A DNA stretch of 64,000 nt from a bacterium (GTDB taxonomy: Bacteria; Bacteroidota; Bacteroidia; Flavobacteriales_D; Crocinitomicaceae): positions 124,001 to 188,000 of the forward strand of contig JANSYQ010000002.1 in assembly GCA_024742305.1 (NCBI GenBank). The letters run 5' to 3'. The position numbers and the translations under genes were made by a program. The notes under the pieces are model-generated. The model searched no databases. It was not told where the DNA came from and saw only the letters and a list, made by a program, of their open reading frames with translations. Each line of letters starts with the position of its first letter. The stretch's first letter is position 1. Positions 1-64,000 of the stretch are shown here, piece after piece.

Positions 1-629
1 ATCTCAGAAGTTAAAAACCGTTGATTCAAAGTTCCTTCCCCCTTAGCAGTAAGGAAGTATCGGTAAATCTCATAATTATGAAACGCAATAAAATTGGCAT
101 ACTTTGGGGGTGATTCATCGAATATTGTAGAAAATCGGTGGTTTCTTTCGTCCAGTGAATACAACATTAGGGGAGTATCAAGCTCGTAAACAGAAATATC
201 TGGACGTGGGAGGTAATTGACGGAGTTACTATCGTGCTTAGGTAAAAATGATAAATCAATGTACTCATGAGCACGAAAATGCTGCGGCGGCTTGGAGAAC
301 TCTAAAAAATTAGTGTAAATATCGAATTCCCCAAAATAATTGGGTAACATCGGAAAACGGTCTCTCCACCAAATGCTACCAATTACAAAGCACCGAGTAA
401 ACTCTACATTGGCCGTGAACTCAATAGAAACTCGCCTTGAAAAAGATTTGATATTAGGTTTGTCAGGAACTTCGTTCTCGTAATTATGAATTAATTCATA
501 AGCATTTTCTATTCTCTGAAAGTATAAGGATAGATCATGGAAGCCATCCCGATAACGAAAAATTCGTTTAACATCGACAAGCCTGTAGGCATGTTCATCA
601 GGTAAGTTTAATAAATCACTTGGTTTCAT
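1..629 (-). CDS. Unknown protein, cut by the left edge
   Basis: An open frame runs from an ATG at 627-629 off the left edge with no stop, giving at least 209 residues. It starts inside the end of the XRE regulator gene (14-nt overlap in another frame), so the two are probably translationally coupled. The protein is soluble-looking, rich in aromatic and charged residues, with no signal peptide or membrane segment and no motif I recognise. A small HTH regulator overlapping the next gene resembles an antitoxin/toxin or repressor/effector arrangement, but that is inference only. Confidence 0.7.
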   Translation of the reverse strand, partial: MKPSDLLNLPDEHAYRLVDVKRIFRYRDGFHDLSLYFQRIENAYELIHNYENEVPDKPNIKSFSRRVSIEFTANVEFTRCFVIGSIWWRDRFPMLPNYFGEFDIYTNFLEFSKPPQHFRAHEYIDLSFLPKHDSNSVNYLPRPDISVYELDTPLMLYSLDERNHRFSTIFDESPPKYANFIAFHNYEIYRYFLTAKGEGTLNQRFLTSE

Positions 630-888
630 TAGTCAATTGAATCTTCCTTAAATATTCAAAGAAATCAAATACAGTCATATCGAAATGATTCAAAATTCTC
701 ATCAGCGTTCCCAAGGTCATGTTCTTACCCTTTTCGTATGCCCCGTATTGAGAACGGGACATTCCCATCTCGTAAGCGAGGTATTCATAATTTGTATGAC
801 CTTTCTCAATTCTAAGTGACCGAAGTCCATTTCCTATTTTTTCCAGTTGTTCTTGCTGAAGATCTAAAAGATTCTCTTCTTTTCCCAT
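616..888 (-). CDS. XRE-family helix-turn-helix regulator
   Basis: This 90-residue protein has a Cro/C1-type HTH over roughly residues 17-80. The segment LAYEMGMSRSQYGAYEKGK matches the helix 2-turn-helix 3 pattern, followed by a leucine-rich helix and a short C-terminal tail. There is no effector domain, so it is a stand-alone DNA-binding protein. It is the first gene of a pair with the partial gene to its left and is divergent from the OrfA-like gene at 984. It probably autoregulates, as such small regulators usually do. The family call is firm; the target is unknown. Confidence 0.85.
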   Translation of the reverse strand: MGKEENLLDLQQEQLEKIGNGLRSLRIEKGHTNYEYLAYEMGMSRSQYGAYEKGKNMTLGTLMRILNHFDMTVFDFFEYLRKIQLTNETK

Positions 889-960
889 AAGTCAAAAAAA
901 GAGAATGGTACACTTAAATGTTACCGTTTATTTATACCCCGTATTTAATAGGCTTTTTCG

Positions 961-968
961 TATATTTG
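961..968 (+). promoter_or_regulatory. Bacteroidota -7 box TATATTTG
   Basis: This is an exact match to TAnnTTTG, ending 15 nt before the ATG at 984. A clear -33 TTTG was not found. Its position inside the upstream part of the longer open frame argues that the OrfA-like gene starts at 984 rather than at 918. Confidence 0.5.
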
Positions 969-983
969 AATGAAATACCCGTA

Positions 984-1253
984 ATGAGAAAATCAAAATT
1001 TAGCACAGACGATAAGCTCAGAATCCTTACGGAACAGGAGGCAGAAGAGATGTCAATTGAGGAAATTTGCGTGAAATACGGAATAAGTCTCCCTACGTTT
1101 TATTCGTGGAAACGAGAACTTGCATTTAGATCCGAAATGAAAAGTGAAGGATCTAACGTCCAGGATTTACGAAATGAGATCCATACGCTTAGGAGATTGT
1201 ACATAGACCTCTCAGAGCACAACTATCAACTAGCTCAATTCTTGAATCAATAA
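984..1253 (+). CDS. Orphan IS3-type OrfA / HTH_Tnp_1-like protein
   Basis: The 89-residue product begins MRKSKFSTDDKLRIL and contains IEEICVKYGISLPTFYSWKRE, the helix-turn-helix signature of IS3/IS911 OrfA proteins. A C-terminal amphipathic helix follows, where OrfA proteins carry a leucine zipper. No OrfB (DDE integrase) and no terminal inverted repeats are visible next to it, so it is either an insertion-sequence remnant or a domesticated DNA-binding protein. The ATG at 984 is preferred over the in-frame ATG at 918 because a promoter box lies between them. It is divergent from the XRE gene. Confidence 0.7.
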   Translation: MRKSKFSTDDKLRILTEQEAEEMSIEEICVKYGISLPTFYSWKRELAFRSEMKSEGSNVQDLRNEIHTLRRLYIDLSEHNYQLAQFLNQ

Positions 1254-1291
1254 GTAAGATTAAACCAATTTACCCGGTTACAGTGGGAATC

Positions 1292-1701
1292 ATGTTGTTA
1301 TTCCTAATTTTTGGATCTTGCTCTGGTCGTCCGGATGCCGGCGATGTCGAAGATGATCTAGCAGAAAGAATTGAAACCGAATCGGAGGGAAGAATCACAC
1401 TCATAGATTTCTAGAAAACCAATTCAGTTGAATGCGAAGCATTCGGACAAGAATCCTACAAAATCTAGTTTACTGGTAAGATTCGCTTTGAGGAAGATTG
1501 TTATATCTATGCTAACAAATCTGGATTCGGTCCTCTTTTTGAAAGTTCCAAGACCTACAAAAGCAACCCAGCTTCAACCCCAGTATAGGTAAAGTTCTTT
1601 TTTCTGTGGAAAAGGGAGAGGAAGTTGAGTTCAAGGATAAGATAACTTACGTTGAGACTGAGAAAGGCTGGGTGAAGTCAGTTGGATCCAAACTATACTA
1701 A
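1292..1701 (+). pseudogene. Decayed lipoprotein gene
   Basis: The frame from ATG 1292 begins with a lipoprotein signal (MLLFLIFGSCSG) and is broken by TAG at 1412 and TAG at 1466. It stays protein-like on both sides (for example SVECEAFGQESYK and FEEDCYIYANKSGFGPLFES). Near 1575-1590 it needs a one-base frame change to continue as GKVLFSVEKGEEVEFKDK and GWVKSVGSKLY before TAA at 1699. The C-terminal part looks like a small SH3-type barrel. Two nonsense codons plus a frameshift indicate a dead gene, in keeping with decay at the edge of an accessory region. Confidence 0.65.
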
Positions 1702-1943
1702 ATCTATATCCCTCTGATTACTACTCCATATTTCAACTAAGTACTAATACGTAGTGGGATTCAGGTATAAATGCTGATTTTATTGGTGTCACTTTTTTTT
1801 TTCAGAATAATGATGCAACTTGCGTATGATATCTTCAAGCTGAAAACAAGTTATTAACCAACTTGAACAGAATATTGTGAAGAAAAAGTATTACTGCTCA
1901 TACGATTAATTCAATAATTCTCGTTCTTGCTAAAAAATCAAAC

Positions 1944-2258
1944 ATGTATTTCGCACAAACTAGAGTAGATTTTAACGCACCGCTGTACATTTCCATGTTT
2001 AATTCACTTATGGAAGGAAGAGGTGATTCGTATAGAAGTGAAATTGATTCAGTTCTTGTAGAAGCCAAAAAAGTGTACAATGGCGAGAAAGAAATTTACT
2101 CAATTAGTAACGATTACTTTAATCTCGTTTCTCTCTTGGTGAGTAAAGGAGAATCTTTGTTTGCAGATTTTAATGAGTCTGAAATCAAATCTTCAGATTA
2201 TCAAGGAGTATTGAACGTATTGGCTGATAGCCAAACTACGGTTTCTGATGAATCATAA
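1944..2258 (+). CDS. Small unknown protein upstream of metalloprotease
   Basis: The predicted product is 104 residues, mostly helical and acidic, with no recognised motif. Its last 11 nt overlap the start of the metalloprotease gene (GATGAATCATAA), a coupling arrangement that supports real translation. The reading frame stays open upstream to a TGA near 1877 and that stretch also reads like protein, so the true N-terminus could be earlier with a non-ATG start, or the gene could be a 5'-truncated remnant. Function unknown. Confidence 0.55.
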   Translation: MYFAQTRVDFNAPLYISMFNSLMEGRGDSYRSEIDSVLVEAKKVYNGEKEIYSISNDYFNLVSLLVSKGESLFADFNESEIKSSDYQGVLNVLADSQTTVSDES

Positions 2259-3321
2259 GACGTTTGAGTTAAACTTAACGCAGCTAGAAGAGTCTTTTTC
2301 CAAGAGTAAGAGCAACAAATACTCTAATCCGAGAAAGAAAAAGCACTTTGATCAGTTAAGAGAATTATTCGAAAAGATTAAAGTCGAAAATCACTCTGAA
2401 TTCACAAAAGAGGATTTAGAGGACCATTTTCAAATCTTCCAGTTTTTATTCAATGGATTAGAATTCTTGGATGATAGTACTTTGAACGCTACACCATATG
2501 AAATAGTTACTGGCCTTGAGAGAGCCTTGTCTGATTGGATTCCACAGGAAACATTTATTATAGTAACATCACTATCCAATAAGATCAATCATTTTAGTTT
2601 TGAAGGTAATAATGCCGAAAAGAATAATCAGCTTCGAAAAATAATTAAGGACAGATACGATTATGAAATTGAGCACCGTTTGATAAAAATCAATCTTCCA
2701 AAAGTGTTGGTAAGAGATTATTTAACTTGTGTTGTTCTCTATCATGAATTAGGCCATTTTATCGATTTGGAGTTGAATGTTAGTGCTAAACTCTTTCAGA
2801 ATAAATTTGGAAAGCCGCATATTTTGATGTTCACAAAAGAGGAGTTTCGCTACTATGCTCATGCCGGTGAATATTTTGCGGATCTATTTGCTGCACAGTA
2901 TATTGAGGATTCGTCGTCGATTTATTTAAATTACGTAGCTCATAATCATAGTGCGTCAAATACACATCCCGCGACATTTGATCGAATACAAAAGGTTCTG
3001 CAGTTTATAAATCAGGATTCTGATCCGCTAATTGAGGAAATTCAGCATGTGCTTCAACAGTCGGGAGTTTCACAGTTAGCCCTTAGATATGAAACGATTG
3101 ATCCAGAAACATCTGGATTTACCAATTTAATTCCGCATAAGGTTGAGAATGTAAATCAACTCCATGCGGTCTACAAACTCGGATGGGAAACTTGGATGAA
3201 ATCGGATGACAATTTTTTGTCCCGATTTGAACGCAGAGAAAGGTATCATATTGTTAATAATCTTATCGAAAAGAGCATTTCAAATTTTAATGTTCAGGAG
3301 ATTTGGGCGAAAAACATTTAA
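2248..3321 (+). CDS. HELGH zinc metalloprotease-like protein
   Basis: The 357-residue protein has a gluzincin signature: HELGH at residues 166-170, with a probable third ligand Glu208 in HAGEYFADLFAAQY and a conserved-looking HPATFDRI at 240-247, as seen in M48-like peptidases. There is no signal peptide or membrane helix, so it should act in the cytoplasm. A helical N-terminal half (1-150) may be a sensing or substrate-binding domain. It overlaps the gene before it and its stop codon abuts the ATG of the dCTP-deaminase-like gene, so the three probably form one operon. The catalytic motif is clear; the substrate is unknown. Confidence 0.75.
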   Translation: MNHKTFELNLTQLEESFSKSKSNKYSNPRKKKHFDQLRELFEKIKVENHSEFTKEDLEDHFQIFQFLFNGLEFLDDSTLNATPYEIVTGLERALSDWIPQETFIIVTSLSNKINHFSFEGNNAEKNNQLRKIIKDRYDYEIEHRLIKINLPKVLVRDYLTCVVLYHELGHFIDLELNVSAKLFQNKFGKPHILMFTKEEFRYYAHAGEYFADLFAAQYIEDSSSIYLNYVAHNHSASNTHPATFDRIQKVLQFINQDSDPLIEEIQHVLQQSGVSQLALRYETIDPETSGFTNLIPHKVENVNQLHAVYKLGWETWMKSDDNFLSRFERRERYHIVNNLIEKSISNFNVQEIWAKNI

Positions 3322-3936
3322 ATGGATCATAAAGGACTACTAACTAAGGGTGATTTAAAAACATTAATTGAATCAGGTGACTTAGTAATTGAACCATTAT
3401 TACAAGACTCTCAAATTGGAGAAATCTCAATTGACCTCAGAATAGGGACAGATTTTCTTACTAGCCAACTAGGTAGAGATCCGTACTTGGACACTTCCAT
3501 GGATGGTGAGCAAAAACCACCACTCAAGAGCTTTTTTAATGAAACCCGCAGAAATATCGGAGAATCATTTTTATTTCACCCTTCTCAGGTTGTACTTTTC
3601 TCCACGTTGGAATATATCAAGTTACCAAAGAATGTTATAGCCATTTTATCAACGAGAAGTTCGTATAGCCGACTGGGGTTGTCAACTTCAACCATTATTC
3701 AACCTGGCTATTGTGGGTGTATTTCGGTCGAAGTGAACTATTCTGGAAATACTCCTATCAAAGTTGTTACTGGAGCACGACTAGTTCAGGCGCGGTTCTA
3801 TCGACTAGAAGGTGAGACCGAGTATTTTAATGGACCTAGAAAGTATATATGCCAGGTTCGTCCTATTGCGTCAAAGGCAAATGAAGATAAGGACTTGGCG
3901 GTTTTAGATAGAATTGCACGAGATAACTTTGAATGA
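3322..3936 (+). CDS. dCTP deaminase-like protein (dCTP deaminase/dUTPase fold)
   Basis: The 204-residue protein carries the dCTP deaminase core: EPLLQDSQIGEISIDLRIG (24-42), the nucleotide-binding RSSYSRLGL (112-120), and PGYCGCISVEVNYSG (128-142), in which Glu137 sits at the position of the catalytic glutamate. The usual Gly-rich TGARLVQARF follows. An extra loop at about 47-80 is longer than in housekeeping Dcd. Its ATG follows the metalloprotease stop with no gap. Accessory-region Dcd enzymes can deplete dCTP during phage infection, but whether this copy is a defence effector or a nucleotide-metabolism enzyme cannot be decided from sequence. Confidence 0.8.
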   Translation: MDHKGLLTKGDLKTLIESGDLVIEPLLQDSQIGEISIDLRIGTDFLTSQLGRDPYLDTSMDGEQKPPLKSFFNETRRNIGESFLFHPSQVVLFSTLEYIKLPKNVIAILSTRSSYSRLGLSTSTIIQPGYCGCISVEVNYSGNTPIKVVTGARLVQARFYRLEGETEYFNGPRKYICQVRPIASKANEDKDLAVLDRIARDNFE

Positions 3937-4027
3937 ATTGACTCACCAACCTATGTGCGGCAGTAAACCTTTGGCACTTGCCAACGGAATCGTTCAAGTA
4001 GCGAAGAATATTGGAAGTAATAAAGAA

Positions 4028-4942
4028 CTAATTAACAGAAGAGATGATAATTTTTGTCTTTGATCTATTTACTTCACCCTTCGGAAACAAAAACACAAAT
4101 TGATTGTAAGTGTTATTAAAGAAGTGGTATGTAGCTTTTACTTCATCTCCAATTTTAGTTGTAAGTGTGATCTCCCCCTTGTCATTGTAACGTTTATTAA
4201 ACTTAAAATCCTTAATGAAACTCCAAGTAAAATCGAATTCATTGGGAAAATCTAACTCTCCGATTTCAGATAAAAACGATACCGAATGAAACACGTTACG
4301 TTTAGTACACGATGGCTCATTCCACATTGCATCTTTAATTGGATTAAGTACAAGAAGAGCACATCTTTTTTTCGACTTAAGCACATAATTTCTCAACGCT
4401 GAATGTATTGAAGAGCCAAACTGCTTGGCAAGAGCCATTGATGATTTAATACTTAATGACAATTTATCGGCTTCAGCCAAGAATCGGTCAAGCTGAAAGA
4501 GTGTCACAGATGCAAAATAATTAGCCTCAGCTTCGAATTCATCTTCAAATGTCAACAATAAAGTTTCATTATTATCCGAAGCTAACATTACCTCATTCTG
4601 CCATGGTAGTACCCCATGACCAGTTTCATGAAGTTTGACGAAGTTCTTTCGTCCCTCTGTTTGGTTTAAGTCAATGTAAATTGTTTTCTCTCTTCGATCA
4701 AAAAAACCTTTGACTTTTGAAAGCCCAGATTGAAGAATTTTGAACTTCTCGACTGATTCTTCACGAAGCCTGTCGAAAAACCCTTTTTCAACTTTACTTA
4801 AGTCGATACCTTTATCCACAACCAATTCGGTGTGTTGAAGTATTTTGTCAACAGGAGTTGGAAATACGTCAAAGGCTTTGCTCTGTTTCAGTATTTCGTG
4901 AGAAATTTTCTCGATGTCATACTTTGAAGAATCGTCAAGCAT
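4028..4942 (-). CDS. ImmA/IrrE-family metallo-endopeptidase
   Basis: The 304-residue protein has HETGH at 105-109 and FEAEANYFA at 136-144, the zinc-binding pattern of ImmA/IrrE (COG2856) peptidases, which cleave or inactivate partner repressors in mobile elements and stress responses. A C-terminal domain of about 140 residues, containing WSFIKDFKF and an aromatic-rich stretch, is unassigned and may be a sensor. It starts 6 nt after the XRE gene that precedes it, the classic ImmR-ImmA gene order. The local target may be the XRE protein next to it. Confidence 0.85.
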   Translation of the reverse strand: MLDDSSKYDIEKISHEILKQSKAFDVFPTPVDKILQHTELVVDKGIDLSKVEKGFFDRLREESVEKFKILQSGLSKVKGFFDRREKTIYIDLNQTEGRKNFVKLHETGHGVLPWQNEVMLASDNNETLLLTFEDEFEAEANYFASVTLFQLDRFLAEADKLSLSIKSSMALAKQFGSSIHSALRNYVLKSKKRCALLVLNPIKDAMWNEPSCTKRNVFHSVSFLSEIGELDFPNEFDFTWSFIKDFKFNKRYNDKGEITLTTKIGDEVKATYHFFNNTYNQFVFLFPKGEVNRSKTKIIISSVN

Positions 4943-4948
4943 TTTGGT

Positions 4949-5293
4949 TTATTGTTTAAATTTCAGGTACTCTAAGAACCTTAAAACTTCTTGGCGTTCT
5001 TCCGCTGTAAAATCTTCTGACGAAAATGCAATGCGTTCAACAAATTCGTTGTGTTTATTAACTTCTTCTTCTTCCTTTTTGTCAATAATTCCTGCGCTGG
5101 CTAAAAGATCGTTCAATGGAATTTTATAGAGCTTTGAAAGCTTGTACAAAATGTTGGCAGAGGGATTTTTGATCTTATCATTTTCCAATTGACTTAAATA
5201 CGCATTGGATATTTGTAAGGACTCTTCCACTTGAACTAGCGTGAGACCGAGTTTTTTTCTCGCTGTTTTTAGCGTGTTTCCTAATGTTTCCAT
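4949..5293 (-). CDS. XRE-family repressor partnered with ImmA
   Basis: The 114-residue protein starts METLGNTLKTARKKLG and has a textbook Cro/C1 HTH (LTLVQVEESLQISNAYLSQLE) over about residues 5-60, then an acidic helical tail. The ATG at 5293 is chosen over an upstream in-frame start at 5338 because a -7 promoter box lies between the two. It is first in a two-gene operon with the ImmA/IrrE peptidase. It is likely an autorepressor relieved by proteolysis, by analogy with ImmR/ImmA. Confidence 0.85.
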   Translation of the reverse strand: METLGNTLKTARKKLGLTLVQVEESLQISNAYLSQLENDKIKNPSANILYKLSKLYKIPLNDLLASAGIIDKKEEEEVNKHNEFVERIAFSSEDFTAEERQEVLRFLEYLKFKQ

Positions 5294-5309
5294 GTGCTCG
5301 TCTTTTTTA

Positions 5310-5340
5310 CAAAGGTAAGGCAATATTTGAGATTTCAAAT
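5310..5340 (-). promoter_or_regulatory. Promoter with overlapping palindromic operator
   Basis: The minus strand carries TACCTTTG (5310-5317), a perfect -7 box, 16 nt before the XRE start. Just upstream lies a perfect inverted repeat, ATTTGA-4 nt-TCAAAT (5325-5340), in the -10 to -33 interval. That is where an autorepressing XRE protein would be expected to bind. Confidence 0.5.
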
Positions 5341-5773
5341 AAAATCTTACTGAATTCTAAAAATATCAAGAAAAAGTTTTGCTAAGTCAGACTTCCTATA
5401 TATATTTGCCATCAAACGATCTTTTTTGAATTGGTCGGCTCTGATGTCATTCCATTTCAAAAACTACTTAAGAACAAATGAAACCACCTGTAATGAGGTT
5501 ATTAAAATTGATGCCAGTGAAATAAAGTTAATAGGAAATAAAAAAAGCCCAGATCTTAATCCGAGCTCTTCATACTACAGAAATTGTCTGCAATATTTTA
5601 TAATGGTACATCAAATATAAGACATTTCAGTGACATAAGATGTGTTTGTGATCTGTAAAGCTTACCACCGTTTGCTCATCGGTAAGCATTAGCGCTTTTT
5701 TTCTCGATAAATCATTGCCAGTTCTGAGGACTCTGGCGGAGCATATTTATTCATGACATAAAAAATTGAAATC
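5341..5773 (+). other. Gene-free spacer before the ubiquitin-like cassette
   Basis: No convincing gene is seen here. A perfect -7 box TATATTTG lies at 5401-5408, over 360 nt ahead of the cassette's first ATG, so it would give a long leader. A hairpin sits at 5660-5687. A 64-codon open frame starting with TTG at 5426 has no family features and is treated as chance. The spacer probably carries the control region of the cassette. Confidence 0.4.
5660..5702 (+). terminator. Hairpin followed by T-run
   Basis: The arms GCTTACC (5660-5666) and GGTAAGC (5681-5687) can pair around a 14-nt loop. A run of eight T begins 7 nt later (5695-5702). It could be a weak terminator or attenuator in the leader of the ubiquitin-like operon. 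Confidence 0.35.
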
Positions 5774-6421
5774 ATGTCAGAGAAAAAGGAAAGCGGTCAG
5801 AACCGCAATAACACAAACAAAAAACACAAGCACATGAAAGCTTATTTTGAAGTAAAGAAAGGAAAGAGTGGGCAATACCATTTTAATTTGGTCGCTCCGA
5901 ATCACGAAGTAATCTTAACGAGTGAACATTACCCGGAAAAGGCGAATTGCCTTAAGGGTTTGAAATCAGTTCAGGTTCACAGTCAAGACATTGTGAATTT
6001 TGAAAAGAGAACGTCCAAGAAGAATGAACCGTATTTCATTCTTAAAGCGCGCAATCACGAGCCAATTGGTACAAGTGAGATGTATTCTTCTGAACAAATG
6101 AGAGACCACGGAATCGAGGTTGTGATGAAGTACGGGTCTGCAACTGATGTTCAAGACGAAACGAGTACATCTGACCCTGACGACAAGGAGGTTATTATTA
6201 TCGTGAACGGGAGAGAGAAAACCTGGACGAAAAAGACCATTTCGTTTGAAGAGGTTGTAGTTCTTGCGTTTGGAAGCATCTCTTCCAACCCGAATACCTG
6301 TTATACAGTAACGTACAGCAGAGGAAGTGGGCAAAAACCAGAAGGTTCCATGGTGAAAGGACAAGAAGTAAAGGTTAAATCTAAAATGGTGTTCAATGTC
6401 ACAGCAACTGATAAATCATAA
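5774..6421 (+). CDS. Tandem YegP (DUF1508) repeats fused to a multiubiquitin-type ubiquitin-like domain
   Basis: This 215-residue protein has three parts. After a basic N-terminus (1-20), two YegP/DUF1508 units follow at about 21-66 and 73-118; the second contains KNEPYFILKARNHEPIGTSEMY, a family hallmark. The C-terminal domain (138-215) matches the multiubiquitin family: IIIVNGREKTWTKKTISFEE, then YTVTYSRGSGQKPEG and MVFNVTATDKS ending at the very C-terminus. It lacks a terminal Gly-Gly. The domain is a beta-grasp ubiquitin-like module presumed to be a substrate of the E1-like protein encoded next, which overlaps it by 26 nt. Conjugation is inferred from family context and not shown by sequence. 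Confidence 0.8.
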   Translation: MSEKKESGQNRNNTNKKHKHMKAYFEVKKGKSGQYHFNLVAPNHEVILTSEHYPEKANCLKGLKSVQVHSQDIVNFEKRTSKKNEPYFILKARNHEPIGTSEMYSSEQMRDHGIEVVMKYGSATDVQDETSTSDPDDKEVIIIVNGREKTWTKKTISFEEVVVLAFGSISSNPNTCYTVTYSRGSGQKPEGSMVKGQEVKVKSKMVFNVTATDKS

Positions 6422-7571
6422 TTCGGATTTAAAGCAGCTTCGTAACGAAGGGTATCAAGTGGAAGTATATGGTGGACATTTAGTTGTCCACCATATTCCT
6501 TACGTCACACCTGAAAGAAAGCCTGCTATGGGGGTACTCGTTAGCGAGTTATCCCTGAGTGGTAATAACACTGTGAAACCATCAACCCACGTAATGCTGT
6601 TTTCAGGCGAACAACCATGTAACATGGATGGTTCCATAATAACAGGACTTCAGCACGGTGCTCAAAACCGTCCACTGGGGAACGGTATCACAATCAATAG
6701 GTCCTTTTCCAATAAACCTCCCAGTGGTTATTCTAATTATTACGAGAAGGTCAAGCGTTACGCAGAGATAATTTCTGCACCGGCAATCGCTTTGGATGAA
6801 ACTCTGACTGATAGACCATTCAAACCCATTTTAACTCCGGATGATTCTGTCTTTAAGTATCTCGATACAAACTCAAGTCGTGCTAATATTGAGTTCATCA
6901 ACCAAAAGTTGTCGGATCAGAAAATTGCCATCGTTGGTTTAGGAGGTACGGGAGCGTATGTGTTGGACCTAGTGGCGAAAACGTGTGTTTCAGAAATACA
7001 CCTTTTTGACGGTGATGTTTTTCTCAACCATAATGCTTTTCGATCTCCAGGAGCGGCATCATTGGACGTTTTAAATACCCAAACTCGGAAAGTTGAGTAT
7101 TACACCCAAGTTTATGGTGCAATGAGACGTAAGATTATACCACATGATTATTACGTAACAAAGGAAAATATGCACGAACTATTGGGCATGGATTACGTTT
7201 TTCTTTGTATTGACAATAACTTGATTCGTTACGAGTGTATCGAATTTCTATTGTTGAATGCAGTGTCTTTCATTGATGTAGGATTGGGAGTTAACATAGT
7301 CGATAACGAGTTAATAGGAACAGTTAGAGTGACCAGTGGTCTTGAAACTAAAAAGGATCACATTGCTGGTAGAATTCCTAAAGGAGAAGATGGTGATAAC
7401 GAATATGCCACAAATGTTCAAATTGCTGAGCTCAACTCGCTTAACGCTACGTTAGCAGTTTTGAAATGGAAGAAGTTGTCGGGTTTCTATCAGGATCTTG
7501 AAAAGGAATGCCATACAACTTATTCAATCAATGTATCACAATTACTAAATGAAGATCGTGATGAAGCATAA
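6396..7571 (+). CDS. DUF6791-ThiF protein: E2-like plus E1-like fusion
   Basis: The 391-residue protein has a DUF6791-like N-terminal domain (about 12-145: LRNEGYQVEV, HHIPYV, MGVLVSELSLSG, HVMLFSGEQPC, SNYYEKVKRYAEII), considered E2-related, with Cys75 available. The C-terminal ThiF/E1 domain (about 160-375) has the nucleotide loop GLGGTG (181-186), DGD (205-207), the N-x4-R arginine finger (N210, N212, R216) and CIDN (271-274). It should adenylate the C-terminus of a ubiquitin-like partner. It overlaps the genes on both sides, indicating a tightly coupled three-gene operon. The thioester-forming Cys of the E1 part is not obvious. Confidence 0.85.
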   Translation: MSQQLINHNSDLKQLRNEGYQVEVYGGHLVVHHIPYVTPERKPAMGVLVSELSLSGNNTVKPSTHVMLFSGEQPCNMDGSIITGLQHGAQNRPLGNGITINRSFSNKPPSGYSNYYEKVKRYAEIISAPAIALDETLTDRPFKPILTPDDSVFKYLDTNSSRANIEFINQKLSDQKIAIVGLGGTGAYVLDLVAKTCVSEIHLFDGDVFLNHNAFRSPGAASLDVLNTQTRKVEYYTQVYGAMRRKIIPHDYYVTKENMHELLGMDYVFLCIDNNLIRYECIEFLLLNAVSFIDVGLGVNIVDNELIGTVRVTSGLETKKDHIAGRIPKGEDGDNEYATNVQIAELNSLNATLAVLKWKKLSGFYQDLEKECHTTYSINVSQLLNEDRDEA

Positions 7572-7905
7572 GTTCGTTGAGTTCATACCGGAAATACTTG
7601 AACCAGGAGTTCTATACATTTCAATTAAATATTCCACAGCTGTACACGCTTGCGTGTGCGGTTGTGGTAATGAAGTTGTAACACCAATAGCGCCAACTGA
7701 TTGGAGTTTAACCTTTCATGGTGATAGCGTTAGTCTACACCCTTCAATTGGTAACTGGAGTTTTGATTGTCAATCGCACTACTGGATTAAGAAGGGACAG
7801 GTAACACACTGCCGTAAATGGGATAATAGCAAAGTAGACGCCGGAAGGAAAAAAGACAAGAAAACTAAGCGACGGAAGTTTAGAAAACGCTGGATTATTT
7901 TTTAG
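7561..7905 (+). CDS. DUF6527 protein, predicted metal-binding partner
   Basis: The 114-residue product fits DUF6527: LEPGVLYISIKYSTAVHACVCGCG, then VVTPIAPTDWSL, VSLHPSIGNW and CQSHYWI. His29, Cys31, Cys33, Cys35, Cys70 and His73 could form a zinc site, and the SIGNW motif is characteristic. A lysine/arginine-rich tail occupies 91-110. It is the third gene of the cassette, overlapping the E1-like gene by 11 nt from ATG 7561 (ATG 7549 is also in frame). Family members recur with multiubiquitin/E1 genes. A role as deconjugating peptidase or accessory factor is only inference. Confidence 0.8.
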   Translation: MKHKFVEFIPEILEPGVLYISIKYSTAVHACVCGCGNEVVTPIAPTDWSLTFHGDSVSLHPSIGNWSFDCQSHYWIKKGQVTHCRKWDNSKVDAGRKKDKKTKRRKFRKRWIIF

Positions 7906-7932
7906 CTATTAAAAATCTCGTCTCATTCACTC

Positions 7933-7949
7933 TTGTTGCCTTGCAACAA
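7933..7949 (+). terminator. Small perfect hairpin after the cassette
   Basis: TTGTTGC-3 nt-GCAACAA forms a perfect 7-bp stem 28 nt after the DUF6527 stop. It is not followed by a T-run, so it may be a weak terminator or mRNA-end structure. Confidence 0.3.
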
Positions 7950-8130
7950 TATTTCTCCAACTCTTGTGATTTGTTTCACCTTCTTCTGTTATCAAAGTAG
8001 CCTAAACGCCCTGATTTTGTTTCATTTACTTATGTATCTGACACCAAAATGCGTTTTTGCGAAAAAAAATCTACTTTTTTTCAATGATTGTTCATTTTGG
8101 TATATTGTTTTCTCAAAATTCAATCGTGCC

Positions 8131-8673
8131 ATGACCAAAAAATTACTTCTGCTCCTCATTTTATTCTCTGGTTTCTTCTGTTTTGGACAAAGCGACACAC
8201 TAAAAACGGACTACCCTGGTTTCGAAGACATTTTGGATTCAATGAATATGACCTTTATTGCTCCCAAAAACATGGAAGAGACGGCGCCAATAGAAAATCG
8301 ACAAATGAATTACGAAAAGGCTTACCGAGATACAGCGGCACGATTTGAAGTACGTTACGCCTTGCGTAGACATAACATGGGATTTATTCCGCAGATTTTC
8401 GAAGCAACTACCTTAAACATTTCCGGAGGACATCTTCCGGAATACTCCATCTTCGGCAGTGAGGCCGTAAAAAACGAATTTGGAGCTGATGGAGGCGCAA
8501 CAGTTGGTGTTCCCGTAGGCACCGAGTTTGGTCAGGAGTACCAATATTGCTTACTTGTTTATATACACAAAACGGGCATTGGAGACGCGTACATGTTCTA
8601 CTTAGCCGATGACCAATCAATTATTGGTGATCGCATGTCGCCGCTATTTCATAATTTGCGATTTGAGGAATGA
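8131..8673 (+). CDS. Exported protein of unknown function
   Basis: The start is placed at ATG 8131, giving MTKKLLLLLILFSGFFCFGQSD, a clear signal peptide with likely cleavage after FCFG; the longer upstream open frame (from 7933) lacks protein character. The mature protein (about 160 residues) has no recognised domain and one Cys. It probably sits in the periplasm. It stands alone between the ubiquitin-like cassette and the next small gene. Confidence 0.7.
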   Translation: MTKKLLLLLILFSGFFCFGQSDTLKTDYPGFEDILDSMNMTFIAPKNMEETAPIENRQMNYEKAYRDTAARFEVRYALRRHNMGFIPQIFEATTLNISGGHLPEYSIFGSEAVKNEFGADGGATVGVPVGTEFGQEYQYCLLVYIHKTGIGDAYMFYLADDQSIIGDRMSPLFHNLRFEE

Positions 8674-8717
8674 AATATATAATATAGTTATAGTTAATAG
8701 ACCAGAACGAAACCACG

Positions 8718-9074
8718 ATGAATCATTTACTAGAAAGTCAAATTAAACCTCATCTTCATCATAGTAAGGAAATAGAACAGTTCCTGGGGAAGACTGTAAT
8801 TGGCGATTACGAAGTTTTACGCTGGATTTCTATTGTATACAACAAAGACAATTACAAATTATTAGTGCATGAAGTTTTTGATGACCGCGACGAGGGAATT
8901 GAAAGCATTTACGACTTCTCATATTTTACTCCTGACGATCAATTTGGCAGACAACTTTTCATAAGTACTGATTTAAACGAAGTACTTGAATTTGCTGTAG
9001 AAAGCTTTGGAGTCGATAATTCCAAATATTCTCTCTTTGGCAATTTGGACGCCAACCTCATTCATGACCTGTAA
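8718..9074 (+). CDS. Unknown small cytoplasmic protein
   Basis: A 118-residue acidic protein without signal peptide or membrane segment. It contains a beta-rich central part (YEVLRWISIVYNKDNYKLLVHEVFDD) and ends FGNLDANLIHDL. No family recognised. Open-frame length and regular composition support a real gene; neighbours give no functional clue. Confidence 0.6.
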   Translation: MNHLLESQIKPHLHHSKEIEQFLGKTVIGDYEVLRWISIVYNKDNYKLLVHEVFDDRDEGIESIYDFSYFTPDDQFGRQLFISTDLNEVLEFAVESFGVDNSKYSLFGNLDANLIHDL

Positions 9075-9096
9075 CTATAACATCAACTATAAAAAA

Positions 9097-9135
9097 TAGG
9101 GCAACAATTATGTCCAAGAAAAGCCCTACTTTCTA
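9097..9135 (+). terminator. Possible terminator hairpin
   Basis: TAGGGC (9097-9102) and GCCCTA (9123-9128) can pair, preceded by A6 and followed by a pyrimidine-rich CTTTCT stretch. The loop is long (20 nt), so this is a weak call. Confidence 0.25.
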
Positions 9136-9157
9136 TAGCTGAAAACCGTTAGCGCGA

Positions 9158-10252
9158 ATGAAGAATTGGATATATTTATGCCTCGTTTTAGCATTCACGT
9201 CCTGCACGGGAGGCAAAGACGATGTAGATAATAATACAGATCAAATCGAATCTGAAATAATAAGGAGTACTATCACCGAATTAGTACCCTACACTTCTGA
9301 GATCCGATTGATAGTTCCTGCTAAAGGTGGAGAGGAGTCCAGTAAGTTAGAAGCTCGAGAGGAGGCGTTTTTTATTGAGCACGAACAAATAGAACAAAAC
9401 GGAGAGGCATATTTTATTTTGTCTAACAAATTGACTGTTCCTATTCCAGGGGAAAGGTATATTTCCGAACAAGGCTTTTCAAACTCCTTACTTCACTTTT
9501 TATTTTATACTGCAAAAAAGAGATCGGTTGCTAATTCTGACATTGATAGGCTACATGAACTAAATGTCAGAAAGGAGAATATAAACACTGTGAATCACAA
9601 CGAGATCAATAAACCCGGATGTTATGGATATATTGAATATTCAAGAATGAAGTTCTCTGATAATAATACGAAAGCGGAATTTATATTTAAATACCGGCTC
9701 AATCATGGAATGGATATAACTCAACTCGTAACTGTAAATAAACATGAAAATAATTGGCAAATTGTAAATCGAGAAGACTTATTAGTGTCCTACGAACCAC
9801 CTGACTCATCTTTTGAACCAACTAAAATTATTGATACACTAATAGCCCCAAAATATAATGATTCTGATTTTGAGATAACATTTGAAGAACGAGAAAATGC
9901 AATTCCTTTTCCGAGAAATACAGATATCATTGTGACCGTGAAACAAACTGCATTTGATAAGAACTTCTTGAAATTTGTAGAATTCGACTTCTCTGTTAAT
10001 CGATCGGCTAATGATCTAAACAAATTAGATTTGGTGAAAATTAATGACTCTACATACAAGATGAATATTGACGAGTGCTATTCAGAAAATTATGTGGCAT
10101 TTGACGTTCGCATTGCACCCAAGCGTGGCTATATTTATAGTGACTTTCTCGAAGCAAGTCAGTACACGCGTTATGTAGATCACTTAAGTTCAGCGTCATT
10201 AAAAGTTTGGTATGGTTCAGTACAGCAGATCGATAATTCAAAATGTAAGTAA
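9158..10252 (+). CDS. Lipoprotein of unknown function
   Basis: A 364-residue protein starting MKNWIYLCLVLAFTSCTGG, a lipoprotein signal with the lipobox Cys16. The mature part begins with an Asp/Asn-rich linker. The rest is beta-rich with no repeat or catalytic motif recognised. Likely anchored in the outer or inner membrane. It is monocistronic; a hairpin terminator follows at 10333. Confidence 0.7.
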   Translation: MKNWIYLCLVLAFTSCTGGKDDVDNNTDQIESEIIRSTITELVPYTSEIRLIVPAKGGEESSKLEAREEAFFIEHEQIEQNGEAYFILSNKLTVPIPGERYISEQGFSNSLLHFLFYTAKKRSVANSDIDRLHELNVRKENINTVNHNEINKPGCYGYIEYSRMKFSDNNTKAEFIFKYRLNHGMDITQLVTVNKHENNWQIVNREDLLVSYEPPDSSFEPTKIIDTLIAPKYNDSDFEITFEERENAIPFPRNTDIIVTVKQTAFDKNFLKFVEFDFSVNRSANDLNKLDLVKINDSTYKMNIDECYSENYVAFDVRIAPKRGYIYSDFLEASQYTRYVDHLSSASLKVWYGSVQQIDNSKCK

Positions 10253-10332
10253 AATGAGTTGCTAACATCAACTAAAAGCCACGGGCTGAAAAACCACTGC
10301 GGAGAAGCCCGCATATCCTAGTTGAGAAACGT

Positions 10333-10352
10333 AAGCCCATTGGTGGGTTTTG
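10333..10352 (+). terminator. Rho-independent-type terminator
   Basis: A compact hairpin (AAGCCCA-loop-TGGGTTT, one G-U pair) running into TTTT, 80 nt after the lipoprotein gene. Confidence 0.45.
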
Positions 10353-10407
10353 AACAAAATATCATAGAAACAGAGAAATAGTTTGGGCTGATTTTCTTTT
10401 TAGTTCT

Positions 10408-10470
10408 ATGCAAGCGATAATCCCAATTGCAATAATAATCGCAGTTATAATTTTACTAAACAAAAACTAA
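10408..10470 (+). CDS. Possible 20-residue hydrophobic peptide
   Basis: A short frame encodes MQAIIPIAIIIAVIILLNKN, essentially one membrane-spanning helix, ending 12 nt before the SRPBCC gene. It may be a small membrane protein or type I toxin-like peptide, or a chance AT-rich frame. No start signal is evident. Confidence 0.3.
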   Translation: MQAIIPIAIIIAVIILLNKN

Positions 10471-10482
10471 AAAAGTAAAACC

Positions 10483-10869
10483 ATGGAATTCACCCTAAAA
10501 ACCATCATCAATACCACCCCAAAAGAAGTCTACGATGCTTGGCTCAATAGCGAGTCGCATTCTAAAATGACAGGTGGTGAGGCAGAAGTTACCGATGACG
10601 TTGGAGCACGTTTTACTGCTTGGGATGGTTACATTGAAGGAACAAACTTAGAACTTGAACCAAACAAGAGAATTGTGCAGTCGTGGCGAACCTCAGAGTT
10701 TGAGGAGAATGATGAAGATTCTACCATCGAGATCTTATTGAACGAGGTTGACGGAAAAACAGAACTTACGTTGATTCACACACAACTTTCAGAAGATGGT
10801 GAGCAGTACATTAACGGCTGGAAAGAGCACTATTTTGAACCGATGAAAGCATTTTTTAATGCTAAATAA
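10483..10869 (+). CDS. SRPBCC / AHSA1-like START-domain protein
   Basis: A 128-residue protein with the AHSA1-type SRPBCC pattern: an N-terminal strand (FTLKTIINTTPKEVYDAWLN), the central W-x-G region (FTAWDGYIEG), RIVQSWRTSEF, and a C-terminal helix after YINGWKEHYFEPMKAFF. Such proteins bind hydrophobic ligands or assist chaperones in the cytoplasm. The length equals a single SRPBCC domain. The gene ends at a shared bidirectional terminator with the convergent YceI gene. Ligand unknown. Confidence 0.8.
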   Translation: MEFTLKTIINTTPKEVYDAWLNSESHSKMTGGEAEVTDDVGARFTAWDGYIEGTNLELEPNKRIVQSWRTSEFEENDEDSTIEILLNEVDGKTELTLIHTQLSEDGEQYINGWKEHYFEPMKAFFNAK

Positions 10870-10870
10870 A

Positions 10871-10913
10871 AAGGGCCACGTCATCTCAATGACAGCGACC
10901 CTTCCCTATTTTT
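10871..10913 (+). terminator. Bidirectional terminator
   Basis: An inverted repeat (AAGGG...GTCAT pairing across 10871-10903) lies between convergent genes and is followed on the plus strand by TATTTTTTAAA. It likely ends transcription of the SRPBCC gene and, in reverse, the YceI gene. Confidence 0.55.
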
Positions 10914-10923
10914 TAAACGATTC

Positions 10924-11553
10924 TTACTTCGTAAGTACGGCGTCTATTTCAAAGGCAATTACCGGAGAAATGGATTCATCTTCCTCCTCTTGTGGCTCAA
11001 ACAAAGGCACATTCAAACTCGAGAAGTCTACTTCGAATTTGCCGGATAGTTTTGCTCCTTTATCGTCCGTAGAAATCGTTACAGGAACTGTCGTTTCAAC
11101 AGCCTTTCCAAGCACATTGATTTTTACAGACAATTTTCCATCACTGTAATCTCCTAAAGTAACCGTAGTTGTCGCGTACTGTGCAATATTCCAAACATCC
11201 TCAGCACCAAGGTGTCCTTCCAATTTGTTTTTCGATTTCTCAGGCATACCTTCGTCTGTGACATTGATGGTTGTCATATCCACTACAAACGATCCACTTT
11301 CAACGGCATCTCCTTTCATAGTCATGCTTCCTTCCGAAAATTTCAAGGTTCCTACGTGAGATTCATGCTCTCCCTCAAATCCTTCCCAATACAAGGTAGA
11401 TTCCTCTGTATTTAGTGAGTAGGTTACTGACTCGGCTGCCATTTCTTGTTTTTGATCTCCTGTTTCGTCTGTTGTTTCCGTAGTTTCTTCAGCTCCACAA
11501 GACGCCAACAAGGCTCCGGCAGCAATAATTGCGAAAAATGCGTTCTTTTTCAT
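10924..11553 (-). CDS. YceI-family lipoprotein
   Basis: The 209-residue product starts with a lipoprotein signal (LLASCGAEE, lipobox Cys19) and an acidic/threonine-rich linker. A YceI-like lipocalin barrel follows from about residue 42: STLYWEGFEGEHESHVGTLKFSEGSM, then GSFVVDMTTINVTDEGM and DVWNIAQYATTTVTL. YceI proteins bind isoprenoid-like lipids in the periplasm; here the protein would be membrane-anchored. An acidic loop EPQEEEDESISP near the C-terminus is distinctive. Monocistronic and convergent with the SRPBCC gene. Confidence 0.8.
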   Translation of the reverse strand: MKKNAFFAIIAAGALLASCGAEETTETTDETGDQKQEMAAESVTYSLNTEESTLYWEGFEGEHESHVGTLKFSEGSMTMKGDAVESGSFVVDMTTINVTDEGMPEKSKNKLEGHLGAEDVWNIAQYATTTVTLGDYSDGKLSVKINVLGKAVETTVPVTISTDDKGAKLSGKFEVDFSSLNVPLFEPQEEEDESISPVIAFEIDAVLTK

Positions 11554-11748
11554 ATTGAATGTTTTTTTACGTTTCTTGTTTTGATAGCTGTAAATATAAT
11601 GGATGCGCTATGAAGACGATCTACTCAATTCGATAATACCACAATTGTGGTACTCAATTTTTGACCCCACGTTCTTTTGACCCGATTATAACTGCCACCA
11701 TTCGATCAATTAAATTTTACTATTTTGATCGACCGATAAATTCTTCCC

Positions 11749-12441
11749 ATGCGCCACCTCATTCTCTTCGTTTCATTGGCCCTATTCAACTGCCTCGCAC
11801 TTGGTCAGGAAGAGGACGCGCTAATCGGACAAAATCCCAACCCCAATCAAACGAGCATTGATTTCATTTTCTGCTCGCATATTTACAACAACGATTTTAT
11901 CAGCGAGTTCAATACCTTCAATAACTATGAGGCGCTTCGGCCCGTGAATTCTGTTGGATTATCTGTGAGTAGCTACTACCTCGCCAATAAAAAGTTTCAG
12001 GCTGGGTTTCATTATTCGTATGCACAAATTCTACCGCACGATATCAACCTTAACGACACGTTAACCGGGCGCATTAACGGCTTCAATTTCTCCCTGAGCC
12101 TTGCCTCTATAAATGTGACTCCAAAGTCAAAACACACCAACATCGCTTTTGGTATTGGATTCAATACCGGTCGACTTCGAATGACCGCGCAGAACCGACG
12201 CTCTCAAAAAAATCCTTATTTCGCACCGGCATTGTTTTTCAACCCAAGATTTTTCCTTGGGAGATTTGTCATTGGGTTACGCGCAGAATATCAATTCGAT
12301 ATCTCACGTCCTACATGGCGCTCTGTGAATGTCAACGCCGACCAAACGTCTTTCGCTTTGAGTGAATTCCGCCAAACAGGACTGATTCCGAGCTTTTCCA
12401 TTGGATTTGTACCAAAACTGAAAGATGGAGGAACTAAGTAA
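11749..12441 (+). CDS. Predicted outer-membrane beta-barrel protein
   Basis: A 230-residue protein with signal peptide (MRHLILFVSLALFNCLALGQ, cleavage after LG). The rest alternates hydrophobic and polar residues with many aromatic girdle residues (FHYSYAQILPHD, FNFSLSLASINV, FVIGLRAEYQFDI) and ends in a strand, as in small outer-membrane barrels. No specific family recognised. Its last 17 nt overlap the Crp/Fnr regulator gene, so both are probably co-transcribed. Confidence 0.65.
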   Translation: MRHLILFVSLALFNCLALGQEEDALIGQNPNPNQTSIDFIFCSHIYNNDFISEFNTFNNYEALRPVNSVGLSVSSYYLANKKFQAGFHYSYAQILPHDINLNDTLTGRINGFNFSLSLASINVTPKSKHTNIAFGIGFNTGRLRMTAQNRRSQKNPYFAPALFFNPRFFLGRFVIGLRAEYQFDISRPTWRSVNVNADQTSFALSEFRQTGLIPSFSIGFVPKLKDGGTK

Positions 12442-12994
12442 ACATATCCAATCGTACTTTGATACGCGCAACGACATTGCGGAAGTGTTGGCGAATCGCT
12501 TTCAGGTACAGAACCTTTCTCGAAACGATTTTCATACATCCCTTGGAAGTAGACATGGAGATTTGAGTTTTGTGAAGTCGGGCTACTTGCGCGTTTATCG
12601 TTCTACAGAAAAGAAGGAAGTTACTCAATGGATTTCATCTCCTGGCGAATTCACTACTGACTTAGGACCGCTTATGTTCAATCAAACCGCCCGCTGGAAC
12701 ATTCAGGCACTAACCGATTGTGAACTCTATACGCTTCCCTTTTCCGAGTACCGGAAGGTTCAGCAGGAACTTCCTGAGTGGCCACAAATTGAAAAATTAT
12801 TTCTAGCGAAATGCTTCATGACCATTGAGGATCGTATTTTCAGTTTCATCTCGATGACCGCAGAGGAGCGTTACCACTTCTTACTAGAGTTCAAACCTGA
12901 TTTGTTTCTTCAAGTACCCCATCAATATTTGGCTTCTATGCTTGGAATGACTCCCGAAACCTTCAGTCGTGTGAGAAAGAAAATCGTTTCTTGA
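12425..12994 (+). CDS. Crp/Fnr-family transcriptional regulator
   Basis: A 189-residue protein with a cyclic-nucleotide-binding-like N-terminal barrel (GDLSFVKSGYLRVYRSTEKKEVTQWISSPGEFTTD) and a C-terminal winged helix (VPHQYLASMLGMTPETFSRVRKK, about 163-186). There is no Fe-S cysteine cluster, so it is not an FNR-type oxygen sensor. It overlaps the upstream barrel-protein gene and lies 52 nt before an SRPBCC gene, a pairing common in Bacteroidota. It may control the nearby SRPBCC/TspO/photolyase genes; this is inference. Confidence 0.85.
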   Translation: MEELSKHIQSYFDTRNDIAEVLANRFQVQNLSRNDFHTSLGSRHGDLSFVKSGYLRVYRSTEKKEVTQWISSPGEFTTDLGPLMFNQTARWNIQALTDCELYTLPFSEYRKVQQELPEWPQIEKLFLAKCFMTIEDRIFSFISMTAEERYHFLLEFKPDLFLQVPHQYLASMLGMTPETFSRVRKKIVS

Positions 12995-13046
12995 CATTTG
13001 TCAAGAGTCAGCCCCTTTGATGTGCTGATCTTTGTAAAAAAGAAAC

Positions 13047-13469
13047 ATGAAATATCACATCAACACTTCGATCAACATCAACGCAAACATTAATACTGTT
13101 TGGAATACCTTCACTCAGTTTGACGATTATCCGAACTGGAACTCATTTATCAAATCCGTACAAGGAAACATTCAAGAAGGTGAGAAAATCAAGATTGAAA
13201 TTGACGGCTCAAAGTTCTCTCCAAAAGTACTGTCATTTAAGAAAGAAAAAGAACTGATTTGGGTCGGAAAACCACTAATGCCCGGAATTTTTGAGGGGGA
13301 ACACGCATTTCGATTTGAGGAAAATCCCGACGGTACAACAACCTTACTCCATGAGGAACATTTTCGTGGGATATTGGTCCCTTTCATGAAGAAATACCTG
13401 CGTACAAAGGCAGTTGATGGCTTCAAACATTGGAACAAGACGCTGAAGGAGAAAGCTGAAAAACGTTAG
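13047..13469 (+). CDS. SRPBCC-domain protein
   Basis: A 140-residue single-domain START-like protein: INANINTVWNTFTQFDDYPNWNSFIKSV (N-terminal strand-helix), a middle barrel, GEHAFRFEENPDGTTTLLHEEHFRGILVPF and a long C-terminal helix. This is the polyketide-cyclase/dehydrase-like subgroup that binds small hydrophobic ligands. No signal peptide. Likely transcribed from its own promoter (GATCTTTG upstream, near-consensus) after the Crp/Fnr gene. Confidence 0.8.
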   Translation: MKYHINTSININANINTVWNTFTQFDDYPNWNSFIKSVQGNIQEGEKIKIEIDGSKFSPKVLSFKKEKELIWVGKPLMPGIFEGEHAFRFEENPDGTTTLLHEEHFRGILVPFMKKYLRTKAVDGFKHWNKTLKEKAEKR

Positions 13470-13491
13470 TTAATGCGTATTGAAAGAGTTG

Positions 13492-13499
13492 TATTTTTG
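13492..13499 (+). promoter_or_regulatory. -7 box TATTTTTG
   Basis: An exact TAnnTTTG box ending 4 nt before ATG 13504. This spacing would put the transcription start at or next to the start codon. Confidence 0.5.
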
Positions 13500-13503
13500 G
13501 TGT

Positions 13504-13998
13504 ATGCCCATAAAATCCAACGCTGCACCAAGTGAATTATCCTCTCCTTTCTATCAACAGAACAAGGAGTTGTGCGAACAGTGGGAACACTTCATTAAGG
13601 AGAGAAATGGAAAAATCAATGCGATTTATAATGCTTGGTCGCTAGATATAAAAACCAAGTTTACCACGCCAAATATGTGGTTGGTTTCAATTAGGAAAGG
13701 AACTTACTCAAACGGCTCGCTTTTATTTTCAGCGAAGTCGCAAAACCTTCTTGAGATCATGGAGTTGCAGACGCGGATTAAAAATACCAACTGCCGAACG
13801 TTTTACATTTCCCGATCCATTTTCAAAAACCGCCGGGCGAAACACCCACTTTACACAGAAGCCGTTTCTCTCTTTTCAGGAAAGCGCTTCGACTTTGTGA
13901 AGTTCGATGGAGAGATTCTGACATTTCGCTATTCGCACAGAAACAACGATTTTGACCTGGTGAAAAGAGTCATAAGGCAGATAGATTCCTTATATTAA
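13504..13998 (+). CDS. Unknown cytoplasmic protein
   Basis: The product from ATG 13504 is 164 residues; an in-frame TTG at 13480 would add 8, but a promoter box lies between. It is basic, with no signal peptide or membrane helix. Features include KNLCEQW-like helices, SLDIKTKFTTPNMWLVSIRKG and RHSH-type basic segments near the C-terminus. No family recognised. It ends 5 nt before the M23 protein gene, so they are likely co-transcribed. Confidence 0.65.
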   Translation: MPIKSNAAPSELSSPFYQQNKELCEQWEHFIKERNGKINAIYNAWSLDIKTKFTTPNMWLVSIRKGTYSNGSLLFSAKSQNLLEIMELQTRIKNTNCRTFYISRSIFKNRRAKHPLYTEAVSLFSGKRFDFVKFDGEILTFRYSHRNNDFDLVKRVIRQIDSLY

Positions 13999-14003
13999 TC
14001 GCA

Positions 14004-14666
14004 ATGATATCAATTCCTAAAAACGAAACTTCCTTGGTCGTTGATCCATCCGTTACACTGGATGATTACCTACCCTTGGATCTCTCTGTAAACAATCCCG
14101 AAATTGCCAATATTAATGCCAGTTCTAGTGAAGACTGGGAACGCTACATCAATCAATTGTTGCAAAAAAACGATAAGAAAATTGCCTATGGCGGTTATCT
14201 CGAAAAGCGAAATATCTACCAGCGAAGTACTTATTTTAAAGATGCCGCCAACAATCGGAATATTCATCTAGGAGTTGATTTTTGGATGGATGCCGGAAGT
14301 AGCGTTCATGCTTTTTTAGATGGCGTGATTCATAGCTTTCAAGACAATCAAAATTATGGCGATTACGGCCCAACAATTGTCCTTCAGCACAGTATAAATG
14401 GTAAATCGTTATATAGTTTGTACGGACACTTGAGCCGTGAATCTTTGAAGAATATCGCCATTGGTCAAGAAGTCAAGCGTGGAGAAAAAATTGCTGAATT
14501 GGGCGATGCAAACGTCAACGGAGACTATGCTCCACACCTCCATTTTCAGCTGATTCGAGATTTAGAGGGTAAAAAAGGAGATTATCCCGGTGTTTGTACT
14601 GAGGAGGAAGTCCCAAAATTTCAAGCCAACTGCCCCAATCCCTTGCCATTACTTAGGTTATTGTAA
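14004..14666 (+). CDS. M23/LytM-fold peptidase-like protein without a signal peptide
   Basis: This 220-residue protein has the LytM zinc ligands H88-x3-D92 (HLGVD) and H178-L-H180 (PHLHFQL), plus the YGHLS motif (140-144). The core resembles the M23 module found in aminotransferase/peptidase fusion proteins, including the trailing GDYPGV and CPNPLPLL segments. No signal peptide or membrane anchor is visible, which is odd for a cell-wall hydrolase and suggests a cytoplasmic metabolic role. It is cotranscribed with the unknown gene just upstream. Confidence 0.8.
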   Translation: MISIPKNETSLVVDPSVTLDDYLPLDLSVNNPEIANINASSSEDWERYINQLLQKNDKKIAYGGYLEKRNIYQRSTYFKDAANNRNIHLGVDFWMDAGSSVHAFLDGVIHSFQDNQNYGDYGPTIVLQHSINGKSLYSLYGHLSRESLKNIAIGQEVKRGEKIAELGDANVNGDYAPHLHFQLIRDLEGKKGDYPGVCTEEEVPKFQANCPNPLPLLRLL

Positions 14667-14744
14667 AAATCGTACGGCAGGAGTTGAAGCATTTCAATAT
14701 TTTGTTTAACTTTAGCTATATTTTGTTAAACAAATTATTGAGGA

Positions 14745-15233
14745 GTGGAATTTTTCGAGCATTCAGGATTATACAGTTTACACACGGAACAGTTTCTTCC
14801 AATTACGTTGGAGGAGGCCTGGCATTTCTTCTCCACTCCTCAGAATTTACAAAAGTTGACGCCCTCAAGCTTGGATTTCAAAATCACCTCGCCCAAACTG
14901 GACGGAATTTATCAGGGACAGATGATTACGTACAACATTAAAATCTTTCCGATTTTCCCTTCCAAGTGGGTGACAGAAATTACTTCTGTTGAAGATCAAA
15001 GGTATTTTATCGACGAGCAGCGCTTCGGTCCATACAAACTATGGCACCACCAGCACCATTTCAAAGAGGTTGAGGGAGGCGTTTTGATGACCGACATTGT
15101 TCACTTCAAATTGCCATTTCCATTGCTGGCTCCTTTGGCATACAAGCTCTACGTGAAGAAGAAGTTAAATGAAATCTTTACCTTCCGTCATGAAGTTCTT
15201 GATGAATTGATTTCGAAAAACGCCTTGACTTAA
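14745..15233 (+). CDS. SRPBCC ligand-binding protein
   Basis: A 162-residue protein, probably starting at GTG 14745 (no ATG is available before the conserved part). It has the SRPBCC pattern HTEQFLPITLEEAWHFFSTPQNLQKLTP, then GQMITYNIKIFPIFPSKWVTEI, WHHQHHFKEVEGGVLMTDIVHFKLPF. This subgroup is often encoded with photolyases and TspO in Bacteroidota. Its stop overlaps the tspO start region, so the three genes 14745-16976 form an operon. Confidence 0.8.
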   Translation: MEFFEHSGLYSLHTEQFLPITLEEAWHFFSTPQNLQKLTPSSLDFKITSPKLDGIYQGQMITYNIKIFPIFPSKWVTEITSVEDQRYFIDEQRFGPYKLWHHQHHFKEVEGGVLMTDIVHFKLPFPLLAPLAYKLYVKKKLNEIFTFRHEVLDELISKNALT

Positions 15234-15691
15234 TGCGGATATTGCCCTTTGTCGTTTTTTTCTTGCTCAACTTTGGTGCTCTTGCCATCGGAGCGTTTCT
15301 TATGGGCGAAGGCCCGATGTCGGAATGGTATCAAAATGCCAACAAAGCACCTTGGACACCACCCGGATGGGTTTTTGGAGCGGCGTGGACATTCATAATG
15401 ATTTGCTATTCGGTGTACATGGGCGTCGCTTGGCATCGAATTTCCAAAACCAAGCTAATCGGTGTTTACAGCGTTCAGCTGATCTTCAATATCGCCTGGA
15501 ACCCTGTTTTTTTCTATTTGCACGATGTTGAAATGGCCTTGCTCATCATCGGCTTTTTAACTCTGCTTATTTGGACACAACTTTTTATCTTCCAAAAGGT
15601 GATGAAAGGGTGGAGCTTGTTGGTTCTTCCCTATGCTGTTTGGCTAGTAATTGCCACTTCTCTTAACTGGTATTTCCTATTATATAATTGA
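15233..15691 (+). CDS. tspO: TspO/MBR family tryptophan-rich sensory protein
   Basis: The 152-residue protein has five predicted membrane helices and the TspO hallmark APWTPPGWVFGAAWTF (39-54), followed by FNIAWNPVFFYLHD and YAVWLVIATSLNWYF. TspO binds porphyrins and cholesterol-like ligands in the membrane and is linked to oxidative and light stress. Length is typical. It is sandwiched between an SRPBCC gene (1-nt overlap) and the photolyase gene (1-nt gap), pointing to a light-response operon. Confidence 0.9.
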   Translation: MRILPFVVFFLLNFGALAIGAFLMGEGPMSEWYQNANKAPWTPPGWVFGAAWTFIMICYSVYMGVAWHRISKTKLIGVYSVQLIFNIAWNPVFFYLHDVEMALLIIGFLTLLIWTQLFIFQKVMKGWSLLVLPYAVWLVIATSLNWYFLLYN

Positions 15692-15692
15692 T

Positions 15693-16976
15693 ATGAAAGT
15701 TTCCTTTTTTTGGTTTCGTCGCGACTTACGTTTACACGATAATACGGGCTTAACGGCTGCATTGCAGGGCAATTCACCGGTAATTCCTTTGTTCATTTTT
15801 GATGATGATATTCTGAAAGAACTCCCCGAAGATGACGCGCGCGTTCAATTCATTCATCAACAGCTAGAGGATATACATGGTGAACTGAAAAAGAAAGGTG
15901 GCAGCATGATGATTCGAAAAGGAGAGCCTTTGGAAATATGGAAGTCGCTACTTGCGGAGTTTGAGGTGGATACAATCTATACGAATGGTGATTATGAACC
16001 TTATGCTTTAGAAAGAGATGGGGCGGTGAAAGAACTTTGTAAGGAGCACGAGATTGGTATGGAGATTTTCAAAGACCAAGTAATTTTTGAAAAGGATGAA
16101 GTAGTCAAAGATGATGGCGACCCTTATACCGTTTACACGCCTTACAAGCGGAAGTGGTTACAGCATTTAGAAGAAGTGGGACTGCCGGAGGTAGAAGCTC
16201 CCAACTTTGATCAGCTCCAACAACAGGAATTCGAGTTCCCAACGCTCTCTGATATTGGATTTAAACCGAACGATATCCAAGTACCAAACTACGATTTGGA
16301 TCGCGTTACAGATTACGAAAATACACGCGACTATCCAGCGCAGGAAGGCACAAGCCATCTAAGTGTACACCTACGATTTGGAACAGTGGGCATACGCGAC
16401 ATGGTTCGAAGAGCACAGAAAATCAATGAGACTTTCCTTAGCGAATTGATATGGCGCGAGTTCTTCATGCAAATCTTATATCACTTCCCAAAAGTTGTAA
16501 ACAACAATTTTAGATCGAAGTACGATGGAATTGAATGGCGCAATGACAAGGACGATTTTCAGCGATGGTGCGAAGGGAATACTGGCTACCCGTTGGTGGA
16601 TGCAGGAATGCGCGAGCTGAACGAAACTGGCTTCATGCATAATCGGGTGCGTATGGTAACAGCAAGTTTTCTTTGTAAACATTTATTGATTGATTGGCGC
16701 TGGGGAGAAGCCTATTTTGCAGAGAAATTACTGGATTATGATTTATCTGCTAATAATGGTAATTGGCAATGGGCAGCCGGAACCGGATGTGATGCAGCGC
16801 CCTACTTCCGTATTTTCAATCCTTCCTCACAGTTGAAAAAATTTGATTCCGATCTCAAGTACACGTTGAAATGGGTGCCAGAATATGAGGGGTTTGGTTA
16901 TCCTGAGCCCATGGTAGATCACAAAATGGCCCGCGAACGCGCATTGACCGCTTACAAAGCCGGTATTGAGGATTAA
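15693..16976 (+). CDS. phr: Deoxyribodipyrimidine photolyase / cryptochrome family
   Basis: A 427-residue flavoprotein that should repair UV pyrimidine dimers using blue light. It opens with the photolyase antenna domain (MKVSFFWFRRDLRLHDN), and the FAD-binding half contains GTSHLSVHLRFGTVGIRD, LIWREFFMQIL, GYPLVDAGMRELN and the signature NGNWQWAAGTGCDAAPYFRIFNP. The start is ATG 15693 right after tspO, not the longer upstream frame that runs through tspO. It is the last gene of the SRPBCC-tspO-phr operon. Class I CPD photolyase fits best; a cryptochrome-like variant is possible. Confidence 0.9.
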   Translation: MKVSFFWFRRDLRLHDNTGLTAALQGNSPVIPLFIFDDDILKELPEDDARVQFIHQQLEDIHGELKKKGGSMMIRKGEPLEIWKSLLAEFEVDTIYTNGDYEPYALERDGAVKELCKEHEIGMEIFKDQVIFEKDEVVKDDGDPYTVYTPYKRKWLQHLEEVGLPEVEAPNFDQLQQQEFEFPTLSDIGFKPNDIQVPNYDLDRVTDYENTRDYPAQEGTSHLSVHLRFGTVGIRDMVRRAQKINETFLSELIWREFFMQILYHFPKVVNNNFRSKYDGIEWRNDKDDFQRWCEGNTGYPLVDAGMRELNETGFMHNRVRMVTASFLCKHLLIDWRWGEAYFAEKLLDYDLSANNGNWQWAAGTGCDAAPYFRIFNPSSQLKKFDSDLKYTLKWVPEYEGFGYPEPMVDHKMARERALTAYKAGIED

Positions 16977-17120
16977 GTTACCGTTGAACTCGCTTAATTG
17001 CCCCCTCCAGAGGTAATTGCCTCGATAACGGCAAGAACTCAACAGGCGAATCCATGACGGCAATTCATCATCCGTAATTCCACATTCATAATTTTTTCCG
17101 CTACCTTTAGGTAACCAAAT

Positions 17121-19394
17121 TTGAAGGTTTTGGCAGATACACCCAAAGAAAAATTACGGATAGAGAAACAGTACGAGCACGCAGCAGGAATGAACGCTGT
17201 CATCATCTCCATGAAAAACATTTTCAAGCGCATGCCGGTTGGAAAAAGTTTTAAGGTTCTCAACAGGTTGAATCAAAAAGATGGCGTAGATTGTCCAGGG
17301 TGTGCTTGGCCCGACCCCGAAAAGCGTTCAAAACTAGGTGAATACTGTGAAAACGGCGTAAAAGCTATTGCAGAAGAAGCGATGACGGCACGCGCCAATC
17401 CCGAATTTTTCTCTCGATATTCTGTAGCCGAACTGTTGGAAAAAAGCGATTACTGGCTGGGGCAGCAAGGTCGATTGACACACCCCATGGTAATTCGCCC
17501 AGGTGCAACGCACTATGAAACTATTTCGTGGGAGGAAGCCAATCAGCTCATAGGAAGTCATTTAAAAGCTCTGGACGACCCCAACAAAGCAGCGTTTTAT
17601 ACCTCAGGAAGAACGAGCAACGAAGCGGCATTTTTATACCAATTGTTCGTTCGCATGTACGGCACCAACAACCTCCCAGACTGTTCAAACATGTGTCATG
17701 AATCGAGTGGTGTGGCACTTTCTAGCACCGTTGGAATTGGGAAAGGATCTACGACTTTGGATGATTTGTACAAAGCAGAAGTCATCATGATTTTTGGTCA
17801 AAACCCAGCAACGAACCATCCAAGAATGCTCTCGGCACTGGAAAAAGCCAAAGCAAACGGTGCAAAAATAATATCGGTTAACCCACTGAAAGAATCGGGC
17901 TTGGTTCGCTTCAAAAACCCTCAAACCGTAAAAGGTGTTTTGGGTGGTGGAACCATTATTTCCGATCATTTTTTGCAAGTACGCATCAATGAAGATGTTG
18001 CACTGTTAAAAGCGATCATGATCAAGTTGTTCCAAATCGCCGAGTCGCGTCCTGAAATTTTGGACAACGAATTTATTGCCGATAAAACTGCAGGATTTGA
18101 GGACTTCAAAGAAAATCTTCTACAAAACGATCTTGCTGAATTGGTACGTCGTACTGGAATCGACGAAAGTGAAATTGATGCCGTAGTAAATCTACTCGCG
18201 GAAAAATCAAAAATAATCACTTGCTGGGGAATGGGATTGACCCAACACGTTAATGGCGTTGATAACATTCGTGAGGTGGTGAACTTACTTTTGATGAAAG
18301 GAAGCATTGGAAAACCCGGTGCAGGAACGTGTCCGGTTCGTGGACACAGCAATGTTCAGGGCGATAGAACTGTTGGAATTGCGGAGCGTCCGCCCAAAGC
18401 ACTTTTGGATAAAATCAGTGAGAACTTTGGGTTCAAACCGCCTACAGAGCCCGGACTTGATGTTGTTGCCACCATTCGCGCAATGCATGAAGAAAAAGTA
18501 AAGGTGTTTATTGGCATGGGAGGAAACTTTCTGTCAGCCGCACCCGATACCAATTTCACATCCGAAGCCTTTCACAAATGCGACCTCACGGTTCATATCT
18601 CTACCAAGTTGAATCGCTCTCATTTGACCCACGGAAAAACAGCACTTATTCTTCCTTCGATGGGTCGTACGGATAAGTACATGAAAAATGGAAAATCCCA
18701 ATTCGTTACGGTAGAAAACTCCATGGGCGTGATTCATACCTCGCAGGGCGTTTTGCAGCCTCCTTCAGAATTTGTTGAAAGTGAACCAGTAATTGTAGCA
18801 AACATTGCCAAAGCAACACTGGATCAAGACAAGGTCGATTGGGATTTCTTGGTGGACGATTATGCCAACATTCGAGATTTGATAGAGAAAACGATCGCCG
18901 GTTTTGAAAACTATAATGAGCGCGTAGCCAAACCTACCGGCTTCGAACTACCAAATGGCGCTCGCGTAGGAGTCTTCAACACACCGAATAAAAAAGCAAA
19001 TTTCACCGTCAATCAACTGTCCGAGAATGAAGTTGGAGAAGGTGAGTTCCTAATGATGACTACACGCAGCCACGATCAGTTTAACACCACCATCTATGGG
19101 TTGGATGACAGATATCGCGGCGTTTATAACGGCAGAATGGTCGTTTTTATGAACCCGTCCGACATGGAACAACTAGGAATTAAGCAAGGAAATCTACTTA
19201 CTTTGCACAACAATTACGATGATGTAGAGCGCAGTGTTGCTAACTTTGCCGCAGTTCCGTACAATATACCGAAAGGATGTTTGGGAACTTATTTCCCAGA
19301 GGCGAATCCATTGGTGCCAAACACACTTCAGGCAAGGTCCAGTCACACACCAGCATCGAAATCGGTGAAAGTAAATATTAAAAAGCAAGCGTAA
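17121..19394 (+). CDS. FdhF/YdeP-family molybdopterin oxidoreductase
   Basis: The 757-residue protein belongs to the bis-MGD oxidoreductase family near YdeP and formate dehydrogenase: LNQKDGVDCPGCAWPDP (50-66), SGRTSNEAAFLYQLFVRMYGTNN, a CHESSG segment in the catalytic loop, PGAGTCPVRGHSNVQG, and a C-terminal Moco-binding domain (MMTTRSHDQFNTTIYG). No Fe-S ferredoxin domain and no Tat signal are present, so it is cytoplasmic. The frame opens at TTG 17121 (ATG 17190 would remove part of the conserved N-terminus). A small membrane protein gene starts immediately after its stop. Confidence 0.85.
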   Translation: MKVLADTPKEKLRIEKQYEHAAGMNAVIISMKNIFKRMPVGKSFKVLNRLNQKDGVDCPGCAWPDPEKRSKLGEYCENGVKAIAEEAMTARANPEFFSRYSVAELLEKSDYWLGQQGRLTHPMVIRPGATHYETISWEEANQLIGSHLKALDDPNKAAFYTSGRTSNEAAFLYQLFVRMYGTNNLPDCSNMCHESSGVALSSTVGIGKGSTTLDDLYKAEVIMIFGQNPATNHPRMLSALEKAKANGAKIISVNPLKESGLVRFKNPQTVKGVLGGGTIISDHFLQVRINEDVALLKAIMIKLFQIAESRPEILDNEFIADKTAGFEDFKENLLQNDLAELVRRTGIDESEIDAVVNLLAEKSKIITCWGMGLTQHVNGVDNIREVVNLLLMKGSIGKPGAGTCPVRGHSNVQGDRTVGIAERPPKALLDKISENFGFKPPTEPGLDVVATIRAMHEEKVKVFIGMGGNFLSAAPDTNFTSEAFHKCDLTVHISTKLNRSHLTHGKTALILPSMGRTDKYMKNGKSQFVTVENSMGVIHTSQGVLQPPSEFVESEPVIVANIAKATLDQDKVDWDFLVDDYANIRDLIEKTIAGFENYNERVAKPTGFELPNGARVGVFNTPNKKANFTVNQLSENEVGEGEFLMMTTRSHDQFNTTIYGLDDRYRGVYNGRMVVFMNPSDMEQLGIKQGNLLTLHNNYDDVERSVANFAAVPYNIPKGCLGTYFPEANPLVPNTLQARSSHTPASKSVKVNIKKQA

Positions 19395-19802
19395 ATGAAA
19401 GGTAGATCTATTGCGGCAGTAATCGGAGGTATTGTTGCCGGAGTCTTTATCATGTATTTGTTCAACTTGGTTGTTGACAAAGTATACCCGCCAGATTGGG
19501 ATGCCATACGAGCATTGAAGGGTGACCCAAAAAAAATTGCTGATTATTTACGCGACATGCCTGCCGGATTCCACTTAATGGGGATTCTTGGTGGACTTCT
19601 TCGCTTGATTGTAGGCATGTTCACCGGATCATTCATCGACAAAGAAAACTTGATGACACCTATTGTCATTGCCGCATTCTTTTTACTGTTAGCAGTATTG
19701 GACTCGTTCGTATTGCCACATCCAGGCTGGTATGCATTGACGTATCTACCGTTAATGATTTTGACCTCGATAGGGTATGTTTGGATGAAAAGAAAGGGAT
19801 AA
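19395..19802 (+). CDS. Small integral membrane protein
   Basis: A 135-residue protein with an N-terminal helix (IAAVIGGIVAGVFIMYLFNLVV), a loop with DWDAIRALKGDPKKIADYL, and three further hydrophobic segments. ATG follows the oxidoreductase stop codon with no gap, so it is co-transcribed and could anchor or support that enzyme. No family recognised. Confidence 0.7.
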   Translation: MKGRSIAAVIGGIVAGVFIMYLFNLVVDKVYPPDWDAIRALKGDPKKIADYLRDMPAGFHLMGILGGLLRLIVGMFTGSFIDKENLMTPIVIAAFFLLLAVLDSFVLPHPGWYALTYLPLMILTSIGYVWMKRKG

Positions 19803-19878
19803 TCGTTCTTCCAATATGACATCTTCTCAGTGCAGTGTCATTACGCCCATTCTATGAAACATGCAAAACCGAAATTCG

Positions 19879-19886
19879 TATATTTG
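19879..19886 (+). promoter_or_regulatory. -7 box TATATTTG for the toxin-antitoxin pair
   Basis: An exact TAnnTTTG box, 16 nt before ATG 19903. No convincing -33 element was seen. Confidence 0.5.
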
Positions 19887-19902
19887 AGTTAGGTTGGAAG
19901 TT

Positions 19903-20208
19903 ATGATGAACCTCATTGAACATAATAAACAGGAATTGCAGCAGCTTTGCGAAAAGTACGATATCAAGACGATGTATGTATTTGGCTCTGCTGCAACCGG
20001 CAATTTCAATGAGTCAAGCGATATCGATATTCTGATTTCTTTCAAAGAAATTCCTTTCGAAAAATATACAGACAATTACTTTGAATTGCACGAAGCCTTG
20101 GAAAAGCTATTTAGTCGTAAGGTAGATTTGCTTACGGAAAGGTCGCTCACCAATCCTTACTTTATTAAGAGCATCGAAGCATCCAAACAACTTTTGTATG
20201 CAGCATAG
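19903..20208 (+). CDS. mntA: MntA-type minimal nucleotidyltransferase (antitoxin)
   Basis: A 101-residue minimal nucleotidyltransferase with the exact GS-x10-D-x-D signature (GSAATGNFNESSDID) and a third acidic strand (KVDLLTE). In type VII toxin-antitoxin systems MntA AMPylates a tyrosine of HepT and neutralises it. The gene overlaps the downstream HepT gene by 11 nt. ATG 19903 is preferred to the upstream in-frame TTG. All catalytic residues seem intact, so the antitoxin should be active. Confidence 0.85.
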   Translation: MMNLIEHNKQELQQLCEKYDIKTMYVFGSAATGNFNESSDIDILISFKEIPFEKYTDNYFELHEALEKLFSRKVDLLTERSLTNPYFIKSIEASKQLLYAA

Positions 20209-20548
20209 TATTGAAATGTACCTGTTGGATATTTCGAACTCCATTGAATCTATCAACGAATACCTTGGCGTTGAAAAAAAATTCGAGAACTACGAGTCTA
20301 ATAAGTTACTTCGTAGAGCTGTTGAACGAGAATTAGAAATAATTGGTGAAGCCGTAAATAGGATTTTAAAAGTTGATCCTAACATCAATATTTCGAATGC
20401 TAGAAGAATTGTTAATCTAAGAAACTGGGTTATTCATTCCTACGATAATGTAGATAACATAATTATTTGGGGAATAATCAACAAGGACCTGCCTTTGCTC
20501 AAAAAGCAAATTTCAGATTTATTAGATAGTAGAAACTCGTCTGATTAA
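20198..20548 (+). CDS. hepT: HepT-family HEPN RNase toxin
   Basis: A 116-residue HEPN protein with the active-site motif R-x4-H-x-Y (RNWVIHSY) in the last third, preceded by the conserved ERELEIIGEAVNRI helix. HepT toxins cleave RNA and are held inactive by AMPylation of the motif Tyr by MntA. It starts within the end of the antitoxin gene, as in other mntA-hepT operons. The pair sits between housekeeping genes, consistent with an acquired module. Confidence 0.85.
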   Translation: MQHSIEMYLLDISNSIESINEYLGVEKKFENYESNKLLRRAVERELEIIGEAVNRILKVDPNINISNARRIVNLRNWVIHSYDNVDNIIIWGIINKDLPLLKKQISDLLDSRNSSD

Positions 20549-20611
20549 ATAGCAAACTTCTCGTTACATAGCGATATCATTCGTCTAACGCCCTACTTCA
20601 CAGAGAAACCG

Positions 20612-20619
20612 TAATTTTG
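20612..20619 (+). promoter_or_regulatory. -7 box TAATTTTG upstream of ribE
   Basis: An exact TAnnTTTG box ending 4 nt before the ATG of ribE at 20624. It implies a very short or absent leader. Confidence 0.55.
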
Positions 20620-20623
20620 TAAC

Positions 20624-21208
20624 ATGTTTACAGGAATTGTAGAAGGTCTTGGCGTTGTTAAAGCCATTGAAAAAGAAGGGGAAAATGTACACTTTACCCT
20701 CACTTGTGATTTCACCCGTGAGTTGAAAATCGACCAAAGCCTTGCGCATAATGGTTGTTGTTTGACTGTTGTGAAAACCGAAGGTGATGAGTACGTGGTT
20801 ACTGCTATTCATGAAACTATGACCAAAACCAACCTCGGGAATTGGAGCGTGGGTACCAAGGTGAACTTGGAACGTTGCATGCAAATGAATGGTCGTTTGG
20901 ATGGACACATCGTGCAGGGACATGTGGATACAACGGCAGAATGCATTGCGATTGAAGATCAAGATGGAAGCTGGAAATTTACCTTTCGATATAACTCGCC
21001 TGACGTTACCGTGGAAAAAGGTTCTGTAACAGTGAATGGAACCAGTCTTACGGTTGTCGATTCAAAGGACCAAGAATTCTCTGTTTGCATTATTCCGTAT
21101 ACCTTCGAATACACCAACTTTCATCAGCTTAAAGTGGGCGATGCCGTAAACTTGGAATTCGATATAATTGGTAAGTACGTCGCCAAGTTGTTTCGAAAAG
21201 ACAGCTGA
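20624..21208 (+). CDS. ribE: Riboflavin synthase, alpha chain
   Basis: The 194-residue enzyme dismutates two 6,7-dimethyl-8-ribityllumazine molecules to riboflavin. It has the diagnostic N-terminus MFTGIVEGLG and two tandem lumazine-binding repeats. The first has NGCCLTVV, and the second starts near GRLDGHIVQGHVDTTAE and has NGTSLTVVDS. Length matches the family. It appears monocistronic with its own promoter; no FMN riboswitch-sized leader exists upstream. Confidence 0.95.
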   Translation: MFTGIVEGLGVVKAIEKEGENVHFTLTCDFTRELKIDQSLAHNGCCLTVVKTEGDEYVVTAIHETMTKTNLGNWSVGTKVNLERCMQMNGRLDGHIVQGHVDTTAECIAIEDQDGSWKFTFRYNSPDVTVEKGSVTVNGTSLTVVDSKDQEFSVCIIPYTFEYTNFHQLKVGDAVNLEFDIIGKYVAKLFRKDS

Positions 21209-21257
21209 GCACTCTGCTTTTTCTCCTTATCTTTAACGCATCCGAAGCCCTGCGTCT

Positions 21258-22250
21258 ATGAATGCGAAACGAGTTGATTTGCTGAATATTGGATTGATCA
21301 TTCTCTCCGCTATTCTCGCTTTTCAGTTTCCCTTAGAGTTGTTTCTTGTCGCTTTCATCTTCATAGGTCCGCTCCACTATTTCACCGAAATCAATTGGTT
21401 GGATAAAAAGAACTATTTCGTGAACGGTCCGAAACGATTGTGGCTCTGGTTGGGATTGGGTACATCTGTGCTCGTTATGGTTCCGAAGTTCTATTTTTTC
21501 CTGACCACGACGAATAGCGGTGCATTTTACAACGGCATGATCACCTTCGACGGATGGACCAACGCCTTTTACTTTCTAAGTTTGATTGCTGCAGCCGGAT
21601 TTGTTTTGATTAAGAAGCCAAAATATTGGGTAGCGCTTTTGATTCCAGCTCTTGCCATTGCACTTTTGCTGAACGGTGACTATACCTACAAAAGCATGAT
21701 TGGACTGTTTTTGCCCACCATTATCCATGTGTATGTTTTCACGCTTATCTTCATGGCGTATGGAGCCAAAAAATCCAAAAGTACACCGGGTTTTATTGCA
21801 GTGGGAGTTGCCATTTTCATCCCATTGATTATCGCAGGAATAGATATTCCGGGAAATGCCTTTCAATTCAGCCCGTCTTTATTACAGACCTACGAGGAAA
21901 CCGGCTTGCACCTGCTCCCTGTCAGAACAGCTGAGTTTTTTGGTTGGAGCAATACGCCCGTATTTAATGTGAATGGTAGTTTGGAGCTAAAGCTCATGAC
22001 CTTTATCTCGTTTATCTATCTGTACCATTATTTGAATTGGTTCTCGAAAACCTCCTTAATTCAATGGCACAAATCTCTAACCTGGCAGAGAAGTCTCCTC
22101 ATCGCGGCTACATGGATCGTTTTGCTCACAACGCTTTACTTCCACTTCAAACTAGGATTGATTATCGCTATTTTCTTCAGCACTGTGCATGTGATCTTGG
22201 AGTTTCCTTTGAATTTGATCAGCATAAAAGGACTTTTTACCAAAGAATAG
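21258..22250 (+). CDS. Polytopic membrane protein with intramembrane histidines
   Basis: A 330-residue protein with about nine hydrophobic segments. Several membrane helices carry histidine or acidic residues: FIGPLHYFTEI, PTIIHVYVFTLIFM, FIYLYHYLNWFS and FFSTVHVILEFPL. This layout is reminiscent of membrane di-iron or carotenoid-cleaving enzymes, but no known family motif is matched. It lies downstream of ribE with a -7-like TATCTTTA in the gap and ends at a hairpin terminator. Function unknown. Confidence 0.65.
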   Translation: MNAKRVDLLNIGLIILSAILAFQFPLELFLVAFIFIGPLHYFTEINWLDKKNYFVNGPKRLWLWLGLGTSVLVMVPKFYFFLTTTNSGAFYNGMITFDGWTNAFYFLSLIAAAGFVLIKKPKYWVALLIPALAIALLLNGDYTYKSMIGLFLPTIIHVYVFTLIFMAYGAKKSKSTPGFIAVGVAIFIPLIIAGIDIPGNAFQFSPSLLQTYEETGLHLLPVRTAEFFGWSNTPVFNVNGSLELKLMTFISFIYLYHYLNWFSKTSLIQWHKSLTWQRSLLIAATWIVLLTTLYFHFKLGLIIAIFFSTVHVILEFPLNLISIKGLFTKE

Positions 22251-22252
22251 AA

Positions 22253-22280
22253 AATTCCGGCTCCAAGAGAAACCGGAATT
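22253..22280 (+). terminator. Hairpin terminator
   Basis: AATTCCGG and CCGGAATT pair perfectly around a 12-nt loop 2 nt after the stop codon of the membrane protein. There is no strong T-run after it; it lies between convergent genes and may act in both directions. Confidence 0.5.
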
Positions 22281-22325
22281 CTAGTAGTTGCGTCATGCAG
22301 ACTACATCCACAATTTAGCATTGTA

Positions 22326-24182
22326 CTATTGTTTTACGAAAGGATAGACCGCTCCATTCACTCGAAAAAGATAAGATCCGGGCTCTAGTGATGAAACATT
22401 CATGCTTTCTGAAATATTGGCAGTTCCCTCAAGAAAAACTCTTCCTGAAAAGTCTGTAATGGCCCAATAACCTGAACCAACATCACTCAGTGAAATATGG
22501 TCTTTAGCAGGATTTGGGTACAGTCTGACTTCGTTTAATGCCTCTACCTCCACGCGAACAATATCAAAAGTTTCGGAAGCTCCATTAAAGTCAATTTGCT
22601 TCAGTTGGTAGTAATTAACTCCCTTGTACGGATTTCGATCTTCAGCCGTATAAAATTGTGCATTGCTCGTGGTTCCTGTTCCTTTTTCCGTATGAATTAG
22701 TGACCATTCTACTCCATCGATAGAGCGGTAAATCTCAAATCTGTCGTTATCTTTTTCGGAAGCAGTCTGCCAATTCAAATCCACGGTATTTTCCGTTGTT
22801 AGAGCTGCACCAAAAGACACCAGCTCAACAGGCAATCCGGATCCGTTGAACTCATAAGCACCGATATCCAACGTACTTGACCGAACAAAGTTTCGCTGAT
22901 CATAGGTAGGAACTGTGACCGTTCCATTGGTTCCGTCTGATCCTGCGTCAATCGCTACACTTCCCGTAGAAAGTGCTAAGGTCATTACACCATTCGTGGC
23001 ACTGTTCGTTGCAAGAGTACTCGATAAATGCAAATTTGCTTGAATTCCCGTGATAGTTCCGGTTCCTGAAGGCGTGATAGACGACCCATCGAACGTTTCA
23101 ATAATATTCGTACCGTTGTCATGAATGTTCGATGCCCAAGAATCTGTGTTGAAGTTGAGATCCTCTGCGGCACCATTCACCGTATTTTGAGCAATAATAT
23201 TGTTTCTCAAGTACAAGTTTCCAGGACTTTGCTGCATGAATACGACATAAACGCCTCCGCCTTTTCCAGATGCAGATGTCACAGAGTTGTATGCAATGGT
23301 GTTGTTTGTCAAATACGTACGATTGTACCAAGAAAGAATGGCTCCACCTGATGATTCAGCCGAATTTGCGGTAAAGGTTGAGTTGGTCACTTCCACCGTA
23401 TTGAAACGGAAAAAGCCAATGGCTCCAGCCACATTGTGATAACCAATCCCGAAACTGCTTCCATCTGTTCCCGAGTTTCCGTTAAATGTACATCGGTTAA
23501 TTGTTACCGTATTCGACTGCATGGAATACAGCGCTCCAGCTCCATACGCCTGTCCATTAGCTGTATTATTTCGAAACGTACAATCGTTTAGTCGCAAATC
23601 TGGGTGAAAAGACGTATTTCCACGCAAGTAAATGCCGCCCGCGAAGTAGTAGTATCCACCTGAAGATCCATTGTCTATTCCATTGTCCTCGATGATACAA
23701 CTATTGAGCGTCACAATATTATCTCGGATGTCATCCATGACCGTAATTGCTCCGGCATTATGACCTTGATTGGTGTTGTACCCATTTCGAATCGTTAGGT
23801 TCTCGAAGGTGATGTCGTCGTTGATGGTAAAAACACATCTATCGGCTGTGCCCGACGTAGCTGCAGATTGAATGAACGTAAGTCCTGCGCCTTCACCAAT
23901 AATAGTTAGACTTTTCAATAAAGAATAGCCCGTGGCTGCAGCATCGCCAGTTTCATCAGTGTTTGTCCAATCGAAGGTACCGTAAAGTAAAATCGTATCT
24001 CCTTCCGAAGCGTTTGTATAAGCAGTGTGAAATGTTTGGTAAGGATTTCCACTTGTTCCGTCTCCCGAAATATCAGAGCCAGTAGATGCGTTTGCTGAAA
24101 CAGTTGCAGAATACGCTACGTTCATTGGCAGTACCAGTAAAAGCGCCGCCTTTAAAGTCGAAGTGATAAAAGTTGTTTTCAT
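22326..24182 (-). CDS. T9SS-secreted parallel beta-helix protein
   Basis: From ATG 24182 the protein has 618 residues with a signal peptide (MKTTFITSTLKAALLLVLPMNVAYSA). A right-handed beta-helix follows (repeated NNTI/NCTF-type turns: LTNNTIAYNS, VEVTNSTFTANSA, INRCTFNGNSG). A linker domain (LPVELVSFGAAL...NDRFEIYRSIDG) leads to a type A sorting domain (RLYPNPAKDHISLSD...PGSYLFRVNG). It should be exported by the type IX system and attached to the surface or released. Beta-helix proteins of this type often bind or cleave polysaccharides, but no catalytic residues are recognised. Confidence 0.85.
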   Translation of the reverse strand: MKTTFITSTLKAALLLVLPMNVAYSATVSANASTGSDISGDGTSGNPYQTFHTAYTNASEGDTILLYGTFDWTNTDETGDAAATGYSLLKSLTIIGEGAGLTFIQSAATSGTADRCVFTINDDITFENLTIRNGYNTNQGHNAGAITVMDDIRDNIVTLNSCIIEDNGIDNGSSGGYYYFAGGIYLRGNTSFHPDLRLNDCTFRNNTANGQAYGAGALYSMQSNTVTINRCTFNGNSGTDGSSFGIGYHNVAGAIGFFRFNTVEVTNSTFTANSAESSGGAILSWYNRTYLTNNTIAYNSVTSASGKGGGVYVVFMQQSPGNLYLRNNIIAQNTVNGAAEDLNFNTDSWASNIHDNGTNIIETFDGSSITPSGTGTITGIQANLHLSSTLATNSATNGVMTLALSTGSVAIDAGSDGTNGTVTVPTYDQRNFVRSSTLDIGAYEFNGSGLPVELVSFGAALTTENTVDLNWQTASEKDNDRFEIYRSIDGVEWSLIHTEKGTGTTSNAQFYTAEDRNPYKGVNYYQLKQIDFNGASETFDIVRVEVEALNEVRLYPNPAKDHISLSDVGSGYWAITDFSGRVFLEGTANISESMNVSSLEPGSYLFRVNGAVYPFVKQ

Positions 24183-24313
24183 TGTGCTAAATTGAAGTGT
24201 GAACTCCAAAGTAGCCGATTACGTTTGTTGAAAAACTTTAGGCTTTCCGAACGCATTAATTTTCCTTCCCTTCGAAAAATGGGGCAGGGTAAATCTTGAT
24301 TTTCAACTGCTTA

Positions 24314-24862
24314 CTACCAGTCTTTCTCGATGCGCTTGGTGACTTTTTTTCTGAGTTTGCGCATCACTTTTTGACGACTGCTGGCATTTCCGCACTTAAT
24401 GATTTCGCTTCGAACCAACTTTCCATTTCGGAAGAATTTGTATTCAAATGAAACGGACACCACTCCTTCTTGGTAAATAGAAAAAAGGTTTCCACGCGAT
24501 AAGGCATCAGAAAAAGACTCCTCTGTATTGGAAGTTTTGAATCGTTTGTCGTAACCACGAACAGAAATAATCATGTAGGTATCAAATCCTTCGCTCTTCA
24601 AAGTCGTTCCAACAGAGTCGGATGCCAACGCCTGAGAGTCTCCTCCTTGCTTGATAATGTTCAAGGATGCCTTCGACTTGATACCGGCATTTGCAAAAAG
24701 CTCCGTCATGGAAATTTCTACGGAATAACGATCTGCTGGATCATCCATTTGACCGATTATCACCACATTATTGAGATTCAGTGGTTCTTGATCTTTCTTT
24801 TTCTTTTGTGCTTGCGCTCCAAAAACGAGTAGTACGGCACTTAGTGCGATAATGATCTTCAT
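24314..24862 (-). CDS. Exported protein of unknown function
   Basis: A 182-residue protein with signal peptide MKIIIALSAVLLVFGAQAQ and a Lys-rich mature start (KKKKDQ). The body is mixed alpha/beta and ends with a strongly basic helix (RQKVMRKLRKKVTKRIEKDW). No family recognised. It begins 3 nt after the metF stop, so it is co-transcribed with metF, though no functional link is apparent. Confidence 0.65.
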   Translation of the reverse strand: MKIIIALSAVLLVFGAQAQKKKKDQEPLNLNNVVIIGQMDDPADRYSVEISMTELFANAGIKSKASLNIIKQGGDSQALASDSVGTTLKSEGFDTYMIISVRGYDKRFKTSNTEESFSDALSRGNLFSIYQEGVVSVSFEYKFFRNGKLVRSEIIKCGNASSRQKVMRKLRKKVTKRIEKDW

Positions 24863-24865
24863 AGC

Positions 24866-25816
24866 TTAGAAAATTTCTTTGGCGATTGCTTTCACGGAAT
24901 CGGAATTCGACATCGTATAATAGTGAATGCACGGTACGTTAGCTGCTTTCAACTCTTTCGATTGTTGAATCCCCCACTCGATTCCTACTTGCTCCGCATC
25001 TTTATTCGTTTTACACTTCAATAACTCTGCCGAAAGTGCTTCAGGATAATCAATATGGAAGAATTTAGGCAGGAATGAGATGTGGCGCATGGTTTTAATC
25101 GGCTTCAATCCCGGGATAATTGGGACGTTGATTCCTTCTTTGCGACACGCATCTACAAAGGCGAAGTATTTCTCGTTATCGAAGAACATTTGAGTGACAA
25201 TGTACTCGGCGCCGGCCTCCACCTTCTTTTTCAAATAGTGCAAGTCTGTGCTTAGATTCATCGCTTCGAAGTGTTTCTCTGGATAGCCTGCTGCACCAAT
25301 ACAGAAATTGGTCGGTTCCAAATTAACGTCGTCCATGAGGTAGTTTCCGTTGTTCATTTCATCGATTTGCTCAATTAGTTCAACGGCATACGCATGTCCA
25401 TCATTGTGCGGACGGAACGAACTCTCGGTTTTGATGGAATCACCTCGCAGTGCTAAAACGTTGTCTATTCCAAGGAACTGAAGATCGATCAAGGCGTTTT
25501 CGGTTTCCTCACGACTAAATCCTCCGCAAATCAGGTGAGGAACGGCATCCACTTGATACTTGTTCATAATTGCCGCACAAATCCCAACGGTTCCGGGGCG
25601 TTTGCGGATGGCAATTTTTTCGAGCAAACCGTTCTCTCGCTCCTTGTAGATGAACTCCTCACGGTGGTAGGTAACGTTCACAAATCGTGGTTTGAACTCC
25701 ATCAAGGGATCAATTCCATCATAAATGGATTGAATACTTTTCCCTTTCAACGGAGGTAAAATCTCAAATGAGAAAAGGGTGTCGTCGGATGCTTTTAAAT
25801 GATCGGTTACTTTCAT
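24866..25816 (-). CDS. metF: Methylenetetrahydrofolate reductase
   Basis: A 316-residue FAD enzyme converting 5,10-methylene-THF to 5-methyl-THF for methionine synthesis. It has the TIM-barrel landmarks FSFEILPPLKGKS, FVNVTYHRE, HLICGGFSREE, NVLALRGD, IGAAGYPEKH, GAEYIVTQMFFDN and PIIPGLKPI. The catalytic Glu sits in FEILPP. ATG 25816 is preferred over the upstream TTG at 25825 on codon grounds. A -7 box lies at 25836. Confidence 0.95.
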   Translation of the reverse strand: MKVTDHLKASDDTLFSFEILPPLKGKSIQSIYDGIDPLMEFKPRFVNVTYHREEFIYKERENGLLEKIAIRKRPGTVGICAAIMNKYQVDAVPHLICGGFSREETENALIDLQFLGIDNVLALRGDSIKTESSFRPHNDGHAYAVELIEQIDEMNNGNYLMDDVNLEPTNFCIGAAGYPEKHFEAMNLSTDLHYLKKKVEAGAEYIVTQMFFDNEKYFAFVDACRKEGINVPIIPGLKPIKTMRHISFLPKFFHIDYPEALSAELLKCKTNKDAEQVGIEWGIQQSKELKAANVPCIHYYTMSNSDSVKAIAKEIF

Positions 25817-25835
25817 GCGTTCCAAGAATAGGGGG

Positions 25836-25843
25836 CAAAGATA
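25836..25843 (-). promoter_or_regulatory. -7 box TATCTTTG for metF
   Basis: An exact TAnnTTTG on the minus strand, 19 nt before ATG 25816. No S-adenosylmethionine riboswitch is visible in the short leader. Confidence 0.55.
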
Positions 25844-25898
25844 ATCTTATTGATTCTTTAACCTCGAATATCGTGCAGCATTTCAAGGCTTTCTGAAC

Positions 25899-26558
25899 TT
25901 ATTTTAACAGAGACTCTGCTAGAAGTAAGTCCATGGGAGTGGTTATTTTGATGTTCTCATCGTTTCCTTCCACAAGATGTATGTACTCACCGTTTTGCTC
26001 TACCAAACTCGCGTCATCCGTTATACCATCATGGTAATCTTGCGCATACGCTTGTTCCAAAACAGACTTCTCAAAGCACTGTGGTGTTTGTACGATTCGA
26101 TATTCGGAGCGAATGAGCGCCTCGGACTTCTTCCCAAAAACTTTCCGCAAGGATTCTTTGACGGGAACAACAGGAATCACTGCATTGTAATTTTCTAACG
26201 CGTCAACACATCGCTGCAACGTTTCTGATGAAACAAGCGGTCGTACGCCGTCGTGCACCATAACAATCGGCTCGTTGCACGACTGCAAGGCGTTTTTAAT
26301 GGAATGAAATCGTTCCTGTCCGCCAGCAATTACCTCATGTGGAACATCAAATTGATAAGTATTGATGAGTTCCTCCCAATAGCTCAACCAGCTTTCCGGC
26401 AGTGTAACAATAATCTGAGCGGAATTATTGAATGAATGAAAGAGTGCTATCGTGTGAAAAAGAATGGGTTTTCCAGCCACCTCCATAAACTGCTTCGGGA
26501 TGTCGCCTCGCATGCGCTTTCCGGTTCCACCAGCGGTGATGATTACTGAAATATCCAT
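25899..26558 (-). CDS. ispD: 2-C-methyl-D-erythritol 4-phosphate cytidylyltransferase
   Basis: A 219-residue cytidylyltransferase of the MEP isoprenoid pathway. It shows the CTP-binding ITAGGTGKRMRGDIPKQF motif (7-24), the HDGVRPLVS motif (about 101-109), and the trailing TPQCF and GITDDASLVE segments. All features of IspD are present at normal length. A promoter box lies 4 nt before its ATG. Confidence 0.93.
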   Translation of the reverse strand: MDISVIITAGGTGKRMRGDIPKQFMEVAGKPILFHTIALFHSFNNSAQIIVTLPESWLSYWEELINTYQFDVPHEVIAGGQERFHSIKNALQSCNEPIVMVHDGVRPLVSSETLQRCVDALENYNAVIPVVPVKESLRKVFGKKSEALIRSEYRIVQTPQCFEKSVLEQAYAQDYHDGITDDASLVEQNGEYIHLVEGNDENIKITTPMDLLLAESLLK

Positions 26559-26562
26559 GCTT

Positions 26563-26570
26563 CAAAATTA
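26563..26570 (-). promoter_or_regulatory. -7 box TAATTTTG for ispD
   Basis: An exact TAnnTTTG on the minus strand, ending 4 nt before ATG 26558, implying leaderless or near-leaderless transcription. Confidence 0.5.
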
Positions 26571-26703
26571 GGGTTTCTTTTTGATGTGGAATGTTACTAG
26601 ATTTTTATTATTACTGTCGATCCTCCCGTCTAAACGCGATACAATGATTATCTCAGTGTAACATATTTGTTTCCTACTTTACTCCTTCTTGCTGAGCTAT
26701 AGG

Positions 26704-26742
26704 TCACAAAAAAACCCTGACAATCATAATGATGTCAGGGTT
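26704..26742 (-). terminator. Rho-independent terminator
   Basis: On the minus strand a perfect 9-bp stem (AACCCTGAC / GTCAGGGTT, 12-nt loop, 26713-26742) is followed by a run of seven T. It ends the small membrane protein gene at 26763. Confidence 0.8.
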
Positions 26743-26762
26743 CAATATCGGTTGAAATACGA

Positions 26763-26957
26763 TTACTTCAATTGGTTTGGATCGTTTTCCGCTTGAGCAT
26801 TGAATTTTTTCTGCCAGTTCAACCAGTAGAACAATCCAATAAATCCTAGAACGATACATGCATAGTTGAACATGTTTCCAATCATGTCACCTTGTAACAA
26901 GATGAATGTCCATTGCAAAAAGTCGCCAATTCCCCAAAAAAGATCGTAAAGTGTCAT
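26763..26957 (-). CDS. Small membrane protein (DUF6341-like)
   Basis: A 64-residue protein with one clear membrane helix (MFNYACIVLGFIGLFYWLNW) and an N-terminal amphipathic part (LFWGIGDFLQWTFILLQGDM). It resembles the small DUF6341 membrane proteins found across Flavobacteriales. It has its own strong terminator just downstream. Function unknown. Confidence 0.7.
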   Translation of the reverse strand: MTLYDLFWGIGDFLQWTFILLQGDMIGNMFNYACIVLGFIGLFYWLNWQKKFNAQAENDPNQLK

Positions 26958-27080
26958 GTCTTTGTTTTATCTGTTACAAATTAAATCAATTTTTTCCTTT
27001 CTGTGATAGCTTTTGAGTGAAATATTCATCCTAAGTGTGTGCGATTTTCAAAGGTTTGGCAAGAAGTTCACAATTGTGAG

Positions 27081-27234
27081 TTTACCACGGAGGCACGAAG
27101 CGCACGGAGCATAGTTTAAAACATTAGACTAGTTAAGAACACTGAGGATTATGACGAAGTCATAATCCTCAGTGTTCCTCTAACAAGTAACTTATACACA
27201 TGTTAATTAGTGTGCCTTGTGCCTCCGTGGTAAA
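27081..27234. repeat. Nested palindromic (MITE-like) element
   Basis: A 154-bp element with 16-bp perfect terminal inverted repeats (27081-27096 and 27219-27234, core ACCACGGAGGCAC). At its centre is a perfect hairpin with 19-bp arms and a 3-nt loop (27137-27177). It lies in a 400-bp gap (26958-27360) with no other feature seen. Nested perfect palindromes suggest a non-autonomous mobile or REP-type element rather than a terminator. Confidence 0.7.
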
Positions 27235-27360
27235 AAAATGCAGATTGCCCTCATCTATGAAGTCGCTTCCTAAAGGGTTAGGAATGCCGACTATGATAAG
27301 AAACGGAAAGATTTCATTAAGATCGAGTAGGTTATGATTTTCTATATTTACTTTCCTGCG

Positions 27361-27768
27361 ATGAAAAACGAAACGGTTTACGACATACTGCTTGATTATT
27401 TGGAACAGCGAAAAAGTTTCAACCTTGATTCAAAGTCGATTGAACGACGATTAAGTAAGATAGGAAAGAATGAGGATCAAATTCACGAGATTATGGTGGA
27501 GTTTGACGATGAGTGGGATCGGGAACAATTATTTCAGCACGAATTAAAGAAGGCTAATTTCAACCTTTACGGTGGAGGTTTTCTTGCCGTCGCCTTTGCC
27601 GTTTTAAGTATTCTATCCGCACTGAATGTAATTACTTTCGGTGGAGTTAATTTCGTTTTTTATGGTGCTGTTGCCTTCAGTACGGCTAGCGCAATATGGG
27701 GGTGGAACACACTCCGAAAGTCGGATCTGAGAGACAAACGCCTACGAATCAAGTATGAGAAATGGTAA
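27361..27768 (+). CDS. Membrane protein with two C-terminal helices
   Basis: From ATG 27361 the product is 135 residues: a charged helical N-terminal half (ILLDYLEQRKSFNLDSKSIERRLSKIGK) followed by two membrane helices (FLAVAFAVLSILSALNVI and FVFYGAVAFSTASAIWGW) and a basic C-terminus. A near-consensus -7 box TATATTTA precedes it. No family recognised. Confidence 0.6.
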   Translation: MKNETVYDILLDYLEQRKSFNLDSKSIERRLSKIGKNEDQIHEIMVEFDDEWDREQLFQHELKKANFNLYGGGFLAVAFAVLSILSALNVITFGGVNFVFYGAVAFSTASAIWGWNTLRKSDLRDKRLRIKYEKW

Positions 27769-27853
27769 GATTTTTAATTGGAGACACTAGACTATAGCTT
27801 ATTCCTTATTCCGCGTCTGCGCCGTAGCTTCGGCGAAGGAGCATTATTCTTTA

Positions 27854-28630
27854 TCAAGAAACGATTTTCTCCACTGCCTGCGTTAACTCAATGAACTGCT
27901 CTACGCTCAACACCTCTGGGCGAAGCGTTAAGTATTCGTGATCAAACTCCTTCCCTTTGATAAGTGGCTTGAGTCCGTTACGAATAGTTTTGCGCCGTTG
28001 GTTGAAACACATTTTCACAATTTGCTTGAACAATTTCTCATCGCATGGCAAAGTGTCACGGTCATTTCGTGTGCAGCGAATTACACCCGACTTCACTTTT
28101 GGTGGTGGGTTAAAAACGTGTTCATCTACCGTGAAACAATACTCAATATCATAATACGCTTGCAGTAAAACACTGAGAATTCCGTACTGTTTGCTGCCTG
28201 GTTTTTCCGCGACGCGTTCCGCAACTTCCTTTTGGAACATGCCCATAATCTCAGGAACCTGATTCCGATATTCCAAACATTTGAAAAGAATTTGCGATGA
28301 AATATTGTAGGGGAAATTGCCCACTACGCCGAAAGGTTCCGTTCCTAAGTGTTTCTGCAAATCTGTTTTCAAGAAGTCCGCTTCGAGAATTTTATTCGAT
28401 GGGACAATGCCATTCACTCGCAAGTACTCAATACTCTCCGAATCTATATCCATGACCCACGTTTCGAGATCCCGTGCCACGAGGAACTCAGTCAATGCCC
28501 CCATTCCGGGACCAATTTCTAGCACCCGCTGACACCCATTTTTTACACTGTATTGGTCGGCGATTTTTCGACAGATATTTTTATCCGTGAGAAAGTGTTG
28601 CCCAAGATGTTTTTTCGCTCGAACACTCAT
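27854..28630 (-). CDS. rsmA: 16S rRNA dimethyladenosine transferase (RsmA/KsgA)
   Basis: The 258-residue methyltransferase dimethylates A1518 and A1519 of 16S rRNA late in 30S assembly. It has the family N-terminus KKHLGQHFLTD, the SAM motif VLEIGPGMGALTEFL, the catalytic NFPYNISSQIL (motif IV) and PPPKVKSGVIR. It overlaps the DUF4286 gene upstream by 4 nt, so the two form an operon. Confidence 0.95.
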   Translation of the reverse strand: MSVRAKKHLGQHFLTDKNICRKIADQYSVKNGCQRVLEIGPGMGALTEFLVARDLETWVMDIDSESIEYLRVNGIVPSNKILEADFLKTDLQKHLGTEPFGVVGNFPYNISSQILFKCLEYRNQVPEIMGMFQKEVAERVAEKPGSKQYGILSVLLQAYYDIEYCFTVDEHVFNPPPKVKSGVIRCTRNDRDTLPCDEKLFKQIVKMCFNQRRKTIRNGLKPLIKGKEFDHEYLTLRPEVLSVEQFIELTQAVEKIVS

Positions 28631-28941
28631 GGTTTGAATTCTTCTACAATGGTCATCATGGTTCTGAATGCCGCAAATCTGCCACTGTAACGTTCCGTAT
28701 GTTCTCTTTGAAGCGTAGGTGCATGATTGGCTTGATATTCCTCAAACTTTTCTTGACTTACCGCTACATACGATACCGCATACGCCATTCCGCCCTGCTC
28801 TTCAGCATGAATTCTAGAAAGTCGACCTTCGATAAAGCATCCTGTAGCAATTACGTCGGGAATGTGTTTGGAGCGCATCCATTCCAACCATTCCTGCTCG
28901 GCACTTTCGTCAATACTAACGGTTACATTGTATAGAATCAT
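28627..28941 (-). CDS. DUF4286 family protein
   Basis: A 104-residue dimeric alpha/beta-barrel-like protein: MILYNVTVSIDESAEQEWLEWMRSKHIPDVIATG, followed by YAVSYVAVSQEKFEEYQANHAP. DUF4286 proteins are small, cytoplasmic and common in Bacteroidota; function unknown. It overlaps rsmA by 4 nt and has a promoter box (TACCTTCG) 4 nt before its ATG. Confidence 0.85.
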   Translation of the reverse strand: MILYNVTVSIDESAEQEWLEWMRSKHIPDVIATGCFIEGRLSRIHAEEQGGMAYAVSYVAVSQEKFEEYQANHAPTLQREHTERYSGRFAAFRTMMTIVEEFKP

Positions 28942-28945
28942 GTTG

Positions 28946-28953
28946 CGAAGGTA
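28946..28953 (-). promoter_or_regulatory. -7 box TACCTTCG for DUF4286-rsmA
   Basis: One mismatch to TAnnTTTG on the minus strand, 4 nt before ATG 28941. The same variant precedes yicC at 32871. Confidence 0.4.
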
Positions 28954-28994
28954 CGGAAAGATAAAAGATGGAGAGATTGAATGAATTGGATCGT

Positions 28995-30578
28995 CTAATA
29001 AGCCTCTGCCACGCTATGCACGTCAATTAATTGGTAAGGCGCTACAGAGCTGCCAGTAACCATAAATCGGACATCTGTGCGGTAAGTGGAACCCAGTTTT
29101 AATGAGGTGTTGATCGATTCGAAGTAGTTTTCATCGGTACTACAAAAGTGATAACGGAATTTTTGAGACGGCTTTTCTTCTTGGAAGCTACCCACAGGTG
29201 GTACAAATGGAACAAACTCTTGACCTGCGACTGTTGTGAGTACATCTCCTGCGTTCATTTTAAAGGTTGCAGTCATTCCGTATCGAACGATCAAGGAGTA
29301 CACCGAGCCGGATGTCTTATTATCACTCACGTACACAATGATATCGTAATCGCTACTATTGCGAAACTCTACGGATTTCTTTCCTGATTTTTTTGATAAA
29401 TCCTTTACACCCGGATAGCGCACGAAATCAACATCTTTTGCGCACGAATCCTCGTAGTAGTTTTCCTTGAGCGTTACGTCTTTGTTGACATCGGAAAAAA
29501 TTTGCTCCATCAAAGGCGTTTTGAAGGGCTCTCTAAGTGCGATTTGTGTACCGCTTTGAATAACGATATTCGGGTCCACCATGCGGCCTTCCATGAACGA
29601 CTCGTCATCAATTACACTTGCCAAAGAATCAATTTTCTTCAACTCTTCCTCTGTGAAATCAGCATTGGCACTATCATACGCGTGATACACATCGGCCTCG
29701 CTAAAAGGTTTGGCTATCAACAGGTATATTCCAGTACCTAGCACCCCTAAAATGATCAATCCCACCAGTATCGGTCGAATGCGAATACCGGTTTTGGCCA
29801 TTTCCAGTTTCTTTACTTGAAGCTTCCCAGCAGCTAGGTCCTTGCGTAAATTGTACAGTTTGACTTTGTGTTCCTTGTTTAACTCTAGCCGTTCCATTTG
29901 CTTTAAGATCCAGTTGGCAAACCGAACCGTACAAGATGGCGCATGAATAGCTTCCATAATCCGATCGACGTACTCCATCTTTAACGCATAGGAACGCTTC
30001 GATAGGTAGTTCATGGACTCCATGAACGCATCTGAACACAAAGGCGTCACGGTATTGATCAAAGCTTGCTCGTTGTTGAGCGTATGTGCGGTAGAAAGTT
30101 CTTCCAATTGCGCTCGAACGGGTTTGAAGAGCTGCATTTCCACGGTTGCTCGTGTATCATCTTCCAATAGCGGACAGAACGAGTAGTGATTCGTTAGCGC
30201 CTCCATTTCCGATGGAATTCCACGCAATAAAATAGGACCTAAAAAGGGGGAAAGAAACTGTTTAAACTTTGGGGCAAAGGTATGACTCAGTACATTTTGA
30301 TCGTCGCGAAACTTTCCTGCCACTTTCTCCTCTGCCAATGTTTTTGACAAAGAGGTTGACTGGTTCACCCAACCGTGAAATACAATGGATTCCGGTGATT
30401 GAATGGAAGCAACAAACTGAAGAAAATCATTACGATCAATTCCTTCCTTTTCGCGAATGGCATCACCTTCCGAAGATTGCAATCGGTTCAAAAAAGAAGC
30501 GTGTGCTTCCGGAGAAAGCAAGTCTGTCTCCTTCGTATATAACTCTTTGAAAACGGAAAGTGAAATCCAGCGCGCCAT
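28995..30578 (-). CDS. Large single-pass membrane protein of unknown function
   Basis: A 527-residue protein with a helical, apparently cytoplasmic N-terminal part of about 270 residues (PLCSDAFMESMNYLSKRSYAL...VRFANWILKQMERL), one membrane helix (ILVGLIILGVLGTGIYLLI, about 273-291), and a beta-rich extracytoplasmic C-terminal part (KKSVEFRNSSDYDIIVYV, YSLIVRYGMTATFKMNAGD). There is no signal peptide or catalytic motif. Gene length and position upstream of no obvious operon partner give little clue. Confidence 0.7.
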   Translation of the reverse strand: MARWISLSVFKELYTKETDLLSPEAHASFLNRLQSSEGDAIREKEGIDRNDFLQFVASIQSPESIVFHGWVNQSTSLSKTLAEEKVAGKFRDDQNVLSHTFAPKFKQFLSPFLGPILLRGIPSEMEALTNHYSFCPLLEDDTRATVEMQLFKPVRAQLEELSTAHTLNNEQALINTVTPLCSDAFMESMNYLSKRSYALKMEYVDRIMEAIHAPSCTVRFANWILKQMERLELNKEHKVKLYNLRKDLAAGKLQVKKLEMAKTGIRIRPILVGLIILGVLGTGIYLLIAKPFSEADVYHAYDSANADFTEEELKKIDSLASVIDDESFMEGRMVDPNIVIQSGTQIALREPFKTPLMEQIFSDVNKDVTLKENYYEDSCAKDVDFVRYPGVKDLSKKSGKKSVEFRNSSDYDIIVYVSDNKTSGSVYSLIVRYGMTATFKMNAGDVLTTVAGQEFVPFVPPVGSFQEEKPSQKFRYHFCSTDENYFESINTSLKLGSTYRTDVRFMVTGSSVAPYQLIDVHSVAEAY

Positions 30579-30628
30579 GCTTCAATTTGATTTAAAAATA
30601 AGCAATTTTCAACACGACCGCCGACACT

Positions 30629-32212
30629 CTAGAGTTCTTTCAAGGCTTGAATAACTTCTGTATCGAATTCATCACGAACAATGAAAACTCCTTCTTCCAA
30701 CCACAACTGGCGGGCAATTTCTGTCTTAAGCAATTGTTTGATGCGAATTTTACTTCTTTTGATCCCGTTTCTATCTCGCGGAATTTGGTACTCTTCTTCA
30801 GCGAATTTCACAAACTGTTCCAGGATATAGTCTGTTACTTGGAACGAAGAAGCAAAGTGGTGCGCACTCTTCCATTTGTTCCGTTTGTTTTGGACGTAGT
30901 CAAAAGCGAATGCATTTACTACAGGGCTCACATTTATGCGTGTCAAGTACCAACTGCCCCCGGTGGAGTCGAATGGAACAAATACGTCTGGCATAATTCC
31001 TCCGCCGCCGTACACAACCTTTCCTTTTTTCGTTACGAATTTCAAGGAGTCTACGAAAATACTGGAGTCCACCTCATACAATTCACCGTTGTCCATGCGC
31101 TCCGTTAAGTCATTCAAGTAGGCCTCGTTGCCTTCGGTATAAGGGCGTTGCACACATCGACCCAAAGGCGTGTAGTAACGGGCAATGGTTAAGCGGATAT
31201 TACTACCATCGCGCAGTTCCGTATCCTGTTGCACCAAGCCTTTTCCGAATGAACGTCGACCAACAATGGTTCCGCGATCGTTATCCTGAATAGCTCCAGC
31301 CAAAATTTCCGAAGCGGAAGCGCTGCTTGAATTGATCAAAACGGCCACCTCAACATCTTTCAAAATACCATCGGATGAAGAGCGATACACTTCATCTTTT
31401 ACATTCTTTCCTTTCGTTTCTACAATCTTCAATCCGCCCGGCAAGAATTCGTCGGCTATTTTAACCGCTGCCGACAACACGCCACCTGGATTTCCTCTCA
31501 GGTCGAGCACTAACTTTTTCATTCCCTGGCTCTTCAAACTTGAAGCCGCACTTCGGAATTCCAAGGCGGTATTTTTTGAAAAGGAGGCAATTCGAATGAA
31601 TCCTGTTTCACGGTTCATCATGTAGCTTGCCGTAACTGAGTTCAAAGGGATGGACCCACGGGTAATCGTTTTATTCAAACGTCTTCCATCGCGCCACAAC
31701 TGCACCTTCACCTCTGTTCCTCGGGTTCCTTTTAGCAGTTTTTGCACCTTTTCGTTCGTAATTCCATTGCTGGCAATACTTTTCCCGTCTACTTTGACAA
31801 TCTTATCTCCGGCTTTCAACCCGGATGCCTCTGATGGCGATCCTTCTACAACATTTGTCACGCATACGGTATCACGGATAATGAAAAAGCGGATGCCTAC
31901 ACCTCCAAACTCTCCCTGAATTCCTTCATTTACGGCTTTTAAATCCTCCGCTGAAATATAATTGCTATGTGGGTCCAAACGGTGCAACATATCCGAAACT
32001 GTTTGCTCAAAAAGATCCTCTACATCTACCGAATCCACATATTTCTTGTCGATAAGGTGCATGATGTCTTGCAACTTCCGTGTGTGCGAACCTTGATATG
32101 AAAACTGCTCCTCACTGGGCGCTGGATTCAATCGACCACCAATTAAAAGTCCCACAGCTAGTGACACCGAAACAATCAGTGGAATCAAATACGCTTTACT
32201 ATTATTCTCCAT
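30629..32212 (-). CDS. S41 C-terminal processing peptidase (CtpA/Prc-like)
   Basis: From ATG 32212 the protein has 527 residues: an N-terminal membrane anchor (AYLIPLIVSVSLAVGLLIGG), a PDZ domain (about 95-170, GEFGGVGIRF...GLKAGDKIVKVDG) and the S41 protease core. The core shows LVLDLRGNPGG, the nucleophile motif NSSSASASEILAGAI and the Lys in RRSFGKGLVQ, forming the Ser/Lys dyad. It degrades or trims periplasmic proteins. An alternative start at 32239 would add 9 residues. It overlaps the deaminase gene by 11 nt. Confidence 0.9.
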   Translation of the reverse strand: MENNSKAYLIPLIVSVSLAVGLLIGGRLNPAPSEEQFSYQGSHTRKLQDIMHLIDKKYVDSVDVEDLFEQTVSDMLHRLDPHSNYISAEDLKAVNEGIQGEFGGVGIRFFIIRDTVCVTNVVEGSPSEASGLKAGDKIVKVDGKSIASNGITNEKVQKLLKGTRGTEVKVQLWRDGRRLNKTITRGSIPLNSVTASYMMNRETGFIRIASFSKNTALEFRSAASSLKSQGMKKLVLDLRGNPGGVLSAAVKIADEFLPGGLKIVETKGKNVKDEVYRSSSDGILKDVEVAVLINSSSASASEILAGAIQDNDRGTIVGRRSFGKGLVQQDTELRDGSNIRLTIARYYTPLGRCVQRPYTEGNEAYLNDLTERMDNGELYEVDSSIFVDSLKFVTKKGKVVYGGGGIMPDVFVPFDSTGGSWYLTRINVSPVVNAFAFDYVQNKRNKWKSAHHFASSFQVTDYILEQFVKFAEEEYQIPRDRNGIKRSKIRIKQLLKTEIARQLWLEEGVFIVRDEFDTEVIQALKEL

Positions 32213-32651
32213 CAAATGGGTTTTCAATTTGTTCAACATTTACGCCGGCTTGACGTAAAAACTCAACTCCGCTTTGATCTTTGTAAGCATGCACAAATAC
32301 CACACGGTTGATACCGGATTGGACGATCAACTTACTACAATCTTTACAGGGCGATAAGGTTATATATAAGGTAGCATCATCACAGTTATGCGTTGACTTC
32401 GCCACTTTTAGGATGGCGTTGGCCTCTGCATGAAGCACATACCAATGCGTTTCTCCTTGATCATTTTCACAGCAGTTATCGAATCCGCTAGGGGTTCCAT
32501 TGTAACCATCGGAGATGATCATTCCATCCTTTACAATTAACGCCCCGACCTGCTTTCTAGTACAATGAGACAATTCTGACCAAGTTGCCGCCATGCGCAA
32601 ATAGGCCTTGTCGTAACGCAATTGTTTGATTGAACTTTTTGTTCCTTGCAT
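32202..32651 (-). CDS. dCMP/cytidine deaminase-family protein
   Basis: A 149-residue zinc deaminase with HAEANAIL (the proton-shuttling Glu) and TLSPCKDCSKLI (Cys zinc ligands), plus the ComEB/dCMP-deaminase motif GYNGTPSGFDNC. It should deaminate dCMP to dUMP for dTTP synthesis. ATG 32651 is chosen over an upstream start at 32693 because an exact -7 box lies just before it. The stop overlaps the start of the S41 protease gene. Confidence 0.88.
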   Translation of the reverse strand: MQGTKSSIKQLRYDKAYLRMAATWSELSHCTRKQVGALIVKDGMIISDGYNGTPSGFDNCCENDQGETHWYVLHAEANAILKVAKSTHNCDDATLYITLSPCKDCSKLIVQSGINRVVFVHAYKDQSGVEFLRQAGVNVEQIENPFDGE

Positions 32652-32656
32652 AAGAT

Positions 32657-32664
32657 CAAAAGTA
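32657..32664 (-). promoter_or_regulatory. -7 box TACTTTTG for deaminase-S41 operon
   Basis: An exact TAnnTTTG on the minus strand, 5 nt before ATG 32651, implying a near-leaderless mRNA. Confidence 0.55.
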
Positions 32665-32870
32665 GCAAATTGTTTCGCCCGAAAAGACGGCAAACTACGA
32701 TTTCGAATGGATTACAACCTTTTTTAACTACTGCCTTTCCATTGGCGCTCAAGATGATGTTTGAAAACGAACCGCGTATTGAGAGCACTGGGAATTGTTG
32801 CCGAGCCTTAAATTAGTATCTCTTATCTCTTCGATGGTCAACGCTGCCCTCGTCATCGGCTCTATTTTCG

Positions 32871-32878
32871 TACCTTCG
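32871..32878 (+). promoter_or_regulatory. -7-like box TACCTTCG for yicC-gmk-nadD
   Basis: One mismatch to TAnnTTTG, 15 nt before the yicC ATG at 32894. Confidence 0.4.
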
Positions 32879-32893
32879 CCTAAAATTTGATAT

Positions 32894-33757
32894 ATGCTCA
32901 TGTCCATGACAGGTTTCGGGAAAGCATCCGGAAGCCACCAATCAAAAAAAGTTACTGTCGAAATTCGTTCATTAAATAGCAAATCTATTGACTTAAATGT
33001 CCGAATGCCACAACGTTACAAAGAGCTTGACGCCGATGTTCGCAAGTACGTTTCAAATGCACTTGGAAGAGGAAAGGTAGACGTAACAATCAACATGGAC
33101 AGCATGGGCGAGGAAAGCTCCGTGTCCATAAATCAAGGCTTAGCAAAGAAATACTACGAGGAGTTAAAGTCCTTAGGGGCGGTGCTGAATGAAGAGTCGG
33201 AAGATTATTTATCCTTGGTGCTACGAATGCCGGAAGTAATGGAGAGCAAGTCCGAAGCATTAGAGGATCAGGAAGTTGTTTGGTTAATGGAACTCATTGA
33301 GGAAGCCACCAAAAATTTGTGTGATTTCCGCCGAAAGGAAGGGAAAGAATTGGAGGAGGAATTCTTGGGACGGATTAACGACATCAGAGTGGCCTTGGAA
33401 GAAGTTCCAAATTACGAAGACGAGCGAATTTCTGTTATCCGAGAGCGCATGCGTAAAGGGCTGGAAGAAATCGAAGGCGGCTACGACGAAAATCGTTTTG
33501 AGCAAGAAATGATATTCTATCTAGAAAAACTTGACATTTCGGAGGAGAAAATGCGCCTTGCCAACCACTTGAATTACTTCGAAGAAACCATGCGAAAAGA
33601 AGGCTCTGGAAAGAAATTGGGCTTTATTGGTCAAGAAATTGGTCGTGAAATAAATACCCTTGGAAGTAAGAGCAATCATGCACAAATGCAGAAGCTGGTC
33701 ATCGGCATGAAAGATGCACTTGAAAAAATAAAAGAACAAATACTGAACACTTTGTAA
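32894..33757 (+). CDS. yicC: YicC/YloC-family endoribonuclease
   Basis: A 287-residue protein with the family N-terminus (MLMSMTGFGKASG), SLNSKSIDLNVRMPQRYKELDADVRKYV, and the C-terminal DUF1732 region ending HLNYFEETMRKEG...GRKLGFIGQEIGREINTLGSKSN-type sequence. YicC proteins are hexameric RNases involved in stationary-phase fitness and sRNA turnover. It heads a three-gene operon with gmk and nadD, a common order. Confidence 0.92.
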   Translation: MLMSMTGFGKASGSHQSKKVTVEIRSLNSKSIDLNVRMPQRYKELDADVRKYVSNALGRGKVDVTINMDSMGEESSVSINQGLAKKYYEELKSLGAVLNEESEDYLSLVLRMPEVMESKSEALEDQEVVWLMELIEEATKNLCDFRRKEGKELEEEFLGRINDIRVALEEVPNYEDERISVIRERMRKGLEEIEGGYDENRFEQEMIFYLEKLDISEEKMRLANHLNYFEETMRKEGSGKKLGFIGQEIGREINTLGSKSNHAQMQKLVIGMKDALEKIKEQILNTL

Positions 33758-33777
33758 ATCTTTCCGTAGAAGAGGGT

Positions 33778-34356
33778 ATGTCATCACCGTTACAAGGAAA
33801 ATGCATCATCTTTTCTGCTCCTTCTGGGGCAGGAAAAACCACCATCGTTCATAATTTATTGAGCAGGGATCTCGGATTGGAATTTTCTGTTTCAGCCTGT
33901 AGTCGCGACCCAAGACCCAATGAGGTTGATGGGAAAGACTATTACTTTTTGGGAGTTGAAGGCTTTAAAGAGAAAATTGAATCCGATGCATTTGTCGAGT
34001 GGGAAGAAGTGTATTCCAACAACTTCTACGGCACCTTGAAATCGGAGATGGAGCGAATTTGGTCGCAAGGTAAAACGGTAATTTTTGACGTAGATGTGAT
34101 TGGCGGATTGAACCTGAAAAAGCAGTTTCAGGAGAGCGCGCTGGCTATTTTTGTGAAACCACCGAGTTACGAGGAATTGGAAAAACGACTTCGAGGGAGA
34201 AGTACCGAAACCGAGGAAAAGATCAATCAGCGAATGGAGAAAGCAACGAAGGAGTTGGCTTTTTCCAAAGAATTTGATAATGTGTTGGTGAACGACGACT
34301 TGGACGTAGCGTGCGATCAAGCAGCGTCGTTGGTGAGGGAATTTTTGGATAAATGA
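33778..34356 (+). CDS. gmk: Guanylate kinase
   Basis: A 192-residue P-loop kinase phosphorylating GMP to GDP. It has FSAPSGAGKTTIV (P-loop), the GMP-binding SRDPRPNEVDGKDYYF, WEEVYSNNFYGTLKSE, and the lid region RLRGRSTETEEKINQRM. Standard length. It lies 20 nt after yicC and overlaps nadD by 4 nt. Confidence 0.95.
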   Translation: MSSPLQGKCIIFSAPSGAGKTTIVHNLLSRDLGLEFSVSACSRDPRPNEVDGKDYYFLGVEGFKEKIESDAFVEWEEVYSNNFYGTLKSEMERIWSQGKTVIFDVDVIGGLNLKKQFQESALAIFVKPPSYEELEKRLRGRSTETEEKINQRMEKATKELAFSKEFDNVLVNDDLDVACDQAASLVREFLDK

Positions 34357-34970
34357 CGAAAATTGGATTGTATTTTGGCACCTTCAACCCGGTGCATGTA
34401 GGACATCTTATCATTGCCAATTACATGGCTGATAATACCGATTTGGATGAGGTGTGGCTGGTTGTTACGCCTCAGAATCCGATGAAACAGAAAAGCTCGC
34501 TTTTGGCGGATTATCACCGTTTAGCGTTGGTTCGAGTAGGAATTGAAAACAATCCGAAATTGAAGGCAAGCGATATTGAATTCAAGTTACCGATTCCAAG
34601 CTACACCTCTAAAACCTTGGCTTACTTAAAGGAGGAATATGCCGATAAGGAATTCGCCTTAATTATGGGAGAAGATAACCTACGCACTTTTCATAAGTGG
34701 CACAACCACGATCACATAATTGAAAATCACGAAATTTACGTGTACCCAAGAGCATTGACCATTCAAGAGAAAGAAGAAATGACCCTTTCATTGGCAGGTA
34801 GCGACAATGCCTTCGCCGATCACCCGAATGTGCATCTTTGCGACGAGGTTCCCGTGATGAAAATCTCCTCTTCGTTTATCCGAAAGTTAATCTCCGAAAA
34901 GAAAGACGTTCAATACTTACTGACAGAACCGGTGTTTAAGTACTTGGATGAAATGAATTTTTATAAGTGA
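34353..34970 (+). CDS. nadD: Nicotinate-nucleotide adenylyltransferase
   Basis: A 205-residue adenylyltransferase that makes deamido-NAD from NaMN. It shows LYFGTFNPVHVGHLIIANYM (HxGH motif), VWLVVTPQNPMK, MGEDNLRTFHKWHNHD, and SSSFIRKLI (the ISSTxIR-type motif). It links to NAD synthesis, which is also served by the kmo/kynU genes at the right end of the window. Confidence 0.93.
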   Translation: MTKIGLYFGTFNPVHVGHLIIANYMADNTDLDEVWLVVTPQNPMKQKSSLLADYHRLALVRVGIENNPKLKASDIEFKLPIPSYTSKTLAYLKEEYADKEFALIMGEDNLRTFHKWHNHDHIIENHEIYVYPRALTIQEKEEMTLSLAGSDNAFADHPNVHLCDEVPVMKISSSFIRKLISEKKDVQYLLTEPVFKYLDEMNFYK

Positions 34971-35016
34971 CACAAATTAATGTTGAGCGTGTGAGGGGTT
35001 CCTTTGATTAGTCCGA

Positions 35017-35853
35017 CTACGTATTTTCTAAAAACGGATTGTACATCATAATCGCATGGTTTTCTACTAGAAGCCGCTCTTCTTTTGTTCCATCCGCTGA
35101 TTTTTTGATCTGAACAATTTGATTGTGCCGAGAATAACCACCCCAAATTTGTTGCTTGATAATGTGGTTACGCTCTTCAACTGAGTATTCTTCCTCAATT
35201 TCATGACTGGCGAGTAACGCGCCTCTTAAATGTGTTTCATCGAGCCATACCTTTAGCTGAAAATGTGTGCGCGTTTCATTTTTTACTTGCAGATCAATAT
35301 GATTATACGCCAAGGTGGCTCCAGCACCGAAAGGAACTTTTCTATTGACATCAGGAAAAACGTCAAAACCGTGTCTAAATCGTTCTTTTATAGATAAAGG
35401 GCTGTGAGCAAAAATCCAAAATAGCAGGTTTCCCAATTGACACAAACCGCCCCCCGTTCCCGTACTAATTTGGCCCTCTCTCAGCACAAGCCCTTCCAAA
35501 TACCCTTTCCTCTTAGAAGGACGACCCACTAGTTTCCAAATTGAAAAAGTTTCTCCGGGCTGAATCAGTCTATTGTTGAGGTGGGCAACAGCCAATTCGA
35601 GGTTGACGCGCTTATTTTCTTGAAGGTGCATATCGACATCTTTCAGAGGACGGAGAATTAGGGAGCGATGTTCAAAAACAACATGCTGCGAACTCAGTTC
35701 GCCCAATTTTTGAGCCCACTTTTTATCGCTTAATATCCAATCCAACCGTCTTTTCGTGCGGTAATATACTATACCGGAAAACTGCCGAATTGCCTTTCGA
35801 TTATGCGGTTTCTTAATTTCGAACATTTCTACGCTTTTCTCCAAGTATCGCAT
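35017..35853 (-). CDS. VanW-family protein
   Basis: A 278-residue protein with the VanW core: VNLELAVAHLNNRLIQPGETFSIWKLVGRPSKRKGYLEGLVLREGQI, GTGGGLCQLGNLLFWIFAHSPL, ERFRHGFDVFPD and PFGAGATLAYNHIDLQV. VanW proteins occur in some vancomycin-resistance clusters but are widespread and of unknown function; no resistance genes lie nearby. No signal peptide. It is convergent with nadD. Confidence 0.9.
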   Translation of the reverse strand: MRYLEKSVEMFEIKKPHNRKAIRQFSGIVYYRTKRRLDWILSDKKWAQKLGELSSQHVVFEHRSLILRPLKDVDMHLQENKRVNLELAVAHLNNRLIQPGETFSIWKLVGRPSKRKGYLEGLVLREGQISTGTGGGLCQLGNLLFWIFAHSPLSIKERFRHGFDVFPDVNRKVPFGAGATLAYNHIDLQVKNETRTHFQLKVWLDETHLRGALLASHEIEEEYSVEERNHIIKQQIWGGYSRHNQIVQIKKSADGTKEERLLVENHAIMMYNPFLENT

Positions 35854-35955
35854 AGATTGTTTGGATCTAGGGCGCGTTTAGATTAGTCGCGCAGTTTACT
35901 TGATTAAGCGTAGCAGTTCTTGAAAAGTTGAAAGAGCTTGAAGCTTCCGAATAAA

Positions 35956-37104
35956 TTATTCCAACGGAGCCTTTAGGAGAAAAGTCACCCCGTCTTCATC
36001 ACTGTAGAAAGAGAAGGTCGCATCAATTTGGTCAGCCAAATCATGAATGATTTCCATTCCAAGTCGGGCGTTGTTCTCATCGTCTTCATCGAACCCTTTT
36101 CCGTTATCAATAATGTTCAATTGAAGCTGTCCATCTTCTCGAATCAAAGTGAAGGAAACCTCACCACCCTCAGAACTAGGGAAGGCATGTTTGAATGAAT
36201 TCGTGACCACCTCGTTTACGATTAGTCCCAAAGGAATGAGCACCTGTGTCGACAACTCAAAATCTTCAATGTTCATCACAATCGAGATGGATTTTTCGTC
36301 GCCATCGTAAAACTGAAGAATTTCTTGCAGCAGTTGAGAAAAGTACTTTCGGACGCTGATATCCGAGAAAGAACTGGTTTGATAGACAATGTCGTGGATA
36401 TCCGCAATGGATTGAATTTTGCCACGACAATCGTCTAATAATTCTTTATGATAAGCATCTTTTGCTTTGCTACTTTGCATGTTCACAAGGCTTGAAACAA
36501 CGGAAAGATTGTTCTTGACACGATGGTGAATCTCTTTCAGAAGTGTTTCCTTTTCTTGGAGCTCTCTATCCAGATGTGCCTGAAGTGCCCTACGCTTTCG
36601 TGCCTCCAAATTGGAAGAAAAAACCATAGAAATGGCATGGGCAAAGAATCGCTCCTTAGAATCAAAAACCTTTACCTCATCTCCAGTTTTTTCAAAGCAC
36701 ATAACGCCAATCATTTGACCTTCAAAGCGCAAAGGAATGTCTAAGAGTGTAATGATATTGGCTGGAATGCTGTAAGATTCTTTCAAACCCGCGGTTATAG
36801 GTGACTCCAAAACGTTTTCAACATACAACAATTCGTCTTTCTCTAGCGCCGAAAAATATTCAGGACAAGAAGAAAAGGAAATCACCGTGTCTTTGCTAAA
36901 AGAGTCATCGCGCAAGTCATACTCACCTAAAGAAGTCATCTCTCTCTTTTCATAATTAAAGAGCCAAACACTCATTCGTTCTATTTTTAAAGAGCGCGTA
37001 ATTCTTCCTGCGAACTCAATCATAATTTGATCGATTTCGCTCCGCTGCAATAAATGTGTTTTGGAAATGGTGTTTAATTCCTGTAGTAGATCAATTTCTT
37101 GCAT
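35956..37104 (-). CDS. GAF-domain sensor histidine kinase (HisKA_2 type)
   Basis: A 382-residue cytoplasmic kinase. Residues 1-170 form a GAF domain (FAGRITRSLKIERMSVWLFN...IPLRFEGQMIGVMCFEKTGD). Then comes a HisKA_2 dimerisation helix with the phospho-accepting His in LLKEIHHRVKNNLSVVSSL (H193), and a C-terminal HATPase (NEVVTNSFKHAFPSS, N box; NIIDNGKGFDEDD, G1; LGMEII). There is no membrane segment, so it senses an internal signal. No response regulator lies next to it. Confidence 0.9.
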   Translation of the reverse strand: MQEIDLLQELNTISKTHLLQRSEIDQIMIEFAGRITRSLKIERMSVWLFNYEKREMTSLGEYDLRDDSFSKDTVISFSSCPEYFSALEKDELLYVENVLESPITAGLKESYSIPANIITLLDIPLRFEGQMIGVMCFEKTGDEVKVFDSKERFFAHAISMVFSSNLEARKRRALQAHLDRELQEKETLLKEIHHRVKNNLSVVSSLVNMQSSKAKDAYHKELLDDCRGKIQSIADIHDIVYQTSSFSDISVRKYFSQLLQEILQFYDGDEKSISIVMNIEDFELSTQVLIPLGLIVNEVVTNSFKHAFPSSEGGEVSFTLIREDGQLQLNIIDNGKGFDEDDENNARLGMEIIHDLADQIDATFSFYSDEDGVTFLLKAPLE

Positions 37105-37243
37105 GAGTAGATAGTTGGAGTGGTCCCATTAAAAATAATACAAAATCTATCAATTCCTAACATAAGCGATTGAAATTAAGCAGGTTTCGCTATTTGTTCA
37201 TTTTCAGTTTACAGAAATGCAATAAGCTGTACCTTAGTAGCTC

Positions 37244-38110
37244 GTGAAATCCATTCGTTTCATATACTACCCTGCGCTTCTTGCGCTAACAGTGATTGTA
37301 ACTTGGTTGATGTCTCAATTTCTTGAACCAATTTGGTACCCCTTAATTCCTTTTGCTCTAATTCTCATTTGTTTGCCCATCTTTATTTATGGAGAAAGAT
37401 ATATGCCTTACAGGCCTGAGTGGAACGGTATTCATGAAGATACTAAATCAGATTTTCTGCGAACTATTGTTGTGCTGCCCATTGGACTGAAGTCTGCCGA
37501 GTTTCTTATGCCTTTGGTTTTTTATTATCCCGTTTTGTGGTTTCATGAATCTTATGGATCGCTGCACCAATTCTTCAATTTTGGATTTACGCTACAAGTA
37601 GTGCTTCTGCTTTTGTTGAGCGAGTTCTTCTACTACTGGTTTCATCGTGCAACCCATGAGATAAACTTTCTGTGGCGATTTCATGCTGTACATCATGGAG
37701 CGCATCGCGTCTATTGGATGAATGCCGGACGATTTCATTTGATTGAAGCGTTTTTCAGCGGTCTCTTTTACTTCCTGCCAGTTTTGTTCCTAGCACCAGA
37801 GCCTGAGGTTGCCATTATGGTGGTATCGCTCTCTTCCATTACTGGCTTTTTAGAACACATCAATGTGGATTTTGAAGCAGGCTGGTTGAATTATATCTTC
37901 AATTCCGCACAATTGCACCGATGGCATCATTCGAGAATCATCAAAGAGTCAAATACCAACTATGGAAAGATCTTAGTGGTTTGGGATCTACTTTTCGGAA
38001 CGTACTACCTACCCAAAAACAAGCATGTAGGCGATGTGGGCACCGTTGAAAATGACGTCCCGGTTGATTTTATGGGACAAAGCAAATATCCTTTTAGAAG
38101 AACAAAATGA
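37244..38110 (+). CDS. Sterol desaturase / fatty-acid hydroxylase-family protein
   Basis: A 288-residue membrane protein with GTG start and the di-iron histidine boxes of the family: HRATH in a YWFHRATHEINFLWRFHAVHHG stretch, and LHRWHHSR near the C-terminus. Four or more hydrophobic segments flank them. It should hydroxylate a lipid (carotenoid or fatty acid) in the membrane. The gene meets scoB tail to tail with its stop 1 nt before the scoB stop. Confidence 0.85.
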   Translation: MKSIRFIYYPALLALTVIVTWLMSQFLEPIWYPLIPFALILICLPIFIYGERYMPYRPEWNGIHEDTKSDFLRTIVVLPIGLKSAEFLMPLVFYYPVLWFHESYGSLHQFFNFGFTLQVVLLLLLSEFFYYWFHRATHEINFLWRFHAVHHGAHRVYWMNAGRFHLIEAFFSGLFYFLPVLFLAPEPEVAIMVVSLSSITGFLEHINVDFEAGWLNYIFNSAQLHRWHHSRIIKESNTNYGKILVVWDLLFGTYYLPKNKHVGDVGTVENDVPVDFMGQSKYPFRRTK

Positions 38111-38767
38111 TTATAGTTTCATTTCAGGAACTTCGTCAGGAACAACCATATCCCCTTCGGTAGCATCGATGATTTCTTGTACCGACACTCCCGGTGCGCG
38201 CTCTAACAAATGAAACTTGCCTTCTTTAATTTCCAAAACGGCTAGATTGGTCACCACTTTCTTTACACAACCCACACCCGTTAACGGCAAGGTACACGAC
38301 TTCAACAATTTGGAAACTCCCGCTTTGTTGGTGTGCATCATCGCCACGATGATATTATCCGCAGAGGCAACAAGATCCATGGCACCTCCCATTCCTTTCA
38401 CCATTTTACCCGGAATTTTCCAATTCGCGATATCACCGTTTTGTGCAACTTCCATAGCACCAAGAACTGTCAATTGAACGTGTTGACCACGAATCATCGC
38501 AAACGAAGTAGCAGAATCAAAGAAAACCGCTCCTTTTCGAGCTGTAATTGTTTGTTTTCCAGCGTTGATCAAATCGGCATCTTCCTCACCCTCAAAAGGA
38601 AACGGTCCCATGCCCAAAATTCCATTTTCAGACTGAAATTCCACTTCAATTCCATCAGGAATGTAATTGGCAACTAGCGTCGGGATTCCGATCCCAAGAT
38701 TCACATACCAACCGTCTTGAAGTTCCTGTGCGATTCGTTGAGCTATACCGTTTTTATCAAGGGCCAT
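38111..38767 (-). CDS. scoB: 3-oxoacid CoA-transferase subunit B
   Basis: The 218-residue beta subunit of succinyl-CoA:3-ketoacid CoA-transferase. It has VNLGIGIPTLVANYIP, the nucleophile motif SENGILGMGP (Glu47), FDSATSFAMIRG and GMGGAMDLV. ATG 38767 is chosen over an upstream in-frame start at 38788. Its partner scoA is not adjacent but lies 7.8 kb away at 46551-47249, an unusual split of a normally adjacent pair. Confidence 0.92.
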   Translation of the reverse strand: MALDKNGIAQRIAQELQDGWYVNLGIGIPTLVANYIPDGIEVEFQSENGILGMGPFPFEGEEDADLINAGKQTITARKGAVFFDSATSFAMIRGQHVQLTVLGAMEVAQNGDIANWKIPGKMVKGMGGAMDLVASADNIIVAMMHTNKAGVSKLLKSCTLPLTGVGCVKKVVTNLAVLEIKEGKFHLLERAPGVSVQEIIDATEGDMVVPDEVPEMKL

Positions 38768-38800
38768 TTTGTTTTTTTTAAGTGTCAATTATTTCTAATT

Positions 38801-38808
38801 CAAAGGTA
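38801..38808 (-). promoter_or_regulatory. -7 box TACCTTTG for scoB
   Basis: An exact TAnnTTTG on the minus strand, 33 nt before ATG 38767. It gives scoB its own promoter, independent of scoA. Confidence 0.5.
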
Positions 38809-39006
38809 ATATTTTATTCAGTTATAAATTTAACGACATGTGAATTAGCTGAAAGGGTAAATATTCGACGACATAGCCGAAACAGTCGTTCAAAGTGCCA
38901 TTTTCTTCATTGAGAACGAGAGTCAACAGAACTCACTTCGTTGTTGCCTTATCTTAGCTCACGAACTAACTAACGTCCAGCTAGATTTTGGGCATCATTC
39001 TCAATT

Positions 39007-42000
39007 ATGAAAAACTACTTTTTAGCACTTTCAGTGCTAAGTACTCTACTACATTGTAACACCGTTTACTCACAGAGTGCGGATTGTACAGGAACCCCGG
39101 CGGCATTAGCTGTCAATGCCACTTGTACAACGACAGGTTTTAGCAATAACGATAATGGAACTACGCAAACCGTAAACGCTTCTTGTGCAGGAGGTTACGG
39201 AACTGCTTTTGAAGATGTTTAGTATACCGTGACTGGCACGGGAAACACCATGACCATTACCTTGAGTGGTGCTAACCAAGATGGCGTTATTGCAGCTTTT
39301 ACTGGTTGTGGAACAGGAGAGTTAGCTTGTAATACAGTCAACGCGGGTGCCACGGGTTCTATCAACTTTGCCACAACAAACGGAACAACGTACTATATTC
39401 AAATTCAACGTCGCTCTGGAAATAACAATGCGAACATGAGCGGTGATATTTGTGCTGTATCTGCACCTGGAGGAACTTTCGACGATCCTTGTGGAGCGAC
39501 AGCTCTTACGGTTGGAGCTTCTTGTTCATTTTCGACTTATTCGAATGCCACAGCTACTGCTTCAGCGGGAGTGCCAGCACCGGGGTGTGCTAGTTATTCA
39601 GGTGGAGACGTTTGGTTCACCGTTACAGTGCCTGCAAGTGGAAACGTTACTCTTGATATGAACACTGGAGTAATTACTGACGCTGGAATGGCGATTTACT
39701 CCGGAACATGTAGTTCTTTGAGTTTGATTGAATGTGACGACGACGACAGTCCGAATGGTTTAATGTCAATGATTGCCTTAACAGGACAAACGCCCGGAGC
39801 AACTCTTTGGGTACGTGTTTGGGAATATGGGAACAATAACAACGGAACCTTTGATATCTGTGCTTACGAGCCGGTTGTATTACCACCACCAGCAAATGAT
39901 GATTGCTCAGGTGCATATCCAGTAACCGTTAATGCCTCTGCGGGCTGTGCTTCCGTGACATCAGGAACGGTGAATTCAGCAACGGCTTCTTCGCAAAGCA
40001 CTACTTCGTGTGGAGGGACGGAAGATGATGACGTTTGGTTCTCGTTTGTTGCGCCGGCAACTGGAGCATTAGATATTGATATATTGAACATCACCGGAGG
40101 AACTACAGATATGTATCACTCTGTTTGGGAAGGAACATGTCCATCACTTACGTTAGTTAATAACACATGCAGCGATCCGAATAGTCAAACAGTTACGGGG
40201 CTAACACCGGGGAACACGTATTATATTCGTGTCTATACCTGGACAGGAACCACAGGGCAAACGTCTAATTTTGATGTTTGTTTAACGGAATATACGCCGC
40301 CACCAGCACCAGCAAATGATGATTGTTCGGGAGCATATCCAGTAACGGTGAATGCAACCGCGGGCTGTGCATCCGTTACAGCAGGAACTGTTGGTGGAGC
40401 AACTTCTTCTTCTCAAAGTACAACGGCATGTGGAGGAACGGAAGACGATGATGTTTGGTTCTCGTTTGTTGCACCAGCAACCGGAGCTGTTTCTTTAGAT
40501 CTACTGAACATCACAGGAGGTACTACAGATTTGTATCACTCTATTTGGGAAGGAACTTGTCCGGCCCTCAACCTTGTAGCGAACACATGTAGTGACCCAA
40601 ATAGCCAATTAATCACAGGACTTACTCCAGGGAACACCTATTACATTCGTGTTTACAGTTGGACATCAACTACGGGACAAACTTCTGTTTTTGATGTCTG
40701 TTTGACAGAGTATACACCGCCACCAGCGCCAGCGAACGACGATTGTTCGGGAGCATATCCAGCAACTGTCAATGCGTCGACATGTTCAACAGTGACTGCA
40801 GGAACCATTGGAGGAGCCACCGCATCTTCTCAGGATGCCACTTCTTGTGGAGGAACAGAGGATGACGATGTTTGGTTCTCGTTCGTAGCTCCTGCATCCG
40901 GATCTGTAAATGCTAGTCTGATCAATATCACAGGCGGAACAACAGACTTGTACCACTCGGTATGGGAAGGAACTTGTCCTTCATTAACGCTGGTAGCAGG
41001 TACATGTAGTGACCCAAACAACTCAACAATCACAGGATTAACACCGGGGAATACGTACTACATCCGTGTGTACAGTTGGACATCAACTACAGGACAGACG
41101 TCTTCGTTTGACTTGTGTTTGATAGAGGCAGATGCTTGTGGAGGTGCCGCAAACAACGATTACTGTCAGGCACCGGCTATCTTAACCCAAGGACCTGGAA
41201 GCTTTTCATCCAGCACGGCAAGTACCTATTCAAGCGATACTCCAGCGAACGTAAACACGGTTTTCTGCGGAAGTATTGAAAACAATTCGTGGTACGAATT
41301 TACGGCTCAAAGCACAACAGAAGTATTTGATATAACCTCGGTAATCAACTGTACAAGTGGAATTCAAGCAGAAGTATATGAAGTAACCACCGATGTGAAC
41401 GGATGTTGTACCAACTTTACCTCAATGTCGAACTGTTGGAACCCAGCAACGGCAACAACAGGAACAGTGACAGCAACCGGATTGACTGTTGGAAATACGT
41501 ACATCTTGATGATTGACGGATTTGGTGGAGATAACTGTGACTTCACTATCTCTAACTGGACAGCTACGGGAATTCTGCCTGTAGAGTTGGTACACTTTAA
41601 TGCTATTGCATCATCGCACCACAACATCATCTCTTGGCAAACGGAAACAGAATTCAACAACGATTACTTCCGCGTAATGCGCTCTTTCGATGCAGAGAAC
41701 TTCGAGGAAATTGGAACGGTAAATGGGAAAGGTAATTCCAGTAATGTATCCAATTATCAGTTCTTGGATACCGATATTCGAAACGGTGAAACGTACTACC
41801 GATTGGATCAAGTGGATTTTGATGGAACAACGACCTTGAGTAATGTAATTTCATTGAACCGAAAGCCACTTCGTGAAGGGTTCTTGAACATGTATCCAAA
41901 TCCAGCGAACGGTTCTGTTACATTGGAGTTGTACAATGAAAGCTTTACCGATGCCACTATAGAGATATCATCTATGTCAGGACAGACCGTTTACATGGAA

Positions 42001-42123
42001 GAAGTGGTCATCAACGGATTGGTAAAAAAGAATATTAACATCGCTTCATTGGCCAAAGGAGTGTACACGGTTGTAGTACGTCAGGCGAATGAATTTGAAA
42101 TGACACGTTTAATCGTAGAGTAA
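39007..42123 (+). pseudogene. T9SS surface protein with in-frame amber codon
   Basis: One frame of 1,038 codons, starting MKNYFLALSVLSTLLHCNTVYSQ (signal peptide), is interrupted by TAG at 39220 after EDV. The next residues (YTVTGTGNTMTITL) and the sister motif GDVWFTV later in the protein show the amber replaces a Trp codon (TGG to TAG). The rest has three 140-residue repeats, a fibronectin-like module (LPVELVHFNAIAS) and a type A sorting domain (MYPNPANGSVTLELYN...KGVYTVVVRQ). If the stop is real, only a 71-residue fragment is made; otherwise it is a secreted adhesin-like protein. Confidence 0.75.
39892..41136 (+). repeat. Three tandem 420-bp repeats in the surface protein
   Basis: Near-identical 140-codon units begin at 39892, 40312 and 40732, each opening PANDDCSGAYP and containing CGGTEDDDVWFSF, GGTTDLYHS-type and GLTPGNTYYIRVY motifs. 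High DNA identity between units makes them prone to recombination and copy-number change. Confidence 0.9.
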
Positions 42124-42506
42124 TGAAAAAATTAATTATCACCACCATTTGTATGTTGTTCGTAGTAGTATCGTACGGACAGGAAAACAACAAGCGATAT
42201 GAGCACTGTTATTTCCGTGTGAGTAAAGGATTTAGCGCAGGTGCTTCAACCACAGATTTCATGTTCTCCAAGGAAGACATGAGTAAGGATCTTCAGGAGG
42301 AAAGTAGAGAAATGTTCTTTAATAAGGACATCATTTTCGATGTGAAGTTTATCGTAACAGACGATGGTACTATCATGCGTGTTTTTCATTTGAACGAAGT
42401 ATCACCGGACGATTTGAAACAAATGTTCTCGCAAATTGCTGGGGCTATTGACTGCGTGATTTCACCGAGTCGCACCTTCAAGTTTGACGCTGGTACTACC
42501 GACTGA
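42123..42506 (+). CDS. Small exported protein of unknown function
   Basis: A 127-residue protein with signal peptide MKKLIITTICMLFVVVSYGQ. The mature part (KRYEHCYFRVSKGFSAGAST...DFMFSKEDMSKDLQEESREMFF...HLNEVSPDDLKQMFSQIAG) has two Cys and no known domain. The ATG overlaps the stop codon of the surface-protein gene (TAATG), so it is coupled to that gene and could be affected by its amber codon. Confidence 0.65.
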   Translation: MKKLIITTICMLFVVVSYGQENNKRYEHCYFRVSKGFSAGASTTDFMFSKEDMSKDLQEESREMFFNKDIIFDVKFIVTDDGTIMRVFHLNEVSPDDLKQMFSQIAGAIDCVISPSRTFKFDAGTTD

Positions 42507-42511
42507 TTATT

Positions 42512-42667
42512 AAGGTAAAGCAAGTCTAGTGTCTGATATCTACTGTTAGTGAAAAAACCACAACGGCACAAGGCACACGGTGACAATTACTCTCAAGAGC
42601 ACTAGAAGAATCCGGTGGATTCTCCAAAGCATGAATTCGAATAAGGTAAAGCAAGTCTAGTGTCTGA
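42512..42667. repeat. 26-bp direct repeat pair and tandem GTCTGA-like words
   Basis: An identical 26-bp sequence (starting TAAGGTAAAGCAAGTC) occurs at 42512-42537 and 42642-42667, spaced by 130 bp. The second copy runs into a degenerate tandem of GTCTRR words up to about 42700. The spacer contains a GGCACA-rich stretch like that of other intergenic repeats here. Confidence 0.75.
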
Positions 42668-42670
42668 CGT

Positions 42671-43993
42671 CTAGTTGTCTCGTGTCTGATTTCTGATGTC
42701 CAAAGCACTTTGCTCCCGTAAATATTCTTCCAGCTTAGGCAAATGATTGGTAATCCAGTTTTTCATGCGTTGTACCTCTGTTTCAAAACTTGCATTTTGG
42801 AAATAGTCGATCTCATCTAGGGGCCAGCGTTTTTCGTTGTCTTTAATCTCTGGTTTCAGTACGGCGACATTCGCGTCTATCATTTTGTGGATGTTCTTAT
42901 CTGTAAGCACCCCACTCTTTTTAAGGTTTAGGAACTTTTCATACAGCTTCGTTCGATAGTCAAATGCATTTGTTTCCACCAAACGATGAAGCAGTGCCAT
43001 GTTTTTCTTCACGGGAATGATAGAGATTTTTGATGGCTCCCCGTCTCCATCACGCCCGAATGAGTGATCGTAATCCCACGGGGTGAAAATATAAGGTTCG
43101 CCTTTCTCTTTTCGACTCATGTAGAAGTTTTTGTAGGTCCCATCACCGTTTGCCGTTACTAAAATTAGCAAGTGCCAATCAATCAAATTATCCAAATCGA
43201 AGTATTGATTGAATTGATTAGGATCACTGAAATCGGCATCAGAACTATTGAATATGAACTCCGTTAAACGGTAAATTTCATCTGAATAGTTTTCCTTTTT
43301 TATATCAGGGTGCCGCTGATTGAAATAACACTCGTCTTCCAGTTTGTATCGTGCCTTGATCGAATAATCTTTGTAGCGACTGCTTCGTTGCACGTAGGTT
43401 TTGAACTTCTCAAATCGCTCTTCATGCTCAACTGGAGGGTGGGACACAGGCGGTTCTTTGAAAAGCACAGCACCTTCGCCATCTAACTCCAAATTAGAAG
43501 CGTCTACGCTTTGGGTCATGGCGTAAACTCCTTGGTACTCATCATTCATATATACAACACAGTATTTCACTCGAGCCGCCCAGTTTCCCGGAGAGAAAGA
43601 TCGAAACAAGTCGTAACTTAGTTTGTTCCGCATGAATGTTTTGTCGATATACTCGGCGTTTAGTTTCCACTTTTTGTTCTTAGGCATACCCAGCATCTCC
43701 ATGTCTGCACTCGCCTTGAGTGAAAACGAATGTTTTTCAAAGGTTGCACTGCGATTTCCTCTTGCACGCAAGCGAATTTTCTCACCCCAAATACGATTTC
43801 CCAGCGTATCGTACCAAATCAAATCTTCGACTTGATAATCGCCTGTATTTAAATTTTCTTCGTCACAAGTGAGGTGAATTTGAGGCAAGCTCGTCGCTTT
43901 GGGAGGATCTTCGGTACATTGTATACATAAAAAGAAAATGGCAATACCGAAGCAGCTGAGTAAGCAGGTTCTATTTGCGCTCATCTTCATCAT
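42671..43993 (-). CDS. CotH-family lipoprotein
   Basis: A 440-residue protein with a lipoprotein signal (FGIAIFFLCIQCTED, lipobox Cys26) and the CotH kinase fold: KIRLRARGNRSATFEKHSFSLKA, NDEYQGVYAMTQSVDAS, and the metal/catalytic FTPWDYDHSFGRDGDG. CotH proteins are atypical kinases of spore-coat fame that also occur as bacterial surface lipoproteins. It overlaps the SGNH hydrolase gene by 4 nt (ATGA), so the two form an operon with the hydrolase first. Confidence 0.85.
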   Translation of the reverse strand: MMKMSANRTCLLSCFGIAIFFLCIQCTEDPPKATSLPQIHLTCDEENLNTGDYQVEDLIWYDTLGNRIWGEKIRLRARGNRSATFEKHSFSLKASADMEMLGMPKNKKWKLNAEYIDKTFMRNKLSYDLFRSFSPGNWAARVKYCVVYMNDEYQGVYAMTQSVDASNLELDGEGAVLFKEPPVSHPPVEHEERFEKFKTYVQRSSRYKDYSIKARYKLEDECYFNQRHPDIKKENYSDEIYRLTEFIFNSSDADFSDPNQFNQYFDLDNLIDWHLLILVTANGDGTYKNFYMSRKEKGEPYIFTPWDYDHSFGRDGDGEPSKISIIPVKKNMALLHRLVETNAFDYRTKLYEKFLNLKKSGVLTDKNIHKMIDANVAVLKPEIKDNEKRWPLDEIDYFQNASFETEVQRMKNWITNHLPKLEEYLREQSALDIRNQTRDN

Positions 43994-46230
43994 TCTACCT
44001 TGACCAGTTTTTGAACTTGATGCCGTCCGTTTTCAATTACATGAACCAAATAAACACCCGCCGGAAGATGCTTCAAGGAAAATTGGTGGCTTTGTCCATT
44101 CTTTCGTCTCACGGAGATCTTATTGCCCTTGAAGTCCGTGAAATAGATTTCCGCTGGATGAGTCGTTTGTATGGTTACTTCATCTCTTACAGGATTGGGA
44201 ACAATGGAAAAGGAAGAGTTTTCTTCGTCCATCCCAACGAGGTCAGCAACGGCAACAACAAATTCGTCATAGTGCTCACAACCAAGGGAGTCCATGGCAT
44301 ACAGATCAATGAAATGAACACCTGCGCCTAAGTCCGATGCGATTATAACTGCCTGCGATGAATCACTTCCATTCGACCAATCATAGGTTTCAAACCCTGC
44401 AGTAGCTTGGGCGATAAGCGTATCCTCAATATCAATAATGGTATCATTCCCAGCGAATAATTCGAATTCACTCAAGACTACCACAGCCTCCAACATATCC
44501 GTTGCGCAATCACCCAAAGGTCGATATCCATGATGATAGTACACGCCACCACTCCAGTCTCTTGGGAAATAATTGTTTGCAAAATTGGCACTTACCCCGC
44601 TTCCCGTAATCATGATGAGTTCTGAAGTAGACCGCGTTTGTGGTGCTGAGACACTTTGATACGACAGATTCGAACCGGCATTCTGCATTCGGAGGTGGAT
44701 CGCTACGGTATCGCCTTGTGCTATTGATAATCCGCCGATAGGAACCGTCGTCCATTGATTGGAAGTACTCACGTTGACCATGGCATCGTCTAACAATGTC
44801 CATGCGGCTGCATTTGTCTCAAAGCCAAGATGTGTTCCCTGCTTATAAAATACCTCAACGCCTTGCATTCCTGGAGAGTTGATTTTAACATCAAAACTAT
44901 CAACGACAATACTGTCTGTAGCAACCAAGTCGAACATGGTGCCGTTGAAGTTGATGTTAGAATTGAGCGACGTAGCCAGCGATTCTTTGTAAAATAGATC
45001 GCCTCGAACTACCTGAACATAGTACAAGGAAGTTGTATCCACGAACGGTAATGTCAATAAATCATCATTGATCAATGGGGTTCCGCTTGTGTCATCGTAC
45101 CAAAACGTTTCATCTCCAATGGTCGCCAAAGCGAACAATTGAGCCATTCCGGGAACGCACAAAGTGTCGTTTAAAATATACGGATCAGGATGTCCTGATG
45201 TGACGATTTGTGTTTCCAAAACATTGTTTGAGGCAATGGAATCTAGCGAGTTGGAGATGGTGGCATTAAATTGATAATTGCCAACTTGATGGGTGTTAAA
45301 AGTGAACAGTAACGTATCAAAAGAACAGGCGGGAAGTCCGTTGGAATATTGATATGAATTTAATTCAGAAGTTGAAAACAAGGTATTTACCGACTGAAAA
45401 TCTACGGTAGTTTGAGTTGTGTCTTCTAGTCCCACATTCGCCACTACTAATTGTACTGCTGTGATGGAGTCTCCGCAAACACTAGAGCTTACTAACATAT
45501 CTAAAATGGCGTAATCAACGGTATCAGGAGGTAAAACGATACTGTCTAAAATGGATGTCTGAATAACACGATCTGCCAAAATTCCGTGCCCCACATCGTT
45601 CAAATGAACACCGTCTCCCGAATCGTAGGCAGGGTCGATGGTGTATCCCGGAGTAGCAATGGTCGACCAAAAATCAATGGTGTAAGGATTGAAATAAGCA
45701 TAAATGGAATCTTTAATTTCCCATTGTAAATCCAGTTGGGTTTGATTGCTGAAATTCCGTGGTTGTGTGGTACACACCCAAATAGGAACGTTACTTTGCT
45801 GTGCGATAGAGACTATAGTGTCTAAATTGAACATTTGCTCAGAATACGAAAAACCTAGTGCAACATCGTTGGAAGGCATATTGATGATGATGGCATCGGG
45901 ATTCTCGGTTAGAGCGGCAGTAATATTTTTTGTGGCGTCTGGTGCTGGTCGTCCGGCTGGGGGAACGTATCCCGTGGGCATAATGCGGTAGGTGTTATAG
46001 CCCCCAACTCCAAGGTTGACCACCTCGTTATTCGGGTTGATTTCCTGCAAGTAACTCGCGTAACGATTGACCCAAGCGCTGTCGGGAACAGAGGCTCCAG
46101 CTCCTGCAGACGTTGATGAACCGAGCACCACTATTTTAAAAGATTGACCCGATACACAGGCATTTTGCTGCCCCAACACGTAATTGCCAAGACTACAAAG
46201 GAAAACGAGCGATATGAAGAGTGCTCTCAT
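43990..46230 (-). CDS. T9SS-secreted SGNH/GDSL hydrolase
   Basis: A 746-residue protein with signal peptide (ending NYVLGQ) and an SGNH esterase domain in its first third: block I GSSTSAG (Ser39 or Ser40), block II GVGGYN (Gly75), block III PSNDVAL (Asn121) and the catalytic D-x-x-H in GDGVHLNDVGH (Asp206, His209). Beta-rich modules follow, and a type A sorting domain (FSIVPNPVRDEVTIQ...AGVYLVHVIENGRHQVQKLV) ends the protein. It likely deacylates polysaccharides at the cell surface or in the medium. Confidence 0.88.
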   Translation of the reverse strand: MRALFISLVFLCSLGNYVLGQQNACVSGQSFKIVVLGSSTSAGAGASVPDSAWVNRYASYLQEINPNNEVVNLGVGGYNTYRIMPTGYVPPAGRPAPDATKNITAALTENPDAIIINMPSNDVALGFSYSEQMFNLDTIVSIAQQSNVPIWVCTTQPRNFSNQTQLDLQWEIKDSIYAYFNPYTIDFWSTIATPGYTIDPAYDSGDGVHLNDVGHGILADRVIQTSILDSIVLPPDTVDYAILDMLVSSSVCGDSITAVQLVVANVGLEDTTQTTVDFQSVNTLFSTSELNSYQYSNGLPACSFDTLLFTFNTHQVGNYQFNATISNSLDSIASNNVLETQIVTSGHPDPYILNDTLCVPGMAQLFALATIGDETFWYDDTSGTPLINDDLLTLPFVDTTSLYYVQVVRGDLFYKESLATSLNSNINFNGTMFDLVATDSIVVDSFDVKINSPGMQGVEVFYKQGTHLGFETNAAAWTLLDDAMVNVSTSNQWTTVPIGGLSIAQGDTVAIHLRMQNAGSNLSYQSVSAPQTRSTSELIMITGSGVSANFANNYFPRDWSGGVYYHHGYRPLGDCATDMLEAVVVLSEFELFAGNDTIIDIEDTLIAQATAGFETYDWSNGSDSSQAVIIASDLGAGVHFIDLYAMDSLGCEHYDEFVVAVADLVGMDEENSSFSIVPNPVRDEVTIQTTHPAEIYFTDFKGNKISVRRKNGQSHQFSLKHLPAGVYLVHVIENGRHQVQKLVKVE

Positions 46231-46295
46231 AACTGCTACAAATTACAACAATTCGAGGTTTTGTAAATCAAACTTAAAGACTTTGTAAGTCATAA

Positions 46296-46439
46296 TCCTC
46301 CCCCCAGCCCCTCTGAAGGGGGAGTTGGTTCATCTACTTATTTTAATGAATTCATTTGAATTCGGAATCTTATTTTTTAACCGTTGACCATTTTTTGACG
46401 AAAATACTCGCTCCCCCTTCAGAGGGGCTGGGGGGAGGA
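46296..46439. repeat. MITE-like element with 29-bp perfect inverted repeats
   Basis: Two 29-bp arms, exact reverse complements, lie at 46296-46324 and 46411-46439 around an 86-bp spacer. The arms begin TCCTCCCCCC and are very C/G-rich against the AT-rich background. No open reading frame is inside. Confidence 0.8.
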
Positions 46440-46453
46440 CAAACAACGGCACA

Positions 46454-46531
46454 AAAAAAGCACCCGGTCATCGAGCATTGCTTTCGCCTAGTTTCAGCGA
46501 AGCAAAGCGTAGTCGAGATGGGTGCTTTTTT
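46454..46531 (-). terminator. Bidirectional terminator downstream of scoA
   Basis: 12-bp arms (AAAAAAGCACCC and its complement, 46454-46465 and 46520-46531) enclose a dispersed-repeat core. On the minus strand the hairpin is followed by a T-rich run. It ends the scoA transcript. Confidence 0.65.
46469..46520. repeat. 52-bp dispersed palindromic repeat, copy 1
   Basis: This 52-bp sequence (CATCGAGCATTGC...GTCGAGATG) recurs in inverse orientation at 54604-54655 with only two mismatches. It is imperfectly palindromic, with CGAAGC/GCTTCG-type inner pairing, a REP-like structure. Confidence 0.8.
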
Positions 46532-46550
46532 AAGTATTAGTCTTTTGAAA

Positions 46551-47249
46551 TTACGCTTTCGGGCGAACGGTGCGTTGCTCGATACGTTTTTCGAAGCTTT
46601 CTCCTTGGAAAATACGTTGCACAAAAATGCTTGGCGTATGTATTTCGTTGGGATCCAACTCACCAGCAGGAACCAATTCTTCTACTTCTGCAACGGTAAT
46701 TTTACCTGCCATGGCCATTACTGGGTTAAAGTTTCGCGCAGTCGCTTTATAAACCAAGTTCCCTTCCGTATCCCCTTTCCATGCCTTCACAATAGCAAAG
46801 TCAGCGGTTAGTGCCGATTCCAAAATGTGTGGTTTTCCATTGAATTCGCGTACTTCTTTTCCTTCCGCTACTTCTGTACCGTATCCAGCAGGCGTGAAGA
46901 AAGCAGGAATTCCAGCACCTCCAGCACGACATCTCTCCGCCAAGGAACCTTGAGGAATCAAATCTACTTCCAGCTCACCTGAAAGCATTTGTCGCTCAAA
47001 CTCATCGTTCTCACCGACATACGATGAAATCATCTTTTTAATCTGTTTTCCTTGTAGCAATAATCCCAAGCCGAAGTCATCCACTCCAGCATTGTTAGAA
47101 ATACACGTCAGGTTGTCGATGCCCAAACGCACCATTTCTTTAATGGAGTTTTCGGGAATTCCACATAGTCCAAATCCACCCAACATAAGGGTCATATTAC
47201 TTTCAATTCCTTGTAACGCTTCTTCCGCGTTTTTAACCACTTTATTCAT
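46551..47249 (-). CDS. scoA: 3-oxoacid CoA-transferase subunit A
   Basis: A 232-residue alpha subunit with the glycine-rich CoA-binding loop [59 protein letters not shown] and the C-terminal [14 protein letters not shown]. It pairs with ScoB (38111-38767) to activate acetoacetate. It starts 12 nt after the PBP1A stop codon on the same strand, so it may be read from the upstream transcript or from an embedded promoter. Confidence 0.93.
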
Positions 47250-47261
47250 GTTCTTTTCTAA

Positions 47262-49796
47262 TCAGTTTAGACCAAAATCCGGGACGTCACCACCATCGTT
47301 TTCACATTCGAAGCGCGTAGGATCATACCCTATCGGTTCTTCAAAATCTTCGGTTGATATTTTCAAATCTTTATCCTTGTAAACGGACTGCATATAATAA
47401 CCATAGATTGGTAGCGCCATTCGAGCCCCTTGTCCCCAGGTCATGCTACGGAAGCGCTCAAAACGATCTTCACCACCTGTCCAAACACCCGTAACAAGGT
47501 CAGGTGTTAGCCCAATAAACCAACCATCCGAGTTGCTTTGTGTGGTACCCGTTTTACCTGCCATTGGATGTTTGATTCCCCCCCAAGGGTGATACGTCCC
47601 TCGTAAGGAAGTACTGGTCCCGTATTGCACCACGCCTTTCATCATCTGCAATGTTCTATGGGCTACATGGGGATTCAATACTTCTTTACTATGTGGATTC
47701 GCACTGTAAATAACATTTCCATTTCTATCTTCGATTCGCAACACTGTTGTTGGCTCAACATAAATTCCTTGATTTACAAACATGGCTTGAGCAGCAACCA
47801 TGTCATGGACGGAAAGATCCATAATTCCCAAACACATGGAGGGCACTATTTGCTCCTGAGGAATGTGCAGACCTGCATCCTTACATAATTTCGCAATGTT
47901 ATTAGGTCCCGCATAACCACCCATGGTTGACATTACTGCGACCGTAATTGGGTTATTTGAAAGTGCTAAACCTCTCTCCATCGTTGCATTGGCTGGAATT
48001 TTACCAGCGGGACACCAAGCTTTGTTAACTTTTCCATTTGGGCCGTAAATATCCACACAGAATGAAGATCCTTCTTCGAATTTAGTACATGGTTTACATG
48101 TCTCCATTTGGAGTGCTGTTGCGTAAACAAAAGGCTTAATAGTTGATCCTACCTGACGCTTTCCCATTTTCACCTGATCGAATGCGAAGTGATTGAAGTC
48201 AATTCCACCGACCCACGCTTTTACAAAACCAGTGGCAGGCTCCATGGACATCAGGCTAGAGCGTAAGATGCTTTTGTAGTAACGAATAGAGTCGTCTGGA
48301 CTCATCACAGTGTCCACTTCACCTTCCCAGGTAAAGACACGCATTGGTACTGGAAAGCTGAACTCCTCTAGAATTTCTTTTTCTGAAGCACCTCTTCGCT
48401 TTAAAATTTGATAGCGCTCTGTTTGTCCGCGCCCCATTTTCATAACCGTTTTAATGGTTTTTTCATCCGTACCATTGGCGAATGGAAAGTTCTTCAGTTT
48501 TTCGTTGTTTTTATCAAATTCCTTTTGAAGCCTTCCTTTCAAATGCTTTTTCATTGCCTCCTCGGCATAACCTTGCATTTCAACGTTGATGGTGGTGTAA
48601 ATGCGCAAGCCATCGTTGTAAATGTTGTAAGGAGAGCCGTCTTTTTTGGCGTATTTGTAGGAACCATCGGGATTCTTTTGCTCGAACAATTCTGTTAAAT
48701 CGGCACGAAGGGATTCACGGAAGTACGGCGCTACCCCTTGTTTGTGGTCCACTACTTGGTAGTCAATTTCAATGGTCTTCAAACGAAGCGTATCGTACTC
48801 CTCCTGCGTGATATAGTTCTGAAGCGCCTTGTTCTTCGACTTACTATTCTTCAACCATTGTTTCAATACTTGATCTCGGCGCAAATGTGCGCGAAGACTA
48901 TCCGCTGCTCTCAACTCCTGCATTTGAGCATCCGTAACGGCCTCCATACCAATACCCTTGCTATTCGCCACAAGTGGTCGATAATTCTTGATTTGATACG
49001 AATACGGATTGTACAATGACGGGTTTTTACACATTCCTACCAGCATGGCAGCCTCCGATTTTGTCAAGTCGATAGGTTCTTTGTTGAAATACACCTTTGC
49101 TGCGTTCTCAATTCCAACGGCATTGTACAAGAAATCAAATTGATTCAAGTACATCGTAATGATTTCTTTCTTGGTGTAGCGTTCTTCCAAACGTACCGCG
49201 ATAATGTTTTCCTGAATCTTCTCGTTGATTCGCTTTCTTATTCCCGAAGTCTCATTTGGAATGGGTTTTCCAGCGGCACGCAGCGCTCTTTCCTCATCGC
49301 GTTTTTGCAACGTAAATAGGAGTTTCGCCAACTGCTGCGTAATGGTAGAGGCCCCGCCCGCTTCTCCAAAATTAGATACCGCACGCATCAAGGCTCTAAA
49401 GTCGATGCCGGCATGATCCAAGTAGCGTTCGTCCTCAGTGGCGATTAGCGCATCAATAACGTAGGGTGAAATCTCGTTGTAATCTACAGTGGTTCGGTTC
49501 ACGCTCCAATAGCGCCCCAATTCTGTTTTACCGTCATCAGCAAAAACAATAGACGCCAGAAGCTCCGGCGGATTTTCCAAAGATGCAACCGAAGGCAATT
49601 CTTCTTCCGGCTGACTGGCAAACATGTACCAAACGATGAAAATGGGAGATAATGCAAGTATCCAGCACGACACCATTAGAATCCACGTGGTTCGTTTCGT
49701 GAAACGCGTTTTCTGTTTTTTGGTACCATCACTGTTTCGCCCGGTAACCCAGTACCACACGGCTTGTAACTTCTCAGATTTCGGCTCTTTTTTCAT
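47262..49796 (-). CDS. mrcA: Penicillin-binding protein 1A, bifunctional
   Basis: An 844-residue class A PBP (ATG 49796; a TTG lies 2 codons upstream). After a cytoplasmic tail and one membrane helix (TWILMVSCWILALSPIFIVWYM), the GT51 glycosyltransferase domain has ATEDERYLDHAGIDFRALMRA and GASTITQQLAKLLF. The transpeptidase domain has the SxxK motif QVGSTIKPF, SxN (ALSNNPIT) and KTGTTQ. It polymerises and cross-links peptidoglycan. scoA follows 12 nt later. Confidence 0.93.
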   Translation of the reverse strand: MKKEPKSEKLQAVWYWVTGRNSDGTKKQKTRFTKRTTWILMVSCWILALSPIFIVWYMFASQPEEELPSVASLENPPELLASIVFADDGKTELGRYWSVNRTTVDYNEISPYVIDALIATEDERYLDHAGIDFRALMRAVSNFGEAGGASTITQQLAKLLFTLQKRDEERALRAAGKPIPNETSGIRKRINEKIQENIIAVRLEERYTKKEIITMYLNQFDFLYNAVGIENAAKVYFNKEPIDLTKSEAAMLVGMCKNPSLYNPYSYQIKNYRPLVANSKGIGMEAVTDAQMQELRAADSLRAHLRRDQVLKQWLKNSKSKNKALQNYITQEEYDTLRLKTIEIDYQVVDHKQGVAPYFRESLRADLTELFEQKNPDGSYKYAKKDGSPYNIYNDGLRIYTTINVEMQGYAEEAMKKHLKGRLQKEFDKNNEKLKNFPFANGTDEKTIKTVMKMGRGQTERYQILKRRGASEKEILEEFSFPVPMRVFTWEGEVDTVMSPDDSIRYYKSILRSSLMSMEPATGFVKAWVGGIDFNHFAFDQVKMGKRQVGSTIKPFVYATALQMETCKPCTKFEEGSSFCVDIYGPNGKVNKAWCPAGKIPANATMERGLALSNNPITVAVMSTMGGYAGPNNIAKLCKDAGLHIPQEQIVPSMCLGIMDLSVHDMVAAQAMFVNQGIYVEPTTVLRIEDRNGNVIYSANPHSKEVLNPHVAHRTLQMMKGVVQYGTSTSLRGTYHPWGGIKHPMAGKTGTTQSNSDGWFIGLTPDLVTGVWTGGEDRFERFRSMTWGQGARMALPIYGYYMQSVYKDKDLKISTEDFEEPIGYDPTRFECENDGGDVPDFGLN

Positions 49797-49856
49797 GGAC
49801 AATGAGTAGAGGGTTAAAAATAAGGATTATCGCTAATTATCTGACGCATGGAAAAA

Positions 49857-51272
49857 TCAATTGAGTACATCCTTTCGTTGACTATCGAGTTTGAGCAAGA
49901 TGAAAAGCATCATTGAAAAGGACATCATCGACGAACCTCCATAACTGAACAATGGCAGCGGAATCCCTATGACTGGGGCTAATTCGATGTTCATTCCAAT
50001 ATTCACCGCGCAATGATAGAACAGTATCATAGCAACGGAATAGGCGTACACTCTATTGAATCTTGATCGCTGACGTTCAGCTATTTTGACAATTCTTAAC
50101 ATCATAAAGATGTACATGACGACCAAAACCATCGATCCCATGAACCCCCACTCTTCTGCAAATGCGCAAAAAATGAAATCGGTTTCGCTTTCTGGAACGT
50201 GTCCAGTGCGGGTATTGGCGAGCATACTGTTTTTGTATCCGCGTCCCGTCAATCCGCCAGAACCCACAGCCGCTAAAGCACGATTTCGGTTGTAGTCTTC
50301 GCCATCTTTTGCCTCATCTGCCAATTCTTCGTCAATAATTCCAAGGAACAATTCGATACGAACTTTCTGGTGCGGCTGTAAGCTTTCAAAACCAAAGTTT
50401 ACGGCACCTGAAATCGTTGTTGACAATACAAAAGCAAGCACTGCGATAATCAGCGCACGGCCACGATCTCGCTTGCTAAGAATAAGCCGCAATAGTCCAT
50501 ATCCTAACAGGCAAAATATAAAAAGGAAAAATACCATTCCGTAGAAACCCGGAATTTCCTCACCTGGAAAAATGTCCAATGTGATTGTTTCTTTGGAAAG
50601 TAATAACGTGGTGATCGAAAGGAATATGACAACGAAAAGGATAGGGATAAAGTGCGTTCCTAGCCACGTTTGCTTGAAGCGTATACCAGGAATCCGATTG
50701 ACCACTCCTAAAATGAGTGGATCGTAGGTAATCCCCTCGCGATACATAACGAAAAGAAAAGAGGTAAACACGACGAACGTTCCGGCATCGTTCTGCAACA
50801 GAATGAGTGCCATGGGAAATAACAAAATGACATTGGTAACGAAAACCGTTCGAATATTTTGTTGATTGACATTCAGGTCGCTAAGTACTCTTGCTAGTAG
50901 TATGGCAACAGCTATTTTGGCAAACTCAGCGGGTTGAATCCCCATGTCTCCAATTCCCAACCATGAATGTGCTCCGTTCTTGGCGGGCATAAAAAGAACG
51001 ACAACTAATAGCGTGATGCTGAATCCGTATATGGGCAAGGCAAATTTCCGGTAGATATCAGAATCAATTAGGAAAACCAATAGCCCTAGGAAGAGCGAAA
51101 CTCCGACCCACATCACTTGTTTTCCATACACCATGGAAAAATCAAAAAGACTCGGATGCTCTTCGTTGTAAGCCGTGGAGTACACCGTGGCGATTCCCAT
51201 TGTCATGAAAAGAAGCACCACAAATAACAGTGGCCAATCGATACTACCTGTTAACGATTGATTCTGTCTCAT
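49857..51272 (-). CDS. rodA: RodA, SEDS peptidoglycan polymerase
   Basis: A 471-residue SEDS protein with ten or so membrane helices. Family landmarks include SWLGIGDMGIQPAEFAKIAVAI, LLQNDAGTFVVF, GRGYKNSMLANTRTGHVPESETDFIFCAFAEEWGF and LPLFSYGGSSMMS. It works with PBP2 to elongate the lateral wall. It overlaps mrdA by 4 nt at the end of the mre cluster. It is longer than average for RodA, with an extra central stretch (about 210-280). Confidence 0.93.
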   Translation of the reverse strand: MRQNQSLTGSIDWPLLFVVLLFMTMGIATVYSTAYNEEHPSLFDFSMVYGKQVMWVGVSLFLGLLVFLIDSDIYRKFALPIYGFSITLLVVVLFMPAKNGAHSWLGIGDMGIQPAEFAKIAVAILLARVLSDLNVNQQNIRTVFVTNVILLFPMALILLQNDAGTFVVFTSFLFVMYREGITYDPLILGVVNRIPGIRFKQTWLGTHFIPILFVVIFLSITTLLLSKETITLDIFPGEEIPGFYGMVFFLFIFCLLGYGLLRLILSKRDRGRALIIAVLAFVLSTTISGAVNFGFESLQPHQKVRIELFLGIIDEELADEAKDGEDYNRNRALAAVGSGGLTGRGYKNSMLANTRTGHVPESETDFIFCAFAEEWGFMGSMVLVVMYIFMMLRIVKIAERQRSRFNRVYAYSVAMILFYHCAVNIGMNIELAPVIGIPLPLFSYGGSSMMSFSMMLFILLKLDSQRKDVLN

Positions 51273-53161
51273 TCCCAGAGCGATAGTTTGGCGTCGAGAA
51301 TGCGTTTCTCCTTGGCTTCGTCTTTTACCTCGCCGTTGAGGTATTTTTCAACGATTAGACTGGCTGTTGGCGCCGCCCAAGTTCCACCACCACCGCCTGC
51401 GTTTTCAATGAAGACAGCTACGGCAATTTTCGGATCGTCCATTGGGGCGAAACAGATAAACACGGAGTGGTTCGGTCGCTTGAGTAGGTTTCCACTCTTC
51501 AAATTTCGTTGATCCTCTACCGTCCCTGTTTTACCACACATGGTAATTCCCGGAATTCGCGCCAATCTTGCGGTACCGCCTGCCTCGTGCACACAGCGTC
51601 GCATTCCTTCCACCACTGGGTCGAAGTATTTGCGATCTACCATGGTATAGTTCTTTTTTCGGAAGCGCGGAAGTGGACCGTCATCACCAATAGATTTCAC
51701 CACATGTGGCGTGATGTACCAACCACGGTTCGCCATGATTGCTGCGACATTCGCCAATTGTAGCGGGGTCAACTGCACCTCTCCCTGACCGATGGAAATG
51801 GATCGAATTGTTGAAAAACGCCAGTTGTTATGTCCGTACCATTTGTCATAATACGCAGGATCGGGAATTAGTCCGGGCGTAATACCCGTTAAGTCGGAAG
51901 GAAGTCGAACACCAAGACCAAAACTGTGCATATACTCCGCCCATTTCGCGAGTCCAATGGCGGCATCTTCATTGATGTTTTTCGACTTTTTCTGATGAAT
52001 GATTCGACGCGTAACGGCATAAAAATAAGGGTTGCACGACATCTGAACGGCTTGCGTAACGCTTTGTGCCGATGGGTGATTGTGACATCCAACTACACTC
52101 TTGTTACAAGGAAAACCCGTATTTTCTGTAATTACGCCTTCCTGCATTCCGATTAAGGACTGCAAGGTTTTAAAGGTAGAACCTGGCATGTAAGCTGAAG
52201 CCAAGGGTCGTGGATACAAAGGTTTGTTTGGATCGTTGACCAGTTCGTTATAATATTTGTTGATGTTCTTTTTACCAACGAAGTAATTCGGATCGTACGA
52301 TGGCGCCGACACAAGGGTTAAAATCTCGCCCGTTTTTGGTTCAATCGCTACAATGGCACCTTTTTTATTCTGCATGAGCTTTTCGCCATACTGCTGTAGC
52401 TCAATGTCCAACCCAAGATGAATGGGGTCTGCTTGGCGGGCGGTGGTGTCGTATTGCCCATCTTCGAACGAAGAAACCTTATTGTTCACAGCATCCTGAA
52501 CGATGTACTGAATGCCTCTTTGTCCGCGTATGTAGTCTTCGTAGTAACTCTCCAATCCCGTTCGACCTTTTAAGTCACCATTTTTGTAAAACTTTCTTGG
52601 TCCCACATCTTCGGGTCCTGCTTCAGCAACATATCCAAGTATGTTCGCAGCACTTTTGTATGGGTAATTCCGCATGCTAGACACCTCTTCCCGAAATCCG
52701 GGGAAGTTTTCTAAATGCGGAAGAATGGTCGACATTTCATCGGCGGTGAGTTCCTTGAGAAACGGGTAGGTCCTGTAGGATCGATAATTGGATTCGCGTA
52801 TTTTCTTTTGTCGGTTCCATGAAGAATCTTGCTCAATGCGAATGTTGTAGATGCGGTTTTTTACGTCTTCTTTTGTCCACCCGATGAGTTTGGCGAATGC
52901 CAATGTGTCGAAATCTTCAGGAATTTCGTCCTCACACATCATGAGGTTGTAGTAGGTTTTGTTTTCTACGACTTTCTTCCCGTTTCTATCAAAAACAACC
53001 GCTCTCGGGGGCGTTATTTCACGACGTTTTTCAGCTATTTCTTGAGCACGAAGCTTCCACGTATCATCCACTACTTGCATGTAAAATAGTTTCAGAACGT
53101 ATATAATTCCAATCAACGTTATGAACGTAATGATCACATATTTCCGACTATCGTATTTCAT
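51269..53161 (-). CDS. mrdA: Penicillin-binding protein 2
   Basis: A 630-residue class B PBP: N-terminal membrane helix (YVIITFITLIGIIYVLKLFYM), pedestal domain, then transpeptidase motifs SAYMPGSTFKTLQSL (SxxK), SCNPYFYAV (SxN) and MCGKTGTVEDQ (KTG). It cross-links the lateral wall as partner of RodA. It overlaps mreD and rodA by 4 nt each. Confidence 0.93.
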   Translation of the reverse strand: MKYDSRKYVIITFITLIGIIYVLKLFYMQVVDDTWKLRAQEIAEKRREITPPRAVVFDRNGKKVVENKTYYNLMMCEDEIPEDFDTLAFAKLIGWTKEDVKNRIYNIRIEQDSSWNRQKKIRESNYRSYRTYPFLKELTADEMSTILPHLENFPGFREEVSSMRNYPYKSAANILGYVAEAGPEDVGPRKFYKNGDLKGRTGLESYYEDYIRGQRGIQYIVQDAVNNKVSSFEDGQYDTTARQADPIHLGLDIELQQYGEKLMQNKKGAIVAIEPKTGEILTLVSAPSYDPNYFVGKKNINKYYNELVNDPNKPLYPRPLASAYMPGSTFKTLQSLIGMQEGVITENTGFPCNKSVVGCHNHPSAQSVTQAVQMSCNPYFYAVTRRIIHQKKSKNINEDAAIGLAKWAEYMHSFGLGVRLPSDLTGITPGLIPDPAYYDKWYGHNNWRFSTIRSISIGQGEVQLTPLQLANVAAIMANRGWYITPHVVKSIGDDGPLPRFRKKNYTMVDRKYFDPVVEGMRRCVHEAGGTARLARIPGITMCGKTGTVEDQRNLKSGNLLKRPNHSVFICFAPMDDPKIAVAVFIENAGGGGGTWAAPTASLIVEKYLNGEVKDEAKEKRILDAKLSLWE

Positions 53162-53679
53162 GCTTCTTTCTTCGGTTTACGTAAGAACAGTTGTTGGTAA
53201 AGAATGCAAAGGATGAAAGAGAGAGCTGCGCTGAGTCCCGTCATTTGTAGAATATACAAAATCTCTGAAATGCGGAAAATCATTAGGATAAAAAACCACA
53301 GATGATGGATGAGCAAAAGAATTCCGAAGGTCCGCAGGAACCACCCAAATCCCATTTGGAACATGTTGGTTTCCATGAGAATATCGTAACCGTCACGCGG
53401 TGCAAACAATTTGAATATTATGGGACGGAAGTACGCAAACATTACCGCTGCCGAGGCATGCATTCCGAAAGTATCGGAGAAAATATCAATTAATCCACCA
53501 AAACCAAATGCGATGAGCATGAGGTAAAAAACGTTGAGTTCAACAGGTAAGAGCAAAATGAAAATCGGGTAGATCATCATGTGAATCCCGTAACCGATTT
53601 CCAAGTAGTTCAAAATGAACACCTGTAGGATGAATAGCAAAACGAAACGAACGATATGTGTTAAAATGGTCGTATTCAT
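53158..53679 (-). CDS. mreD: Rod shape-determining protein MreD
   Basis: A 173-residue polytopic membrane protein with about five helices (LTHIVRFVLLFILQVFILNYL, MMIYPIFILLLPVELNVFYLMLIAFGFGGLIDIFSDTFGMHASA). The GLIDIFSDTFGMHA segment is typical of Bacteroidota MreD. It lies between mreC and mrdA with 4-nt overlaps on both sides. Confidence 0.85.
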   Translation of the reverse strand: MNTTILTHIVRFVLLFILQVFILNYLEIGYGIHMMIYPIFILLLPVELNVFYLMLIAFGFGGLIDIFSDTFGMHASAAVMFAYFRPIIFKLFAPRDGYDILMETNMFQMGFGWFLRTFGILLLIHHLWFFILMIFRISEILYILQMTGLSAALSFILCILYQQLFLRKPKKEA

Positions 53680-54509
53680 TTCGGTGCATTAATATTGTTT
53701 TCTAGCCTTTGTTGCTCTTCTAGAAGTAGGTTTTTAATCACAAAAACGCGTTGAATTCTTCGGTAATCTTCAGCAAACAGAACTGTGACATCCCAAAGTG
53801 GCTTTCCTTCAATAGGCGCTGTCTTCTGTACTTTTCCAATAGGTAATCCTCTAGGGAATGTACCGGCACTTCCTCGTGTGATCACATTCGACCACTTTTT
53901 GACTTTTCTATCGTTTGAGATTCCCGTAAGTGATCCTTTCCGAGGATTTTTACCATCCCACTTCATGAAGCCGTGCTCACCGGAGTCTTCAATCATGGCA
54001 GCGATATTTACGTTTTCCGTAAGACAAGTTTTTACTGTCGACATGTGCAGGTCTACGCTATGAATCGTTCCTACCACACCATTAATTCCAAAAACGCCCA
54101 TTCCTTCCTTCACGCCTTGAACAGAACCAATATTGATGGTGAAGTAATTGTTTCGCATGGTGTGCGTCGACTTAATCACTTCTGCCGGGGTATACACATA
54201 CTGCACCATGTACAGCGTATCGTTCACGGTGATGTTTTCACGATCAATTTTCAGCAGATTCTCCACTTGCCTTGCTTCCAGTCGAGCTACTTTCTTTTGC
54301 AGCCAATCGTTATTCTGCTTGAGGTGGATGAATTCCGTTATCTCGTGTTGCATCTCATAAAAAGCCCCCGAAAACGCATTTGCCGAAGTTAGATACTGAG
54401 AGCGAGGATACTGCAAAAATGTGAAATACCAAGTCAGCGCGATACCCTGTAGCAAAGCTAAAAACAGGATGACACGAAATTGACGTAGGAAGGCAAGGAA
54501 ATTGCGCAT
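53676..54509 (-). CDS. mreC: Rod shape-determining protein MreC
   Basis: A 277-residue periplasmic scaffold anchored by one N-terminal helix (VILFLALLQGIALTWYFTFL), then a coiled-coil (LKQNNDWLQKKVARLEARQVENLL) and the double beta-barrel (NYFTINIGSVQGVKEGMGVFGINGVVGTIHSV, NVITRGSAGTFPRGLPIGKV). It bridges MreB to the periplasmic synthases. ATG 54509 is used since a promoter box abuts it. mreC is separated from mreB by 260 nt with its own promoter. Confidence 0.9.
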   Translation of the reverse strand: MRNFLAFLRQFRVILFLALLQGIALTWYFTFLQYPRSQYLTSANAFSGAFYEMQHEITEFIHLKQNNDWLQKKVARLEARQVENLLKIDRENITVNDTLYMVQYVYTPAEVIKSTHTMRNNYFTINIGSVQGVKEGMGVFGINGVVGTIHSVDLHMSTVKTCLTENVNIAAMIEDSGEHGFMKWDGKNPRKGSLTGISNDRKVKKWSNVITRGSAGTFPRGLPIGKVQKTAPIEGKPLWDVTVLFAEDYRRIQRVFVIKNLLLEEQQRLENNINAPK

Positions 54510-54512
54510 ATA

Positions 54513-54520
54513 CAAAAGTA
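54513..54520 (-). promoter_or_regulatory. -7 box TACTTTTG for mreC
   Basis: An exact TAnnTTTG on the minus strand, only 3 nt before ATG 54509. It implies that mreC to rodA can be transcribed separately from mreB with essentially no leader. Confidence 0.55.
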
Positions 54521-54603
54521 CGAAATTGCACTACTGGCAGTACTTGCCTTAACGTTCTTTGTTAAAAGAAGTTTGTTAAGAATGTTAAATGGAATTTAAA
54601 GCG

Positions 54604-54655
54604 CATCTCGACTCCGCTTTGCTTCGCTGAAGCTAGGCGAAAGCAATGCTCGATG
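54604..54655. repeat. 52-bp dispersed palindromic repeat, copy 2
   Basis: Inverse copy of the element at 46469-46520 (two mismatches), placed in the mreB-mreC gap. Confidence 0.8.
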
Positions 54656-54769
54656 TGCTTTCGGATTTGTGTTAACAACTATATTTACCACGCACTCAGT
54701 AACCGTTGATTCTGTCATGATACAATCCAATTGAAAAATAGCGCCTTGAGCTAAGCCGAAAGGCAACTC

Positions 54770-55795
54770 TTAATCCCGAATCAAGAACTGGAAGTTATCG
54801 ATGTTTTTCAAAGCAATGCTTGTTCCACGAACTACAGCACGAAGCGGATCTTCGGCAATGTGTACCGGAAGTTTCGTTTTCATGGAAATTCGTTTGTCTA
54901 GACCGCGAAGCATTGATCCTCCACCGGCCAAGTAGATTCCTGTTTTGTAAATATCCGCAGAAAGCTCTGGCGGCGTCATCTCCAAGGCACTCAAAATCGC
55001 CTCTTCAATTTTGGAAATCGTCTTATCCAAAGCATGCGCAACTTCCGTGTAGGAAATCACAATTTCTTTTGGAATTCCAGTCATCAAGTCACGACCTTGA
55101 ACTGGATAATTATCAGGAGCATTATCCAACTCTGGTAAAGCAGCACCAACGTTGATTTTAATTTCTTCTGCTGTGCGCTCTCCCACCAAAATGTTGTGCT
55201 GACGACGCATGTATTCTTCAATGTCTTTGGTGAAATCATCACCAGCTACACGAATGGATTTATCACAAACGATACCTCCTAAAGCAATTACGGCAATCTC
55301 GGAAGTACCACCACCAATGTCAATAATCATGTTACCCATGGGTTCCTCCACATCGATTCCAATACCGATTGCAGCGGCCATCGGTTCGTGAATTAGGTAT
55401 ACTTCTTTGGCTCCGGCATGTTCGGCTGAGTCACGTACCGCACGCTTTTCAACCTCTGTAATTCCTGAAGGAATACAGATCACCATTCGCAACGAAGGAT
55501 TGAACACATTTCTTCCCGAACCAATCATTTTTATCAATCCGCGAATCATTTGTTCGGCAGCTTGGAAGTCGGCAATTACCCCATCGCGAAGTGGGCGAAC
55601 GGTTTCAATTAACTTGTGGGTCTTACCATGCATCTGTTGTGCACGTTTTCCAATCGCAACTACCTTCCCGGATTGGATATCCTTGGCTACGATAGATGGC
55701 TCATCAACCACCACTTTGTCATTCATGATGATGACCGTGTTCGCTGTACCAAGGTCAATTGCAATTTCTTGCGTTAAAAAGCTAAATACTCCCAT
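54770..55795 (-). CDS. mreB: Rod shape-determining protein MreB
   Basis: A 341-residue actin homologue with phosphate-1 IAIDLGTANTVIIM, phosphate-2 MIIDIGGGTSEIAVIALGG, EPMAAAIGIG, and the adenosine motif GIYLAGGGSMLRGLD. It forms filaments directing lateral wall synthesis. Length is normal. It starts 73 nt after the purH stop codon. A dispersed repeat separates it from mreC. Confidence 0.96.
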   Translation of the reverse strand: MGVFSFLTQEIAIDLGTANTVIIMNDKVVVDEPSIVAKDIQSGKVVAIGKRAQQMHGKTHKLIETVRPLRDGVIADFQAAEQMIRGLIKMIGSGRNVFNPSLRMVICIPSGITEVEKRAVRDSAEHAGAKEVYLIHEPMAAAIGIGIDVEEPMGNMIIDIGGGTSEIAVIALGGIVCDKSIRVAGDDFTKDIEEYMRRQHNILVGERTAEEIKINVGAALPELDNAPDNYPVQGRDLMTGIPKEIVISYTEVAHALDKTISKIEEAILSALEMTPPELSADIYKTGIYLAGGGSMLRGLDKRISMKTKLPVHIAEDPLRAVVRGTSIALKNIDNFQFLIRD

Positions 55796-55868
55796 GTGTT
55801 CGTCCTATACTCGTAAGATACCTATTTTCTCGATCTTCCTTTACGGTATTTTTGTTAAAAGGTTTCGT

Positions 55869-57398
55869 TTAGTGTTTGAAGTGACGATTTCCTGTGAAAA
55901 CCATCGCCATATCGTTGTCGTTGCAGAAGTCAATGGACAATTGATCTTTGATTGACCCTCCCGGTTGAATAACTGCTGAAATCCCTGCTTCTTTTGCAAT
56001 TTCAACACAATCTGGGAAAGGGAAGAAAGCATCGGAAGCCATTACCGCTCCGTTCAAATCAAACTCGAATGCATTTGCCTTCTGAATGGCCTGACGCAAG
56101 GCATCAACGCGAGAAGTTTGTCCTGTCCCACTTGCCAATAGCTGTCCGTCTTTCGCCAAAACAATTGTATTCGATTTCGTGTGTTTTACCAATTTATTCG
56201 CAAACAACAAATCGTCTACTTCTGCGGCCGTCGGCTGCTTGTTAGTTTTTGGTTCCAAGTGTGTTGCGTTCTCGGTGATCAAATCTTTGTCTTGCTCAAG
56301 AACACCGTTCAATAAGCTGCGGAATTGACGTTTTGGCAACTCCACTTCTTTCTGCACCAAAATAATTCTGTTTTTCTTTTCCTTCAATACTTCCAATGCA
56401 TCCGCATCGTAAGAAGGTGCAATCACAACCTCACAGAAGAGCATGTTGATTTCCGTTGCAGTTTCTTTATCAATGTTGCTGTTACTGATCAAAATTCCAC
56501 CAAAGGCACTTACAGGGTCTCCGGCCAAGGCATCCATGTAGGCTTGCTTAATGGTTGATCGTGTTGCCAAGCCACAAGCGTTGTTGTGTTTCAAAATAGC
56601 AAAGGTTGGATCGTCATTTTTAAACTCCGCCATCAAGTTCACTGCTGCATCGACATCAAGCAAATTGTTGTACGAAAGTTCTTTTCCGTGCAACTTATCG
56701 AATAGGTCCTCCATGTTTCCGTGGAAAATTCCTTTTTGGTGTGGATTTTCACCGTAGCGAAGTACTTGCGCATTTGGAACACTTTGCTTGAACACTTCCT
56801 CTTCTCCTTGGTTGAAGTAGTTGAAGATATGTGTATCGTAGTGTGATGAGACATTGAAGGCATCACGTGCAAAATTCTTGCGCTCTTCCATGCTTGTCGA
56901 CCCACCATTTTCCTGCAAAACATTCAAGAAAGGTTCGTATTGGTTTTTCGATGGGATAACCACCACATCTTTGTAGTTCTTTGCTGCGGCACGGATTAAT
57001 GAAATTCCACCGATGTCGATTTTCTCAATAATGGCTGCGTGATCGCCTCCGGAAGCAACGGTATCCTCAAAAGGGTACAAATCGACAATTACCAAATCCA
57101 ATGATGGGATATCGTACTCAGCAATTTGCGTTTGATCATCCTCCAAATCACGACGGTTCAAAATTCCACCGAAAACTTTTGGGTGCAAGGTTTTTACACG
57201 ACCTCCCAAAATAGAAGGATATGAAGTCAAGTCCTCAACGCGCACCACAGGAATGTCAAACGACTCAATGAAAGCCTGCGTACCACCCGTTGAATAGATG
57301 GTGACACCATTTTTATGAAGTTCCTTAATTATTGGTTCTAGTCCTCCCTTGTCAAAAACGGAGATCAAAGCGGATTTGATTGCTTTGCGTTCGCTCAT
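55869..57398 (-). CDS. purH: Bifunctional AICAR transformylase / IMP cyclohydrolase
   Basis: A 509-residue enzyme for the last two steps of IMP synthesis. The N-terminal cyclohydrolase has KSALISVFDKGGLEPIIKEL, STGGTQAFIES and VRVEDLTSYPSILGGRVKTLHPKVFGGIL; the transformylase has LRYGENPHQKG, LKHNNACGLA and DAFFPFPDCVEIA. ATG 57398 is chosen over an upstream frame start at 57446 because an exact -7 box lies between them. Confidence 0.95.
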   Translation of the reverse strand: MSERKAIKSALISVFDKGGLEPIIKELHKNGVTIYSTGGTQAFIESFDIPVVRVEDLTSYPSILGGRVKTLHPKVFGGILNRRDLEDDQTQIAEYDIPSLDLVIVDLYPFEDTVASGGDHAAIIEKIDIGGISLIRAAAKNYKDVVVIPSKNQYEPFLNVLQENGGSTSMEERKNFARDAFNVSSHYDTHIFNYFNQGEEEVFKQSVPNAQVLRYGENPHQKGIFHGNMEDLFDKLHGKELSYNNLLDVDAAVNLMAEFKNDDPTFAILKHNNACGLATRSTIKQAYMDALAGDPVSAFGGILISNSNIDKETATEINMLFCEVVIAPSYDADALEVLKEKKNRIILVQKEVELPKRQFRSLLNGVLEQDKDLITENATHLEPKTNKQPTAAEVDDLLFANKLVKHTKSNTIVLAKDGQLLASGTGQTSRVDALRQAIQKANAFEFDLNGAVMASDAFFPFPDCVEIAKEAGISAVIQPGGSIKDQLSIDFCNDNDMAMVFTGNRHFKH

Positions 57399-57432
57399 TT
57401 CCTTGCGTTTACGGTTAAAAAAATTGAAAGTG

Positions 57433-57440
57433 CAAAAGTA
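57433..57440 (-). promoter_or_regulatory. -7 box TACTTTTG for purH
   Basis: An exact TAnnTTTG on the minus strand, 34 nt before ATG 57398. No purine riboswitch fits in the leader. Confidence 0.5.
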
Positions 57441-57574
57441 CGCCAAATCATTGGTTTAGGCATAAAATTTTGCGAAGAGTTATTAACGGTTTTTAGGGGG
57501 GGAATATGCGTAGTTGTTTTGATGTTATTTGTTGGAAAGATGACGCTGTTGCCAACGTTTTTGCGCATCAAGTG

Positions 57575-57620
57575 GAGTCGAGATGCAATTCTGAAAATAT
57601 GCAATGTCACATCTCGACTC
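57575..57620. repeat. Inverted repeat related to the 52-bp dispersed repeat
   Basis: Perfect 11-bp arms GAGTCGAGATG / CATCTCGACTC (57575-57585, 57610-57620) with a 24-nt spacer. The arm equals the end of the 52-bp element, so this is a third, shorter member. It lies between divergent purH and the response-regulator gene. Confidence 0.65.
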
Positions 57621-57665
57621 AGCTCGATGTTCTCATCATCCGAAGCATTTCTTACATTTACCCTC

Positions 57666-58355
57666 ATGTATTCTATTTGCGTAGTTGAAGACGAGGCCGC
57701 ATTGGCAGATATGGTTCGATTGAATTTGGAATTGGAAGGACATGCCGTTGAGGTAGTATCGGATGGTGCCGAAGCATTGGAAATTTTCAAGCGACCGTTT
57801 GAGTACGATTTGGTCATTTTAGATGTTATGCTTCCCAACGTAAGCGGCGTTGATTTGTGTCGTGTGATTCGAAAAACTTCGCAGGTTCCCGTTCTATTTT
57901 TATCGGCAAAAGGCACTACTACAGATCGTATTGAAGGCTTGAAGGCTGGAGGAAATGACTACCTCCCCAAACCTTTCGATTTAGAAGAAATGCTCCTTCG
58001 TGTAGGGGTTCTCTTACAAGCAAATATCCAGTCTCAAGAGATAACTTCCGTAGAAATTGGCCATTGTCATGTCGACTTTAAAACCTTCGAAGTTTCCAAC
58101 CACAAAACGGGAGAAACCAATACGCTATCAAAGAAAGAAGTAGCTCTATTGCAGCTGTTTCAAACCAAGAAAGGCGAAGTGGTTTCCCGAACAGAAATCT
58201 TGGATAAAATATGGGGGAAAGATCAGTTTCCCACAACACGCACCATAGACAATTTCATTTTGAACTTCAGAAAATTGTTCGAGGAGAACCCGAAAGACCC
58301 CAAGTATTTTCACTCGGTACGAGGTGTCGGGTACAAGTTCACGCCCGACGAGTGA
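57666..58355 (+). CDS. OmpR-family response regulator
   Basis: A 229-residue regulator: receiver domain with acidic pocket (VVEDE), phospho-acceptor Asp53 in VILDVMLPNVSG, and Lys in YLPKPFDL; then a winged-helix DNA-binding domain (LSKKEVALLQLFQTKKGEVVSRTEILDKIWG, RTIDNFILNFRKLFEENPKDPKYFHSVRGVGYKF). ATG 57666 is used; the long upstream extension (from 57519) crosses repeats. A -7-like TACATTTA lies 5 nt before it. No histidine kinase is adjacent, so it is an orphan. Confidence 0.92.
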   Translation: MYSICVVEDEAALADMVRLNLELEGHAVEVVSDGAEALEIFKRPFEYDLVILDVMLPNVSGVDLCRVIRKTSQVPVLFLSAKGTTTDRIEGLKAGGNDYLPKPFDLEEMLLRVGVLLQANIQSQEITSVEIGHCHVDFKTFEVSNHKTGETNTLSKKEVALLQLFQTKKGEVVSRTEILDKIWGKDQFPTTRTIDNFILNFRKLFEENPKDPKYFHSVRGVGYKFTPDE

Positions 58356-58443
58356 TTGGGTGACAACGGAACGAAAGGTTTCGCTTTTATCTGATGAGGT
58401 GCAAACTTGTATTTCAGGCGGATATTTCTGAAATTAGTAACAA

Positions 58444-59487
58444 ATGCATCGCTTAAAGTACCTTCTTGTCTTTACCTTGCCAGCAACTGTTTGGTTAGCC
58501 CTTACACTTGAGGGTCTGTGGACTTTCTTGCCCATGCTGATCTTCTTTGTTGTCGTTCCTTTACTGGAGCTCATGCTTCCGCCGGACAGAACCAACCTCG
58601 AAAAGAAAATTGCAGACGATGAGAAGAACAAACGCATCTACGATTACATCCTCTACGCCACATTGCCAGTACAATTGGGTTTTTTGGTCTTTTTCTTATT
58701 CGTTTTGAAGGAGACAGTATTCGGTTCGCTGGAATTTTTCGGAAGAATCACATCCATGGGGCTCATGTGTGGAGTCATTGGTATTAATGTGGGACACGAG
58801 CTCGGACACCGATTGAACCGTGGAGAGCAGTTTGTGGGGGAAGTGCTGCTGCTAACTTCGCTGAACACGCATTTCCTTCCTTACCATAATGCGGGACATC
58901 ATAAAAACGTGGCCACCCCAGCAGACTCAGCGACGGCCCGAAAAAATGAAATTCTCTTCTTGTACTGGCTTCGCTCGCATTTCGGAAGCTATGTTGAAGC
59001 TTGGCAACTAGAGTTTGAGCGAATGAAAAGAGAAAACCGTTCTTTATTCTCTTTCAGAAATAGAATGATTGGCTACTCCATTGCGAACTTAGCTGCACTA
59101 GGTGCGATTGGATTCTTCTTCGGCTTGCAGGTCTTCATTGCCTTTGTGCTCGCCGCCGTCTTTGGTATTCTACTCCTAGAAACCGTTAATTACATTGAAC
59201 ATTACGGCCTTCTACGAAAACAACGAGAAAATGGATCCTACGAGCCCGTGAGGCACCGTCATTCATGGAATTCGGATCATGTATTGGGTAGAACGATTCT
59301 TTTCAACTTATCCCGGCATTCGGATCACCATTTTAGTGGAAGCAAGAAATATCAGGTTCTTAAGTCGCATGAAAACAGCCCGCAGATGCCAACAGGATAT
59401 CCTGGAATGATGCTAATGGCATTGGCGCAACCCATTTGGTTCCGAATTATGAACGAACGATTAAATCACTATCAACCTGAAACCTAA
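58444..59487 (+). CDS. alkB: AlkB-type alkane 1-monooxygenase
   Basis: A 347-residue integral membrane di-iron hydroxylase with the eight-histidine boxes: HELGH (boxed in NVGHELGHRLN), HNAGHHK, NYIEHYGLLR and the final RHSDHH. About six hydrophobic segments surround them. It should hydroxylate the terminal methyl of alkanes or a related lipid chain; a rubredoxin partner is not visible in this window. Here the HELGH motif is a di-iron box, not a protease site. It lies after the orphan response regulator. Confidence 0.88.
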   Translation: MHRLKYLLVFTLPATVWLALTLEGLWTFLPMLIFFVVVPLLELMLPPDRTNLEKKIADDEKNKRIYDYILYATLPVQLGFLVFFLFVLKETVFGSLEFFGRITSMGLMCGVIGINVGHELGHRLNRGEQFVGEVLLLTSLNTHFLPYHNAGHHKNVATPADSATARKNEILFLYWLRSHFGSYVEAWQLEFERMKRENRSLFSFRNRMIGYSIANLAALGAIGFFFGLQVFIAFVLAAVFGILLLETVNYIEHYGLLRKQRENGSYEPVRHRHSWNSDHVLGRTILFNLSRHSDHHFSGSKKYQVLKSHENSPQMPTGYPGMMLMALAQPIWFRIMNERLNHYQPET

Positions 59488-59496
59488 AATTATCTT

Positions 59497-59901
59497 ATGA
59501 AACGATTCTACTCACTATCTATCCTTCTCATTTCCATTACTTTCTTGCTTGCCAGTTGTGGTTTAGGAGATGCTAAAGAAAAAGCCGAAAAACAGGCGGC
59601 AAAGTACCACAAGTTTCTAAAGGCGGGCAACGAGAATGCCATGTTGGATATGGTTCATGAGGACGGGATGAAAAATGCCGAAGAAGATTTTCGATTCTTG
59701 ATGCACAAGATGGCTACAGAAACCACCATTTCAAAAATTGAAAAGTCCTCGCAATTCAATACCTCGATTGAAAATGGTGTAGCTACCGTTCGTTTGAACT
59801 ACCGATTGTATGACAAAATCCACGGACGCATCACCGAGGAAATTGTTTTTCAGGACTCAAAAGATGGCGTAATGAAAATTGTTGCGTTGAATTATAAGTA
59901 G
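59497..59901 (+). CDS. Small lipoprotein
   Basis: A 134-residue lipoprotein (MKRFYSLSILLISITFLLASCG, lipobox Cys21) with a cystatin/NTF2-like mature domain (KYHKFLKAGNENAMLDMVHEDGMKN...VATVRLNYRLYDKIHGRITEEIVFQ). DUF4019/DUF4878-like small lipoproteins have this shape, but the match is not certain. It starts 9 nt after alkB, so it may be co-transcribed. Confidence 0.7.
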   Translation: MKRFYSLSILLISITFLLASCGLGDAKEKAEKQAAKYHKFLKAGNENAMLDMVHEDGMKNAEEDFRFLMHKMATETTISKIEKSSQFNTSIENGVATVRLNYRLYDKIHGRITEEIVFQDSKDGVMKIVALNYK

Positions 59902-59903
59902 CA

Positions 59904-60845
59904 TTATGGTTTGGCTTTCGCCTTCCTCCGCTTCAAGAACGCTCCGGACCCTGTGAGAAACACTCCAACGAAAATCATGAACATGTAGCCAATCTTTTCA
60001 AGGGTGATGCTGTCTGTGTAATCTTCTGTCCAACCTAAAGCACTAAAGGCAACTGTAAAAAGCATCACGAGAACGGGTTGTAAGTAAATGTATGCACTGG
60101 AAACTGCCGGACTCACGTACTTTAATCCATACACGGTTAACAGGTAAGTTAGGAAGGTAACACCGACAATTACGTATACAATGACCCCCCATTCGCTTCC
60201 GGAAATCGCGGAGAAATCCATTTGACTGACTTCCATTAACGACGGTGGATAAAGCGCGACATAGCAAAGCCCAAAGGTGAACACGTACGTGATTACTGTT
60301 AGTGGTTTGTACCGTGCCATCAAGGGTTTTACGAGTACCAAATACATGGCGTAACTAGCGGCGTTGATGAAAATAAAAACATCTCCCAAAACAGAATCTG
60401 TGGCACTTGCGGCTCCTGTTAAGGTGAGCAAAACGGCTCCTGTTGCCCCAATTAAAATTCCTACGGACTTGCGCCAAGTAATTTTTTCTTTGAGAATTAA
60501 ATACGAGAGAATAACTACCAAAATTGGGTTCACCGTCATGATGATTCCCGTATTGATGGAGGAAGTCATGTTCAACCCATTGAAGAAAAAGAGTTGATTT
60601 AGCGCCACGCCAAATAGTCCGCAGAGCGCCATGAGAAAGATATCTTTTCGGGCTACCTTTTCTCGAATAAAAATGGATTTCACCAGCCAAAATAGGAGTA
60701 CCGCTCCAGTCGCTCGAAAGAAAATAAAGGCATTGGGCTCCATTTCGCCTGCCATGACATCCTTTGCTACAACGTGATTGGCACCGTACAGGGCGTTCAC
60801 CAGAAATAGCGCAAGATGCGCCTTCAAGATGTTGCTGATTTTCAC
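59904..60845 (-). CDS. EamA/DMT-superfamily transporter
   Basis: A 313-residue inner-membrane protein with ten predicted helices in two EamA halves. The first half contains NALYGANHVVAK and FIFFRATGAVLLFW, and the second GDVFIFINAASYAMYLVLVKPLM and SPAVSSAYIYLQPVLVMLF. It exports metabolites or amino acids; substrate unknown. The start is a GTG at 60845, 1 nt after the ArsC-like gene stop. It is the last gene of a three-gene operon. Confidence 0.87.
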   Translation of the reverse strand: MKISNILKAHLALFLVNALYGANHVVAKDVMAGEMEPNAFIFFRATGAVLLFWLVKSIFIREKVARKDIFLMALCGLFGVALNQLFFFNGLNMTSSINTGIIMTVNPILVVILSYLILKEKITWRKSVGILIGATGAVLLTLTGAASATDSVLGDVFIFINAASYAMYLVLVKPLMARYKPLTVITYVFTFGLCYVALYPPSLMEVSQMDFSAISGSEWGVIVYVIVGVTFLTYLLTVYGLKYVSPAVSSAYIYLQPVLVMLFTVAFSALGWTEDYTDSITLEKIGYMFMIFVGVFLTGSGAFLKRRKAKAKP

Positions 60846-60846
60846 T

Positions 60847-61200
60847 TTACGACTGGAAAGACGCTACTGCCGCTTCGACGGTTTTCTTTGCATTGCCAAT
60901 AAAAACCTCATCTCCATTGATCATGAAAGGACGTTTTAGAAACGTGTATTCCTTCAACATCAACTGACGGTAATCGTCTTCGGTTAACTCTTTTTCATGA
61001 AGACCCATTTGTCGGTATTTCATTGCTTTCTTTGAGAATAAGGCCTCGTAAGAACCGACTTTTTCTTTCAAGAAATCCAACACTTCGGGCTCGATATTTT
61101 GCTCTTTAATGTTTTGCATCTCTACATCGCTTCCAGGATTCACTTCCTTGAGAATACGCTGGTTCGTGCTACATGTTTTGAGGTGATAAATCTTCTTCAT
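60847..61200 (-). CDS. ArsC-family (arsenate reductase / Spx-like) protein
   Basis: A 117-residue thioredoxin-fold protein with the CxxxxxR-type active-site region near the start (KTCSTNQRIL) and the conserved C-terminal FLKRPFMINGDEVFIGN. The catalytic Cys10 is present; no CxxC redox pair follows, closer to the Spx/MgsR or YffB branch than to arsenic-operon ArsC. It overlaps the upstream outer-membrane protein gene by 1 nt. Arsenic function is not implied. Confidence 0.82.
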   Translation of the reverse strand: MKKIYHLKTCSTNQRILKEVNPGSDVEMQNIKEQNIEPEVLDFLKEKVGSYEALFSKKAMKYRQMGLHEKELTEDDYRQLMLKEYTFLKRPFMINGDEVFIGNAKKTVEAAVASFQS

Positions 61201-62126
61201 TATCGGTTTCTTTGCGTCTCTTGATCTTGATCATTGGTAATTCCTGTGGCACAGCCTTTTTGCTTTTTCGGAAGTGCAAACATGAATTTCACATTAAATA
61301 AAATGGGCCAGTAACGAGAAGAGAAAAAGTGCATGGAAGGTTTTCCCCAGTAATTTTGTTTGTCGCCGGAACCGTCCATTGCTGTCGTTGCGGAATGATA
61401 CCCCACAATTGGTAAACTTACCCCCGGAATAATGAACATGCCTCTTCTTGGACTCCATCCAAAACCAAGTCCGTAGTGCAATTGTGCATGAAAAGGTCGG
61501 TAGTACTGTTGGTTTTGCTCCATCACACCGTACCAATCAGTGTAGGTGTCGGCAGTTTGCATCACGCGGTAATCAAAGTTGATTCCCAATGAATTGTCTA
61601 GGAAGAAATTGAGTTTTTCACGTCGCTTCTTCGGGTGGAAATGGATGTTTTTGTGCAGTGAGAATCGACCGTAGACATTTCCGTTGGAGAAATTAAAGGT
61701 GCGATCTTCGGATCCAATGTAGTTTCCGCTGGCATCTTCAAAGTTCGCAGTGATTTGTTCGGCTCCACGGAAGTACTTAAATCCAAGTCCCCAATCGTAG
61801 TAACTTACGAAAATGAACTTCAATCGTTGCGACAGTTTGGATCGTTTCTTCGGAAAGTGGAACATCCCAATCTCTGCATACGCTCCCAAGCGCGTTTTTG
61901 GATTGTGCAGGTAGTCTCCTCGAAAAACGCCGTTCACATCATAACGCTCGTTGCGCGGCGAGTTCATCAAAAACGTTGGACCCAACTGAAATTGAATTCC
62001 ATACAAGTTGTAATCTTTAAACGATTGCGCTCCTCCAAAAGGGTTGCCGTTTCTAGGGTTCAAGTCGCGCTGCGCCATCCCGGCAAATGCCATTCCGACT
62101 AACGCTGTTGTGAGTATCCATTTCAT
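61200..62126 (-). CDS. Predicted outer-membrane protein
   Basis: A 308-residue exported protein with signal peptide (MKWILTTALVGMAFAGMAQ). It is aromatic-rich and strand-like throughout (FQLGPTFLMNSP, AYAEIGMFHFP, FIFVSYYDWGLGFKYF, YGLGFGWSPRRGMFIIPG), consistent with a beta-barrel. It is the first gene of the operon with the ArsC-like and DMT genes (TAATG overlap). No family recognised. Confidence 0.7.
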   Translation of the reverse strand: MKWILTTALVGMAFAGMAQRDLNPRNGNPFGGAQSFKDYNLYGIQFQLGPTFLMNSPRNERYDVNGVFRGDYLHNPKTRLGAYAEIGMFHFPKKRSKLSQRLKFIFVSYYDWGLGFKYFRGAEQITANFEDASGNYIGSEDRTFNFSNGNVYGRFSLHKNIHFHPKKRREKLNFFLDNSLGINFDYRVMQTADTYTDWYGVMEQNQQYYRPFHAQLHYGLGFGWSPRRGMFIIPGVSLPIVGYHSATTAMDGSGDKQNYWGKPSMHFFSSRYWPILFNVKFMFALPKKQKGCATGITNDQDQETQRNR

Positions 62127-62135
62127 ACCTTATCT

Positions 62136-62230
62136 TTTTTGACTGCTTTCTTTTTTGACTTTTTGACTGCTTGACTTTAGGACTTTTTGACTGCTTGATT
62201 GCTTGACTATTTGATATCTTGATTTTTTGA
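62136..62230. repeat. Degenerate TTTTTGACTGCTT tandem repeat
   Basis: About six imperfect copies of a TTTTTTGACTGCTTGA word occur between kmo and the outer-membrane protein gene. Purine/pyrimidine-skewed tandem words of this type are typical of Bacteroidota intergenic DNA. No open frame is present. Confidence 0.6.
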
Positions 62231-62257
62231 AGTGTCAACTAGTCTAGCAGTCGTGTG

Positions 62258-63613
62258 CTACTTATTCATTTTGTCTAAGATCTGCTCCATCACTTCCGGA
62301 GAGTCCCAGTTTTCCTTAATGTTTGGTGTGGCCGCCATCACTTCTTTCATGATTTTGTCCTGCTCCATTCCCAAGCGGTGCGCATCGCTATATCGTACTT
62401 CGCTAAAGGTCACCATAGAGTATAACGGCATCCACTTGTCCGGGTACAGTTCCGAGAATTTCGCTTCAATTTTCTTCTGCAATAAAAAGTCGGGATCGGC
62501 TACGTAATCACGCATTACGTAATAATTGTGTAGAGATAAATCTTGAAGTGCATCGCCGTCTGGTTTACGCACCACGCTGTATTCCTCAAAAACGTTGTCC
62601 CAATCTTCATTATGTTTTTGCATCAATTCATGCAAAACTGTGCAATCTTCAAACCCTCCATTCATCCCTTGTCCGTAGAAAGGGACTGTTGCGTGCGCAG
62701 CATCTCCCATGAGTGCCATTTTTCCATCGTGCCATGGGTAAGAGCGCATAATTGCCAAGGATGAAAGTGGGTGATCTTCCCAAGCATCGGCAATGTTGGG
62801 CATCATTTCAAAGAAGTCAGGAAAGGTTGTTTTGAAGAAATCTTCCACTTTCTGCTTCGAATTCAGCGCGTCAAACGAATTCTCCCCACCAGAATGTGGC
62901 ATGAATAACGTGCAGGTAAACGAGCCATCTTCATTCGGCAAGGCAATCAACATGAATCGACCGCGGGGCCAAATATGAAGCGCATTTACTTCCAGTTTAT
63001 AGCTTCCGTCTTCGTTTGCTGGCAGCAAAATTTCGCGGTAGCCATCTTCAATGTACATCTGACTAAAGTTGAAACGATCCAACTTCTGAAATGCATTGTA
63101 TCGAATGGCAGAAAAGGCGCCATCTGCGGCAAAGACAACATCTGCCTTCGCATCAATCACCTCACCCGTCTCTGTATTCTTAACGCGGATTTCCCCTTTT
63201 TTCGTATCGGCGCTCAAACATTCGTGATGGTAATGAATGGTTGCGTTTCCATACTCTTCGGCGATGTCCATCATTTTGGCATTTACACCTCCTCGCGAAA
63301 TTGAGTAGATTGCCTCTCCCTCTTTTCCGTAGGGTTGATAGGTCAAATTCCCCTCTAAATCGTGCATAACGCGCCCAGTCATAGGAATGGCAATTTTTCG
63401 AATCTCATCTCCTACTCCAACAGCATCCAATGCTTTCCATCCCCTGTTCGATAGTGCTAAGTTAATCGACTTACCCGCAGAAATTTCCGCTTTACGTATA
63501 TCCGAGCGACGCTCATAGATGGTTACTTTATAACCTGCTTTCGATAAATACACGGCCCATAATGAGCCTACCAACCCTGCTCCAACAATAATTGCTGATT
63601 TCCCTTCGTTCAT
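62258..63613 (-). CDS. kmo: Kynurenine 3-monooxygenase
   Basis: A 451-residue FAD hydroxylase that converts L-kynurenine to 3-hydroxykynurenine. It has an N-terminal Rossmann site AIIVGAGLVGSLWAVYLSKAGY, the conserved HVGH-type HDLEGNLTYQPYGKEGEAIYSISR, and the FAD-binding LMGDAAHATVPFYGQGMNGGFEDC. The family length is about 450. It is the last gene of an operon with kynU and a small membrane protein and feeds de novo NAD synthesis from tryptophan. Confidence 0.94.
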   Translation of the reverse strand: MNEGKSAIIVGAGLVGSLWAVYLSKAGYKVTIYERRSDIRKAEISAGKSINLALSNRGWKALDAVGVGDEIRKIAIPMTGRVMHDLEGNLTYQPYGKEGEAIYSISRGGVNAKMMDIAEEYGNATIHYHHECLSADTKKGEIRVKNTETGEVIDAKADVVFAADGAFSAIRYNAFQKLDRFNFSQMYIEDGYREILLPANEDGSYKLEVNALHIWPRGRFMLIALPNEDGSFTCTLFMPHSGGENSFDALNSKQKVEDFFKTTFPDFFEMMPNIADAWEDHPLSSLAIMRSYPWHDGKMALMGDAAHATVPFYGQGMNGGFEDCTVLHELMQKHNEDWDNVFEEYSVVRKPDGDALQDLSLHNYYVMRDYVADPDFLLQKKIEAKFSELYPDKWMPLYSMVTFSEVRYSDAHRLGMEQDKIMKEVMAATPNIKENWDSPEVMEQILDKMNK

Positions 63614-63619
63614 TTGAGT

Positions 63620-63838
63620 TTATTTTCGTTTCCACCCCTTGGCGTAAGGAGTTTCAAAAAATTCGTTTTTTCTACGTTGTTTTTGCTTGCGCTTGTGCAA
63701 ATAGTTGGAAACCCTCCAAAGAATAAGGCCTCCAACCAAAATGGCAATGGTTTGAATCGCCAACCCGGAGTACGCTTCTACTTCAGTCTGCGCTCCTGAA
63801 AAGTGCGTTCTTATAATATTTTGATAGCCGTCTCCCAT
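63620..63838 (-). CDS. Small membrane protein in the kynurenine operon
   Basis: A 72-residue protein with one membrane helix (GLAIQTIAILVGGLILWRVSNYL) and a strongly basic tail (HKRKQKQRRKNEFFETPYAKGWKRK), pointing to a cytoplasmic C-terminus. It sits between kynU and kmo with 19-nt and 6-nt gaps. Function unknown; it may tether Kmo, which is membrane-bound in eukaryotes. Confidence 0.7.
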   Translation of the reverse strand: MGDGYQNIIRTHFSGAQTEVEAYSGLAIQTIAILVGGLILWRVSNYLHKRKQKQRRKNEFFETPYAKGWKRK

Positions 63839-63857
63839 GTCTCTAATTTACCGAATT

Positions 63858-64000
63858 CTACTGAATTGCTGCTTCCAAACACTGTCCAAATCGGTAACAG
63901 TCTTCGAAAGAATTGTACAGCGGTGCTGGCGCAATTCGAATGACGTTTGGTTCGCGCCAATCGGCAATTACTCCTTGTTCGGTTAATGCATCGAAGAGTG
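63858..64000 (-). CDS. kynU: Kynureninase, C-terminal part only (cut by right edge)
   Basis: The last 47 codons of a gene entering from the right edge read [20 protein letters not shown] then [18 protein letters not shown] and stop at TAG 63858. This is the conserved C-terminus of kynureninase, which cleaves kynurenine or 3-hydroxykynurenine to anthranilates and alanine. It lies directly upstream of the small membrane gene and kmo, making a kynurenine operon. Confidence 0.88.

Follow-up and report, generated by a model that had tools for sequence, protein, structure and literature searches.

A three-gene cassette in the window (the whole stretch of DNA analysed, 64,000 nucleotides long) encodes a ubiquitin-like protein (Ubl) selected to end in serine, an E1 enzyme fused to a DUF6791 domain and lacking any invariant cysteine, and a DUF6527 protein. 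The genes overlap, they stay linked across related operons, and the cassette lies on an island. We propose that it is a streamlined form of Ubl conjugation cassette related to the Bub pathway, in which a Ser-ended tag would be activated by the E1, transferred through Ser105 of the DUF6791 domain and removed again by DUF6527, with a CapH/CapP-like pair controlling the operon and YegP repeats serving as payload. To this scheme as a whole we assign a probability of about 0.5. A more far-reaching version, a cysteine-free system in which the native Ser-ended tag passes from the E1 to a serine of a diverged, fused E2 (the 20-year-old 'domain X') and in which phages took the tag remover DUF6527 as counter-defence, is tentative and on balance rather unlikely. 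If true, a widespread family with a tag selected to end in serine and an enzyme without an obligatory cysteine would follow a different reaction route.

Composition of the cassette and related systems

The cassette comprises the following features.

5774..6421, + strand: gene A, 215 aa, two YegP (DUF1508) repeats and one C-terminal Multi_ubiq beta-grasp domain (Pfam)
5834..6157, + strand: YegP pair, residues 21-128 of A (phmmer)
6396..6421, + strand: 26-nt out-of-frame overlap of the 3' end of A with the 5' end of B (82/82 operons)
6416..6418, + strand: codon of the Ubl terminal serine (Ser in 82/82 operons, window included)
6396..7571, + strand: gene B, 391 aa, DUF6791 (residues 10-158) and ThiF/E1 adenylation domain (Pfam, AlphaFold2, Foldseek)
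6708..6710, + strand: Ser105 codon in B, the serine being a candidate acyl acceptor (Ser in 88/88)
7561..7905, + strand: gene C, DUF6527 protein, 114 aa, or 118 aa if the start is 7549 (Pfam, AlphaFold2)

A preliminary description of this DNA had proposed three overlapping genes of these families that together form a cassette for ubiquitin-like conjugation, B having an E1 fold. All three reading frames are open and overlap, gene C more likely starting at 7561 than at 7549, and every Pfam domain scores above its cut-off: DUF1508/YegP, which matches in two stretches, with 105.6 bits (cut-off 22; 1.2e-30) and Multi_ubiq with 60.8 (24.5; 1.5e-16) in A, DUF6791 with 185.6 (25) and ThiF with 44.9 (28.1) in B, and DUF6527 with 86.2 (23.6; 1.4e-24) in C. 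The AlphaFold2 models of B and C have pLDDT values of 92.2 and 90.0. In Foldseek the best match of the B model was Citrobacter BubCD (1.8e-13), which also matched by profile (2.1e-9), pointing to the E1 fold. Co-occurrence of the genes, which had been suggested as a check, was clear: DUF6527 lies within 3 kb downstream of 84/84 B genes, and a Ubl gene lies directly upstream of 82/84, the other two (L031 and L041) starting 137 bases from the contig end, too near for a Ubl to be visible. A record with a partial E1 alone (L091, 26 bits) was excluded before all counts. The predicted E1 fold and the conserved three-gene linkage support the reading as a conjugation cassette. An Rfam scan of positions 1-16000 of the window gave nothing above the gathering score.

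The cassette falls into operon type 6e, in its 'domain X' subset, where that domain takes the place of JAB, going by the type 6e portion of Iyer et al. 2006 (PMC1779556). According to that portion, such operons have a polyUbl gene encoding one to three Ubl domains, an uncharacterised N-terminal domain replacing JAB on the E1, a Cys/His metal-binding protein Y and a sporadic, mobile distribution. Here the Ubl gene encodes Multi_ubiq (one domain in the window), and the E1 is fused to DUF6791 with no JAB match. The metal protein motif, given there as C-x3-C-x35-38-H-x2-C, is similar but not identical to C31-x3-C35-x34-C70-x2-H73 of DUF6527. Iyer, Burroughs and Aravind left domain X unexplained in that portion and speculated on a JAB-like action (PMC1779556). 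The working of the three-gene type had been called unsettled in the preliminary description; this holds for the mechanism of the subtype but not for the type, which was already described there and whose JAB-bearing sister, Bub, is structurally solved (PDB 9ea4, 9ea5, 9ea8, 9eae, 9eav).

The Bub operon examined for comparison encodes a Ubl, Prok-E2_E, a JAB-E1 and DUF6527. Bub reportedly acts through a serine oxyester intermediate; the Bub papers are those of Ye et al. 2026 and Gong et al. 2025. Shared with the cassette are the Multi_ubiq Ubl, an E1 domain related to BubCD, DUF6527 (beside BubCD in L095) and, in part of the records, ImmA/HTH regulator genes (4/10 Bub-type records have an ImmA/IrrE gene next to one of HTH type). 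By contrast, the cassette E1 is fused to DUF6791, and neither Prok-E2_E (BubB) nor JAB was found: their profiles matched 0/95 DUF6791-type records within the locus stretches examined, whereas the Prok-E2_E profile matched 10/10 Bub-type records, whose sequences helped build it (L098 was left out of the Prok-E2_E set). Cap2 (CBASS) and Bil are bacterial systems of E1-based conjugation in defence. They differ from the cassette in that the PADLOC E1-E2 profiles match only about 45-110 residues of its E1, and there was no cGAS-like gene among six neighbouring proteins scanned.

DUF6527 and its phage copies

Cys31, Ser62 and His73 of DUF6527 are invariant in alignment A5 (53/53, from 53 of the 84 C proteins) and in 21/21 of a wider set of 18 DUF6527 proteins from both operon types plus 3 phage proteins, in which Pro61 is invariant too. 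L108, having no DUF6527 annotated, was left out of this comparison. It is possible, though we consider it somewhat unlikely, that DUF6527 is a target-recognition or ligase factor for conjugation, with the phage copies diverting the system. Its Cys/His pattern is Zn-finger-like, and a passage of Iyer et al. 2006 suggests that the Zn finger protein recognises targets (PMC1779556); however, cysteines 33, 35 and 70, those of Zn type, are missing from some Bub members, whereas Cys31, Ser62 and His73 are kept throughout, so that the pattern looks more like an active site. As a weaker part of the proposed scheme, we favour DUF6527 as a putative deconjugase that would reverse conjugation, with Ser62/His73 or Cys31/His73 as candidate catalytic residues. 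A protease action is our guess, since the PDB held no match to this fold at E <= 0.001 and no solved relative was found.

Solo DUF6527 is carried by 3 of 50,697 phage records, and as a tag remover it might serve there as counter-defence. One of these genes adjoins a Peptidase_S80 gene; this neighbour and the rarity suggest that phage DUF6527 may have another purpose. If the phage copies do strip the tag, this would point to an anti-phage role of this group, a role that had not been demonstrated for Bub according to the available part of PMC13373217.

The Ubl C-terminus and the fused enzyme

Gene A ends in ...VFNVTATDKS. The terminal residue is Ser in 94/94 DUF6791-type operons (the 82/82 above and 12/12 further records), in contrast to the glycine of the Bub Ubls examined (TEG, NNG, TDG, at the end or at the E2 joint); alignment A6 comprised 51 of the 82 A proteins. 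The conjugated ubiquitin-like proteins known to us terminate in glycine, and cysteines are their usual carriers, so a Ser-terminal conjugated Ubl would be unusual. In every one of the 82 operons, the ATG of B is out of frame with A and opens a 26-base stretch that closes with the A stop codon; these bases encode both the C-terminus of the tag and the N-terminus of its enzyme. Within this overlap all variation in the serine codon is silent for the Ubl (TCA 45, TCG 24, TCT 13), and the varying base gives B a His, Arg or Leu at residue 8 (25, 23 and 11 among 59 distinct overlaps). This pattern indicates that selection holds the Ubl serine while the B residue varies.

A full-length match (4.5e-48) links the Ubl family profile to PDB 9cd2 (ZDHYS365 multi-ubiquitin domain protein), which likewise ends in TDKS, suggesting that one member of this Ubl family probably has a solved structure; together with the Pfam match this agrees, at the level of sequence, with the ubiquitin-like (beta-grasp) domain proposed earlier for A. 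The match differs in layout, as 9cd2 aligns along its length to a 233-aa three-domain Ubl and A of the window consists of YegP repeats and a single Ubl domain. Residues 21-130 of A match the YegP structure 2k49 (phmmer, 2.1e-24), and 2k8e (YegP) was also matched. The same fusion is present in L011 and L073, and the YegP pair may be an exchangeable N-terminal payload or targeting part of the Ubl. A kinship of DUF1508 with DUF2188 was considered and is not trusted (a 20-column match scoring 13.8 against 13.3 for the best of 100 shuffles), leaving only a positional analogy.

The strictly kept, unusual serine could also mean that B modifies the Ubl C-terminus with no conjugation to other proteins, the effector being the product or a Ubl filament. 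The E1 folds near that of B include PaaA and MccB, which modifies the C-terminus of its Asn-terminal peptide, and the related 9cd2 reportedly comes from work on oligomerising Ubls. We nevertheless regard this as unlikely, as BubCD rather than MccB is the nearest fold and the Bub partner DUF6527 is retained.

For conjugation by the cassette, the E1 half of B would adenylate the native C-terminal serine. Trimming would not be needed, since the Ubl has nothing beyond that serine and no JAB protease was found. The adenylation residues described earlier are intact (GLGGTG, D205-G-D207, R216); R216 and D207 occur in 88/88 B proteins and D205 in 87/88, most of these proteins having been found by E1 motifs that include R216. 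The acyl group would then pass to Ser105 of DUF6791 as an oxyester, with no cysteine involved, and on to a target amine, the N-terminal DUF6791 standing in for the missing E2. Ser105 is invariant (88/88). Cys75, in the conserved motif GEYPCxxDG, is present in 78/88 B proteins (otherwise 7 His and 3 Tyr) and Cys271 in 63/88, and no other column has Cys in more than 1/4 of rows in an alignment of 73 B proteins (A4; 11 near-identical or truncated rows of 84 left out). As judged from these comparisons, B has no invariant cysteine. Cys75 was invariant in the first seven sequences and was dropped as an obligatory E2 cysteine because it was lost in 4/73 and then 10/88.

The description of B as an E2-like/E1-like fusion stood for its E1 part and is suggestive for DUF6791. 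No database match in scans of B gave an 'E2-like' label. An hhalign comparison of DUF6791 with Prok-E2_E gave a probability of about 1%; in shuffle controls, 2/100 column shuffles were at least as good locally and 4/100 globally (4/100 with a smaller set), and an unrelated Ubl alignment scored nearly as well against Prok-E2_E (16.5 versus 18.0). Two of three hhalign modes reach Ser105 and pair it, in a weak alignment, with the Ser of the Prok-E2_E motif W-S-R-H. We infer that DUF6791 may be an E2. Its place at the N-terminus of the E1, where JAB sits, would also suit a JAB-like processing domain, with the E2 coming from elsewhere or not needed, but we find this improbable: Pfam and the JAB profile gave no JAB match, the Ubl has no extension to cut, and no Prok-E2_E was found in any of the 95 records. 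Quite improbable is a classical E1-E2 relay with a thioester on Cys75, like Cap2-type E2-E1 fusions, which would fit the conservation of the motif around that residue but not the ten His or Tyr replacements with no other invariant cysteine in B, nor four members without Cys75 (L058, L065, L076 and one of L080) whose operons carry both Ubl and DUF6527.

Domain X of Iyer et al. becomes directly testable through point mutants of S105, C75 and the terminal Ser. The available text of the type 6e account (PMC1779556) mentions neither a terminal serine, nor a gene overlap, nor phage copies, and YegP has 0 occurrences in it. A search of the literature other than preprints gave no paper on the DUF6791 subtype among the matches listed. 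As far as we know, the Ubl terminal serine, the 26-base A/B overlap and a B protein without invariant Cys but with invariant Ser105 are new, as are the retention of DUF6527 Cys31, Ser62 and His73 in both operon types and the solo copies in three phages.

Regulatory genes and mobile setting

Several features of the surrounding DNA bear on control and mobility.

4949..5338, - strand: CapH-like XRE repressor, probable true start near 5293 as judged from the sequence (PADLOC capH 9e-9; Pfam HTH_19 9.8e-15)
4028..4942, - strand: CapP-like M78 metallopeptidase with HETGH motif (PADLOC capP 1e-16; Pfam Peptidase_M78 4.2e-10)
5378..5408, + strand: promoter-like TTTG-N19-TAnnTTTG site between CapH and A (motif search)
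1..10452, no strand: portion of a ~16 kb island covered by the window (homology break versus G313)
3322..3936, + strand: dCTP deaminase, island neighbour (NCBIfam TIGR02274, 116 bits, cut-off 92.8)

The preliminary description had noted an adjacent ImmA/XRE pair and an island, and from these a defence or stress module. The pair is there, with the XRE repressor and M78 peptidase genes next to each other and pointing away from the operon, and its CapH/CapP-like character and the mobile island support such a setting. A CapP-like M78 gene lies within 4 kb upstream in 36/75 operons. In known CapH/CapP pairs, ssDNA activates CapP, which cleaves CapH (PMC13373217, in its available part). By homology, the divergent pair suggests that the operon is induced by DNA damage, which would activate CapP, lead to cleavage of the CapH repressor and release the Ubl operon. 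The site at 5378..5408 fits what we take to be the Bacteroidota-type promoter motif and is its sole exact match in 64 kb, where 0.63 are expected by chance. The full motif was not seen in 10 other CapH-A regions examined, and no palindrome that could be a CapH operator was common to 11 intergenic regions examined.

The island with the cassette is about 16 kb long and missing from the sister genome G313, whose private sequence at this site amounts to ~0.7 kb. Similarity to G313 stops at L008:6476 and starts again at about position 10453 of the window; the left end lies outside the window, at about G000:C54:118477. Around the cargo, no convincing inverted repeats and no terminal repeats with target duplication were found, and none of the 82 related loci examined contained a Tns relative at E <= 1e-6. 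Beside the cassette, in L008, the Tn7-like genes TnsA, TnsB, TnsC/TniB and TniQ lie in a row.

Composition and distribution of the cassette

The cassette consists of three genes:

Gene A, 5774..6421, + strand: two DUF1508 (YegP) repeats, then one Multi_ubiq domain (Pfam)
Gene B, 6396..7571, + strand: DUF6791 joined to a ThiF-type E1 domain (Pfam)
Gene C, 7549/7561..7905, + strand: DUF6527 (Pfam)

The NCBIfam model PRK06153.1-4 covers the entire B protein (568 bits; cut-off 352). By sequence, the front of A has E. coli YegP and SO_3888 as solved relatives and its end has the multi-ubiquitin protein 9cd2; a sequence search for a solved relative of the gene C protein found none. The cassette is thus of a kind already described: it belongs to operon type 6e of Iyer et al. 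2006, within the subset carrying the unexplained E1-fused domain X. It is also kin of Bub, a related operon type encoding a ubiquitin-like protein (Ubl), Prok-E2_E (BubB), JAB-E1 (BubCD) and DUF6527. The fusion of YegP to the Ubl occurs in three of 82 operons, namely the window, L011 and L073 (Photobacterium). A second YegP-type gene of the same genome lies at G000:C40:288884-289177, in a 118-aa frame.

Scanning a collection of genomes with seven aligned B proteins gave at least 569 relatives; we retained the best 80 loci and took three further loci from viral contigs. We left out L091, which has a partial E1 only, so that the sample comprised 82 of these 83 loci and the window, with 84 B genes in total. 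DUF6527 was encoded within 3 kb downstream of B in 84/84, and the Ubl immediately upstream in 82; the remaining two B genes begin 137 bases from a contig end. In four loci, B and C are separated by a gene longer than 1 kb. In L042, L043, L046 and L048 a protein of about 650 aa is encoded inside the operon between B and C (its cluster comprises six loci), and that of L043 has a PADLOC dCTPase match of 393 bits and a dCMP-deaminase domain. One contig, L080, carries two cassettes in opposite orientation.

DUF6791 was present in 6 of 296 genomes of the phylum, this genome counted, suggesting that the cassette is rare and scattered. Among plasmids, B was matched in 123 of 72,556 records (E <= 1e-5); 109 cover at least 80% of the query, and some weak matches are of Bub type. 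None of 50,697 phage records matched B.

The gene overlap and the terminal serine of the Ubl

In 82/82 operons, an ATG in frame with B precedes the end of the Ubl stop by 26 bases, the Ubl being read in another frame. Taking this ATG as the start of B was our choice, and the longest B frame opens further upstream in several loci. Public annotation gives the same start in eight of nine plasmid records that annotate both genes (L092-L094, L110, L111 and L113-L115; the figure in L116 is 41 bases). In L116 and L117, no start codon occupies the position expected for the start of B. PLSDB gene tables are incomplete: for L118 (Streptomyces), B and C are tabulated and the Ubl ORF upstream of 2501 is missing.

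The Ubl ends in serine in 82/82 operons and in all 12 further plasmid-borne operons (L092-L094, L110-L118), which span Bacteroidota, Pseudomonadota, Bacillota and Actinomycetota. The related Ubl 9cd2 likewise ends TDKS. Because these bases are common to two proteins, conservation alone is weak proof. The final Ubl codon is TCA in 45, TCG in 24 and TCT in 13 of the 82, all synonymous for the Ubl, and the same variants turn residue 8 of B into His, Arg or Leu in the corresponding numbers (45/24/13; 25, 23 and 11 among 59 distinct overlap sequences). This synonymous variation of the Ubl codon while the B residue changes shows that selection at this site holds the Ubl serine and not the B residue. 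By contrast, Bub Ubls have a terminal glycine (TEG in L104, L106 and L107) or a glycine at the junction with the E2 (NNG in L095, L101 and L102; TDG in L103; TEG in L105), and those of L108 and L109 have extra residues beyond a glycine.

The B enzyme and its relation to Bub

The AlphaFold2 model of B, based on 73 B proteins, had a pLDDT of 92.2. In a Foldseek search of the PDB, its top eight matches were Citrobacter BubCD structures (best 1.8e-13), and UBA5, PaaA, ThiF and MccB came next. In the E1 half, G181, G183, G184, G186, D207, R216, K232 and D273 are each found in 88/88 B proteins, although residues in G181-T185 and H212-G219 were partly pre-selected because two E1 motifs served as bait in the genome scan. 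DUF6791, the Ubl end and DUF6527 are free of this selection. In DUF6791, P35, H65, G71, P74, S105 and Y122 are each present in 88/88, and position 107 is always Lys or Arg. Position 75 is Cys in 78, His in seven and Tyr in three; position 271 is Cys in 63 of 88. No other column of the 73-row alignment has Cys in over a quarter of its rows. Since no cysteine is invariant among the 88 proteins, a cysteine thioester is unlikely to be the mechanism common to B proteins, and Ser105 is a candidate acyl acceptor.

We compared the cassette with a Citrobacter braakii plasmid operon (L095) that shares 88% identity with the solved BubCD over its E1 stretch. It contains two regulator genes, placed like capK/capS and weakly matching HATPase and winged-helix domains, then genes for a Ubl-Prok-E2_E fusion, a JAB-ThiF protein and a DUF6527 protein. 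PDB chains 9d59 (Ubl), 9ea8_B (BubA 155-229) and 9eav_D (BubB) align to the fusion protein. Nine more Bub-type records were compared, eight of which gave a DUF6527-like protein for alignment; DUF6527 is absent from the annotation of L108. Prok-E2_E and JAB profiles matched 10/10 Bub-type records, by construction as they were built from these and related sequences, and 0/95 DUF6791-type records (E <= 1e-4; stretches of about 5 to 21 kb). Thus, DUF6791 occurs where the E2 and JAB are missing.

Aligning 88 DUF6791 with 14 Prok-E2_E domains by hhalign gave a weak score of 18.0; of 100 controls with shuffled columns, two did at least as well, and four did so when the alignment was global. An unrelated Ubl alignment scored 16.5 against Prok-E2_E locally, and 4.5 globally versus 7.6 for DUF6791. 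The default alignment ends short of Ser105; the global and low-threshold modes place Ser105 opposite the Ser of the Prok-E2_E W-S-R-H motif, a position that is Ser in 14/14 domains. We regard a possible relationship of DUF6791 to Prok-E2_E, with these serines matched, as a lead and not proof. Ye et al. reportedly described in 2026 that Bub works via a serine oxyester and has its Ubl taken off by a serine protease.

The gene C model was confident (pLDDT 90.0) and matched no PDB fold at E <= 0.001. Across nine DUF6791-type and nine Bub-type DUF6527 proteins, only Cys31, Pro61, Ser62 and His73 are invariant; the remaining metal-type cysteines vary. In BFVD, two viral proteins matched at E <= 0.001, with 52% identity for the best. 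DUF6527 was found by tblastn (E <= 1e-3) in three of the 50,697 phage records, all above the Pfam cut-off:

Erwinia phage pEa_SNUABM_29 (249 kb)
Burkholderia phage FLC9 (322 kb)
Dulem virus 40 (73 kb)

These solo genes lie at L142:2986-3255, L143:2944-3258 and L144:2977-3261. The window Ubl domain had no match in the same records, and the 6 kb around each gene contained no E1, Ubl, DUF6791, E2 or JAB. The phage proteins retain H29, C31, C33, C35, P61, S62, C70, S72 and H73. Such conserved solo copies fit a predicted counter-defence role, although three records are few and the gene next to DUF6527 in L142 encodes a Peptidase_S80.

To our knowledge, several features are apparently new: a terminal Ubl serine kept by selection, the constant overlap of A and B, the lack of an invariant cysteine in B alongside an invariant Ser105, the joining of YegP to the Ubl, and DUF6527 carried alone by phages. 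We found no prior mention of them in the literature searched; the main Bub papers lie outside it, so priority is not assured.

Neighbouring genes and the island

The minus-strand neighbours of the cassette match PADLOC capP (1e-16) and capH (9e-9). Between CapH and A, at 5378-5408, is the sole exact TTTG-N19-TAnnTTTG site in the window, which we take to be a promoter-like motif of Bacteroidota type. The full motif was absent from ten other CapH-A regions examined, with the TAnnTTTG half in eight. Of the 75 operons with 2.5 kb or more of sequence upstream, 36 have a CapP-like M78 gene no further than 4 kb upstream, in divergent orientation in 28, as judged with a profile for which four of seven seeds came from these same loci. 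According to PMC4963859, 70% of Multi_ubiq proteins adjoin toxin-antitoxin-like loci with the same COG2856/DUF955 domain. PMC13373217 reports CapW or CapH and CapP at 219 of 544 Bub operons, along with 57 cases in which capK-capS is followed by a YegP homologue, and notes that protection against phage by Bub had yet to be demonstrated.

Seventeen loci encode a small DUF2188 protein (PADLOC candidate PDC-S16) close to the operon, L035:8763-9008 being one of these 17 ORFs; in 12 loci the ORF lies about 1.2-1.4 kb upstream of B. DUF3892 proteins were found in two plasmid records. An IetA/IetS-like anti-phage pair adjoins the cassette at L025:3499-7170 and in relatives (clusters of 15 and 17 loci, some near-identical).

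Two flanking genes are 17.9 kb apart here versus 5.9 kb in the sister genome (G313). Homology with the latter stops at L008:6476, in a stretch reaching left of the window, and resumes at about 10453 in the window, indicating that about 16 kb here replace about 0.7 kb. The left end of this island encodes TnsA, a TnsB-type transposase, TniB and TniQ. In a Klebsiella plasmid, the cassette adjoins annotated TnsA, transposase, ATPase and TnsD genes. None of these Tns-type genes was seen within the sequence examined at the other 82 loci, suggesting that the link between the cassette and Tn7-like elements is occasional. The island also contains ORFs for an XRE-type regulator and a short IS3-like accessory protein (616..888 and 918..1253). 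At 2248..3321, next to a dCTP deaminase gene, is an ORF for a putative metallopeptidase that weakly matches M48 and Lit.
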